A stretch of DNA of 64,000 bases. It comes from Lethocerus indicus (Eukaryota; Arthropoda; Insecta; Hemiptera; Belostomatidae). The notes beneath the pieces were generated by a model. That model saw only the letters and a program-made list of their open reading frames with translations, was not told where the DNA came from and did no database searches. The position numbers and the translations under genes are program-made. Position 1 is the first letter of the stretch. Each line of letters starts with the position of its first letter. Shown in pieces: positions 1 through 64,000 of this stretch. The stretch is from positions 18,014,442 through 18,078,441 of the forward strand of contig JACDQD010000008.1 in assembly GCA_019843655.1 (NCBI GenBank), written 5' to 3'.

Positions 1-558
1 GGGGGGTGGATGTGCTCCTCCCCTCTTAATAATCCTCCCTCTAATCAGAATTTGAAAACAGGGCCGGCCAGATTCTCCCCCTCTCACTCCCCATTTCCTC
101 CCCTATACCGCCATATTTCTCCCTCCCCTAAAACTATTATCCGTCGATCGTATTCATGGCCGCGAATTAAAAACCCGGCCCAACCCCGAGTTTCGGAGCA
201 GATGCGCCTCTCTGACTCATCAACAACACCCTCAACGGCCCGCTAACGTAGTTTCGGATCCCCACGCTATTATATAGGCCTCCAGTGATCTCCCCTATCC
301 CCGGCTAATTTCTTATAGATGTTCTCTCCACCGGCCGCCCAATCCCTAATACGATATAAAAGGATTACGCATCTGTAGGGAATAATATTTTCCTGGTCGA
401 TCCCGTCCATGTTTGGACACATGATCTAAGAGTCAACATTATAAGTATATACTTATTATTATCATATTTATGGGGAGTCGTCCGACTCAACACCCGGGAT
501 TTGGCATGCACTAGACTTTCAGTACAGTCACAGTTTAGACGGAGTGTACTCAGATATG
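1..558. other. non-coding sequence, no feature seen
   Basis: Mixed GC-rich and AT-rich sequence with short open frames only. No codon structure, splice pattern or recognisable protein similarity was seen on either strand. It ends at the 12-bp target duplication of the first retrotransposon copy. Confidence 0.5.
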
Positions 559-570
559 GAGGGAAATGAT

Positions 571-908
571 TTTTTTTTAACCTTTTTATTTTTGTACGAT
601 CAACTATAACTAGTTACAGGTACAATGGCAGTTTGTTTGACTAGTTTGACTTGTTTCGCTCGATAAAGACGCCATCCAGTGATGGCACTTTTGACCTGTA
701 TCCGGCCTATAGAAAGTCTCTAGTCCAGTGGCGTTTAAGCCGACGCGGGGGGGATAATGGAGGGGTAGAAGAGGAAAGGGACTGAACGAGTGGATTTGGA
801 TGTGGAGAGAGACGGGAAGCGTGATTTTGCGACTTCGTCGACTGTTGGTATGTTGAGGTCATTATGGATTGTTCGGTTAGAAACATACCAGGCAGCATTA
901 AGGATGGT
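571..908 (-). mobile_element. 5'-truncated jockey-type non-LTR retrotransposon, copy C
   Basis: This is the 3' end of a LINE of the jockey type, about 340 bp, lying in minus orientation. On the minus strand it encodes the last part of a reverse transcriptase (residues like LNAAWYVSNRTIHNDLNIPT, typical of the jockey RT C-terminus), then a 3' untranslated region ending in an A-rich tail, seen as the T run at 571-578. A perfect 12-bp direct repeat, gagggaaatgat, flanks it at 559-570 and 909-920, which I read as the target-site duplication. The sequence is closely similar to the copies at 2111-2530 and 23588-24067. It is a dead fragment: the RT catalytic core and everything upstream are absent. 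Confidence 0.9.
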
Positions 909-920
909 GAGGGAAATGAT

Positions 921-2096
921 AAAAATAATGCCCCTGAAAATAAGGCACAAGGGGCTAAATGTAAAGTGCCAAGCAGAAGGATTACTTCATATTTTCCAAC
1001 CAAATATTGAACCGTAACGATCTTACTAGTCTTAACGTTTTATACTCTTTAAACACTCAGTAGATGTCATATTCATATTGTAGAAACAATCATGAACGAA
1101 CAAAACAAAAATACTATCATTAATTTATGTAAAATTAGCTGTAACACCTACTAGCGAAAAGAAAGTAACATTTTCACATGGAATTGGTCACAGAACTATT
1201 CGTTTTTATTAATTTATCCCGTACGCAAAACTATAACGAAACGAAATATTAGCATATGCAACCCGGACAGACATCATATCTTTTTCACCAATAAAATTGA
1301 ACATCAATAATGAACATAATTAATTCGAAATTAAATTAAGCCGAAGCCGAAGCTTTAAATCAAACGTCCGATCGGGGATATTTAATTCGGAGTTATGAAA
1401 TTTCATACGCGCGGGGGCGACCGGCCAACTTTTTCAAACGGCAATTTTAATCCGCAAAACCGATAAATTAAACATTTCCCGAACCGATGACCCGCCGGGG
1501 GGTGGCTGGGTTTGAAGGGGGAGGAATTTTCATATCTCGAAAACGTAATTGGATTTCAATTAGTACCGAAACATATTTTGAGTCGTCCGCTGCGAATACC
1601 CCGATCGGTGGCGAATTAGTGCGCCCATTCATTAATCGATATTCGTTGGAATACCGCCGTCTAAATGCTGGGAATCCTTTCTGTCCCAAGTTAATTTCGG
1701 AGCTCCGGCGGTAGAGTGGTGGAGGGGTGGTGGTTCGGGGGGTTGGGGGGCGCTAATAAAACCGCCCCCGCTCCAACGCACCAGCCGGCTCGCCGACAAA
1801 CAATGCAACAGGTCAAAGTAAATCATTCTCTAATTGGAATACGTTCTCGATCCCCGTTTAACATCCCCGGGGCCACGCTTCGGCCCGATTGTTTCCCGGC
1901 CTAATTGGAAATAGATTTGAAGTTATCGGGTCGCTCCTAACCAATATACGGGAAACGGCGGCCCCAACATCTCAGCCGGTCGGTTTTTATCTAGCAAATC
2001 GACGACGGCAAGAATCCTATTCGGGAATTCCCCCCCCCCTCTCTTGCGAAGAGTAAAAAACAGGCGATAATTGCACTGGAATATATAACGAAATTC
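921..2096. other. non-coding sequence between two retrotransposon copies
   Basis: AT-rich up to about 1370, then CpG-rich with short overlapping open frames on both strands (1468-1904), none resembling a known protein. No RNA gene or repeat unit was recognised. Confidence 0.4.
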
Positions 2097-2110
2097 GAAT
2101 ACGGACTAGA

Positions 2111-2530
2111 TTTTTGTTTACCTTTTTATTATTGTACAATCAACTACATAAAGTTATTGGTACAAATGTTGAGTGTTTTCTTTTCACGTGAATGTCTCGA
2201 TAAAAGAGACCACCCAATGATGGCACTTTTTCACATGACCAGTTTACGGCTTTGGACTAAGAAGATCTCTGGGCCAGCGGCGTTTGAGCCGACGCGGGGG
2301 GGTGTGATAATGGATGGGTTACGGAGGAAAGGGACTGAACGAGTGGATTTGGATGTGGAGAGAGGCGGGAATAGAATTTAAGGAAGCGTGAATTTTGCGA
2401 CTTCGTCGACTGTCGGTATGTTGAGGTCATTATGGATGTTCGGTTAGAAACATACCAGGGAGCATTAAGGATGGTACGAAGGACTTTTGACTGGAATCTC
2501 TGGATGCGGACGATGTTGGATTTGTTGGCG
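2111..2530 (-). mobile_element. 5'-truncated jockey-type non-LTR retrotransposon, copy B
   Basis: A second 420-bp 3' fragment of the same LINE family, same orientation as copy C. It shares the 3' tail block (tacaataataaaaaggtaaa-like on the minus strand) with copy C and the internal region encoding the RT C-terminus. A perfect 14-bp direct repeat, gaatacggactaga, flanks it at 2097-2110 and 2531-2544. Small indels break the reading frame relative to copy A (for example the extra bases around 2370-2390), so it is non-functional. Its insertion only about 1.2 kb from copy C with a different target duplication shows an independent event. Confidence 0.9.
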
Positions 2531-2544
2531 GAATACGGACTAGA

Positions 2545-5500
2545 AGCGACAATATAACGCCAAGCAGCCGCTATAACTGGCGGGACGCGATTCGTGCTGG
2601 ATACGATGGATGTCCGCTACGAGATTAGGATATGTAGAATACTTAAAATATGAATATTCAAAGTATATATTTATTTAAAGTATTTCAAGCTGTTCCGGTC
2701 ATAAAGGAGTTATTTGAAATCCCCGGAGGCCATCAGTTCAGTCGGAGTGACAATAAATTTTGCCTAATTTCTAGTATTATCGATGAAGTCCTTACGAGTG
2801 TTTTGGAGCGGTATCAAAGCCGTTGTGAATATGAGAAATGTCTCGTGGGGTTTGGATAAATCAGCGAGGAGGGTTGCCAGATTAATTTCGAGGGTGGATT
2901 AATGGGCGAGGGCGAGCTCTATTAGCGGGAGTGGGCCCACTAATGGGCCCACCCCGCCCCGAATAACACCCCACCCGCCCCCGCCTCATCCGTGTCAATT
3001 AAAATTCACAGCGCTCAATTTGAACCGCGGCTCAAAATCCGACGCAAATTCGTCCAGCCAAACTATTTTCCGAAAGATGATATCATCGTGGCAACACTCA
3101 CAGTAGGCAAGTTCTGTTGGTGTTCTTCCATTTATTATAAAATTCAAATCATATTAGTTCCACCGCCAGGATTCAGGAACTACCTAACTGGTACCTAATT
3201 AGTACCCTGTGCGGGGGAGGGGGGATAATGCGCACATCTGCCACGAATTTTCGTTTAATCGCATTATAGCGTACAGTTATTATAATTTACGGTTGATTTT
3301 AATATTTCAGTTTCAAATTTTCCGCAGATTCTAACCCGGAACGCGGATTCTAGAGCGTCTCCTGGGTCGAGTGAAATACGAAGTGGTGGGAAGAAGAGCG
3401 GAAAGAGTTGTTATGAGAGGGTTGGGGCGACCGAATTCTTGAGCGGGGGGGTTGGGGGCGCATTGAGTGTAATGGGACGGGGATCAGAATGGAAGCGGGA
3501 GGGGGAGCGGCGGGCTCCAGAGGGGCGGAAGCGGCTTCTAAATTAAAGTTGTGAATATTCAGTGATTGTCAGAGAGGGCGAGATAGGGGATGGAGCGAGG
3601 AAGGGGTGGGGCGGGGGCGGAGATGGAGAGAGTGTCGAGTCGAGACGCCCTACAAGGGACCAACATCACAGCCACCCCTTTAATTTACATTGAAAAACAT
3701 CCCTACCCTCAAGTACTAAAAAAGGGATAGAGAGAGGGAGAGAGAGTTTTCGCCGATATGAAATATTAAAAGTATTTACGGGACACCGCTCGGCATCCTC
3801 CATACGATTGGCATTTTTAATTTGTGATTTTTTTTTTTGTTCGCTGTGCGGTGCCGGTTAGAAATTATTTAGCGGACGACGAAATATGCGAGATACAACA
3901 TTTCTCTTAGACCGCACGTCGGAAAAATTCATCGAAAAAACTCGCCCGGAAATTTCGGAATTCAGGAGGAGATAATCAATACGATTTCCAGCAAAACCAC
4001 GGCAAATGACTTTATACCGTGATATAAACAAATATTGTAATAAATTTGACTTATAACTACGTAGGTTAAAGTAATATTTTCACGTCGTATTTCACTTGGC
4101 AGTGAGGCAGGTAAAAATTGGCGCCGTAAATTTTGTCGAAGCTAACCAGCAACACACTTGTACATTGCAGAACAGTATAGAATGTCCCGCGAAGAAAAAT
4201 CACGTACAAATAAAACATCGGTAATTTAATTGCTACTACATTAAGTGACTTATCTAATATTAAATCTGCAAGAGGAAAGTTAAACAATTTGTAGCACTAG
4301 TACCAAGACACCGTAGTGGTGAAAGATTCCATTTATTGGAATTAAAGAAGGTAGTTTCATACAGTAAACAGATTCTACATGTTCCAATGATTTATCGTAA
4401 TACTCCAATGACCAATGAACTCCCCTAAATAGGCGATCGAAATAACAAAAATGAAAATTCCAACAATTCGGGAAACAGACAGCCGATTTGAATGCACGCG
4501 GCGGAAGGGGCCGGTGGATATACTGAGGCACAAAAGGAAAACTTAAAAATGACTTCCTCCTTTGAATATCCCCCTCCGACTGTCGCCGGAGAATTAAGGA
4601 GATGGAAAATAAAAGAAACAAAATAGGGGGACGAAGAAAGAAAGATGAGTTTGTAGACTGAAGAAGAGACAAAAACGCACAAAAAGGACTCGTTTGAAAG
4701 GAAGGAACACAAGTTTGGAGTGGGAAAAGGACCTAGTGCATTCATGGGGCTGAGGGTGGACCCTCGGTAGGACGGCAGAGGCGTCGCTCCCTCTCTCTCC
4801 CTCTCTCCCTCCCTCCCCTCTCTCCCTCATACCGTTACAAAAATGCCGCTCATTAAAGCATAAAGAGGAGCCGGCCGACATTTTAGGTTGAATGCTCGCT
4901 AACTAGTCACTCTGCATCTGACGTACACCGGTCGGTTCCCCAAACGGCGGGTTATCATAATTCAAAACGCCAGTGTACTACACAAACTCTGAATAAATAA
5001 AATCGGACAAAGTAACCGGTATTATTTTTTTCATCAACGATTCTAAAATTTCTAGGTGTAAATACAAAAAAGAATTAATCTGCGATCTCAGGAGAAAGTA
5101 TGATTAATACACGGCCACCGATAAAAACCTACAACGTTCTTCTTAACAGAACGGAATCTATAAAAACAAATCTGTCGCATCCCCCCAGGGGACACGAGGG
5201 GTGTAAGGGTATCAACTGATCCCAGTTCACATTAACCGCACCCTACATATAGAATAATTATGATCCTAAGTACCACGCAAAGTAGTGCTATCTGTACGTG
5301 TGGACTTCCCCGTTATATACATCCCCGGCGATGAAACCTATACCGTTAAGCTGATTACGGATTACGGCCAGAAAATGGTATACATTAAGCTCGATTCTAA
5401 ACTTTTCATCTACCGTCTTCCGTCTCCGCTCTTCGCTACAATCTGCATTGTTCTAATGGAACGCTATATTAAGGGTGAAGTTAGTTTCAAGGTTCTCGTT

Positions 5501-7910
5501 ACTCGTGTCTGGGGAACCCCACCCCCACACCCCTCCAGCCATCATCCGGCTGCTGGGGTTGTATCCAGAATTTTTTAATTACGTCACCCCCGACAACTCT
5601 CGACCCTACCCCGGGCCCATAATAAATTGCGGGAGCTCTCTTGTTAATTATTCACTGTTTAGCGCTTCCTTTTAAATTGAGCTCCCGGAACTCACTGGGG
5701 GAGGGGGTGAGATCCCGGCAGTACTCGGAAAGTTTTCGAGGTGGGGGGTGAAGGGGTCGGCCTAGAAGTTTAACGCCCTTATATCTTTCTCATTTAATCC
5801 CACTAACTGGAACTGGCTCTCTCCCTTTAATCCTTTTCTCCTGGCTTCTCTTGTACTCGACCCCATCCCCCTATAAACCCCCTCCCCACCTATCTCCTCC
5901 CCCCAGTGAAAACCCCGGATTACACGAACTGTTTACAATTGGAGAAGAAGAAGAAGCAGGGGGAAGGACAGCTTGCATTCCGACGCGATACAAAGGGGAT
6001 GAGAGCAAAAAGGGAAAAAGGAACAGAAGTTAATTTAATGCGACTCCGATAACTCCCGCCAACTTCGCGGTTCGGACTTTTTCAATTGTATTTCTTGTGT
6101 CAGTCCTCTAGGACTAGAACTGTGAACAAGATATTCAGTACGAGCAGCTACTGAAAAATGATACCGACGATAAATCGATCTATTATTCAAAGCCGCTTTT
6201 CACTAATGAACTTGATTTGTAATTTTTCAATTTCACACCGTATTTTGTGCTTTTCGTTTTATAAACTTCCCATATACATAATATACATAGCGAATATCGC
6301 AAGGGTAATCAGAAATTGCTGCCACAATACGTATTTAGCCTATTCAAAAAAAATGTACTGCATATTCATAGTCATGATTATAAGAGGAGAGTGTTAATTG
6401 GTTTTTGAGTAAAATAATTCGCTCCGTCGGCGCAAGATTACAACTGGCGGAATTTAATTTCATGTCTGTCCCCTTCCAACAACCCCCGACCCGCCCCCTA
6501 CCACACCCCACCCCATCTCCAAACCCACCGCAGGGAGACGAAAGCAAACTCCGACAAATTCGCAGCCGAGAGAGAAGAGAGAGAGAGAAATAGAAGGGAG
6601 AGAGGGGGGCTTTTCAAGGGTAAGGATGTTGATCCGGGGGTAGTAAGGGTTGTTATGGGTGGAGGGAGGGCGAGGGGGGAGGGCGACGAGACCAGATAGA
6701 ATTCTAGAACGGTATATTTGATGAGGGTTTCATTCCCCAAGCCCACCCCCCTCCCGCCACGGCCCGTGGGTCGGGCTCACCCTCCAATTTCGCCCCGACC
6801 GGGAAAACGGAGAAGTGAAGGAGAACGAGAGAAATCGAGAGACAGAGAGGGAGCGGGGAGGGATTGGGGGGAGGTGAAGGGGGTGACTTTTAGGGGAAAA
6901 GAAGCGGTCGGGAAAGGCGGCAGGGGGCAGGGGGTGGAGAAGGGAGGACACTGCCAAAACCTCGACCCCATTCTAGATAGGGGGTAGAGACGCCGCCCCC
7001 AACCCCCCTAACCCCGCACATTTTATTACACAAGACGTTGCCTATCGCCCTTTTCCACCCCCTTGCCCGCTTTGCTCTTTACACATTTCTCCCTCACCCG
7101 ACCCCCAACCCCCAACCCCCGGCCTCGTCTTCAGAAAAATATACGCCCGCCCCCCTAATGCCCTGCTCCCGCCCACGTCCTCTGAGGGGCTTCCCTCTCT
7201 TGCTTCGTTAACTCCGTAAAATGTGCTGCCAAAGGAGCGAAAAAGTGTTTCCTAGCCCCTTCTTTCATGGCCCTGTAATTCGGCCCCTCGGTTTATTTGT
7301 TCCTATAACTTATATCCGATCAAATTTCAATTATTTTCAACTAATAAGAATTATCATTATTGAGCCACTTTTTCGAAATGATTACGATAATTAAAATTGT
7401 AGCGTATAAGTGAAAATTAAATATATTAACGTAATTAACCTTACATTACGTCAATTCAAATTACATAAAATTAAATACCAAATTTTAATACAGTGTCACA
7501 AGTAAAGACTGGATCGATAAGGATTTTGGTGAAAAAAAATATAGCTTACATTTATCGATGCTGGAAAAAAAGATCGCTCGACTACATTTTTAAATATGCA
7601 AATTAAAGTGATAATAAGAAATTCAATGAGGTTCCCGAGAAAAGTATTTTACAATGCAAATTTTGTTGCCCAATTAGCATACCTTTGTGGAGTAGCTTAG
7701 AAATAACAAATATTGTATTAAGGAAATATACGGTTCAGAGCGTTCCGATGTATTGGAACGATTATTATTATTGAGATAATTATTGTAAACAGGCTTGTAA
7801 TTATTCCCGAGACAGTAAACCACCGGCCAGTATTGGTCATATTGTTATAGCTAGTTAGTCGGAGGTAGCATCCGTTCATCAATTTGTGGGACAGATTTAT
7901 GTGGCAGGCT
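2545..7910. other. non-coding sequence with purine-rich blocks
   Basis: No supported gene. GA-rich stretches on the plus strand lie at about 3380-3660 and 6560-6960, with a short CT-rich run at about 4785-4830. The many short open frames here lie mostly on these biased tracts or in AT-rich sequence and look like chance. Region 7300-7700 is strongly AT-rich. Confidence 0.4.
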
Positions 7911-8110
7911 CGCTCCAGGTCACGTGATAAATTATCAACTCGTAGGCGCGCACGCACAGAGTGGCGCGGGCGGGGCGGGGCGTGGGTGGGGGGCCCAGGT
8001 TGGCAGAGTCACGTGACGGACGACCCTGCGCTCTTGACACGCGTGAGAGCGAGTGCGTGTACGCGCGTTTGCGTGGGTGTGTAACGAACTCGTGCACACG
8101 GGCAAACATC
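7911..8110. promoter_or_regulatory. CpG-rich regulatory candidate with paired CACGTG sites and GC box
   Basis: Two extended E-boxes, GTCACGTGAT at 7919-7928 and GTCACGTGAC at 8008-8017, lie 89 bp apart on either side of a GC box (gcgcgggcggggcgggg, 7964-7980). The second matches the palindromic CLEAR/MiT-type E-box consensus. The following 8034-8100 is rich in alternating CG/TG/CA steps. The block stands out from AT-rich sequence upstream. That it is a promoter or enhancer is inference; no transcript start or associated gene is seen. Confidence 0.35.
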
Positions 8111-8180
8111 GTAGCGCGCTCAATCAGCGTAGCGACATAGGGACACCCTCCCTCCCTCCGTCCACTACGCCCCCTAGCAG

Positions 8181-11100
8181 GCGGCACGACCGATACCTGT
8201 TGTAGTATCGATTACAAAAGGTGCCTTGGTCTCGTCCGAGTCGAAAAATAACCGCTGAATCCTACATAAATATACAATTCTGGGGGTAAAAACCCTTTAA
8301 TATTTACACAGGACAAAAACCCTGCTGCGATTTCTGCCCCGAATTTTGCTCTCCCGGCCTCGTCCTAGAAGGGGGCTATTATCAGGGCAACCGTTCGTAT
8401 GATTTAAAGTGGCATTTAATTTTTTTTTTAATTTCTCCGATGACTAGAAAATTCCCTTCTATCCCCCGTAATATAATAAACACGGTTGAACGTCACGACA
8501 AATCGGATAAGGGGGACAAAAGAGAAAATGTTCCCCGATTGGAGGGACCGGGAGGGACTACTGTGTGCTGGCGGCCACCCGTCCGTCAGGTGGTCCGATC
8601 GCAGATTTGATTAAGGGCGAAGGGTGCGCGACAGGGCCCACGATATTAGGGCCAATAATAGAGCTAAATTAGGGCCATCGGATAAGGACCGACCCCCGGT
8701 GGGGGCGGGGGCTAATTTCCATACGCCCCACAGCCCACAACCGCCCCCTAATAGCGCCGCTTTCTTGCCCCATTAAACCAACAGGCCATGAATTATTGAG
8801 AGACGGTTTAAGAATTAATTTTCGCGCGGGATACCGTCCAGGGAGGGGGCGACGGCTCTTGTGGAATTGGTTAGTACTCCATTTCACAGGAACTTCATAA
8901 TCATTATACGCCCTTGTGAAGCTTTAAAAATGTCCGATAAATCTGATCCGCCTATGCTCCGTAGCTGAAAAAAAAATTATTTTTGCCTCATATAAAAAAT
9001 AAATATTGAACTCCGTCCCGGTGGACGCTTCGGTGCCCGAGTGGGTTAAATCCGGCGTGCGACAGCGGTGGGGCTACGCGACCGTGTTCAATAATGCAGT
9101 CGGCACTGGGCGGTATTGAAAGAGGGACAGGTTTCGCGCTATTGACCGACATCGCCGCTAGTGGATACAAAACACTTTGCAGGCAAATCATGGAGCCAAC
9201 AATGTGCAGGGGCGGCTTACCAATGAAAAACCTTCCACCACCCCCCTGCATCCCCCACCAGCGTCACGGATTTTCCCTTTGTCGGCCGGCTCAGTTATTA
9301 ATAGGACTGTTTAGCGGGCCCATCACTCACGTCACACTGTTTTATTAAAATCCGATCGTTATCGCGGACAAAGGTTTTTTCGGGGGACCACTGTCTGCTT
9401 CTAGCGATTCCACAAATAATATGGTAAAGTGCGCTGCGTTCACGTAAGGTATTTACATTTTAACCATAATCATCCTTCGAACAAGCATCTCCGAGCTCTG
9501 AATTACCTTGTCGATTACGATTTCATTCGTATTACAAACAAATGTTTTATGTTTTATTTAATTACAAACATTCCAAAGAGCCTTTTTATTTTAAACGATG
9601 CTGTATTTAAATTCGATATTTTATTGTAACGGCTCTTCCAATTGTTTAAAAATCGTGTTTTCAAAACGTAGCTTATTTGTTGAAAACAATAAAGTGAGAG
9701 AAATTTTCTGTATTTTCTGTGACACGCCTGAAATCCTCCAATAAACCGATTTCAATTTCCCGTAATTTCAATTTAAATCACCCGCAATGTCTGATAAATG
9801 TTTGTGAGATTTACATAACAGTAAAATTTTCAAGCGTCGAAATCGTAATAAACTTAACTCAAAGTAAATTAACCGTATAATTGCAATATAATAAAGTTTT
9901 TTTTATAGATTGCTCTAATTATAATTTTAATGTAATTACAAGATTCGAATACCTATTAAATGTGTCCTCTTCGTTTCATAGAACTTGTAATTAGCTTGAT
10001 AATTTATTTTATAAATCAGAACGGGAATTAATAACGAATTTAACAGAAAATTAAACGTCATTAAACCTCGTACAATTTTCTGCGTCCAACCACCATAATT
10101 TAGACAAATGTTAGCTTCCCGCCACAGTGATTACAGTTCCATTAGTGAGGCAATTAGTTAGGCTGTCGATGAAGCAACTGAGCTAGTGTGGCTCGAATAG
10201 GCTATAGAAAATACCTCAAGCGATTCCAAATACTTACAAAACACCATATAATATTTGATATTTAATAATCATTTCAAACCAATTGGTAACAACTGGGAGC
10301 TCAATATCGGCTTCAATATAATTAGAGTAAATGAAGACTACTACTTGGCCGTTATCCATCTCAAATTATCCTCAACGCTATCTTTGCAGGAGGTTTTCGA
10401 GAACATCTGTTGTAAAATGAAGCATTATAAGAGAGGTTCAGAAACCTAATAAGAGCCGGCCGGAGGGAGAGCCACTGCCTCCCCCTTTTATCGCTATCGC
10501 CGAACAAAAGACTTTAACCCCCGCCGGGTACCGACCCTCAGAAACACGCCGAACGAGAAGGAATGAGAGTCCGGTGGAGGCAGAAATTGGAAATTGGAAA
10601 GTGATTTATAAAAGTTTGATGGTTCTCTATCGAGAGGCCGCCCCGTTCGAACCTCCCTCTCTCCGTTCCGTTCCCAACACTCGAATAGGATCCCAACTTT
10701 AATTCCCAACTTTTATTTTTCAGCCCCCCACCCCCACGCCGGGTTGTACGACTGTACAGACTACGCCGGGCGTCTAAATTAGAGGATTGATTTCAAATCA
10801 AACCCGCCAACTTCGAGGGCATTTATCTCCGACAGTGTATCCATCATCACCAACTTCCCACCACATTTCGAGCACAGTCGTGCAGTCATAGTTCATAGTT
10901 CAGGGTCCGTTCTACCATCTACGAATCATTGACTTAACACCGTATAATATTTTGAATATATTTAGTTGAAATCGCCGCCTCTCTAACGGCGTAACTCGTT
11001 GCCAAGTAATCTTACCAGGCGCTAATACTAGACCGGCAATACAAGCTTGTCGTGCGGGTCAACATCTAAAGCGCCGTTTCTTAAAATAATTAATATAATA

Positions 11101-13040
11101 CAGGAAATTTAACGCGTCTATATTTAAGTATATTTTGTGTTTTTTTTACACAATATAATGATAATCTGAATTAACAACAGTCCTTTTCGAAACCTTTGAG
11201 GTCTTCTACGCACTCTCCCACCTCGAAGGTGTAGTAAGAAATTTCATTCTCTCGGTGTGAAATATGGCACTGTGTGAACAGCAATTGAGAATTATTTCGT
11301 CCTATAATATATAATCTATTCGTCCATGATTTTGTTTCTTTTAAATTGACTCTGGTATTGCAAACACCCGTAACAGGCATCGCTTATTTTTCTTCAACAC
11401 CCTCTCTCGAAGAAGTGGAAGACAATTTCTGTCGACCCAACTGGGCGGATTTGAAAGAGGACATTGGGTAGGCGCAAGAGGGAGGGAGAGAGAATGGTGG
11501 GAGGGAGGGAGGGAGCAGATGGAGTGAATGAGAGAAGCTGGATGTGAGAGGCGGAGAGAGAGAGAGAGAGAATGAGAGGGATGGAGGAGGGTGAAAGGAG
11601 AGGATTGAGGAGACTAGTGGGTGTAGTTGGAGCCAATGGGTTGTAAAGTGGTGGGGGACTGGTTGACAACTCGAGGGCAAATTGGAGCCACCGACCCCCC
11701 CTTTGTCACTCTCCCTCTCCCTCTCTCACTCTCTCTCCCTCTTCCTCCCCCTCTCCCTCTTTCCCCCATCACCCTCCCCTTCTATCTACCCCTCGGTCTC
11801 TTTCTCTTTCTCCCCAAGCTCCAACTCCAGTCGGCATCGGCTAAGTGCCCCGCCCAACTCCCCCTCCCACCCCCCGCAAACTCCGCCGCCAGGAAATAAT
11901 ACTCGTGTTTTCAGAACTCTAAAAGTTTACAATCAGTGTAAACAGCAGTGACCGGCCCCCACAGCTTTCAAACTTGGATTTGTCTCCCGCTGAAAAATTA
12001 AGCTAAAGTCTCGGATAAACAAAGAAAGAAGAAATATAACCGCAGGATCCAACTGGAAAAATGACTCAATAATTTTTCCAAGAGTGCTCACTGGCGTAGT
12101 TCGCCCCATTTTGGAGCAATAACAATTGATGTCCGTGATTGATTAGTACCAAATTGTCAATATATTCAAGGCTGTTCAGACAGTATGAGAGCGAAACTTT
12201 CACTAATGCCAACCAGAGGAGAGACAAATATTATTATGTACTATAAATGGACATTTAATCAGATAATTTTTACATTTTTCACATATCTAAGTCAGAACTA
12301 CACTGATTTCAATAAGGAAGTCTATCCTGTCCTCTAGTTTGTGCATACACATATTTAAATATTGCTTAGTCACAATTCCCCATACCGTACCGTTTCTTTT
12401 AATTAAGAAAATGAACTATGAAACACACGAAAAATGTTTTCAATCCCAATATCTCAGATTAAACCCGCACTTAAGCTCAAAAAGGCTAATCATATATTTA
12501 GCACGATTTTTTTAAGACCGAAAATTGGGCCCATTTATCGCAGAGTCGGCCAAATTGTAAATTGATGCGCAAAAAGAGAACTGGGAAGGCCGGCACAATA
12601 AAGCCGGATTTTAATAACGCCGAGTTGTTTTATCAACGGCGCTCGGCAAATTATTCCCCTTCAAACGCTGAAGCAATAATAATATATATATTTGCGATCA
12701 ACGCGGTTATCCCGAAATGCGTGCGTTCCACTAGAAAATTCCATTCGAAATGGAATGGCGTGACAACCGCACGTATCGGCCTATTGATTCTTGGCGAACA
12801 GCTGACAGTGTTCCTGTGATATTTAACGGCGTGTATCCTTTTCGACTGTGGATCAAAGATCGAACCGGAGAATCGAGACAGAATAAGAACAGTGCAACCT
12901 AAGGTAAGATAACTCGGTGTTACAATTCTGTTAAGTTCTGTCCATACACGAGACGAGGGTTTGCAATCGAAAATTACAAATTATTTTTCACCAAGAGTAA
13001 TTTTTTCCACGGGTTTACGAGATCATTTTTTATCTAGTTA
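8181..13040. other. non-coding sequence with a purine-to-pyrimidine strand switch
   Basis: No supported gene. At 11470-11620 the plus strand is almost all purine (ggga/gaga repeats) and at about 11695-11820 almost all pyrimidine (ctct/ccct), so the strand bias flips within about 100 bp. The open frames on both strands here (proline/serine/leucine-rich) come from this bias. The rest alternates AT-rich (9400-10400, 12000-12560) and mixed sequence. Confidence 0.4.
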
Positions 13041-13328
13041 ATTCTCCCGTCTGAACGGCAACAGCGACTTTGGCATCACGGCGCTTTTTGATACTAAACT
13101 CACTGAAGGATTGTAATGCGGGTTTGCCGCATGGGTACGCCGTATTCAATATGGGAAAATAATATATTGAATAGTTTTTTTTTATTCCATTCTCTCGTCC
13201 GGTTGGCATCAGTAACGTTGGGATCACGGCGCTTTATGATACTAAACTCAAAGCTACAATGTAATACGGGCTTGCCGCATGGGTGCGCCGTATTCAATAC
13301 TCGGAAATAATATATTGCAGTTTTGTAC
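13041..13328. repeat. tandem duplication of a 148-bp segment
   Basis: Copy 1 (13041-13188) and copy 2 (13189 to about 13328) align throughout. Both begin attctc.cgtc, share gatcacggcgctt-like and gatactaaactca blocks, then a gccgcatgggt.cgccgtatt block, and end near aataatatattg. Divergence is moderate, so the duplication is not recent. On the minus strand both copies are open in one frame and give a similar peptide containing NTA(Y/H)PCGKP and KRRD. This could be a duplicated small exon or simply a duplicated non-coding element; I do not recognise the peptide. Confidence 0.75.
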
Positions 13329-16300
13329 TTCATTCATCTTCTATATGTGCGGTACGTGTTGACGTTTTGCTCTCAAACTTCCTTGCGACTGGTACATAAA
13401 TATTAAGGTACGAGCAAATTTATTTCTAATTATTATTAGTGCTCCCTATTTAATTATTCTGATTATATTATTTTTTGGTTTATTAATTCCTTCCAGAAAA
13501 TATTTCACTCACTATTATTTAATTAGAATTTTGGCTTGCCCTTACTAAATTGCACGAATATAGCCATCTCGGGTTAACTGGTGAATATAGTTGTAATAAA
13601 AAAAAAATTTCTTTCGGTGTTTCCATTTTCATTCAGTTGACACTGTATATAGAAGCCAATAAAATCGGGGTTTACTCGGATGGCCGTTGGCCGGTCTGGC
13701 TTCAATTTAAATGTTGAATTTTCCATGTTTGCATTATTGGAGGGTGGTTCGGTGCGGGGTGAACCCGGCTGAGGGTGCGAGCGCGGTGAATTGGACGATT
13801 AAATAAATCAAAATGAATGCGATTCGGTCAATAATTGCTCGTTTCCGCGGTTAAAATGAATTACCCCGGCCTGTTGGCCAATTACAGAGAGCGGCCCTCT
13901 CCTCGTTAGTTTTAATTCCGTCGCACACCTGTTTGCTCATTAATGCGGGCTCAATTTGCCAATCGAAACGCTTTCATGGAACCGGCAATGAAATTTACAA
14001 TTCGGGCATTGTTTAAAAATCCGGCCGCGGAATTATTCAACTCCGGAGACCGATTGTTTTTTAGGCCCGCCGCAAACTCGAGTTTCCGCCCTGATACCGA
14101 CCCTCCTCCATTCCACGATTCTAGCAGTTTCTGTTACGGAAATATAGGTATGCCGCTTAATAGTATCAGTAGCCTTTTTATTAAGGGTTACTATTCGGTG
14201 CCAAAATTGCGTTTTTGATTCCCGGAAGCACTATCAATAGCACACAGTTCAACGTTCCCTATTAATGTCAAATGTCTTACATAGGGTGATCTTCTGGCAG
14301 AGAGAGAAAGAGTGATCTATAATGCTATAATAGATAATAACTTGACAAATATTTAGACTTATGTTTGACTTGTTGATACACAGAGCATATTTTATGAATA
14401 TTTATATATAGTTACCCCATGTATTTTCAATGGGATAACAATTATAATTCCGTAGGATTTACTAGTGAAATGTGCGAAACAATGCTTGCTTTATGTGCGT
14501 ATATGCGGAGATACGGGTCTGGAATAAGCCACTTTTTCAGTCGGGAAGGTCCTGATAATAGTGAGGGGGAGAGTTAACCCCGTCGGACGGGGCACTGTAT
14601 TATTTTAACGACTAGTCCATTTTGTAGCCCACTAAATAAAACGCCGAGTTATGGGGTAAACAGACCACCGAGCGACCCAAGGGGCTCACCGGTTAACCCC
14701 CTCCCACCCATCACCCCTTCCCCCTTGCCAGCGGTTTATAAGTTCCTTCCGTACTATTTCTCCTTTTTATTATTATATTTTTATGTTCCCAATGGCTCAC
14801 TGAAACGTTATAGTTGGGGGTCGTAACCGGCCATTATGGCCTTGGGACACGTTCTCTGCCGTTTTAAATCCGGCTGAAATAGTACACGGAGCTCGCCCAA
14901 CAAGTCAAATTTAGTGCCAGCACTTTAGTGATATGTGTTACCCGTTGTGGCAACCGCAACGCCGGGTCAATTTATTTTTACCTTTTATTACACAATTTTT
15001 CGCATTTAGCGGGCGTTCCTCTTATCTGGCGCCGGCCCCTCTTCAAGCTGAAGCGACTCCTATTTATTTATGCTTTTGAAATATAAAACAGATTTAATGT
15101 TTAACGTTTAAGAATGTTGTCCGACTGAACCGTTGATGAGAGTCAGGGGTGGAATTAATCAGCTCATAATTACTGGTCTAGAGTATAAACTAAAGCAAAC
15201 GACTGATTATTTGCCAGAAGGTTTCTTTATTCATCCGTCGAAGAAGGTAACAAAGCGTGTCAATCCTGTGACCATACCTGAGACCCATTTCCATTGTTCG
15301 GAATTGTTTCGCTTGACCATCGATACGGGAAAATTCCCGACTCGGATATTAGGGTTTATACGGCCATTAAGTTCAATAACGCCGAAGATTTGCTCCCGGA
15401 ATGACCGTGGCCGTAGAGTCGATCGACGGGTTTTTCAATTTAATTTTACGTTTTTCCCTTATCAACTGCAAAGCTCGCGTGGGACTGGGGGCGGGCGAGG
15501 GAGTAGCTCCGCTCGCGTAATGAAACGCTTAGCATGTAAAGCCCCGGGGCGACGATAGCAAGGTGGCAGCGAGGAGGCGTGAGTGGGCGGGGCGGGGGCA
15601 AACTGGCTCCAATTAGGAAAAGCGGGGGCGGGGTCGGTGATAATGATGTCTGGAGGCGGTGGCGGCGGCACCGAGGGGGGTAATGCGATTGGGGTTTATT
15701 GGTCGGGGGCGGCACTGATTGGGCCACCTGCCTCCAGCTGTAAAAGTTTACAGCTCCGGGGGGGATTCTCCACTGACAGGGCTTTTATTACAGCCCACCC
15801 TCCGTCCCCTTATTGATCTCCCCTCACTCACCCTCCCTGTCACTCTCCCTCGCTCCCGATCTCTCCCACTCCCTCTCCCTCTCCAGCCCCCATTCCCTCG
15901 GGGATATATCTTGCCCGAGCCGAGAGCCCCCCGGCTCGTAATAACGCCCCTTAACTAAATATAGCCCTTTAATTAGATGCTTACTCCTCTGGAGGGCGAT
16001 ATTTTATTTCGTAAACCTATCGGTGTATGTGGTCGGGAGTGGGCGATTTATGTTAAAAATCCACATTTGTCGATTATCTTTTATTTTTCATAATACCATT
16101 ATTCTTTTTACATTCATATAACATAACACGCTCTCGTTTATGGTATAATAACAACACGAACGTCTGAAAGTGTTAAAAATATGCAAAATAAAAAAACCGA
16201 GAAATAAACCGATTCCATCCCGAATCAGTGGTCCAACTTTAAGGTGACTTTAGGGTGACATTTTGCCAATGTCATCGCCCCGTTTAGAGCTTATAATTGT

Positions 16301-17993
16301 GTCCCGGACAAACACAGGCACACTCGGAGTCTCGTAATATTCGATAAGTGGAGTTATTATAACGTTTACAGAGCACTCGACAAATGTGTGGACGGTCCAC
16401 CTAACTCCGCGGGGGCCGCAGGGGAGTGTCTGGGGTGCAATTCCGTAGATTACGTCCCCCGGGGGCCGTTGCACATGCACCCGTGGCACTTTAATTATGA
16501 CCCTCCATCTTATCGTACGTTCGGGGCTGCTTTGACTCTGTTTTTCCCCTCATCGGAAAAACGTAAAGCAATAAATCGGCGGACGTCCGCGGCCGAGAAA
16601 AACAACTAAAGAACCTCCCAATAGGGGAGTTGGGAAGTTTTGAGCAGCGGAAAAGCTACTGCTTTCCAGGGACAACCGAGCCCGCTGAGGGCTTCCGGAC
16701 CTCTCTCTATTTCATAGCCGGGAAACAGTCTCCTCGACGTTAGTTTAGTTTATATCCGTTTTATCACTCGTACTGTCCCGTAAAATAATGCACACTTCGA
16801 ACCACTTTTGCCGAATAACCAATTTTCCCGAAACAAAAAACCAATTTGAGAATTTATTTACGTCCTATTGAGGGTACTGCTATAGTAAAAGATAGCAACT
16901 TGAATACGTGTAATTGAGTGTTTTCCAAGTTCAATTTAATACGTAGCTTATAAACCATATTAGTGCAGCTTGGGTTCAGGATGGACCCAGCTTAGAATCT
17001 TTATAAATATTATGTAATTTCATTATATACTGCCGCCAGTTAAAGCTCCCCGACAGAATAATAAATATGATAAATGTCTCCGAGCGCCAGCTTACACAGT
17101 ATTGGCTGAATTTTATTTTTCATTTATGGTTCTACATTGCACTAACATGTTTTGCGTGATATGGGCACGGTTCCAGAGGCCTGGCACTGATCTCACAATA
17201 ACCTACATATCCATATTTTTTTCTTTTGGCTTAATCTCCGTAGTAGGAATTTCGATTATTGCAGGATCCGAGGAATAAACGCTGAAAAATAAACCCTCAG
17301 CGGCAGTTTTGCTCCAAGTTAATACCAGTTAAATTGGTATAACGAAATGCGAAAAGTTTGTAGGGAAAAGGGGAAAAGAGGCGGGGGCGAAAAAGAGATC
17401 GATAAAACTACTTTGAAACTGCCATAAGAATTTTTTTTCTATGTGATTCACATTTATTCCTTCATTATTTTTATCAGTATCTCTGTCCTCCTATTTAGCC
17501 TTTCTGCCCACTGAGGTGTAACCATTTCTTGTATGTTCTCAAATTTATACTTTTATTCCTGGATATATATAACTAATTATATATACAATATATAACGTGT
17601 ATATACAAATAATTATCCGGGGGTTGGACCTGAGTAATTCACACTCGGATAAAACATGGGCGGGAAAAGTGAGACGGATCGTAAAATTAGCAGTCTCTCT
17701 GAAAGCGTCACTAAATTATCCGCTAATGCCCCGAGTTCTAATATCGGGGGCCCCATATGGGGGGATGGGGGTGGTTGGGGCGGTGTATGTGTTTCTCGTG
17801 CGGGGCGCTAATATATATCAACCCGCCGGTTGATGTATCGACATTACGCGGGACGGTGCCGGTTGTTTCCGCCCCCGCCCCCCCCGCCCCCGACACATTA
17901 TTATCTGCGGCGGCGGTCCAAACCAACCCCAATAGCACAACCCCCAACCCCCGATAAAATTCAATTGAGATGAACGAGCCCCACGTTCACTCT

Positions 17994-18024
<31 letters not shown>

Positions 18025-21000
18025 CCTCTCTCCGACCGAATGTCCGACCCCCCCCCACCATACAGTGGCCTCGCGTTAAAACAGTCCCTTGGGGTCGTCG
18101 CCTGAATGGGAAATCGAGCCTTTATTAAAGTCGAATCTGTGGGCTTTATTAATTGGTCCACCCCCCCCCCTGGTTCACCCCTGATAATCGTCTCCCTTCC
18201 ATCGTATTATCACCGCATTTTTTTTTTATCCCACTCTGTTTTTTTCCCCCCAATCCGACCATTTTGAACCCCATCGAAGCAGGGCCCGAACGATAAATAA
18301 AAGACTCCAGATTCCAGTCTCAGACAACCAAATTTCTGTGTCATTTACCGGTAAAATTACAGAGGTGCTGTAATACAAACAATAAGAGAGTATGCAGTTG
18401 ACGTCCCCTAATAACAGAGTTGATATTAAAATTATACTAATCATTATTATTCATCGAAAGGCAATATTAAGCTTCAAATCCTTTATTTCATTTCATTCCA
18501 GCAGTATACAAATTGCATTTACGTAAGTGTACAATATAATATGCAATACAGTGTGCCCGCGTTGAATTATTAGCTTAAGATATCTCCGGGGGTAAATCGG
18601 GAACGGTCAGGAATTCAAAGGCTTGATTATATCGTATCGGGACAATGGCATTGTACGGTGTTGGCAGTTATTGTATCCACCGGGTATTTCCTGTCGTCAA
18701 TGCTCAATTAAATTCTGATGTTCCAGACAACATTAGAGAATATAATTATTATTTCTGTTTCCCCGATTGAAATTTAGACGGTGACGTTTTAAAAACGTAG
18801 AAATTCTAGTTACCTGTGCTTTTTCTATGTATTCCTACGTCGAGCGTAGGTAAAAAAAATCGCACTCATATTATTGAGGTTTTCGGCTTATTGAAAGTTT
18901 TATATTTTTAGAGTAAGATGTCATTAAAATTATTCGATTCAATTTTATTAATTTATCTTTATTTCAAGTGATAACCTTCGCACAATTTACCGCGCTGAAA
19001 GAGTGAAAAGGTCCACTAAAAAGCCAAGTGTATTTATCGGAGAATATATTCATGGCCAATAACACGCTGCAATTACTGAAAAGGGAATCGGCAGAAATTG
19101 CGCCAATAATAATAATTCCTCGTCGAATTTATTGGCTATCGGCCACGGTTTTGGTTATAATGCAGTTGCAAAACAAGGGGGGTGAGGGCGCATTTGTTGT
19201 CGGGGGGGTCCGGGCTCCATACAATTTGCCCCGACCGGTTTATCCGGAATAAATAAACTGTTTAAACCTCATTCTAGATCCGGCATTAATTAATTCCTTC
19301 TGTCAATAAATTAAGCTTTCATTTTGCATAATGTGACGATGGAATAACACGACTTTAAATAGATTTGATCGGCTCGCACCGGCCTAACGGATATTTTAAT
19401 ACAACTTCAAGCAAATTTTTCAGTACGTTTAAATTCTGTTTAAAAACTATTTCTATATGAAAGAATATTTATTATTGTTTTATCTTACACCTAATGTGAA
19501 TAGCGTACAACCGAATAACAACGCCAAATTATTAGTATATATGCTAATATTAGTAAATATTAAAGCTCAGTATGCATGGAACATAATTGGGGGTGAGAAT
19601 ACTGTACAATAGTGAATTTGAATAATTGTAGATTTTTTTCTACGCCAACATAATATTTTGAACATAGCAACTGTACGAGACTAACACATATTTTAACTAC
19701 TTTGCACATTATCGTTTCGGTCCCTATCTTCGCCCGTGAAGATAATTTCAAGGCGGCGTAACTGTTGAGTATTCAACGTATCTGCGTTGAAGATCTGCTC
19801 GCGGTGTGTACTGCCGGGGTGCGAGGTCGCGGTCCGGGGGCGGCGGGGGCGGAGGGGCTGCCGAGTGTTTGCGAATAGATACAATTAGAGATTTGAGGGG
19901 TGGCTCGGTAAACCGCAGCTGAGTAAACACCACCATTATGTAATTACACGGCCAGGGGCGGCTGAGAGGCGGCGGGGGTTGCCGCCCCCCGGCCCCGACC
20001 TCTCCCCTCCACCGTTCCCAACCCCCCCCCATGTGCCAATTAACAGGGTGTAATTCCCACCGCGTTTACCAAACCCCTTCCACCCGCACCCCAACCCCCA
20101 CCAGCCACTAGTGTACCCCAATCGATATACAACCCCTTCAAACACGGATACTCTTCCACTAGCTCACTAGCGCACTCCTCCTCGGGGAGAACAATAATTT
20201 CCTTTTAAAGTGACCGCCTATGTAGTTCCTTAATAAGAAAAGATTAAAGAAATACGATTCTCCCTTTCACTTATCCCAGTTTTAATTCCGACTTGCAATA
20301 AATAAATCCGATAAAATGCGAGTACACATTTAAATACAACTGAAATTAAACTACGACTTGTTTTGCGACTTGATTAAATGAATATCTAAGTACTATTAAA
20401 TTTACATTATGTACAAAACATGAAGTATTAATATCCCAGTCCAGCTTGAGCAGTAATCTGTTACTAACCAGCAGTACTATTTCGAATGGCTAACACAGTA
20501 CAGAGTATTACTTCTAGAGGTTAAACATTTCCGCCCACAAAAAGTTATTACATAAAGACTCAATAATTCAATAAATAGAGTGAAAGAGGAATTTCTCCGA
20601 AGGATTTGTTCTAAAGAATTGAACTACGGATTTTAATTATTTCTTTAAATTGTAATTCAATCAACTGATCAAAGGAAAGTTATGTATTCAAAGTAATTAT
20701 ACGGGTGGCACCCTTATGCTTTATAATATTCTGGTCGCAGAAACCACCAGGAAGTTTAAAGGAGATGTCAAAATGCCACAAATTTCTCTGCACTGTGTGC
20801 AGTGTAACATAATTAGAAATGATTTCTGTGTCCGTCAATTTGGCGTTTAACCATTTGGAAAATCATTCTTAACGTTTCCAAGATTTTCTATGCATAGTTA
20901 ACCTTATATTTCACCGTGAGTCAACCAGGCGAGGAGGGACATACAATGTCTGTCTTGTATTATAAATAGAAAATAAAAATTATTATGGAAGTATTCTTTT

Positions 21001-22099
21001 AGAATTTTCATTATTGGTCTCGAAACGTTTTGGCCCGCTTTCAGAATAAATACTGTTGTCGAGAACGTTATATATCGCCCGGGGGTTAATATTCCGGTAG
21101 GGCGAAACGCGGGCGGATATTATTAAAACTGTAAAAATCATAAAATGTTACAGAGTGTTGGGGAATTCATAAAGGTGGGAGCCCGTTCGGGCTAATTAGA
21201 GAGCGGGGGTGGAGCAACAAGCGGGGGCCAAGTAAACATTTGCACTCAAACCTTAATTAAGCATTAAGCCACCCACCCCGCACCAACAAACAATCCGACC
21301 TAAGACATCCAACTTTCCATCCTCACCTCCGGCCAATTCCAACCTGCAGGCAATTTATTACGTGTGAGATAACGTACCAGTGGGAGGGAAAGTGTAAAAA
21401 ATATTCCCCTGAAGGAAGAGGTATGGTCGGAATTGATGGCGCTTCCAATGCTAATGTTTAAGTTGTAATAAAATTTAAAAAATGCAATTGGTATGCTCCT
21501 TATTGTTTCATTCTGGCGAAGCAAGCGACAAAATTACATTCCATAATTGTTATTTATGAGGATAAAAGTAGGGTGTGCAATAAATAAAAAATAAATAATA
21601 TTCTAGAGTCTTTAAATACCTTGAAACGTATCTTCCAGCTTTAATTTAAGGGGAAAAGAAATCAATTTAAAAAGCTCTTTAAACAAGCAATTTTGTAACG
21701 AGATTTATTAAAGAGAAACCCGCTGAGAGAATTAACCGCCTCGCCTGATCCCCCGAGTCGATTTTCAATTTACCTTCTGTTTCATCAAATTATCATTTTG
21801 CGAGTAGTAGCGCTGCCGATAGGTTCTCGCGTTCAATTTGAACACTGAATTGCACTGCTTCGGGGAGGCAACAAACGGGGGGGCCGTCTGCAATTTCGAA
21901 TCCATCGGCCCGTTTAATTGGCTCCGTTTGAAATGATCAGAATCCCATTAATTCGTCGTTGACGTTAACAGCGTCTAATCGCAACATAAACATAATGCTT
22001 CGGAGCGTGTACGCAAACAGGAGTCGTTTACACTTTAATTAAACTATTATTTTGACATACCTGTTTTGTGGTCTGCGAGGGGTTGATTTCCGTGGATTT
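13329..22099. other. non-coding sequence, no gene recognised
   Basis: Long mixed region with short chance open frames. Contains a (TC)12 run at 18001-18024, several C or G homopolymers of 8-10 bases (18045-18056, 18163-18172) and CpG-rich patches alternating with AT-rich DNA. No splice-compatible coding exons were identified. Confidence 0.4.
18001..18024. repeat. (TC)n microsatellite
   Basis: Twelve uninterrupted TC units, preceded and followed by further CCTC-type sequence. Confidence 0.9.
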
Positions 22100-22262
22100 T
22101 GTGTGCTTCTGTCTCGTCTCGCTGGTTTGGATACTGTGACAGTGCAGTGAGGCTGCCCGAAAAACGTGCCAAAAGTGACTAACACCGCTACTGAAGATGG
22201 CGAGCAGCCGAAACCGGTCCAAAGCAAAAGACCGAACCAGTGAGAGGAGACAGAAACACGCA
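22090..22262 (+). repeat. dispersed repeat with hammerhead-like core, copy 1
   Basis: Related to 34520-34665 on the opposite strand. Both hold gacagtg.agtg, a CTGAAGATGG block, two short hairpins and the 18-bp string GAGAGGAGACAGAAACAC. Here CTGAAGA is at 22191-22197, hairpin GGC-GAGCA-GCC at 22199-22209, then GAAAC at 22210-22214, and a second hairpin CGGTC/GACCG at 22215-22219 and 22230-22234. CTGANGA, a stem, then GAAAC is the order of the hammerhead ribozyme core, known from Penelope-like elements and other retroelements. One extra base follows CTGAAGA, and I could not find a convincing stem III or cleavage site, so ribozyme activity is only a hypothesis. Confidence 0.6.
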
Positions 22263-22439
22263 AGATCTACGGTAAACTAATATTGTCTCATTCGATACTG
22301 TAAATTTTAATTTATAACATACGGAACACATGCATTTAGCTCTATCCCTCTCCCTATTGTATCATGTATATGATACATCTCCCTCTCAACGAATGTCTCT
22401 GCGTGCCGATCTCCAGCGTTACGTGTTTCGGATACAAGG

Positions 22440-22860
22440 ATACAAATAGTTTTTATTTTCTGTAAATACAAATACTGCATCGATAAAACGATATACAAAT
22501 GATGTTCGTACATGCATTCCGGCCTACGGGCCTTTCTACATATATATATACTTAAATGTTATAGTACATTAATTTCGAATTGTTTACAATATTGGTGTAA
22601 TAATCGGGAAAATTTACAATAAAAACCCGAGAACTTAAGCTACACTCACTTCATTCACTCGCGCAGACACACATTCACTCACGCACTTAGCACTTGCCAC
22701 TTGGGTTCACTACACTGCTCGCGAGACTCGGTGTCGGTGCACTGATCACTGGGGCACGGGGTCGTCAGCACTATGACACTATAGGCATATTAACTGGCAC
22801 ATTTACAGCTTCCACTGCACTGTCGTGAGGAGCCTCCTCGTTGTGGTACGTCTTTCGGGG
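22440..22860 (+). repeat. dispersed repeat family X, copy 1
   Basis: Shares an ordered series of blocks with 30095-30480: a tttattt...aatacaaat block, GGCCnnnGGGCCTTT (here 22522-22536), ttacaataa-aa, gagaac, tacactcact, actggca, tttacag and gaggag near the end. The identity is patchy but collinear over about 380 bp, so the two are diverged copies of one element. No open frame is conserved. Type of element unknown; it lies about 180 bp beyond the hammerhead-like repeat and could be part of the same element. Confidence 0.6.
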
Positions 22861-23574
22861 TGTTTGGGGCAGCCGGCAGGGCGATGCAGGGGGATTCGGG
22901 CGGTTTTGGAGTTTGTCCCTGTGTTTCGTCGTTTTCGTGTCTGGGCTAAGTCCGTGTACGTGTTCTGTTCGTGTTCTTTGGGGTATGTGTGATTTCGGGA
23001 CCTATATAATAAAATACATCGTGATGATGTTACAAAATAACGGGATTGTTGGTAGTAATAGAATTTACTCGTTAATTCGCGTTACATTGGGTGTTTATAA
23101 GGCGTTGAAGCGATGCAGAACGCGGAGCAAACAAGACGGGTACAATCCTCTAAATAACAATCCGTTTCAAGTAATCTTAAATCGGTGTCTGGTGAAGTGT
23201 CGAGTAGAGAGAGGGGGGCGGCGCGATAGCCGAGGGGGAAGTGGGAGTGATAGGGGGGTGCTCTCCTGTTGGGGGAGTGATAGGGTGAGCGTATCGATCT
23301 GTTGGAAGAGAGCCGGTCACAAGGAGTGAGTGGGTGATGGGGCCGGGGCCCGGGGGCGGAGACGCGGGTCAAACACCCCTCCTAATTACACCCCGTCCCA
23401 CCTTCAACCCATCGCTGTTAATTGACCCCCGGACTGTATTATATCGTTAAGCAATAATAATAGCCCCGACGGTACCGTGGTAAGGGGCCTCCGGGAGTAC
23501 CTGCCGAGCTCCTCATCCGGCAAATCAATTAGTTGGCCGTTATGAAGGATCGTCAGGATAGTATTGTTAACGGA
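22861..23574. other. non-coding sequence, no feature seen
   Basis: Holds an open frame on plus (22841-23329) with biased G-rich composition and no recognisable similarity; it overlaps the end of repeat X and I do not take it as a gene. Confidence 0.4.
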
Positions 23575-23587
23575 TATTGTTTTAGGT

Positions 23588-24067
23588 TTTTTTTATGGGT
23601 TATGGGTACAACTGATGAGTGCTTTCTTTTCACACGAATGTCTCGATAAAAGAGACCACCCAATGACGGCACTTTTTCCACATGAACAGTTTATGGCTTC
23701 GGGCTAAGAAGATCTCCGGGCCAGTGGCGTTTGAGCCGACGCGGGGGAGATAATGGATGGGAAACAGAGGAAAGGGACTTCGTCGACTGTCGGTATGTTG
23801 AGGTCATTATAGATTGTTCGGTTAGAAACATACCCGGGAGCATTAAGGATGGTAAGAAGGACTTTTGATTGGAATCTCTGGATGCGGGCGATGTTGGATT
23901 TCTTAGCGGAACCCCGTAGCTCTATTCCGTAAGTCCGTGTCGGTTTTAAAATGGATTTGTATATTGTCAGTTTGTTGTCTACTGTAAGTTTTGATGTCTT
24001 TTTCAAAAGAGGTCTCAGCAGTCCAAATTTGCGGTTGAGGTCTGTTCTTTTGAGTCGCGTTTGGGGG
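23588..24067 (-). mobile_element. 5'-truncated jockey-type non-LTR retrotransposon, copy A
   Basis: The longest of three copies, 480 bp. The minus strand encodes the C-terminal part of a jockey-clade reverse transcriptase: a stretch with KLTVDNKLTIYKSILKP, TYGIEL, IARIQRFQSK and YVSNRTIYNDLNIPT, all hallmark thumb-region motifs of this clade. A perfect 13-bp direct repeat, tattgttttaggt, flanks it at 23575-23587 and 24068-24080, the target-site duplication. The open frame runs past the junction into host DNA (to 24177) by chance, so the N-terminal residues of that frame are not element sequence. The 3' end is about 35 bp shorter than in copies B and C, ending in a T run on the plus strand. 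Confidence 0.92.
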
Positions 24068-24080
24068 TATTGTTTTAGGT

Positions 24081-25424
24081 ATGTTTCTTTTAAATTGTAG
24101 AATATCATTAAACGCTGGCATTTGATAAGTTGACGGCGGATTAATGATCTAGAATCCCACATGACATTTTTTAACACGTAGGGAGAGTCGTCCTGGAGTA
24201 CGAGTGACGAATAATCGTTCTCTCTTATGAGTATGACGAGAGAATACTCAACAGGTTAAAATACTACTGGAATATCCTCGACCGAACGTGGGTACGCGAT
24301 AGCTTTTGGACATGGAAGGAAAGACCGAAGGATTCAGGTAAGCGCGATGCCCGGGAAGAAGCCAAACACAACTGTCGTTTCCCAGTGAATAATTGAATGA
24401 ATATTAGTTATTTCACTTACTGCGTCCTCTACCCGGCGTTCCGAGGGTATTCAGTTGAATAAAAATGAATTCGGCTATAAAATTTAGGCAAAACTATTAT
24501 TATATATAAACTAATTATTATTATTTATTGCGAGTTTTAAATTTTTATATTTATTTGAAATATTGCTGAAAAAGTTGGAGGAACTAGAGATAAGAAGGAC
24601 GCCTTCCTGCAGTTGACTGTGTAGAATCCGCCCTTAAATAAAGCATTAACTAATATGTTATTATTAATAATATAACTAATAACTATAATATTAATAATGA
24701 CTAATATTGTTTTATAGTTAATACCTCTTAAAATATACGAATATCACTGGTGTAATTAAACTTTTCCCAGTGAAATATTACTATGGAACGCAATAATAAG
24801 TCGCCCTTTCAGCACAATCAATGCGCAGTTTCTGCCCGCTTTAAAAGCTATTTTACATTTATTCCTGGTAAGTAAAATTTAATGCTCTCAATTAATTTTC
24901 TAAATAATTTGTACAACAGACTTTATCATTTACTAAACAAGCAATAAAGGCCCGTAAATCACCGCGGTAATAAGGCCGAGTATTTATCCAGGGATAATAG
25001 CGGGAAAACGAGACCGCTTTGGCACAAAAGATGCGATTTAAATTGCGTGTAATTTTGAATTACTTTAATTGAGGTAATTTTAGTAGATGATATGTTCCCA
25101 TGTCACATCTCAACCTATGGGACGTGGAATGATTTTGCTGGAAAGTAGAGAACTCTATGCTAAAACAGTATTGTTTTAACACAACCACGTAGCAATAGTG
25201 CATGAACAGTAATAACATCATTCCCAGCTGTAAACCGAAATTACACCAATATTATAATAACTGAAAGGTACTGACGATTATGAAAACACGAAGACTAGGC
25301 AAGTAGTCAAAGTCAAAAACCACACATTCATTATTTCCTTCTTTCAAGCATTTTTTTAAAATTAAAATTAAATTAAGGTTGCCTATTTTAAACCTGAATT
25401 AGGTTTTTCGAAAATTTGCACTGA
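24081..25424. other. AT-rich non-coding sequence
   Basis: Very AT-rich sequence with tracts of att/taa repeats around 24480-24740. No gene or RNA recognised. Confidence 0.4.
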
Positions 25425-25556
25425 TCGATCCCATATTCCACCCACAAGTGTACCAAAGTGAGTTACACTTGCCCCTGAAAAGGCGGGTTGAAAATCGAAA
25501 ATTTAGTTTTTAAAAATTTTTTCAGTCGATCCCATATTCCACCCACAAGTGTACCA
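25425..25556 (+). repeat. 104-bp satellite, outlying partial copies
   Basis: One full and one partial unit of the satellite that forms the main array at 26085-28395, separated from it by about 500 bp of degenerate 26/52-bp repeats. Unit landmarks are gatcgatcccatattccac, the CAAGTGTA/TACACTTG dyad and gaaaatcgaaaattta. Confidence 0.9.
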
Positions 25557-26045
25557 AAAATGCGGTTTTTAGGCCCAAAATATCATTTTTAGACGAAATA
25601 TTGGCCCAGAAATGCTGTTTTTAGGCCCACAAATGTAGTTTTTTTTCACCAAAAAATGGATTTTTAGACGTAATATTGGTCCGAAAATGCGGATTTTAGG
25701 CCCAAAAATGGCATTTTTGGACGCAAAATGGCCTCGAAAATGCGGTTTTTAGGTCATAAAATGGCATTTTTGGATGCAAAATTGGCTAAAAAATGCGATT
25801 TTCCACAAAAAAAATGGGTTTTTAGCCGCAAAATTGCATTTCTAGACGCAAAATTGGCCAAAAAACCCGGTTTTTAGCCGCAAAATTGCATTTCTAGACG
25901 CAAAATTGGCCAAAAAACCCGGTTTTTAGACCCAAAACGGTACTTTTAGACGCAAATTTGGCCAAAAATGGGGTTCTTAGACACAGAAATGGCATTTATA
26001 GACGCAAAATTGACCCCAAAATGCCGTTTTGCGGCATAATTTTTG
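25557..26045 (+). repeat. degenerate 26/52-bp tandem repeats, left flank
   Basis: Repeats built on two half-units of about 26 bp, one like ggtttttaggcccaaaaatg and one like gcatttttagacgcaaaatt. The full unit is 52 bp where best preserved: the tttttagccgc/tttttagaccc block recurs at 25819, 25871 and 25923, exactly 52 bp apart. 52 bp is half of the neighbouring 104-bp unit. Confidence 0.85.
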
Positions 26046-26084
26046 GGCGCGCAAATCGTCTCAAATTTTCTCGGGTAAAAGTTT

Positions 26085-28395
26085 ACACTTGCCCTGAAAA
26101 GGCGTTGAAAATCGAAAATTTAGGTTTTTCGAAAATTTTCTCAGATCGATCCCATATTCCACCCACAAGTGTACCAAAGTGAGTTACACTTGCCCCTGAA
26201 AAGGCGGGTTGAAAATCGAAAATTTAGGTTTTTCGAAAATTTTCTCAGATCGATCCCATATTCCACCCACAAGTGTACCAAAGTGAGTTACACTTGCCCC
26301 TGAAAAGGCGGGTTGAAAATCGAAAATTTAGGTTTTTCGAAAATTTTCTCAGATCGATCCCATATTCCACCCACAAGTGTACCAAAGTGAGTTACACTTG
26401 CCCCTGAAACGGCGGGTTGAAAATCGAAAATTTAGGTTTTTCGAAAATTTTCTCAGATCGATCCCATATTCCACCCACAAGTGTACCAAAGTGAGTTACA
26501 CTTGCCCCTGAAAAGGCGGGTTGAAAATCGAAAATTTAGGTTTTTCGAAAATTTTCTCAGATCGATCCCATATTTCACCCACAAGTGGTACCAAAGTCGA
26601 AAAATTAGTTTTATTTTCAGAGGTTTTCGATCCCATATTTGCCCCTGAAAAGGCGGGTTGAAAATCGAAAATTTAGGTTTTCGAAAATTTTCTCAGATCG
26701 ATCCCATATTTCACCCACAAGTGTACCAAAGTGAGTTACACTTGCCCCTAAAAGGCGGTTGAAAATCGAAAATTTAGGTTTTTCGAAAATTTTCTCAGAT
26801 CGATCCCATATTCCACCCACAAGTGTACCAAAGTGAGTTACACTTGCCCCTGAAAAGGCGGGTTGAAAATCGAAAATTTAGGTTTTTCGAAAATTTTCTC
26901 AGATCGATCCCATATTCCACCCACAAGTGTACCAAAGTGAGTTACACTTGCCCCTGAAAAGGCGGGAATTTGAAAAAATTCGAAAAGTTTTTAGAAAATT
27001 TTCTCATCGCATTTTAATTTTGGACAAGTGTACCAAAAGTGTTTTACCTGAAAAGCGTTGAAAATCGCCCAAAATTTAGGTTTTCGAAAATTTTCTCAGA
27101 TCAGATCCCATTTCCACCCACAAGTGTACCAAAGTGAGTTACACTTGCCCCTGAAACGGCGAAAATTTAGGTTGAAAATCGAAAATTTAGGTTTTTCGAA
27201 AATTTTCTCAGATCGATCCCATATTCCACCCACAAGTGTACCAAAGTGAGTTACACTTGCCCCTGAAAAGGCGCGTTGAAAATCGAAAATTTAGGTTTTC
27301 GAAAATTTTCTCAGATCGATCCCATATTCCACCCACAAGTGTACCAAAGTGAGTTACACTTGCCCTGAAAAAGGCGGATCGTTGAAAATCGAAAATTTAG
27401 GTTTTCGAAAATTTTCTCAGATCGATCCCATATTCCACCCACAAGTGTACCAAAGTGAGTTACACTTGCCCCTGAAACGGCGGGTTGAAAATCGAAAATT
27501 TAGGTTTTTCGAAAATTTTCTCAGATCGATCCCATATTTCACCCACAAGTGTACCAAAGTGAGTTACACTTGCCCCTGAAACGGCGGGTTGAAAATCGAA
27601 AATTTAGGTTTTTTATAGAATTTTCTCAGATCGATCCCATATTTCACCCACAAGTGTACCAAAGTGAGTTACACTTGCCCCTGAAAATTGGTCCGGCGGG
27701 TTGAAAATCGAAAATTTAGGTTTTTCGAAAATTTTCTCAGATCGATCCCATATTCCACCCACAAGTGTACCAAAGTGAGTTACACTTGCCCCTGAAAAGG
27801 CGGGTTGAAAATCGAAAATTTAGGTTTTTCGAAAATTTTCTCAGATCGATCCCATATTTCACCCACAAGTGTACCAAAGTGAGTTACACTTGCCCCTGAA
27901 AAGGCGCGTTGAAAATCGAAAATTTAGGTTTTTCGAAAATTTTCTCAGATCGATCCCATATTCCACCCACAAGTGTACCAAAGTGAGTTACACTTGCCCC
28001 TGAAAAGGCGCGTTGAAAATCGAAAATTTAGGTTTTTCGAAAATTTTCTCAGATCGATCCCATATTCCACCCACAAGTGTACCAAAGTGAGTTACACTTG
28101 CCCCTGAAACGGCGGGTTGAAAATCGAAAATTTAGGTTTTTCGAAAATTTTCTCAGATCGATCCCATATTCACCCACAAGTGTACCAAAGTGAGTTACAC
28201 TTGCCCCTGAAAAGGCCGAAAATTTAGGTTTTCGAAAATTTTCTCAGATCGATCCCATATTCAACCACAATCGTACCACTTACCCCGAGGAAAATTTTCT
28301 CAGCCTAAATTTTCTCCCAGATCGATCCATATTTCACCCATATTTCCAACCAAAGTGTACCAAAGTGAGTTACACTTGCCCCCGCTCAGATCGCT
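26085..28395 (+). repeat. 104-bp satellite array, about 20 copies
   Basis: The gatcgatccc landmark occurs at 26144, 26248, 26352, 26456 and 26560, exactly 104 bp apart, and again at 26798/26902, 27420/27524, 27844, 27948, 28052 and 28156. Copies are nearly identical apart from point variants (gcggg, gcgcg or acggcggg in the middle) and a few short or broken units at about 26600-26690, 26960-27110 and 28230-28390. Each intact unit holds an 8-bp perfect dyad, CAAGTGTA and TACACTTG, around an 11-base spacer. 104 is not a multiple of three, so frames through the array are not genes. The high identity suggests recent amplification. Confidence 0.97.
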
Positions 28396-28559
28396 AAAGT
28401 GAGGTTTTAAGGCTAAAGCGCCGAAATTTTCTGCCGCGCCGAAAAACTAAAAAACTTCCCCAGGTTTGTTAAAAATTTTTTCCGTTTGAAAAACCAATGT
28501 AAAACCATAATTTACATTTCATTTGCTTGGTTCGCAAAACCGCATTTTTTTTTCTTTGC

Positions 28560-28895
28560 GGTTTCCCCAAACAGTGGTTTTAGACGAAATATTTACCCAA
28601 AAAATGCGGTTTTAGGGCAAAATGGCATTTTAGGCGTGAAATTGGCCCAAAATGCATTTTTGAGGCTCAATGACATTTTTAGATGCGAAATTGGCACGAA
28701 AATGTTATTTTTAGACCCAAAAATGGGGTTTTGGGTACAATATCGGAACAAAAATTGGGTTTTTAAGTGTAAAATCGACCCTAAAAGGGTGTTTTTAGGC
28801 CCTAAAGGTCGGTTATAGGCGCGGAATTGGCCCTAGAATGTGATTTTTAGTCCCAAAAATGTGGTTTCTGGATCCCAGAAATGCTTTTTTTTTTG
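28560..28895 (+). repeat. degenerate short tandem repeats, right flank, direct orientation
   Basis: Same motif family as the left flank (aaaatgcggttttaggg, ggcatttttag, gcgaaattggc), in the same orientation, but more diverged. Any open frame here reflects the repeats. Confidence 0.8.
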
Positions 28896-29470
28896 CCCAT
28901 TGTGTGCCTAAAAACCGAATTTTTGAGCTTAAATACCTCATTTTTGATCCGATTTAGCACCCAAAAACTGCATTTTTAAACCAATTTTTCGCCTAAAAAC
29001 CCCAATTTTTGGCCTAAAAACCATATTTTTGACCCGATTTTATGGGCCTAAAATACGCATTTTTGGGTCGACATTTCGCCTAATGACCCATATTTTTACC
29101 GATTTACGCCCAAAAAGCCGAAGTATGGGCCCAAAAAATGCACTTTTTAGCTGATTTTTTGGCCTAAAAAGCCCATTTATTGGCCGATTTTGCGCCAAAA
29201 AGCCTCATTTGTGCGCCTAAAAAACGCATTTAGTGCTAAAAACGCATTTTTGAGACGATTTTTCTCCTAAAAACCCCATTTTTGGCCGATTCTGCGTCCA
29301 AAACCCCATTTTGGGCCGTTTTACGCCAAAACCCATTTTGAACCGATTTATCGCCTAAAACCCCATTTTTGGCCTAAAAGCGCATTTTGAACTCTTTTCG
29401 GCCTTCTTAAAACTCCCATTTTGAGCCGATTTTTCGCCTAAAAACCGAATTTCATGAATTTTGAATTTTC
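28896..29470 (-). repeat. degenerate short tandem repeats, right flank, inverted orientation
   Basis: From about 28900 the motif appears as its reverse complement (gcctaaaaaccccattttt, ggccgattttgcg), in variable units of about 20-35 bp, continuing to about 29470. With 28560-28895 it forms a head-to-head arrangement with a strand switch near 28895. Confidence 0.8.
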
Positions 29471-30094
29471 TTTTCATTTTTGCGGCTAGAAATCGGCCTA
29501 AAGATGGGGTTCACGAATTGAAACGTGTGCATTCGTCATTGTGGTAAACAGTGACCACGTATACCAAGCGTGATTGTGAATGAACGGTAAAAAAAACATT
29601 TTTTCTAACCAGCAACAATAATAGTTTTAATCCATGTCTGGAAAAATTTACACAAGCAGATTCGGTCACAAGATGAGAAATAAGAAATGAATGAGAATCA
29701 CAACATATTTTGTGTATTACCACGAATACAAATATGCGATACTGTTAATTAGTCTAATTTCTTATTTTTGCACTTTAATCATAATTTAGGGATTTATAAA
29801 TGCCTATAAACATGCTTATATATCTGGTAAAATTATATATGGAGTTCCCTTAAAGGCTTAAATTACATTTTTTAATTATCAACGGCGTTAGAAGCAGACC
29901 CGCACAACACGCATGTATTGCGGCCATAGTATTAGCGCCGTATTAGAATTAGAATGCGGAACGAATGAAAATTAAAATATTTCATCGTTAACACTATATC
30001 CTTTCCACATGTAAATCGAATGTCGTAAGAATGCGGAGTTTAAAATTAATTAATAATTTATATAATAATTAATACCGAGTTCTTACAATTAAAA
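29471..30094. other. non-coding sequence, no feature seen
   Basis: Mixed to AT-rich sequence next to the repeat block; no gene or RNA recognised. Confidence 0.4.
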
Positions 30095-30480
30095 ATTACA
30101 TATACTTTATTTCTCTCTTAATATACAAATATTGTTCAATATATGCTACCGGCCAGCGGGCCTTTTGCATTTTATATATGAATATTTGGACTAAAATATA
30201 CTTGTTTTCAATAGAATGTTGGTATAGTATTCAGGAAAGTTACAATAATAAAAGGTTGAGAACATTTTACACTCACTGCAATCGCACGCAGAATCGCGCA
30301 CACTTTTCACTGAACTTTGCACGATACTTATACTGTTACGACACTTGGTATATGTGCACTGTACACTCGAGCGGTCATATATCGTTGTTACCCACTGTAA
30401 CACTGTTTATACAGTCACTTAAACTGGCAAGTTTACAGGTTTAGTGCGTTCTCGAGGCAGGTGAGGAGAACAACTTCTAC
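30095..30480 (+). repeat. dispersed repeat family X, copy 2
   Basis: Collinear with 22440-22860: tttatttc...tacaaatatt, GGCCAGCGGGCCTTTT (30151-30166), ttacaataataaaa, gagaac, tacactcact, cactgaactttgcac, actggcaa, tttacagg and cgaggcaggtgaggag. No conserved open frame. A short (CT)n run follows at about 30517-30531. Confidence 0.6.
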
Positions 30481-33400
30481 CACTTGGTTCGGTGTGATTA
30501 CAGACCGACTTTTTTTCTCTCTCTCTCTCTCATATGTGGTTTTTCAAAACTTAATTATTTTCTCTTATTACTATTTAGGATTTTGAAATCTCACCGTCAC
30601 CTGAGGCCTCTCGTAAAAAATGAAAATAAACAGGAAATCGTATATTTATAAGAAGGGGTGTGTTAAAAAAGATTCCGCTGGCACATCTCAGGTGCAAATA
30701 TGCCTCGAACATTCGCTTATGTGCCTAATCAGTAAATAAACGTTCGTTACGAGGGAGGAAATATTCTGCTCCGATATTCTGCCCGTTACTTAGTCTCGCC
30801 TGACAGCGCTATATTGTTCTACTGTACTCCGTCAAAGAAGAAGAATGTTACCGTCAACTTTCGTGATCGGAGCAGGAATTTGATCGCTGAAGTGACTCCA
30901 TTGGCATAATTGGTTTTAAACTATTTTATAAGCTCGTTCCTCGTTCCGTAATGTCGGTTGTGGAGGGGAATGGTGGGGGGGATTGAACACGAGAGGAGGC
31001 GGTCGTGTATTGGGGGACAGGGCTGTCGTTAACCAAACAAGTTTTATGAGCCGCGCCCCTTCACGTGTCGGTTATTGCGGCCCCCAAGCGTCACGATATG
31101 GAAATATTTACTTGTTACCGTTTTAACCCCGTATTTACATTGTAAATATGGGGGCCTCAGGCGGAGGTATTATCTCGCTGGGACATCACATGTTAAATCC
31201 CCATATTGCCGCCCACGCCCCCGGTCGCCGCTAATGCGCCCAGATGGACGATAGCCAGAATGTAATGCTTTATTGGATCTCACGTAACGCTCGTGTCCAT
31301 TGTTCCCTTTCTGTCGGGTTCGGCCTCTTTTATGTTTTACACCGAATATTCAGTTGAGCCACTGAAAGTTGGAGATAAAGGGCGCGAGCGGGGAGGAGGG
31401 GGATAGAATGAGTTTGCCACTCTTGTTAACACGAGTTTTCAATCTGCCATTACTGTCGCAAATCACCCAACACCATTTTCTAAATCGACGGCGATATTCT
31501 CGTACGAAAAAATCAATACTATAACTAAATAAATTATTTCCTATTTATAATACATCGTACAATACTTTCTAAAATATGCGCTCGAACTAGATTTTCCGTA
31601 CAGAAGGGATATTTGTTGACCTTATGAAATTGACGCAGAATGCAAAATAATCCCTTCTAAAATAAATAATAGTAAGAAAATCCAAAACTATACACTACTG
31701 TTACTTGGACAAGAAAGAAAAAGCCTCCCCGATGGTGATTGGAGAAAACATCGAGCTGAACAAGATTCAGTGGCCGGATAAGTTGAAACAACTCTAATAA
31801 TATCCGGGTTCGTGGAGGAGGTTGTCCCGGGAGTATCGTGTGAGAGCCCGCTCCGCGACCGAGGAGGGCCTGGAAAAAGAACCAAATTGGAAACAAGGGT
31901 GGAAGTGAGGAAAGGGAAGTTGGTTGTGGAGGCGAGGAAGTGAGAGAGTGAGGGGTGGGGGGGGGGAATTGATTTAGAGGCCGGGTTGTAACTCCGTTAG
32001 CGGGTCCCGGGGATTGACACATATTGTGGGGCGCATTGATATTCAGGGGGCGGAGCGGGCCCGAGAGCGGGGTGGACTGGGTAATGAGAGGCAGCCCGCC
32101 GCCCCCCCGGGGGGGTGGTTTAATATCTCCCCCGAGGAGGAGCCGCCTCACCAATATTAAAAAGCCGACCGACAACGCGAACGCGACAATAAACGCCCCC
32201 CCCGCCTCCTCATATATACTCCTTTTTACCTGATGTGTCTCCCCCAGCGACTATCAAATATTGCACCTTTTTTCACCTCGTCGGAAGGTGTTGCCACATC
32301 CTTGGGGCAACTGCAAACGTACGCCCCTGTATTATAACTTGTTGCCCGGCCATATCTTACCCTACTCTCTCCTGAATACAGCCGAAACAACTGGAAAATT
32401 TATTGTAACATTACGCAACAATAAGTACAATAATAACCTGGGTGGGGGAAGAGAAAGAATCTGGAATGTCTCCTACATTGGGGTACGTTCGTCGAAAACA
32501 TATAATTTTATGAGTTAATAAAAATAACCGTTATTCGGTATATCTGTTTATTTCCGGAGTTTTTTCCACAGAAGGAAAAAGGAGGCCGCGCTTTGAAAGG
32601 TTGATCGGGAATTGAATAACACCGTCGGACCGAATTTTCGTTTTTCGAGGAGGGGAATCAATCAGTGGAATCGCGCTTTATTAATTACTCGTTAAAAGGG
32701 TGGGCGGGAGGGTGTTAAGTGGGGGAAAGAAGGATTATTGGCGGGGGTTGAAGTAGCCCGGGCCGTTCTCAATAAAGCCGGGTTCGCTAATTAGAGACTA
32801 ACTGTTGTGTCTGTAGGGCGGGCACAAAGCCAGCTCCGACACCGCCCACAACTAACACCGCCGGCCTTCCTACTTACAAATACACTTCCTACCCCACTTT
32901 AACCCTCTCCCGCTCGCCCGTTAGACCGCAGTCTGTATAACTTGCTTCTCGGTTACCACCCCCACCCCCACCCCCCGGACCCCGCCCCATACCGACCAAA
33001 CAACAACAGGGAACAGACCGCTGCCCAGCCGTCCAATTAGAAATTAAAGCCGCCCCAACGTTCTGACGATAAGGGAAGACCGTCTTGTAAAATTCCTTTA
33101 AACCGTCCTACATTTTTATCGAGGCCTACCGTCCATTTTCTAACTCAAGACCAAGTAGACGGGAAATCGCACGGATTATTATTAACCCCGTACCTTCCTA
33201 ACTTAAAATATCATCTATTGTAATTAATATTTACAGTCAGATCAGTAACTGTGATATTCGAAATTTAATTTTTAAACGCTAAATTAGTTTAAGCGCCAAT
33301 GCAACTAATAACTGCAGAATTTTCGGGACTGGTCTCTGGCCCATAGCCAGATTTAGAGAAAGGAATGAAGGAAAAAATAGTTTTTGTAAGGGCTTTGTTT

Positions 33401-34519
33401 CGGAGAATATAACAATAAAATGTAGCGTTCTGATATCATTATAGTTTAATAAAATTCTGTTTTGGTAAACTTATCTGTAACAAATTATGAAAATAATTTT
33501 TAAAAAAGTGGTTGTACTGTATATCGGCTAAATGTTTTTAACGCAATTTCTATCGATTTAATCATTCGATCAGAGATTATTCTTATAAACATTACTGCGA
33601 TCAAATACAGGAAAGAACGGCGTTGGGGTCGATGGCCCATTTCTGGAATTGTGCGATTCTCAACTGGGACGATACGTCGGAAAATTTCAAATAAGTGTAG
33701 GAGTTTGGGGGGAGGGCGGAGGGACTTTGAAAACTCGCTCGAATATAGCACAATCGGAGATGGTGGCGGGAGGACTTGAGGCGGGGGACTTGGAATTGAG
33801 ATGCGGCCAACTTGCCGATAGCCCGGCAACCGGATCAGTTTGATACGAGTTTATTTCCTCATATCGGAAAAACTTCAACGGCCGCCGGCCACAAATGCCT
33901 GCCGCATTTCGGGAAAAGCTTTATACTCGGCAATAAAAGCGTCCGCGAGTTTTCCGCCCGTTTCACGACTTGTCGGAGGCAAATTCCCCGCCGTATTAAA
34001 TAAATATCGGACAAAATGCCCAATCGATTTCGTCGCCGATTAAACAATCTGCGTGCCAGTCGCAGTTTCTCGGGCGGCAATTAACTTGCCGAACGCCTTA
34101 TGAAAATTTTTACGTTCCGAAATTTGCATAATAATAACTTTGGCTATCGAAAAAATGTAGCGAATGCATAATTAATTCCACCGCGGAGGTTCGAAAAGGA
34201 AATGTATGTGGGACATGCTTCGTATAATGAAAGCTAATCTATTTTCTCTAAGGTTTACGACTAAAAACAACGTTAAAAAGAAAAATACAGCCAAAATAAT
34301 AAAAAAAAGCACCTACAGCCACAAAATTACTTCAACTTTAAGGAAAAGGGGTTGTAGTACTTTAAACATTATATAATCATTTAATTATTAACCCTATAAT
34401 AATAGAATTATTACCCTCTTAATTACAAGGGAAACTACCTTACAATATTGCATTATAACTTTATATTAAGGTTTTCTGTAAAACAAGTTTCTCACTAAAT
34501 ATTTACTCACAACTCTACA
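30481..34519. other. non-coding sequence, no gene recognised
   Basis: Contains a C7G7 palindrome at 32102-32115 in a GC-rich block (31910-32220), a CpG-rich complex stretch at 33790-34130 with several overlapping chance frames, and AT-rich sequence elsewhere. Nothing resembles a known protein or RNA. Confidence 0.4.
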
Positions 34520-34665
34520 ACTTTCCTTTTGTGTTTCTGTCTCCTCTCGCTAGTATGGTATTTTGCCATCGTGGTACTCACCATCTTCAGTAATCACTTG
34601 GGTACTTAATGTTTTCTGGGCATGCCCACTCCACTGTCACTGTTACTTGTACTGTGGTGGTTGTC
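34520..34665 (-). repeat. dispersed repeat with hammerhead-like core, copy 2
   Basis: Minus-strand relative of 22090-22262. On the minus strand CTGAAGA spans 34590-34584, followed by T, then hairpin GGT-GAGT-ACC (34582-34573), then a second hairpin ATGG/CCAT (34569-34566 and 34558-34555), then GAGAGGAGACAGAAACAC (34548-34531), identical over 18 bases to the other copy. The hairpin arms differ in sequence from copy 1 but remain paired. The GAAAC that follows the first hairpin in copy 1 is not preserved here. Confidence 0.6.
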
Positions 34666-34830
34666 TGTTTGTCGATTTTGGTAATCGGCTTAAGATTTTG
34701 TCGAATTATATTTGATCAAATAACTGGTCACAACTATTAAGTTCTGGCTTCCAAAAATATGACAGGAAACCTATCTGGTATTGTGTATTTACGATCACAA
34801 ACTGCTGATCTAAAATTTATTGAAAAAAAT

Positions 34831-35160
34831 TTTAGTTAAGTACATTTCCGCACCACACCCAGGGGGGCGCTAATTAATCGGTGCAAGTGGACCCAACGAA
34901 CTTTAGTTAAGTATATTTCCGCACCACACACTGGGGGGCGCTAGTTAATCGGTGCAAGTGGGCCGAACGAACTTTAGTTAAGTACATTTCCGCACCAAAC
35001 TCTGGGGGCGCTAGTTTGTCGGTGCAAGTGGACCCAACGAACTTTATCTAAGTACATTTCCGCACCACACCCTGGGGGCGCTAGTTTGTCGGTGCAAGTG
35101 GACCCAACGAACTTTATCTAAGTACATTTCCGCACCACACCCAGGGGGGCGCTAGTTAAT
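34831..35160 (+). repeat. five-copy 70/71-bp tandem array with CTCF-like cores
   Basis: Units start at 34831, 34902, 34973, 35043 and 35113; the fifth is truncated. Each unit reads agtacatttccgcaccacac, then C/T-rich bases, then GGGGGCGCTA, then gtgcaagtggacccaacga. The GGGGGCGCTA core sits at 34863-34872, 34934-34943, 35004-35013, 35074-35083 and 35145-35154. This is the 3' half of the known CTCF consensus (CCACYAGGGGGCGCTA type), and the C-rich bases before it partly match the 5' half. Whether a CTCF protein binds is inference. It lies about 3.8 kb beyond the last recognised SMG5 exon. Confidence 0.9.
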
Positions 35161-35453
35161 CTGTAATTTTTATTTAATAAGGAAGCAGAACTTTCATAGA
35201 CAAATAAGAACAATATTGTAAGATTATTTGAACAATTTAATAACCCAACCGACACCTAACGTAACAATTTTCCGTTAATTTGACTTTTTTCCGTACACGG
35301 ATCGTGTACACGAGAACGGGGGTCCTCTTTAAAAAAATAATCCGATCCACTCCAGTAACGATCCCATCCGAAACCGCTCCCAGCCGGTAACGGGAAACAA
35401 GAGGGGGGGGGGGTGGAGGGTGAGAGTAAGGGATGGGCGACAGAAAGAGGAAG

Positions 35454-35474
35454 GAGAGAGAGAGAGAGAGAGAG
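35454..35474. repeat. (GA)n microsatellite
   Basis: Uninterrupted GA dinucleotides next to a G11 run at about 35403-35413. Confidence 0.85.
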
Positions 35475-35949
35475 CGAGAGGTTTGCGGTGTCGGGGCCTA
35501 GCCGACTTTATTTCTTGATATTACCGCGCCGGTGTAATCCGATGATGAGCGCACGCCTCCGCCCCCGGACCATATCTGACCCAGACGTGACCAATCCCCA
35601 GGAGGGCCCAAAGCCAAACTCAATTTGGCCCATTTCAGCCGCCTCCATCCCACCGCCCTCACGCCGCCGTTTAATAAGAACGATTTTCGTTCCGGCCGAC
35701 AAATAAAGGCTTTGCGACACAGGCGTCGTCTTGTGGTGACTAACCAACTGTTTCTACAATACTGAAATTGAATAATTATGTACCTGAAAAACTATGACAA
35801 ATGAAAGGAACCCATAGAAGAACTATAATTTTTAAAGAAGAAATACGGAAGGGAGATTTCATGCGGGTTCCAACAAGTTTACAGGATAATGCTGTATATG
35901 TATAATATATAAAGTCGTAATGAATTTGCTTTATTTAAATTTCGCAAGT

Positions 35950-36040
35950 TACTAGACCTTCCCGTGGGGATCGAACCCGGGATGGTATTTCTCTAAAGAG
36001 ACTTAGAGTAACGGTTAGCAACAATAAATATTTCACCTTC
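35950..36040 (-). repeat. tRNA-like or SINE-like fragment
   Basis: The minus strand holds a perfect RNA polymerase III B-box, GGTTCGATCCC (35977-35967), with a 6-bp hairpin CTCTAA/TTAGAG upstream at about 36008-35991 in the place of an anticodon arm. The acceptor stem, D arm and A-box are not convincing, so it is not an intact tRNA. A tRNA-derived SINE or a chance B-box remain possible. Confidence 0.3.
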
Positions 36041-36187
36041 GTCGGGAACGCAGCAAGTCCGACTATTAGGCACGCCGGAACGATTGAAAGAATTTTTTCT
36101 TTCTTCGCCTTCTATAAACACATCCGCTATTCAAGTAGTGTACACCAGAAAAGTCTGTCAGAGAGCTCAGAGAGAGAGCAAAAAGTG

Positions 36188-36225
36188 AGTAATCCCCTCC
36201 CCCACCCATCCCAAATGGGATTACT
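36188..36225. promoter_or_regulatory. 9-bp inverted repeat made of paired TAATCC sites
   Basis: AGTAATCCC at 36188-36196 and its exact reverse complement GGGATTACT at 36217-36225 are separated by a 20-bp C-rich spacer. TAATCC is the known core for K50 homeodomains (Otx/Bicoid type). The pairing is directly visible; regulatory function is inference. Confidence 0.3.
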
Positions 36226-36718
36226 TATAAAGTGAACTTCCCGAACATTTCAATTGGAAAAAGTCTTAAAGGATTTCCACTCGAAATGAAGTTTTTCTGC
36301 CTTCGCCCCACCCCGGTGGTTGAGGAGCTCTCATATTCCTCCCTCTTTTCCCATTAGACTGTCGGCCGTTTTGAGGAATTGACTCCCCTCCTCGGTCCGG
36401 TCGCCCCCAGCTTTTACTTTTGTCCCGAAGTCGACTATTCCCCCTCTTCTTTTTTCCCCCCCTGCGAGGATTTAACCTTTTAAGAGATTCCCTTTGGACG
36501 ATTTGCTTTTCATCAAGAGTGCCCGGGCAACGCCAAAGCTAAGACTCGCCCCCCCCCCATGCCAAAATCTAATTACTTCGGCGACTTTGTAAAATGAACA
36601 TTTCGAATCGGCTGGAACATGCCTAGACCGTATTCCGAGTCCTCGCAAGTTGTCAGGTAAATTAAAAGAATTTTTAGTGCCTTATGTTTTCTGGATAGCA
36701 TATGGGAAACGTTCGCTC

Positions 36719-36874
36719 TCAGTAGTGACTGGCGACTGTCTCCTTAACCCTAACTTCTGCCGAACGTGAGCTATATTCCACTTCATCATGAGCTCTTTCT
36801 TGAAGTTGCGCTTCAAAATATTCCAAATTTTCAAATTCCCATTCATTAAAATTGATAGACATCCCGCTGTCCAT
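36719..36874 (-). CDS. unrecognised small open frame
   Basis: A 51-codon frame starting MDSGMSINFNEWEFENLEYF, rich in Glu and aromatic residues, with a stop at 36719. Frame 1 of the same strand is also open through this stretch (36682-36891, 69 residues, basic, with KKELMMKWN and RRQSPVTTESE). I recognise neither. The low-complexity-free composition is unlike most chance frames nearby, so it could be an exon, but no clear splice sites or homologue support it. Confidence 0.15.
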   Translation of the reverse strand: MDSGMSINFNEWEFENLEYFEAQLQERAHDEVEYSSRSAEVRVKETVASHY

Positions 36875-39033
36875 AACGCATTCTTTCCCAAAAATTGTAT
36901 AAGGAATGAGGGTTAGGTAGATAGATATAATTGAGGAATGATCTAAACTTACAATGTATATATATATTTAAATAAGATAATACAATTCACTACAAATTTT
37001 ACTGTATACGAAATAAAACTCATAGGTATTAAGAGATAAAAAGGCATACAAACTCCTAAACATAACATTATAGATTAAGTTCAATCCCTAAAAAGAATAA
37101 TTTTAATTTATCCCTTGTCGGAAGGCAATCACATTTACTCCAAATTTCTCATTGATCGAAAATAATGTTTAAAACGTTATATTTCAATGCCACATACAAA
37201 GTATAAAACTTCCCCTATATCTGCGTCGAAAAAAATAAAATGAAAAAGTTATCTTTAAACTAAATCTATATTCTTGTCTTTGTATGAACACTTCTCAACC
37301 GCTACATGTAAATAATAAGTAAGGTATATACGATATAAGTCACCCAAGATATGCTGCTACACGCTTGATTCATACGAAATGGTAATATGTGGCCGTTGCT
37401 GTTATTATTATAATAGTCGTTAAACAAGGGTTATTTAGGATTATAAATTATAATCTACATTTTAATAACACTATAAAGGGGGATGTTTATTAAGGATAAC
37501 TCCAAACAACTACATATTGTTAAAGAAATGAAGGCGCACTATTATCATTACCATCGTTATTATTATTAATATTAATATAATATAATGATAGCTCATTATG
37601 GGATTATGTCAGGATTAAAACTTTCCACGACATTTTAGCCGCTGCGCAAAGTAAATTAACATTTGATCCAAATACCAAATATTTGTCCAGCAATGTTCAC
37701 GCATTATTTAACACCTTTACCATCCCGCAAGTCATTTTTTAAACGTGATCTATATAAGAAAAATCGACCATTTTTTTGGTAAAATGGCGGATATATTTTG
37801 TTTACTTTAAGTTTACCTGATAAGAAATATAATGAACCCCGTGTTTTAATTAATAATATTGACCTGGAGTAGTTTATGCGACTTTACAAATCACATTCAC
37901 AATATTAGACTGGCTAATTTCTTTCCTTTAGATTTTACCACGCTTAAAATTACTAAAATAAAAATTTAATAGAATTACTTCGTCATTACTATACTTTATT
38001 TACTGCTTACAATGTAAAGAAATGAACGATAAAACTTAATCAATTTAATTTTTTATTCTCATTCCGTTGAGTAGAGGTGGGAGGATTGTTCAAATAAATT
38101 AATAAGGCTCGCCTTTGTCTTTTAGAAATACGCGTAATTAAATTTCCCTTCAGTTTTTTTCGAGTCACAATTTTAAAATTAGATATTAGACTTCAAAATG
38201 AAGTTTTAACGCAATGATAAATTGGAAGAGGATCGCGGTTCGGATCCTAGCACCCTTCCCTACTGTAGAACTCCCGATCCCGGGCGTAATATAGATGCAT
38301 CGGACAGGACCCTCGCGGGTTCGGGAGTAAGGCAAGGATGCGGGCGAGTCAGTATACAAACAACATATAATGATGCATTTGCGGTACAAAAATACACCAA
38401 TGGGGGGGGTTCATCAACATACCGAGGGGGGACACACCCCCCACCAAGTACCCGTGGGGGGGCTCCAATCAAGCTCACGATAGACTTTAGTGTGAATGTG
38501 TCTGTAGGTCAAGTGTTCAAGCGCGCCGTCTCAAGTGCGACCCGGTGAAGTGGGCCACCACAAGTGACAGACTCCACTGGCCTCGTTTTTTTCCTGTTAC
38601 TTATTAATAAAAATGAAACACGTGTTTAAGGTGTATATGTGTGTATAGTGTGTAATGTGTACGTGTCACGGTTAATTAATCCGACTCTTAGACGCGTTGC
38701 ATTAAAAAAAAAATGAAACTTTTTTTTTTGTTTTCACACTCGGCATATCATCACTCTTGGCCGCAGGTACCCCTTCTTGATCTCGGCTATGTTTCGTTAT
38801 CTCTTCTTTTCTTTCACTCCTTCTCCATGTCTTCTGTTCACAGCAGAGAGCGCACACAGGCCCCTTATTCAGTTAGGCAGATTCACCCGTGACTCTTGCT
38901 TGAGCTTTTCCACTTGCTATAGAACGCTTCTATGTGCTCAACGTTCACACCTGCGGGCAGACACGTTTTCACAAAGTCGTCAAACAATAGACGAATCGAC
39001 TGTCGAATAATAATAGGAAAGTAAAAGAGTTAC

Positions 39034-39188
39034 CGGTCGACTTGGCGACTCCCAGCGGACTGAACCCAGTCTGGTGATTTGCCGTCAGTGACTTCGAACC
39101 CGTGATCAGTGTCACTAACTCCGAATCTTTGTTGCCCGTACTCTGTTGGCTTAAAAAGTGACAGCATTCCACTATGTGGAAGAACATC
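39034..39188 (-). CDS. SMG5: SMG5 exon 10, PIN domain
   Basis: Acceptor cattttttacag. Encodes LMFFHIVECCHFLSQQSTGN, then KDSELVTLITGSKSL, matching the LYKILDSCKQL and VTIITG positions of the human PIN domain. A donor GTAACT follows at 39033. If it is not used, the frame reads through for 22 more residues to a stop at 38969; that tail does not resemble SMG5, so a further exon at lower coordinates is likely. Confidence 0.85.
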
Positions 39189-42100
39189 CTGTAAAAAATG
39201 GTAATTTCAGTTTTACGCATTACAGATAAATTAATTACCCTCCAGGGAAATCTTCGCTGAAGAGGTTACTTACAACGCCTCCTTGTCTTTTTTCTTCGGG
39301 TACTTAATCAAAGGCAGCGGGAGGTGCTCGTTGCTTCTCTGGGCCCTCAGGAATCGATTACCCTGTTTCAGTTGCGACTCCAACCACCTGATGGTATCCC
39401 TCACACGGCCGCTGGACCTCTTCTGTTCGTCGAGAGCAGACACGACTGAGACAGAGAATAACATCAGAAAAGTATTTTTCAAGGCCAAATTGTTCTCCCA
39501 CCCCTTCTCCACGAATACTCTTTTGAGTGCTCACCGACTGTGGGTATGACAAGGATGAACTTCTTAGCGGAGGCGAGTTGCTTGACCAGCGAAGGATGGT
39601 ATATGAAGGCCTCGGCGTCGAGTACCAGGTAGGGGGGCAGGCTGGCCGTCTGCACTTTCTTCATCTTGGTCTCGAGCTCGCTTACCTCCGCCTTCAGCCA
39701 AAGTTGGCCCATCTCCTGCATCAGCTTCTCGGGGTTTCTCAGCTCCTTCTGCGTTTTCACGGGACCATCCCCGCTCTGCTCCCCGGTGCCGTTCCGCCCG
39801 TTCTCCTGGGACAGATATCTCGCTATTACAGACTCAATGAAGAAAAAGACAGGCATCGTTCACCTAATCCAACAAACGGCATAGTTAACACCGAACAGAT
39901 TATTTTGTAGTTGTAATTAATAAAATATATATCCACAGATGAGCTGATTAATTTAGGGTACCGACTCTGCCCTCGTACTGCATAAGTAAGCAAAAATAAT
40001 GATTACCTATACACAAGTTCAGTAATTTATGATGTCGCAAGGTAACTTCGAGTACAATTATCAAAATTTATAATATCCGTCAGATCGTTATAGATGTATA
40101 AGCGATAAACTGCAACGGATGTATGGAGGAAATGGTGAAGCCTCGCCCCGGTTAGCGCTGCAGAAGTTAATACGTTATCATTGCAGGCAACATATTAGGA
40201 CTGTAGTCGGGATGCTGCCGCGGCCTATGTTTATAATAGAGCCACAAAACCGGGGAGGAGAGTAATCGAAATAAAACGGGACAACCGGCGAGCGAGACAG
40301 AGTGAAAGAACGGATTTGGAGAGGGCTGGGGGAGTCGAAGGGAGCGGGTTTACTGTAGACACCACCGGTGTAGTTTAGTGCCGCGGGGGGAGCGAACGTT
40401 GTGGCCGAATGAGGAGAGAGAGAGAGGGGGAGAGAGGGGGAGAGAGAGAGAGAATACATTTGGGGGTCGTAAAACAAAGCAAGGGGAAATTGTTTACAAC
40501 AGAATATAGAGCTCAGTCATGCGGCATAAATAGCGGAAACGAGTAGAACTGTTTTATGCCACCCTATATACAGCCGGGGTCGCTTTCCACTCCCTCCCAC
40601 CCCCCTCCAAAGCCGCACTCCAAACCCCCGCACTCGCTGACTACATCCGGTGTCCGCTCTCCCTGTCTCTATTTTATCCCCCCATCCTGTTTTAACGCGC
40701 GAAAGATAATAAGTGGGCGGAAGATAAAAGAAAAAGAGAATGTAGGGCACCAGAAATAAGATTAAAAGCGGACGAAAAATGCGCCAACCGCGGATAATTC
40801 ATTTCTGCCAGATACTAGATTTTTAAAAATCGCTAAGATAACACCGAAAATTATGTAAGCGTATAAATATTAAAAGTTAACACATGCAGGAGGATCACCT
40901 AACCGACACACTATTTACCCAGCATATAAACAAGCACTGACTATAATAAAATAAAAGACTCCTAAAATGACACCAGTCGTAATTACTTTCGAGTTTTTAT
41001 AACAGATGTGTTACTATATGTTTTCCAGCAAGGGAAAACTCGAGACATAATTATTGATCCGGGAGATAATATTCCGAAAGCCATCAAGTACCGCCGAAAT
41101 ATATAAAGCGGTGAGACGACATAACAACTAAGACTCGTTTAGAGGGAATCGCATGTCGGAATCAGATGACATAAAGCCACATATCCGTCTAAAATAGGGA
41201 GAAAAAGAATGAAATAAAGGCAGCGAGGGGGAGTGCGAGTCGGAGACAAGAGGGAGGGGGGGGAGTCGGTCTCAGACTGAAGAAACACATACAAGAATAC
41301 AGCAGTAACTCGGGGTTTTACTGTTAGTTGGATGACTAGTTCCAGGAGGGGGAGCTGGGAGGGAAAACATTCCCCCGCGCATTCGTTCCGGTTGGTCTGG
41401 CCCTCAAAAACGAGACCGCCGTCGTTGTCACAATATAAACAGCAGAAAATAACTTCTGGTCCCCCCCCCTCACCCAACGTTACGTCCCTCATGACCGCAC
41501 ACACCACATAAAAAAAGAGGGGGATGAGTTATCAATTTGTTGCCCCCGTGAGGAGGAGGGGCGCTGTACGAGGGGAAGTTTTCCTTTTTTCTTTGTTTCC
41601 CTTTTCCATTCTTTCACGCTATCACAGAAATGCTGCGGGGCAAATCGGAGGGACAAGTCAATGTACCGATAACGTTTACGGCCGGAATTGTGTAAGCGTA
41701 CTGTAAGACCTTTACTGGAAATTAATACGTGGGGAGGGGGGAGGGTTTGTTATTTCCGACAACACAACAACGTTCCCACTGAAGTAGTAACCAGTAGCAA
41801 CAACATTAAGGTAACACACGGGCATAGAACGGTCGGTGAAATGAATCCATAAAATGGGGATATATACGAATAATTAATACGAAAAAATTAATGAACAGCC
41901 TTTTCTATTTTTTAAACATGCTCGTTCAGTTTCATATATTATGCAACCAATGAAATAAAAGCAGTAGTATCGACAGTACCCTCAACATCCCGGCCGGAAG
42001 TGAGGTCAACAAGAGTGCATGCATTATTAAGAATGGGACACACGGCGGCATAAAACTACGCGGTTCTGCGGGGCGCCACTTCCCAAGTTGGGGAGAGGCG

Positions 42101-45100
42101 CATGAATATTTGACATCGGAATATTATGAAGTTGCGCAAGGTGCTAATTTCCAGTTTGCAAAACACTCGCGGACAACCGGCGATACACCTTTTATGATAG
42201 CCCGTGGAACCCAGTTTGGGGCGAGGAATAGACGCTTCAATAATAAATACGAAGCCGGCACCTCCCTATATATTTACTCGGGTGGTCCTTCTTCGAGTCC
42301 CGGGGGAAGGCACCCGGGGGACTTTCGGCCGAGCGCTCCAATACACTACTTGAAAAGAAGTTGGTCCCTAGCTTTTTCCCTTATGTAACCTATATTGAAG
42401 TTACACCCTCCTGAGTAAACTGGAAATAGTTGACGACTGGAGAAATAAAATGGGGTTTGAAGCTCCAACACAAATTGAGACATTGATTTGTTGAAGAATA
42501 CAATTTCCGACGTACGGTCCGAGACGAAATAAATTCAAATAATGCGAAATGTGAGCACACACATACATATGTAATGTAAAACCTATTTGCAAATGCGTTC
42601 ATTCGGAGTTAAATGTAGAAAAGCGTAATGGGAGTAACATTGAAGACAAGACGCAATACAACAATAGCATGAATAATATAATAGCTTGAAATAACGCTAG
42701 TAAAATGCTTCCTTGGCCAAAGTACAGAATTACTAGACCTCATTAAGGGTTTAGAACCCAAGAACTAAGAGGAGACAGAATGTAGCACAATACGTATAAT
42801 GTAAAATATTGAAATATTTATTTATAATAACAATGCCTCCGTATTTTATCTTTAATTCTCCCAGGTTCCGCTTTCCATACAACATACAAACTTGTCATCC
42901 AGTTTACAAGACGAAACCGCAATTCGGAAGCGGAAAGGGACAATACGATTCGGGCGACGACATTTCTGGGGGGTGCTGCGTCGTTTTCCATTGTCGGAAT
43001 TCAATTTTACACCCCCTAGAGTAATAATATTAACTCAAGCGAAACGCTTCCCGCGCAGCAGGAAGGGGAGGAAACATTTTCGAGAACTACGGTCTTTTGC
43101 ATAAAACAGTGGGAGAGGACGGGAGGGAGAAGGGGGTTATTTTCTTCGCATACGTTGTACACAGCTCGCGTAATAAATATGTTATACCCGGGGGTTGAAG
43201 AGAGCGGGCACGGGGGGAGGGGGGGCAGGAGCGGAGAAGGGTTGTTATACAAGAGGCAAAACTGAAAAGGGCCCCTGACATTAAGACGGGATGTCGGCGC
43301 CCGGGAAGGAATCAACCACTGAAGAAGGGGCCCGAGTGGGGTTGGGGGGTAGTAATGGCGCCGCTCACCAACTACACAAGGGAGAGAAACGAGGAGACTG
43401 AGAGTTGGAGAAGAGACAGAGAGGGGAGATCGGTATCCAAGAAATAAGACAGAGACGGAGAGGGACCGAGAAGAGAGGGAGGAAGGAAGAGGCTTGTGGA
43501 AGGGGGCGAAAGTCGTCGAGAGACAGACGCTGGGACGGGAGGGCGGAGGCAATAAAGAGGTTGGCGCTGAGAGGCCGGGGGCTGAGAAGGGAGCGGGGGG
43601 ACGGTGACGTTTACCAGTCAGACAGCTTTCAACCGCAAACACTCATCCCACCGCCACCCCCAGTTCCAACAGCGGCGACACACTTTTACACTACACCCTC
43701 GCCTACACTCAAAAGAGGTATACTAGACAACAAATAAGTACTTGTAATGCAAAGTTATATAAACACCCCCAGCCCTCCACATACACAAAATATATAAAAA
43801 TAAATAAAATGTAATTTTGTAATCACATTTTTGAGGGGCAGTGGATAGTGGTTAAAGCCGAAAGGTTCAGACCACTGAGACCGGTAGCGGCAAGAGTTGG
43901 ATTTTGACGTGCGTCTGCGTGTTTAGCTAAGGTTAGGTTGAGCCTAAGTTTAGATCGAGCGTAATGCAGCAAGCTCTCCGTACATCGTGAAACCCCAGGG
44001 GGTGCATACCTCAATAAGACCTGACGTGAACGGCCGACACGAGTTCGACCTCGGAAGGAGGACTAACTTTTTATTCAATTACAAAATTCGAATTGACTCC
44101 CAGTGAATAATAATTATGAACGGATACAAAAGGGAAATGAATCAACAAACGAGGATAAAATCAATAGAAACACGATTTAGGTGTTATTCATTCAGTGTTT
44201 AACAGCTATTTGAGACAAGAGCAGCGATAACTCTACCCTCTGGGCCAACGTCCTACCAGTTCGCACGGCCTATGTGAACACTTGCTCAAATTGTAATCAC
44301 TCTATTTCACATTAACAATGAAACAACGAATTCTCACCTACTATTAACAAATGATAAAATATAATAACTGAACTACAATATTCAAACTATAATATACTTA
44401 TTATTATAATAAAACGTGTTTCGTGTTATAACATCGAAATAACACATGTTATTAAGTTATTTACATTTTTCTGACCGGTCGAAAGTTTAAGAAAGTTCGA
44501 AGATTGAATGTACAAGGGGGAAACAAAATTGGGAAAAGAAAAGGGGCGAAAGTTATTTGATGCGTAACGGAGAAAAAGGATAGGGAGGCGGAGGGGGCAA
44601 GATACGGAGAGGGAGGGCGGCAGAAGGTTTCCGGACGGTTTGGCCCTCACGGCATTAAGTAAGGGGTGAACATCTCCCAACACTGAGGGGGTGGGGTGGG
44701 GTGGGAGGCCGGTGATCAGCCAGCCCCGCAGCAGTTTACAAGTCCAATTACACGGGAGTCTGGAGCCAGCGCCCACCCCACCTCTAGCTCCTTGAGTAAA
44801 CTTTGACCACCCTCAAGAAAACACACCCCCGCCACCACCGCCGCCGCCGAGGCAAACAACCCCTGCAGGGATCATTAATCAACTGGCTAAGTGAAACATT
44901 AGCTCTCCTCCAATTACTTAAGCTCCGCCCCCCCCCGCTCCTCCTTCCATCCGCTCTGTATAACCTCGCCCCACAACCCCCGGCCCGCTTCCTTACTACT
45001 TGCGAACTCGACCTCCCCTAAGCTACTCCACTACTCACAGACTACACTAGTTAAACGCTACAACTCTCCCGAAACCGCCGCAACATCTCGATAGACTATA

Positions 45101-48100
45101 CAGGAGCCTGATGCACACACAACACCTACTCACGTCTAAATATCGTTAGAATGAACACAATGAAATTTGCACTGTGTACTGTCAGTTAATTTACAACTCT
45201 GAATATAAATATATACACAAAAACACACACACATAGACATATATTAATTGTTAAACAATCTCAAAATCAGAAATCTCGTATTTCGAAAGTTCTTCTTCGA
45301 AAAGCTTTGAAAATAAGTGAATCTACACATAATTTAGATCAGCCGTTAAAATTATCAAATAGCGTGAATGTATTGTATATTAAAATGTGTAATCAGTATT
45401 GATTTATTAAGTAATTAGACGAGTAATTCAGAATCGCTTTTTAATTTTGAATCGGTGTACGTAATTTAATAGAAAGAATGCCGAATTAAAATCTTTCATA
45501 TTTTATCAAATCCAGGTCTAACTCGGAGGAGAAAAGTCCTTCAATCTTCTTATCTCGTTATGTTCTCACCTACGAAGTGACGAAAGACAATGCGGGAAAA
45601 AGTGAGTAGTAAGGGAGCCGGAGTAAACTCGGTTAAAAATTCATTCGTGACTGGAGGAGGAGGAGAGAACGCAGCCGCGGGACACACGTGCGCCAACTTT
45701 CATAGCCGACCCCATTTGGGCGGAGTGGAAGGCGGCGGGGGCCCCCGACAGAATGTTTGTTTCAATTATTGGTGGCGCAAAGTGGCGGCCGCCGTTGCCA
45801 CCGCACCAACCCCGCCGTGGAAGTACTTTAATAATTTGTGAGATTAAAGTGAGAGGGTGTAGGGGGATGAAGGAGGGAGAGAGGGAGGTGGGGAGAGGAT
45901 GCTCGCAGGGAACCCACCTCCTCCAGATTAACCCCCGGTGTAAAGCCCGCGAGATATAAAGCCCACTCCGACCCCACCAAGCCCACCCACTCAACCCGCG
46001 AAGTTGAAGGACTCCGGCAAGAATGAGAGGGGGATGAAACAAATAACAAAGACCGCTTCTGGACTGTTTCGTTTTAACGCGTTAGGGGTTCCCAAAAAGA
46101 GTCGAAAGGGTTTTACGCTATTTACGCTTCCATACAGCGGGGGCATACCCGCAGTAATAAAACGTTACGACTAGCTTAAATTGGAAGATAAAACGTTCAC
46201 TCCGTAAATAAAACCTAGGAAAACATAAAGCATTAACGACGATAAAAGGATTACATTGAATATTAGCCTGAACCAGACATAACCTCAGTATCAGTGTTGA
46301 CTTTCATCATGCGCAAGTTCCTCACTGTGTAAAAACATATTTCCTATCTAACAGCTAGTAAAGATTTCAAAATAAAAATAGTTATAAATAAAATAAAAAC
46401 GAAAAATAATTTAATACGGCTCTATACAAAAGTTGTAGCGTGACAAATTTCACAGGGGCATTAGTGACAAGTAGTCACGTAAGATAAATTAATCCTGCAA
46501 CCAAGAAGGAGAGATTGCAGACAGGAAACGCTTTAATAATTCGTAAATTATTAAAGTGGGAAGGGAGAGAGTCATTTCTCCGAGGGGGAGCGTGAGTGAG
46601 CCCGTCAAGACGGGGAGAAATACACCGCCGGCACTACTTAGGGGAGGAAATAACGGTGGAACAGCGTAATAATAAAGTAGAGGAGGAGTTTCCAAACCCA
46701 CTCCTCGGTTGGGGGAGCCGGGTCGGTTTTCTATTCATAAAGGCATGATTTAGATGTTCTTGGGCGAGGGAGAGAACACGAAATATTGGCTGGCTCCTCT
46801 GTCTCGAGGAGCTCCCAGACCGGAAAATGGTTACGACCCACTGAAGAGATGAACTGAGAGGGGGAGGCGGATTCACCCCTCGAGATATTCTACCGTACAA
46901 AGACGCACACGCACATACACACGCATACGCACAAACGCGCGTGCACCAACGCCCAAACAAAATCAATGACGCGTCATAAAGTAAAACCCGTTTCCGCTGA
47001 ATGAAGTCGGAACATGTAACGTGTGGCGCTCGCAACCGTCAATGATCCGTGGAAACTAACGACCGAAAACAAAATACAGAACTCCGTAAAATGAAAACAT
47101 ATAACCTGCCATGATTTCAAAACGTAACAGTTTCGTGCATATAATTTCTCTGGTTTGGTCACACAGAAAATATGGTATTTTGATTTTGATATCTGTATAC
47201 TATGTATATAGTAAATTGAAATCACTCCATTACGTTCAAACGCGCAATAAATCAATTGCGTGTGTGTTTTGTACTCCCTCTCAATTAAAGGACTAACCAA
47301 GGCACGACATACTAAGAAATGAGTCAATATGATATATAGTGGGCTAGCAGTGGTAATCTACCGCATGTTGAGATAACAAGCATATTAGTGACAGGTTACT
47401 CGGTGAATTATAGTGCCGGCATGTATGGGTTCATCTGGGTTTCCACTGACACCCTCTATTGAGTCAGTTCACCTTTCTATACGATAGTGCATATCTTTGG
47501 AATGATAGTGTACACAGTACAGACCGTCTGTCATACAATCTGTGCCGTGAGTACGCAACACGTGTTAATATCGCATTATATTACTAATCTAAAGCTACTA
47601 ACGGCAGCGAGCATAAAAGAAGAAATCACAGGAGCAACGTAATTCCGAACCATCTCAGATATACCATACATCGTAACCATCCCCCCATAAATATCATGGA
47701 ATGAATGGAATAATAATTAACAGGAATCCTGTATTCTATACGTCATAATTCATCTTATAATAAAAGAATATTATCGATATAAATTCAAAAAGGTTTATAA
47801 TCAATTTTGCAGGAAGAGACTCATTCCGTCAATACACAAATTCAGACCGAGTGGAATTCGAACAAAGAAAAAGACCGATGGAGAGTGTTGAAGAACTGGA
47901 GAGGATAGGGGATTTAATAAGCGGCACATATTGGGGAGGCTAGGCGGGAAAAAGAGGGTGTTATTTAGAGAAAAGTGAGGGGCGAGGGCTAAATGGAAAA
48001 GTAAGAAATAAAAGCGTGCGACGGGCAAATTAACCGTGTCGAGGGGTCGGCGGCGGGAGGCGGAAAACACCCTTTATAAATCAGTCATAACTCTCGTGAA

Positions 48101-51100
48101 AAGAGAAGCAGGCGGAGAGTAGGGAAGGAGCGGAGGGAGAAAACATTTAGAGGGTGAGGGTTACCCCAATCTACATAATAGGAGAGGACGGCGTGCGTGC
48201 TCCGCACAGATTACCATAAAGCCGTCCCCAACCCCACGACGTTTCAAGTCGGCAGCCGAGGAAGGGGGGGGGGAATTCAAATGAATTGCACATTGTGAGA
48301 GCGAGGGAGAAGGAGAATAGGGTCGGGGGGAGAGAGAGAGAGTGAGAGAGAAGGAGAATAGGGTAGGGAGAGAGAAAGAGAGAGAAGGGGAGGGTTGAGG
48401 CGGAGCTCCGAGTTTAGCATTCAAAACAAGTCCGAGCCCCACCCCAGGCCTCGGATGGAGGGATGATTTGATGTGTTTAGACATTAGGGGGGCGGGTAGG
48501 GGGCTCCGCAAGCCAAGGTGCTTCGAATACAAATGCGGTCCCCGCCGCCCACTTGCCTCCTAGCTTTGCTTAGTTTGCACCCTTGTTCCGACCAAGCTAC
48601 GAAACAATCGGGGCGGATCCCGCCCACGCCCCTCCGCCTACCGCTAAGCCTCAGATTTATTTAAGATACGTCTGGGAAAATCGAACCGACACGAATACCG
48701 ACTCTTTTCGTATTCCGTTCGGGGTCTTCCGTATTACCACTCTTCTATATTAAACAGTAAGATGTGACTACCTTACATATAAGCTCACGCTTTATGTATT
48801 ATTGACTTAACACTAGTTTAAAAACGATCAGGGTAATTTTAGAGTAGATAAAATTATTAAAGAATTCCGTCGAACTACTGGATTATTAATACAAAAAATA
48901 GATACTGAAATCTTCATTAACAGTAATTCTGTTTGGATAAGGAAGTAAGAAGGTAATGAGAACTATAATTCTTAAATTACCACGTAACGTTACGTAACCA
49001 TCCGATCAGCAAAGCAGCTACCTACTTATACGCGACAACATATTCCTCATCAAAGCACGGCCTTTGTCTCCCTTATGAGAAGTAAACATGTCTATACAGT
49101 ATATAAATAAGAACGACGACATTTCGAACAATTACCAGCCTGATATTACCAACACTTGGAATATATACCAAATTGTGGCCAATTATACATTCAACGAATG
49201 GATTTCGTGATAAATGTAAGTTCGTGATAATGAATAATAATGAAATGGCAATTCTACTCTTTCCTATTTCTACTCTTTAATTAATTCAGTGGATAACGTT
49301 TCCCAATATATAATTAGTTAATTTAAAAATTTTATTTTCAATAAATAAATATACGCAATTATGCATTAATTTAAAAAAAATTCAAAAATTAGAGTTACAT
49401 GTGTAACTGTTTTATTCGAAGTAATTAAAAAATGTACCGCATAATAGAATTCGAGTTGGAAATATAATAATAACGTAAGTGAAGGAATATAGGGCGGAGA
49501 AGGGAAGAGATACCAAGGAGGTGTCTGTCTCATAGCGTGTGGATGTGTTGAGTGGGCGAGGGCGTGTGGGCGTGAGGGCTGAGGAGTGAGAGCGTGTGCG
49601 TGTTAATACTGGAGTAGTTGGGTGTGAGGGATCATTAAACAGGACTTAGGGTTGGTTTGATTAAACAGGAGCAGGGGACACCACACCACCACCACCACCA
49701 CCACCGCCGCCGCCGCCGCCGCCACTGCCGCCCCTTGCTTGCTTGGCTTATTGATTCACCCCTCGCACACGCTCACACGTACACTCGCACACACGCACAG
49801 TGAGTGAGAGGGAGGGAGACAGGGAGGGAGAGAGGGAGGGAGGTAGAGAGAGGGAGGGAGGGAGGGAGGGAGGTAGAGAGAGAGAGAGAGTCAGCGAGGC
49901 AGAGAGGGAGGGAGACGGAGGAGGGAGGGAGCGCCAGGCAGACACCCTAATCTCTTACTCGGCACACAACCCCTATCTACGAGCCTGTCTCACTCCCTCT
50001 CTCTTTCCCTCTCCCTCTATCTCTCCCTCTCTCTCAAGTCCCCTCCTCCGCCCACGGCTGTTCCGCCAACGCCATCTTCCCCTCACCAACACCGCCCACC
50101 AACATCCCCCTTTTTCTTCCATTAAAACTTCACACCGAGCTCGCACGCCATAGATTAAAACTTAAGACACTCGCTCACGTATATAACGAACAAATGATAC
50201 AGGGGCTAATGTCACCCTCCCCACGCCCCCCTCCAACATCCTATTAAAATCATGAATCCCTCGTCCGTCATATCACTGTATCTGCATTCCGAGACCCTGT
50301 CACAGACGCAGTGAAACGGCTATATTACGCAAGTCTACACGAAAGTGACATTAAAATACAGATTATTAACGACCGCATAAATACACACACCGGAGATGTT
50401 ACTGGAATTAGTTTTAACGTTAATATCTAACGTATCAAAACTATTTATTTAAAAAATTATAAATAACACTTTTTTAATTCATCATCTGATACTAATTATT
50501 TAATACTAACATCATTCCCCAGTTTGAATTAAAAATCATTTCTTTATTCGACTTATGTTATTAAATAATATTTATAGCGCTCCGTCTACTATTCATCTCT
50601 AACCTCACGCAGTTCTACACGTAGACGGCAGAAGACTGGATATCACGAGATGCCCACGATCGGGGGCTAACTTAAAAGTCGGAACACGCCCGTAATGGTC
50701 ATAAATATGTAACGTGCGGTTCCACCAGCGGTCGGTGTGAACGTCTCGTTCCCGGGTGGTAATGTGGGCCGAAGAGAAAGAGAACGGAGAAGGGGGAGAT
50801 AAATAGAGGGAGAAAGATAATGGAAGAAAGAGAGAGAGAGAGAGGGAAGAGAATGAGAAGGAGGGGGAGGAGCTAGCTTCCCAACCCCCCACGGCGGTAC
50901 ATACGTATATAACGGAGGGAGGGTTGGGAAGCTAGAATTTCCACGTCACCTCCTCTCTACAAGCCCTGGAGGCTGCCTATCCGCTTTATGTCACGACATA
51001 ACTTTATACCCGCAGCCACTCGGCTATTGAATTAATTCCGGTTTCCCCTCGCTTCAGACCCAAACACATAGACACAGAGCACCGACTACATACGTAAGGC

Positions 51101-54100
51101 CTTTATTAGAACCAACGAACCGCTCAACCCCTTCTCAATTTGCCTTAGCGTTTCGTTGTCACTCCAGTGCTCTCTCGCGTGAATTTCTTAATCGGAAGGG
51201 ATGCAATTTTATAGCATTATACGTCTTATTAGTGCCTAAGAGCGAGTTTCGACCCTGGAGAGATCGTTTCCAAGTGTATCAGATTTTCTATAAAACAATT
51301 TATGACTATAAAACGTTGCCGGGAAAATCATCGAAAAAACAATATAAATGACACACAATCGGTATCGAATGTTTCATTTCCCCACCTCTTCAGTTTTGGA
51401 GCAATAAACGATAGACTCACTCGATTTACCGGTTCATTTGAAATACGTCTGTACTTCCCGCGCGGTCAATTCACTGTTCGATTCAGTTAACTTGTTTGAA
51501 AACTCGCTGTAATATACGGGAATAAAAAATCGACCTCTCGTTTGCTGCCCCGCTCCCTCGGTGAAATTAAATAATAAATCCAATCGGCACCCTCGCCCCC
51601 GTTCCACCCCTTTTTTATTGGCCCGAGGGCAGTTGGACGGTATCGAAATTCAGAGTGAACGAGGACAGGGGCGGCCCGAGGAAAGTGCGCTAGTTTATGG
51701 CGGTTTGTGGACGGGAAACATCCTACTCGGAGTGGCTGAAAATCACTACCCACACCCTCCCCTACTACCCATCCCCTGTAACTGTACGTGTTTACGCCCT
51801 CCCGGAGACGATGTGTTTATTAAACCCGGAAACCACCCCCCGGGTATAAAACTTTGTGAAATATAAAAGGCCTTCCGGGGGTTGTCACCATCCGACCACC
51901 GTGTTGCTGCTCAGTAATTGGATGTCGCAAACCCTTCGCTCCCGACCCACTTGGAGATGATGATTTACTAATCTATTTATCTAAACTTAACACACTATTC
52001 CGTTAATTCCCACTCAGATTTATTGCAATATTCCTTTCTACATCAATTAGAAAACAGGTATAAAATAAAATGTAATAATGTGTGCTCTTTATGAAGGCCA
52101 ATATGAACAAAACTATACTGACTACTCCAATAACAAATTAAAAGATAGAGGCGGCACTATTTGTTGCTTGAATTAACCTCAATTTTATCACAAAATAATA
52201 ATTCTTTATTTGGTATAACCCCCGATAAGTGTTTATAGGATTAATTTATAAACTGTATCAATACGAGAAATGGATTTCTGCAACCAGAAATAAGAACCAA
52301 ACTATTAATATTGAAAGACAAACCCGTTCCGTAATACAAAACTGTGTAATATTTAATTAAATTCAAAGGCAATGCAAATTTTAATCATAAATACTACATA
52401 TCATCGAGTACAATTTATAAGTAGACGCCAACATATTTTTTTCCAACATAAAATATATATTCCACCTACATTTACAGCCGGCTAGTCAGGGCCAAAAGGC
52501 AGAATTGTTTGTTCGTGTCATTATCATCAATCTCGACAAGAACAAGTCCAAGCGTAATCTTCAACAAAAAAGCTAACAGTCATATTTACAAATTACTGTT
52601 TTCGTGTTGTCCCACTACACAGGTTCAAAATGCAATTAACTTTGGGTAAATACTGTCGCCGACGAACAAGCATTATCCGACCGAATCTTAAACGGCGCTT
52701 TGTGTAGGCAATCACGCAACGCTGGCAAGCCTTGAGGGCTCGACATTCTAACCCCGTTTCAATTATACTACTAGCGAATACATGCTGGTGCATTTAACCT
52801 GTTCTCGACGCCATTTCAATTCATCAAAAACCTCTACTAAACAGAAAGTTATAAAAGTAATTAAGTGAGGCACAAATATTAATAATATCGTGTCTGTACG
52901 AACTATAATGTCATCCACAAAAACACAAACTTTAATTATTCATACGTCATGGGTGAAGAAATGAATGATGGAGAAAACCTGTTGTAAATCCTGTACTACC
53001 AGAAATTATATGACAACATTATTAAAAGTCAAACTACGACTGATTGTTATGTTACGGAACATCGGCTCACCACTAAACGGACACAAAATATAGGTTTTCA
53101 ATACATCCCTATGCCATCTACTACGTTGGAATTATTGGAAATGTCCGCGGGGTGACTGGGTCCCACCGCCACCCTCAGGGATGAAGGGTTGCACGGGTCA
53201 AGGGTGAGGGTAAGTGATTAGCTTTTGATTGGATTTTCGCTCCGCCAGATAAATTCATTTCGGCACCCTCCCCGGTCGCCCACTATTACTAAGCCCCTCG
53301 TAAACCGTCTCAGTCGAATTTTGAATATCATTACGACCAGGAAATAGGTGTCGTTCTGTCTGATATTGAAAAAGCACTCCATTAGCTGCCACTAACGGAA
53401 TTTACAAAACAGGTTAACGCGCCTCATTCTAGTTTAAATGGTCTACTGATTACATTGTATATAGTGGTAAGAAAACGACGAAATACATTCAGTAAAATAA
53501 AGTCGGTCCGGTCATGTTTGTGTTTGTAAATGGGAAGAAAATAGAACGACAAATATAGAATTGTTCCCTTTGAAATTTAGTCACAATTCAAAATTAAATT
53601 CATACAGTTTACCAACCGAGTATGCCAAAAACAGCTACGTTTCAGTTAGACCGGAACATATTTAGGTGTCATGATACAAATTCTATAGGACAAGAATCAA
53701 AAAAAGAAGACATCTCGCACTATGATACAAACCATTAAAATTAAATTAACTACTCTTCAACTGTAAAAGTAAGGGCAATATACGATAGTTAATGCCTTTG
53801 GCCCCGAATTTGAAACCTGATCTCTATGTGTACGTAAATATCCACCCGCCGTCAATAGAAGCACTAATAAAATTATCGGATGATTGAAATTTGACAAACA
53901 ATAAATCAGGTATTCATGAATAAAAAACTCACGTCATGAATATATTCGTAAGCGAATATTCTGAGAGGGCTACTGGGCAAATTCCTCGTGAACACCTAAT
54001 TCCAACACTTTAAAACGATTTAAGGAAATCATATCTATCGGGATAAGAAGAGAAAAAATAAAAGAGAATGACAAGTCAGATATCGTCAACCTCTGCCCCA

Positions 54101-57100
54101 CCTCCGCTGTGTCTAATAAGCGACATCAGAAGAGGGAATCGGTAGAGGGAGGACCGTGCATGTGATTGCCAATCAGGAAATCAATTTCCTCCAGTCCCGG
54201 ACCAGGAAGGAGAGCGGGAGTAGGAGGAGGTCGGAGGTGGAGGCCGGGGAGATAGGAAGGAAACGGATAAGGGAGGGAGTAGGGATGAGGGAGATGAGCC
54301 CGGGAGCCGAAAGAAACAGATGGTGTCGCTTTACTAACCCTCCTCTACCCACCCCTCTTCACCAACCCCACGCTGCCTCAACCAATACAATCCACTTACC
54401 CTATCTCTTTTCCTCCTTGCTTCTCTCGCTCTTCCTCTTCCCTCTCACTCTTTCTCCTACCTCGGCCTCGCCACCCACCGGGATAAATCAATACCCCACC
54501 TACTTATCTACCTCTCTACCCTCCCCTACCTTCTTCACTCGCCCACCGGGCCCCTATCTCATTTACTCCCTTCGAAAAGACTCCATTAAGATGAGCAGTC
54601 CGAAACCCCCCCCCCGGCCCTCACACTTCCACCTCACCGCCCCAACCCCCTTGCCTGCCACTTCTTCACCCTACTTAAGAGGGTGGGAATAAGAGTATTG
54701 TAAAGGCCCCGTCCTTGAGTAAAGAGAAACGGGAGAGAGGGAGGGAGGAAAGGCAGAGAACTCTTTATTTTGGTTTAATACTAAATTGAAATCTATTTAT
54801 CTTTAACACCAAGCATCTATCTCTCAACCGAATAATACGGATAAGTTTTAGTTAGGCGAATAACGGGACGAGAGGTATTTTTGATTTTAACTTCGACCAA
54901 CTAAAATGTCCAATATGAAAACGGCAACAAAATAGATTAAAAATTTGCCGATTTAATGAGCTGTATGAAAAATCCTCGATTCATATTATCAAATTATATT
55001 GCAATTCCTTCGTTATAAATTTAAATTAAAAGAAACATATGTGAAATGTTTAATACAGATTCAAATAATAAAAATAAAACGTTAAATTAACATTGCGCGT
55101 GTTTTTAAATTTGAATATGAATTCTTTCTTGAAAGTTGAATTGTAAAGAGCACAGTATGGATCGTCATTTAACGACACCGGAAAATGTTGACCAGACATA
55201 ATTCACGTTTAAAAAACTGGAACCCACCTAAATGTTTCATTGGAGTTTTAATCGCAGGAGAAAGACTACTCCCCAACAAAAAGTGCAGGGGTGACAATGC
55301 AACGGGCAATAAATTAAAAACAATGGGGGACCTCCACAAATTCGGTGTGGGGAAAAAGAGCGGGGTCGACGGAAGTGGGGAGGGAGTGAGAGGGGCGGAT
55401 AGAGTGAGACCTGGCGAGAGAGGGAGAGAGAAAACATTACAAGCGACACGAGTGGGATAGGAAGGGGACCGAGGGGTTAATAAAACGGTCATATTTCAGC
55501 GGGGCCAGTGGGCGGTCGGCAGGGGGGTCGGGTTGTGATTTTCACAGGGGGTGCGGTGAAGGGGAGGGGTGACACGCGGACATATTGTGTCATTTGAGGG
55601 GGAGAGAGTGAGACAGGGAGGGATAAAATAAAGAGTGCGAGCGAGAGGGAGAGAGTGTTGAGGAGGGGGGGACAGATAATTGAAAACAAACAAAAAGCCG
55701 CGCGCCATATAGAGGGATGGGGTGTGTGTGGGGGTGCTCTCTAATTAATTGATGATAACCGATGCGAATTGGTAGCCCCGGCCCCGAGTAGCCGCGACAA
55801 AAGCAAGAGGAAAAACAATAATTACGAGCCACCCGGCCCCACCACCGCCACCGCCACCGCCACCCATTCCCACTCTAAAGCGGGTTGGGTAATTGAGTTA
55901 TGCCCGGGTGACCCTCCCCGCTGACTCATTAGAGTCCTGTGTGTTTCGCCCGGTTAACACACTGCGACACCACCGCCCTTACCCCCCTCCCCCAACGGCT
56001 AATGAGATTTTTTCCGGACCCCGCACCGCATTCCCATGTCGGGGCGGGGGTAAAAAACAACGGTAAATCTGACCCAATTAAAACGGCAAAAGGGGTAGCG
56101 CGGGGTGGGGGGAGCCCAACAGAGTACGGCGGTTTGAACGTTAAAACGGGCGAAAATAAATAATTTAAAACAAGCGGCGAGAGGGTTTTTGGTTAAAGTC
56201 GTGTTTGTTCGGCGCCGCACACTATTATAGTAGAACCGAGATCAAATGTATTCTCTTATTGTGCCGTCGCTACGGCAATAAAAATGTAGCACGACCAGTA
56301 CAAAAAGACTAATTCAATTCGCAATTAATTGTCGAGTTTAATTCCAATGTCGCCCTAATCACTCTTCTTTAATTAGAAACAGATATAATGGTTTAAAAAT
56401 AACATCACCATCCAAAAAAATCGTATGAGCGTTGATAGTCCAAACCTTCGCGGCCAAAGACCATTTTAGTATTAATTTCTAAAATAAATTATAACATACA
56501 ATTACTGTTACGAAAAGAAACAGATGAGTGATCGAAACGAAATATGCGATGCTAAATTTGCCAGACCGACAGGGGGTGACTTGTGAACGGAATAAAAAAA
56601 ATAGGGTAATATACGATGAGGATAGAAAATGTAGACACGAAGAGAAAGAGAAGAGTAGGGGGAATAGGAGACAAAGAGGGAAAGAGAGCGGTGCTCGGTC
56701 GCTGAGTGTACAGCAGTAACCTGTGTAATAAATATTCATGGGGGCTTCCCCCGTCCCGACGCCACATCCCACCAGTTCAAACAGCGGAGAGTCAACACGG
56801 GGATGGTCGGAAGGGAGGGGAGGCTCATATTTTATACTCATTAGTTTCTCAAAGCCATCTGCAAACTCTGCACCCCGCAACCCCCACCACCACCACCACC
56901 ACCACCGTCACGAAACACCACACAAACCCCTGTTCCGCCACCTACTTTTATGAGGTGTGCAGCAACGAGAGAGAGACAGAGCGAGAGATAGGACGGAAAG
57001 AGAACGGGCGGTGGCGTAAAGGGAGCTAGTAACAGAACAATAGAGATTTTCTTTTTGGATTTACACACTGAAATTTATAACCAAATGAAACAAATTGTTG

Positions 57101-60100
57101 ATAGATTTTTAACCAACTATAACAAATTATTTACAATCAACGGAAAATGTAAATTTTAAACGTTCGTCCTTATTTCGAGAAGTGATACATGAAAGGAAAA
57201 ACTATTCTTTCAGAAAAAACAAAATATCGAAATAAAAAATAAAATAGGAGCCAATTGTAATGTATCAGAGAAAGTGGGATTATTAACATCTCAAATCGTT
57301 TTAAAATACATCTAAGCAAATTAGATTAATTTTTAAAATTTTGTTTAAAGGTAGCATGATAACTCCTGTTATAAATTCCTTCCCATCGACGTCTTTAATA
57401 CACGATTTTTTAATTCAAAATTATATTTACTTTTTAAAGTCTTGGACAGCATTCGTAACTACCACCGAAACCACTAAAGCCACTCGTATATCAGAAAGAC
57501 AGACCACTTTGTTTAAAAAACAAACTCTATTATACGGCGAAATTATTTTCATAAAGTGCGCCAGGCCGCTAGTAAATAGGACAGGATTGAGCCCCGATAT
57601 CACTTATACGGAAGCCCCAAGGGAGGGAAAGGGATACCTCGATCAAACACTTTCTAATCAATTTAGTTTGAGGGAGTAGAATGTTGTCTGGGCATAGGGC
57701 GGAGAGGGGGAAGAGGGAATTGCAAGGGACGTGATTCCCCTCAGGGTGTGATTCGGCGCTCCCTAATCCCCCTCACAGCCCCCGCCTCCATTTCAGCCCT
57801 ATCTCTCCTACCCTAGTTCCCTCTCCGCCACCGCAGCAACCCTTGTTCCAATGCATTATTAAAGTCCCCCGTCCCCCGCGACTCCCCGTAACTACTGCTC
57901 CTCTTTTTCCTCCTCGCCGCTTATTTCTTTCCCTCGGCCTCTATTTCGTTTCGGATCCTTCTCCGGTGGCAATATCCTACCTCCTCCACATCCTTGGGGC
58001 CGGTCCTATCTCTCTCTCTCTCTCTCTCTCGCTCTGGCAATCAACTAATGGCGGCAACGCCGCCGACGTCCCGCTGCTCCTTTACATATGTATGAACCGG
58101 ATCTCTCATTCGGACAACCGACGCCACTCGACCCACGCAACGGTTTCCCCTCCTCAATCGATAGACCCGAATTTTCGAATAACGAAACGCGCACACATCT
58201 GGCCGAGGTAAAAAAATCTGATCGACTGGGAATCGAACCAACGAACACCTTTTCTACGAAAGTAGGTTTTACTGTCTGTAGTACGTTGCTTACGCTTTCT
58301 ATAAAATCGAAATTCTATCTCGTTCTCTCGCTTGTTCTGTTATACTAATCATATTATTATCAGGAATGGTCCAACGAGAGCCCATGTGTACGCTACGCTC
58401 ACGAGGTAAGCAAGACTTCCCGATGTTACTAATGCACTTTTACTGGCGATATCATTTAGCCCACGACCATACGATAGCAATAATATATGCAGTAACAGTT
58501 CGGAGATATTTTTAAATAGGCCTCTTCGCATTAGTTAATTTGCTAAATTTACCCGGCCGTTCGTTCATTTATTTACCAACAGATATTAAATACAGAACAG
58601 AAATTATTAATTTAAAATTTTTTAACAAATGCGGTTATAGCAATAATGTTCTCTTTAACCTCACTCCAAAACTCAAGAAATAACAATTTTTAGTTGGAAC
58701 AAACAAGTCTCATGTTTGGATTGCCACGGCACAATCCCAATATTTTGTCGGAGTATATCAGTGCCGCCGGCAGCCAATATTTACCGGTGGGCGGGGCGTG
58801 TGAGAGAGAGGACGAGGAAGAGAGGTGTGTGCGTGTGTGTGTGTAAAGGAAGGGCAACAGAGGTTCAGTTGATTTGGGACGGTAGGGGGGAACACGTCGT
58901 GTGTGTAGGTGTATGTTGTGCGCGCGTGTGAGCTACGTGCCAGTGGAAAGAGAAACAGAAAGGGAGTACGGGAGAGACATATGAGGGGGTGTGTTTGATA
59001 AGGGCTAACGTTGGGGTGGAGGGCTGTTTATCTGGGCCACAGTTCTCACCCACCGCCCCCAACCCTTACTCCTCTTTCCGCTCTTTTCTGTTTGCTTTGT
59101 TTCACCCCTCCGCCTAAGGACTACTGCCCTCTCGGCAATGCACTCCCTCTCCTCTTGCCCTTCCCATCGTTTTCCTCGCCCACTTCACCTCCCCGCGCCC
59201 ACACACCAAAAAATGAAACGTGCATGAAAACCTGTTTTACTAAATCAATATTTGGCGAACGATATTGGATATGGCGGGGCGGGTCGGGAAAGATGACCGT
59301 GCAGGCAATGGTAGTTCGGGTTCATCCCCATACCGCCACGTGTTCATTGTAATATTGTAAATATTCCGCGGCGGGTCGAATAACCAATCCCTCATATTGT
59401 GTTTGTCTCTTGTTTTCTCTGTACCACCAGATTTCTTCTTCCTCCCCCCCCCCGTAATATTCCTCCCCACCACCTTAAACAATACTTGAAATCAAGTTGC
59501 TTTGTGGACCCGGTTTTCTTTTTACTGGAAATTAACTTCTACTAGAGCTCATTCTATGGATATTCATGATACATGGCCAACATAGCCCCCTTCAAAACTG
59601 GTATCACTGAAGTGCACAATTTCCACAAATTCAAAACATTTTTTCAATAGAAAATTTACCTATTTCAATCCTAAGTGATAGCACAAAATGCTCAACCACA
59701 CGAAAGACAAAATCCATAACAGGTAAATTCACAGGAAAGTATTTTAGAATATGCTATTCCTTGATTTATATAATCAGTGTCTCCTTTTCAAAAATATCTA
59801 AAAAAAAGTGGGTCTTGCAGCACTAATAATAAACACAATATACAAAATAACTAGTTCTCTTTTGTTCAATTTGAAAACTCTGCTCATAAAGTTATCCATA
59901 AGAGAAATAAGAGAATAGTTATAAGAGAAGTTATAAGAGAATCAGACAATACAAAAAATATTTTTGTCAAACAAAATGTTTGTATATGGAACAATTTAGT
60001 CATATCCTACAGGTACCAAATAAAAATATAAATATGCATATTTCTTACTCATTTAATTAAATTATTATGATTTTCTCTTCACACTAGATTCCCTTTAATA

Positions 60101-63100
60101 TTTTATTATTTTCAAAAATTATTGAAACTAGAATTAATGTAATTGGTTATTTTAAGTTTTCAATATGTTATATTAAACTTAATAATGTGCAAGGTTTTAA
60201 TTAAAATCAGGGTAATTAATATATCATCATTATTTTGGAAATGTAATATAATATGCTACATATGGTTCTATGCCAACCATTCAAATGTAAAATATTCCTT
60301 AAATGAAACACTGTCATTATAAATAAAGTAGTAACTAAGGATAAAAGTATTTCATCCATCCATCATGAAGTCTCCACTTAATGTTATTAACAGAGGAGTA
60401 AATAATAGTTGTTACATATATTAACAAAATATTAATTACTAAAATTTTCTATTTTTCAAATATTATGATTTTGGACTAATAAAAATGAATATGATATTTA
60501 TATAGAAAAGATGATGACAACATTCATGATAGTGGAATCATATTAGGTAAGAAATTTCCCTTCCTTCATAAATTCAACCCTATGTATGATGTATAAATAC
60601 TCTCTGTACTTATTAAATTAAATTTTTTCTTTAAATAGACATATTATATCACCAAAAACCCATCAATAAATAACATGCATTATATTGTATGTCCATGGAC
60701 AATAGTCCATGTCTGGGACAAAAAAAAAGATTAATGGAAATAAACACTTTTGTTATGAAATGTAACCAAAGTCAGTCCAGGTTATATGGTAAATTAAACT
60801 TACTTGTGGTTTGATTCCATTCTTTTCCAGTAATTCTGTGTTAAACCACTGCTTTGGTTCATTGTAATTCAGCCCAACTTCGCCAGATTGAGCAAGTGTT
60901 ATACCAAACTTAACAAGTTTGCAGGTGCGAGCATAAGTCTAAAAACAAATTATAAATAACATTTGTAATATTCAACTGTAACAGAAAAACAAACTTGGAC
61001 AATGATGTAATTTAATACATTATACAATCACTAGACTTTTTCAAATCTCTAAAGTGATATTAAAAATGTTTAATTGGATGTTTTCAAACCTACTTCTTGC
61101 TTAGCCTCCAGAACTCTTGTTTTAAGAAAATTCCAGTTAAGTTTAGTATGTGATGTTTGCAAACCAATCAAACCTCTGACATTGACATCTTCAGGAAGTG
61201 CAATGCTACATAAAAGCTCTTCTGTCATAATACCTTAAAAATAAATAATTAAGAAAATCAATAATCAAAACTTGTAAACCACAAAATTTGCATAATTTGG
61301 AAAAGAAGATGGTTTGAATATAAAATAATATTAAGAAAACATATTTATTAGAAAAATGTATTGCTATTAAACAGGATTTTTCTTCAACAGATTAAAGAGC
61401 ACTTATATGGTTGCAGCCCCTGCAACCCCTTGCAGACTGCTCAAGCATGCAGAATACCCAACATATTATAAACATAAAAAATACACGATTTATTTCTCTT
61501 CTATCAGTTTGTCCAATATTAAAACATATATTACTACATACACACATATATTATTAATATTGCCTTTATAGATTACCTTCTTCAAAATTATCCTTTATAT
61601 TCTTCAGATTTGGTACAGCTGATATGTGATTCAAGAGGGCAACTAAACGAGAAATAAGAAGTCCACAGCTAGGACCACAAGATTTTACTAAAGCAATATT
61701 ATCTGATAGCCAATCACAACAAACCTGCAAAATAAATCAGTGAATATTAAAACAGATTGTAGTTTAATCAAAATCTAATAAAATGTATGTAATAGTATGT
61801 AACAATGAATTAATTTATTTTATATACTATATTGTTATATATAGTATATACAATTAATATGCAATTTTTTGCATATCAATTTTTATTAACTAAAAATAGA
61901 CAATGACAAACTAGAAAAACTGTAAATTGTGAAAATTTACCTTAATGCTTTGCATGATATAACCATTTCGACAAACTCTATGAATGTGTTGAAAAGCTTT
62001 ATTTTCTGTAAGGATTGGGTGGTGCCAGGGTTGAATTATTCCATTGTGTTCTGAACTTAACTTTGACTTTTCTTCTTCACTAGAATATGAAAGCCCATTT
62101 ACCTTGTTTTTCTCTAATCCATTCCCTGAAAAAGTATTAAATGAATTGATAAATATTCTATATTAATTATCAATACATACTATCTCCTTTACATTTATAC
62201 ATTATTAATATAATTTCATACCATTGGGAAGAAATTCGTCATCAGAATCATTGCAATGATCAAAGATTAAACCTTCTTCACTTATATTAGAGTCCAAACT
62301 GCATATGGATTCGGTGTCATCTGAAAAAATACAAATTTAAATGGTATTAATTTGTTAACTTTTCCCTCAATTGCAGGAAATCTTTTTTAAATGAGACATT
62401 AAAATATTTCTACAGGAGCCATAACAGATGCCCTTTAGTTAAAAATAAGTTTAAAAAGTTTAATTATGAACTGAAAATAAAATTAAACAAATTTATAAAT
62501 TCATTTAACTGCAAAAGGCAATTATTATATCATTATCTTTCTATTTTATTTACTTGCTTCACATTATTGTGAAACATTTACAAGCTATCTCAAAATTATT
62601 TATCACCATTCCTAAGATAACAGATAAAAATTCAGCAATTAGATAAGCAGAAATAATAAGACAACCTAAGCATTTCTAATTAGTGTTAACAGAAAGCACT
62701 ACGCTCAGTTCTTAGTCATTTTTATGAAATACCAATATCAGTTCACAGATATTTAATTAAATAAAATGAAAAATCTGTCAGTCTGATTATTATTTCGTGT
62801 TCAGAATATGTGAATTTATCAACAAAAATACAATAACAGACACAATATCAGAATAATGAGTGATGTATCCCATTAAATCTTTCAATTTCCAATATGAATA
62901 ATTGCTGGCTCTTTAAAACTATTTCAGTACTTCCTTCATATGAAAAAGAATTCTAAATGGATTTTCATTTATTCCTGAACATCTAATCTCTAGTATTAAA
63001 TATTATTAAACAGCTGTAACTGATTTATCAAACCGGTCATAAACCAATACAAAAGTAACCAGGAGAGTTATGTAGATTAATTCAAATGACCAATGCTAAG

Positions 63101-63969
63101 ATAAAACCCTTGAACTGATATTCTATAAATAATACAATAAACATTTAAAAAATTATGAAATATAATTGCGAATGCAGACTGCAGTGAAATTAATTTATCA
63201 ATTCTTATTAATATTAATATATTCTCTAATGTTAAATTGCATATCTATTAAATAAGCACCATAAAATTATAAATATTGAAGAACACACATTTTTGGAACA
63301 GACCTTCACTCATGTCAGATGATGCGTGTGAAATACTCCTCCTACGTCTTCTACGTCTTCTCTGCTTAAAACCATTTTTCAGTAGAGGAGCTGACCTCGG
63401 AGGAAGCACAAGTTCAAGCCTTGTCACAGCACACTGAATAACTTGAGATATCAGAGAAAGGCTTAATGCCACTCCACCCATTGTATGAGGTGAACCTACA
63501 ATTAAAAAATAGTATATAATTAAATTAGAGAGGACACACTAAATCTGAAATCTCAATGCACAGACGAATATACCTTGATAATGTTTTTTTCTCTTGATAT
63601 TTAATTAGGATACATAATTCAAATAAAATTGAGATAAATTCTATATATCATATGTAAACAAATATTAACAATATAATGAATAATTTTCTGCCTCTTAGAA
63701 TTATGCTGTTATTATTTATTATCATATTCTACAAGAGAATATAAACTGATCAAAATAATTGGTATTGAAATTGATGTTTTAAAAAATTAAGACATTTACC
63801 TCTTACCTTTTGATTTCAGACGTTCAACACACATAATTGAAATTACAACCATCTTGAACAATATGTCATCGTTGAGCTTTTGGGACTCTCCTTCAGATTT
63901 GCCATTAACAGGACTAGGTTCCATTTCAGTCAGACAAATATTTAAGGCAGTCATTGCTTCATTGCATAA
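39034..63969 (-). CDS. SMG5: SMG5, nonsense-mediated mRNA decay factor (3' part of the gene, ten exons)
   Basis: SMG5 works with SMG7 in decay of transcripts bound by phosphorylated UPF1; it has an N-terminal 14-3-3-like/EST1 region and a C-terminal PIN fold. Ten exons are resolved: 63807-63969, 63304-63495, 62222-62320, 61941-62125, 61577-61724, 61094-61233, 60804-60938, 39535-39832, 39274-39445, 39034-39188. All nine introns have GT/AG ends and phases match at every junction. Recognised segments: VVISIMCVERLKSK, an eight-Arg run before SISHASSDMSEDDTES, VCCDWLSDN, LPEDVNVRGL, EMGQLWLKAEVSELE, PYLVLDAEAF, VRDTIRWLESQLKQGNRFLRAQ-type PIN motifs. The N-terminal exons lie beyond 64 kb. The last few dozen residues are not placed. 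Known SMG5 PIN domains lack most catalytic acids; here the Asp of LVLDAE is kept. One intron is about 21 kb, the others under 1 kb. Confidence 0.95.
39274..39445 (-). CDS. SMG5: SMG5 exon 9, PIN domain
   Basis: Acceptor attctctgtctcag, donor GTAAGT. Encodes VVSALDEQKRSSGRVRDTIR, then WLESQLKQGNRFLRAQ, aligning to the human PIN segment with VIDGLD, ARDGIRYLE and KKGNRYIRCQ. It ends two bases into a codon completed by exon 10. Confidence 0.93.
39535..39832 (-). CDS. SMG5: SMG5 exon 8, start of PIN domain
   Basis: Begins TCT GTA ATA (SVIARYLSQ) in phase 0 after the acceptor ending tcattgag, chosen because it matches the phase of exon 7 and has a pyrimidine tract. Encodes EKLMQEMGQLWLKAEVSELE, the conserved coiled region, then SLPPYLVLDAEAFIYHPSLV and KKFILVIPTV at the start of the PIN fold. 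Donor GTGAGC. About 20 CpG in 298 bp, in sharp contrast to exons 1-7. Confidence 0.93.
49686..49735. repeat. (CCA)n(CCG)n trinucleotide repeat
   Basis: CCA units pass directly into CCG/CGC units within the large SMG5 intron, followed by a few imperfect units. Confidence 0.9.
49799..49945. repeat. (GGGA)/(GA) purine repeat
   Basis: About 145 bp of nearly pure purine with GGGA and GAGA units on the plus strand; mirror-symmetric stretches could form triplex DNA. GAGA motifs are also binding sites for GAGA factor in insects, which is inference here. Confidence 0.85.
55841..55866. repeat. CCACCG repeat
   Basis: Short run of alternating CCA and CCG trinucleotides in the SMG5 intron. Confidence 0.8.
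56884..56908. repeat. (CCA)n microsatellite
   Basis: Eight CCA-type units in the SMG5 intron. Confidence 0.85.
58009..58030. repeat. (TC)n microsatellite
   Basis: Eleven TC units in a pyrimidine-rich stretch of the SMG5 intron. Confidence 0.85.
58215..58300 (-). repeat. tRNA-like or SINE-like fragment
   Basis: The minus strand has a perfect B-box GGTTCGATTCC (58239-58229), with a small hairpin CTAC-TTTC-GTAG upstream (58265-58254). No full cloverleaf could be drawn and the A-box is weak. May be a tRNA-derived SINE remnant inside the SMG5 intron. Confidence 0.3.
58825..58844. repeat. (TG)n microsatellite
   Basis: Mostly TG units with one GC interruption, followed by further TG-rich sequence to about 58930. 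Confidence 0.75.
60804..60938 (-). CDS. SMG5: SMG5 exon 7
   Basis: Exactly 45 codons in phase 0 at both ends. Acceptor tgtttttag, donor GTAAGT. Encodes TYARTCKLVKFGITLAQSGE and then GLNYNEPKQWF. It corresponds to the human RICCIRSFGHFIA-type segment. The next exon lies about 21 kb away. Confidence 0.93.
61094..61233 (-). CDS. SMG5: SMG5 exon 6, LPED motif
   Basis: Acceptor attttta-ag, donor GTAGGT. Encodes GIMTEELLCSIALPEDVNVR, then GLIGLQTSHTKLNWNF. The LPED followed by an RGL-like segment is a conserved SMG5 signature. No CpG occurs in the 140 bp. Confidence 0.93.
61577..61724 (-). CDS. SMG5: SMG5 exon 5
   Basis: Acceptor tattttgcag, donor GTAATC. Encodes VCCDWLSDNIALVKSCGPSC, then LISRLVALLNHISAVPNL, a helical segment aligning to the human region with a DWL start and an SRLSVLLN-like helix. 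Confidence 0.93.
61941..62125 (-). CDS. SMG5: SMG5 exon 4
   Basis: Acceptor cttttttcag-type, donor GTAAAT. Encodes GNGLEKNKVNGLSYSSEEEK and then PWHHPILTENKAF, HIHRVCRNGYIMQSIK, ending in phase 0 and leading into VCCDWL of the next exon. Confidence 0.9.
62222..62320 (-). CDS. SMG5: SMG5 exon 3, acidic linker
   Basis: Acceptor attttttcag, donor GTATGA. Encodes DDTESICSLDSNISEEGL and DHCNDSDDEFLPN, an acidic and serine-rich linker. Completes the split Asp codon from the previous exon. This linker is short compared with the vertebrate protein. Confidence 0.88.
63304..63495 (-). CDS. SMG5: SMG5 exon 2, with Arg-rich patch
   Basis: Starts after acceptor attgtag and ends GAAG before GTCTGT. Encodes GSPHTMGGVALSLSLISQ, the ELVLPPRSAP segment and KQ followed by eight consecutive Arg, then SISHASSDMSE. 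The basic patch before a serine/acidic stretch is also found in other SMG5 proteins and could act as a nuclear localisation signal. Confidence 0.92.
63807..63969 (-). CDS. SMG5: SMG5 exon 1 of those in the window
   Basis: Begins in phase 0 after acceptor ttttttactag and ends with one base of a split Gly codon before donor GTAAGA. Encodes LCNEAMTALNICLTEM and then DILFKMVVISIMCVERLKSK, matching the conserved helix of the SMG5 EST1 region. It is preceded at the window edge by intron only, so earlier exons are outside. Confidence 0.9.
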
Positions 63970-64000
63970 CTAGTAAAAAAATTATAAAAATAATATTTCT

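What the first reader, a model, noticed from the sequence alone, without database searches (positions are those of the whole stretch)
59450..59720. Abrupt CpG and base-composition boundary inside the SMG5 gene
Left of about 59.5 kb CpG is frequent; right of it CpG nearly vanishes and AT content jumps. The same change is seen in coding sequence: about 20 CpG in 298 bp (39535-39832) versus about 12 in 1,062 bp of the seven exons at 60.8-63.97 kb. In many insects germline methylation is confined to the 5' part of housekeeping gene bodies and erodes CpG there, so this may be a fossil methylation boundary positioned in an intron. Its sharpness, and its coincidence with the only giant intron, is unusual.
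Basis: partly seen in the sequence, partly recalled or inferred. Interest (0 to 1): 0.75.

Follow-up and report, generated by a model that had tools for sequence, protein, structure and literature searches.

The report
Fossil methylation edge inside SMG5 gene
In a true-bug genome the front part of the SMG5 gene has lost almost all its CpG sites while the back part kept them, most likely because only the front part was methylated in the germline; the edge lies just past an exon where several other insects' SMG5 proteins stop short.

Summary
The boundary is real. SMG5 lies on the minus strand. CpG density drops at 59,377 (95% CI 59,377-59,526) and GC at 59,617. Exons 3-13, on the right, carry 18 CpG in 1,680 bp; the last four exons, past a 21-kb intron, carry 43 in 693 bp. 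CpG loss persists at matched GC and comes with TpG/CpA excess. The genome encodes DNMT1, DNMT3 and DNMT2. Such deserts occur in 4 of 15 fixed-position 10-kb samples. A fossil germline gene-body-methylation edge is well supported, though no methylation was measured.

Not supported: that the edge is unusually sharp (8 of 18 other edges are as tight), or that depletion is a 5' phenomenon here: two neighbouring genes stay depleted deep into their bodies, and published aphid and termite methylomes lean 3'.

Unexplained: simulated CpG decay accounts for about 5 of the 16 points of GC step.

New lead: 21 of 25 PIN-less SMG5 homologues end near the counterpart of this intron's donor; 11 show what donor read-through would encode. 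An early transcript end in intron 13 could limit both transcript and methylated domain. Untested in this species.

The parts
59377..59638 (.). Boundary zone: CpG step (CI 59,377-59,526) and GC step (CI 59,513-59,638)
   Evidence: changepoint fits; step versus ramp
59514..64000 (.). CpG-depleted domain (whole domain GC 0.27, CpG o/e 0.25, TpG/CpA 1.22); continues outside the window to 68,194 in window numbering (L001:4194)
   Evidence: three-state segmentation
63807..63969 (-). SMG5 exon 7 (exons 1-6 lie outside the window, in L001)
   Evidence: Pfam EST1_DNA_bind weak, E=0.041
63304..63495 (-). SMG5 exon 8
62222..62320 (-). SMG5 exon 9 (found late; absent from the model)
   Evidence: adding it and 12 nt of exon 12 raises the alignment score to Panstrongylus SMG5 from 2446 to 2601
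61941..62125 (-). SMG5 exon 10
61577..61724 (-). SMG5 exon 11
61094..61233 (-). SMG5 exon 12
60804..60938 (-). SMG5 exon 13, last exon in the depleted domain; donor GTAAGT begins at 60,803
60753..60803 (-). Read-through of the exon-13 donor: 16 codons (VSLIYHITWTDFGYIS) and a stop; the possible end of a PIN-less SMG5
   Evidence: analogous tails in homologues
60102..60107 (-). AATAAA hexamer downstream of that stop; not more than chance (1 observed, 2.3 expected)
39833..60803 (-). SMG5 intron 13, 20,971 bp; only its first ~1.3 kb (60,803 to ~59,514) is CpG-depleted
39535..39832 (-). SMG5 exon 14, first exon of the PIN part, CpG-normal (20 CpG)
   Evidence: PDB 2hwy 'Protein SMG5' matches residues 670-828 of the earlier 834-aa model, E=3e-20
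39274..39445 (-). SMG5 exon 15, CpG-normal (11 CpG)
39034..39188 (-). SMG5 exon 16, CpG-normal (9 CpG)
38883..38950 (-). SMG5 exon 17 with stop codon (3 CpG)
   Evidence: joined CDS 2,616 nt, one stop, at the end
1..59376 (.). CpG-normal domain (segment from 30 kb left of the window to 59,513: GC 0.43, CpG o/e 1.06)

Best explanation
The boundary is the downstream edge of a fossil germline gene-body-methylation domain on SMG5. Methylated CpGs decayed to TpG/CpA from the first intron on, through exons 3-13, to about 1.3 kb into the 21-kb intron 13. The rest of that intron and exons 14-17 were not methylated. The most likely reason for the position is that the co-transcriptional marking ends there, and I favour early transcript ending in intron 13 (an intronic poly(A) site giving SMG5 without its PIN domain) as the cause. 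Shown: the CpG and TpG/CpA pattern, gene structure, DNMT exons, recurrence. Inferred: methylation itself, its germline origin, and the link to transcript ending. I give about 0.85 to the methylation-edge part alone.
For: CpG o/e falls from 1.00 to 0.25 while TpG/CpA rises from 0.86 to 1.22, and the CpG difference holds in every GC bin. Third positions agree: NCG:NCA codons are 5:46 in exons 1-13 and 17:5 in exons 14-17. DNMT1 (PDB DNMT1 entries, E=6e-37), DNMT3 (DNMT3A, 3e-21) and DNMT2 (1e-31) exons are in the genome. Deserts are present in 4 of 15 fixed-position 10-kb samples. Proteasome pieces have median CpG o/e 0.49 (n=10) and homeobox pieces 0.89 (n=10), p=0.011. CpG-normal blocks sit between the head-to-head gene starts and at a neighbouring gene's first exon. 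For transcript ending: of 148 SMG5 homologues 25 lack a PIN domain; 21 of those 25 end within 25 residues of the counterpart of the exon-13/14 junction. 11 of the 21 have V-S or V-R within 15 residues after the aligned end, as a translated GTAAG donor would give (read by eye), against 8 of 122 full-length homologues in the 15 residues after the junction. Cimex SMG5 'isoform X1' is one of the 11.
Against: No methylation or RNA data for this species. The neighbouring gene's ~9-kb intron also has a CpG-normal core, with depletion resuming after it, so a long intron alone may suffice. Poly(A) hexamers in 59,514-60,752 are no more frequent than chance. The GC step is too large for CpG decay alone: simulated decay to o/e 0.2-0.3 lowers GC from 0.43 to about 0.38, observed 0.27; third positions that cannot make CpG still differ, 0.37 versus 0.71. 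The proteasome/homeobox contrast is confounded by GC (0.33 versus 0.50). 18 of the 25 PIN-less homologues come from an unnamed source whose RNA origin I infer, and whether those species have an exon junction there is not known.
Confidence: 0.5

Rival explanations
1. Same fossil methylation domain, but its edge is set by intron length: methylation follows exons and their flanks and fades inside any long intron, without early transcript ending.
For: In the neighbouring + strand gene the desert ends 1,152 bp after a donor at 71,324 and resumes at 80,160, a few hundred bp before the next exon as judged by eye; in SMG5 it ends 1,277-1,426 bp after the donor. In Nasonia, intron methylation is seen around exon-intron junctions (PMC3794928, passages).
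Against: It does not explain why depletion fails to resume at exons 14-17, whereas it resumes in the neighbour. Only two long introns were examined.
Confidence: 0.33
2. An intronic promoter or nested gene in the CpG-normal part of intron 13 keeps that stretch unmethylated.
For: 58,001-59,000 has CpG o/e 1.25, like the 1.1-kb block between the head-to-head genes (1.27). The neighbour's CpG-normal intron core starts with a 312-codon open frame.
Against: That frame has no Pfam hit. I did not scan intron 13 against protein families; its open frames were only looked at by eye, and none was recognised as a gene. 20 kb is long for a promoter shadow.
Confidence: 0.12
3. The right side is an AT-rich isochore and CpG loss is only a consequence of base composition.
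For: GC changes within about 100-240 bp of the CpG step, and CpG decay does not account for all of it.
Against: AT-rich 200-bp windows (GC 0.15-0.30) left of the boundary have CpG o/e 1.25-1.80; right of it 0.17-0.24.
Confidence: 0.03
4. A mobile element or inserted block begins at the boundary.
For: Base-sharp junctions would look like this; a step fits as well as a ramp.
Against: 58,600-60,100, 55,500-59,400 and 41,000-47,000 match only themselves and an identical assembly copy, apart from eight fragments of at most 73 bases (very common words are skipped by that search). 47,000-55,500 was not searched.
Confidence: 0.04
5. Assembly misjoin.
For: Abrupt composition change inside one intron.
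Against: The second copy on C99 is identical, so it is not independent support.
Confidence: 0.02

Closest known systems
Insect germline gene-body methylation and its CpG-depletion fossil (bimodal CpG o/e of genes; PMC8821070, passages)
   Same: CpG loss with TpG/CpA gain, lower CpG in a housekeeping family than in a developmental one, CpG-normal gene starts and first exons, DNMT1 and DNMT3 present
   Different: The domain covers introns as fully as exons and stops in mid-gene, leaving the last four exons unaffected
Hymenopteran 5'-biased methylation (Nasonia, PMC3794928, passages)
   Same: The 5' part of SMG5 is depleted and the 3' part is not; in Nasonia, intron methylation lies near junctions
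   Different: Here depletion runs through exons 3-13 and 8.7 kb including introns, and the two neighbouring genes show no 5' limit
Hemimetabolous methylation: aphid Myzus (PMC6857007), termite Zootermopsis (PMC5111047), passages
   Same: Termite methylation covers introns and exons; the nearest named relatives of this SMG5 are Heteroptera
   Different: Those methylomes are biased to the 3' end; here the 3' exons are the unaffected part
SMG5 PIN domain, needed for NMD (PMC12923823, passages)
   Same: The exons beyond the boundary encode the PIN domain; a PIN-deleted human SMG5 failed to restore NMD in that paper
   Different: The passages concern an engineered deletion in human cells, not a natural isoform

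Membership tests
Fossil of germline gene-body methylation | CpG depletion beyond what base composition predicts | tested here: met
   GC-matched bins
Fossil of germline gene-body methylation | Excess of TpG and CpA | tested here: met
   0.86 to 1.22; NCG:NCA codons 5:46 versus 17:5
Fossil of germline gene-body methylation | DNMT1 and DNMT3 encoded in the genome | tested here: met
   (single exons; whole genes not assembled)
Fossil of germline gene-body methylation | Domain coincides with gene bodies and spares promoters | tested here: met
   for SMG5 and two neighbours; promoters inferred from gene starts, not mapped
Fossil of germline gene-body methylation | Enriched in housekeeping over developmental genes | tested here: met
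   10 proteasome versus 10 homeobox pieces, p=0.011; 2 of 10 proteasome pieces (o/e 0.93, 1.32) are not depleted; GC-confounded
Fossil of germline gene-body methylation | 5-methylcytosine present in germline across the domain | not testable with these tools
   no methylation data
5'-restricted (hymenopteran-type) methylation | Depletion limited to the 5' part of methylated genes in general | tested here: not met
   VWA8-like gene lies in desert at its VWA-motif exons near 85.7-86.6 kb, and UBE2Q-like gene at its UBC-motif exon near 94.77 kb with desert to 103.2 kb; (SMG5 itself would pass; three genes only)
Intronic polyadenylation giving PIN-less SMG5 | In-frame stop after the donor | tested here: met
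   by itself expected by chance
Intronic polyadenylation giving PIN-less SMG5 | Poly(A) signal enriched downstream of that stop | tested here: not met
   1 AATAAA seen, 2.3 expected; 3 ATTAAA seen, 2.8 expected
Intronic polyadenylation giving PIN-less SMG5 | Transcripts ending there in this species | not testable with these tools
   no RNA data for this species

The most novel reading that the evidence does not exclude
Insects share an intronic 3' end at this point of SMG5 that yields a PIN-less protein unable to complete the NMD endonuclease. In this bug it is the main germline form, and the CpG fossil records that transcript's end. Genomic CpG edges could then be read as maps of ancestral germline transcript ends.
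Probability: 0.33. Interest if true: 0.78.

Novelty: new member of a known kind. Interest (0 to 1): 0.5.

Why it matters
One gene carries both states, so it is its own control: two mutational regimes in one gene, with one edge mapped to about 150 bp. If the edge marks a germline transcript end, CpG landscapes could reveal germline isoforms in insect genomes without RNA data, and would point to natural regulation of NMD through PIN-less SMG5. The unexplained part of the GC step also says that some process besides CpG deamination respects the same edge.

Tried and rejected
Isochore-only explanation: rejected by GC-matched bins. A first segmentation that let GC content drive the states called many short AT-rich patches deserts although their CpG o/e was often near or above 1; I replaced it with a three-state model. 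Mobile-element edge: no dispersed copies of the three stretches searched. Misjoin: see rivals. The second copy on C99 mirrors C8 with a constant coordinate sum over about 216 kb and is identical over the 4,501 bases compared, so I do not count it as independent. Pfam on 59 frames right of SMG5 gave, at E<=0.01, AAA_5 (3 members) and one weak hit, so 'VWA8-like', 'UBE2Q-like' and 'TOP3A-like' are names from recall and motifs seen by eye. Literature searches on SMG5 with intronic polyadenylation, isoform and PIN domain (33 papers, 20 listed) and on gene-body methylation with alternative polyadenylation in insects (2 papers), seen as listings, showed no title or abstract on this; they do not prove absence. 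Searches were seen as listings apart from the papers cited.

Mended while checking: my first SMG5 model had 16 exons and 834 aa; it lacked exon 9 (99 bp) and 12 nt of exon 12. One search gives 17 exons and 871 aa.

Dropped or limited: of 107 homeobox and 32 proteasome matches I fetched 10 places each. Three 10-kb pieces (L026-L028) were fetched because neighbouring pieces showed deserts, so I quote 4 of 15 from the fixed-position pieces only. The homologue searches list the best 120 of 235 and of 215. Proteins outside 0.55-1.75 of the query length could not appear, so early truncations are invisible. One homologue (P0075) has an intermediate PIN match and is in neither the 122 full nor the 25 short group. 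The V-S/V-R count for short proteins starts at the aligned end, that for full ones at the mapped junction.

Full report
What the window is. The window is G000:C8:18014442-18078441 of an unnamed 427-Mb genome of 209 contigs. The joined SMG5 protein (earlier 834-aa model) matches Panstrongylus megistus best (56% identity, 99% coverage), then unnamed sequences and other bugs such as Lygus and Cimex; Panstrongylus is Heteroptera, Reduviidae. I infer a heteropteran bug. Coordinates above 64,000 continue the window numbering into L001-L005.

The observation. CpG counts per kb are 26-72 in the first 59 kilobases and 2-9 in the four from 60,001. The CpG changepoint is 59,377 (95% CI 59,377-59,526), the GC changepoint 59,617 (59,513-59,638), and GC without CpG changes at 59,626. 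CpG o/e falls from 1.00 to 0.25; TpG/CpA o/e rises from 0.86 to 1.22. A step and a ramp of 10-90% width up to about 440 bp are both compatible. In 200-bp windows binned by GC, the left side has o/e 1.80, 1.25, 1.29, 1.22 and 1.05, the right side 0.17, 0.24, 0.20, 0.16 and 0.40 (its last two bins hold one window each).

The gene. SMG5 is on the minus strand. I chained 17 exons by splice sites: exons 1-6 from 68,309 down to 64,822 in L001, exons 7-13 from 63,969 to 60,804, then a 20,971-bp intron, then exons 14-17 from 39,832 to 38,883. The joined CDS is 2,616 nt with a single terminal stop. The start codon is not settled: Panstrongylus aligns only from its residue 23. One exon passes the Pfam EST1 cut-off (E=8e-7) and another touches it (0.026). 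The boundary lies 1,277-1,426 bp downstream of the exon-13 donor.

Composition inside the gene. Exons 1 and 2 are not depleted (CpG o/e 1.25 and 1.72); exons 3-13 hold 18 CpG in 1,680 bp; exons 14-17 hold 43 in 693 bp; introns 1-12 are depleted too (o/e 0.19). GC3 is 0.30 versus 0.72, and at third positions that cannot form CpG still 0.37 versus 0.71 (p=3e-11).

How common it is. In 324 kb segmented, 20% is desert, but that set includes the focal region and three pieces chosen because they extend deserts; among 15 fixed-position 10-kb pieces, 4 contain a desert (L011, L014, L020, L031). Of 19 desert edges profiled, 8 of the 18 others have a 95% upper width no larger than the focal one. The focal edge is ordinary in sharpness. 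The deserts of that call all have GC 0.25-0.32.

The neighbours. Right of SMG5 a CpG-normal block (68,195-69,316) separates it from a head-to-head + strand gene with AAA_5 exons (Pfam E=6e-13, 7e-14, 5e-4); motifs by eye suggest VWA8. Its desert spans 69,317-72,476 and 80,160-87,914, with a CpG-normal core inside an intron from 71,324 to about 80.4 kb. Depletion includes the VWA-motif exons at about 85.7-86.6 kb. A third gene, UBE2Q-like by motifs, starts in a CpG-normal block at 87,915-88,509 and is followed by desert to 103,191; where that gene ends I did not map. Depletion in this genome is thus not limited to 5' parts.

Methylation machinery. Six-frame search with PF00145 found four exons. 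One matches DNMT1 entries of the PDB (E=6e-37); a second, 6.5 kb away, passes the Pfam cut-off and is called DNMT1 by place and recall; one matches DNMT3A (3e-21) and one DNMT2 (1e-31).

Housekeeping contrast. Ten 600-bp proteasome pieces have median CpG o/e 0.49 and ten homeobox pieces 0.89 (p=0.011); TpG/CpA 1.26 versus 0.95 (p=0.0008); GC 0.33 versus 0.50 (p=0.0002). Two proteasome pieces, at 0.93 and 1.32, are not depleted, and two more are intermediate (0.63, 0.69).

What does not fit. A neutral simulation with hypermutable CpG, giving o/e 0.2-0.3, lowers GC from 0.43 to about 0.38, not to 0.27. Something besides CpG deamination shares the edge. I leave this unexplained.

Why the edge is there. 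In Nasonia methylation is 5'-biased and intronic methylation sits near junctions (PMC3794928, passages). In the aphid Myzus and the termite Zootermopsis it leans to the 3' end (PMC6857007, passages; PMC5111047, passages). Across arthropods the within-gene pattern varies without clear phylogenetic trend, and in the mealybug Planococcus citri it is largely in the first three exons (PMC7343188, passages; that this species is a mealybug is recalled), so hemipterans are not uniform. An unaffected 3' end is not what the aphid and the termite predict. Two searches with the SMG5 protein gave 148 homologues; 122 have a full PIN, 25 lack it, 1 is intermediate. By the coordinates, 21 of the 25 end within 25 residues of the counterpart of the exon 13/14 junction (numbered 12/13 there); the exceptions are P0097, P0133, P0135 and P0136. 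By eye, 11 of the 21 have V-S or V-R within 15 residues after the aligned end, the translation of GTAAGN; the control is 8 of 122 full-length homologues in the 15 residues after the junction. The 11 include Cimex 'isoform X1' and Zootermopsis 'isoform X2'; others lie nearest to beetle or unnamed full-length sequences. One of the 21 (P0140, Plakobranchus) is labelled partial. The junction in distant homologues is placed by alignment through a weakly conserved linker. Here read-through gives VSLIYHITWTDFGYIS and a stop at 60,753. An early transcript end in intron 13 would put the methylated domain's edge about where it is. Against it, poly(A) hexamers are at chance level, nascent RNA from a long intron could mimic such transcripts, and the neighbour's intron shows that long introns may lose depletion anyway.

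Why it could matter. A PIN-deleted human SMG5 failed to restore NMD in SMG7-knockout, SMG5-depleted cells (PMC12923823, passages). A natural PIN-less form would be a candidate NMD regulator. Searches (listings) showed no report of it.

Verdict. A real and probably methylation-made edge, ordinary in sharpness, in an unexpected place within the gene, with a testable lead on why.

Noticed in passing
window 26083-28278: Tandem array of a 104-bp unit, about 21 copies, 84% matches, beside further repeats of 20-104 bp at 25.6-29.4 kb.
   Followed up: no
window 34831-35161: Tandem array of a 70-bp unit, 4.7 copies, 91% matches.
   Followed up: no
G000:C8:18055441-18271806 and C99:913082-1129447: C99 mirrors C8 with a constant coordinate sum over about 216 kb and is identical over the 4,501 bases compared; other pairs of places (with C123, C100, C133, C144) suggest that parts of the assembly are held twice.
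   Followed up: partly
L001:8596-9534 (+), 72,596-73,534 in window numbering: Open frame of 312 codons in a GC-0.60 stretch in the intron of the VWA8-like gene, at the start of its CpG-normal core; no Pfam hit.
   Followed up: partly
L024 (G000:C5:32648568-32651744): CpG o/e 2.2-2.4 in the first 1.5 kb of AT-rich DNA (GC 0.27-0.37) next to a DNMT1 exon: CpG excess, the opposite of the desert state.
   Followed up: no
window 59377-59638: GC, not only CpG, changes at the edge; CpG decay accounts for about a third of the step.
   Followed up: partly
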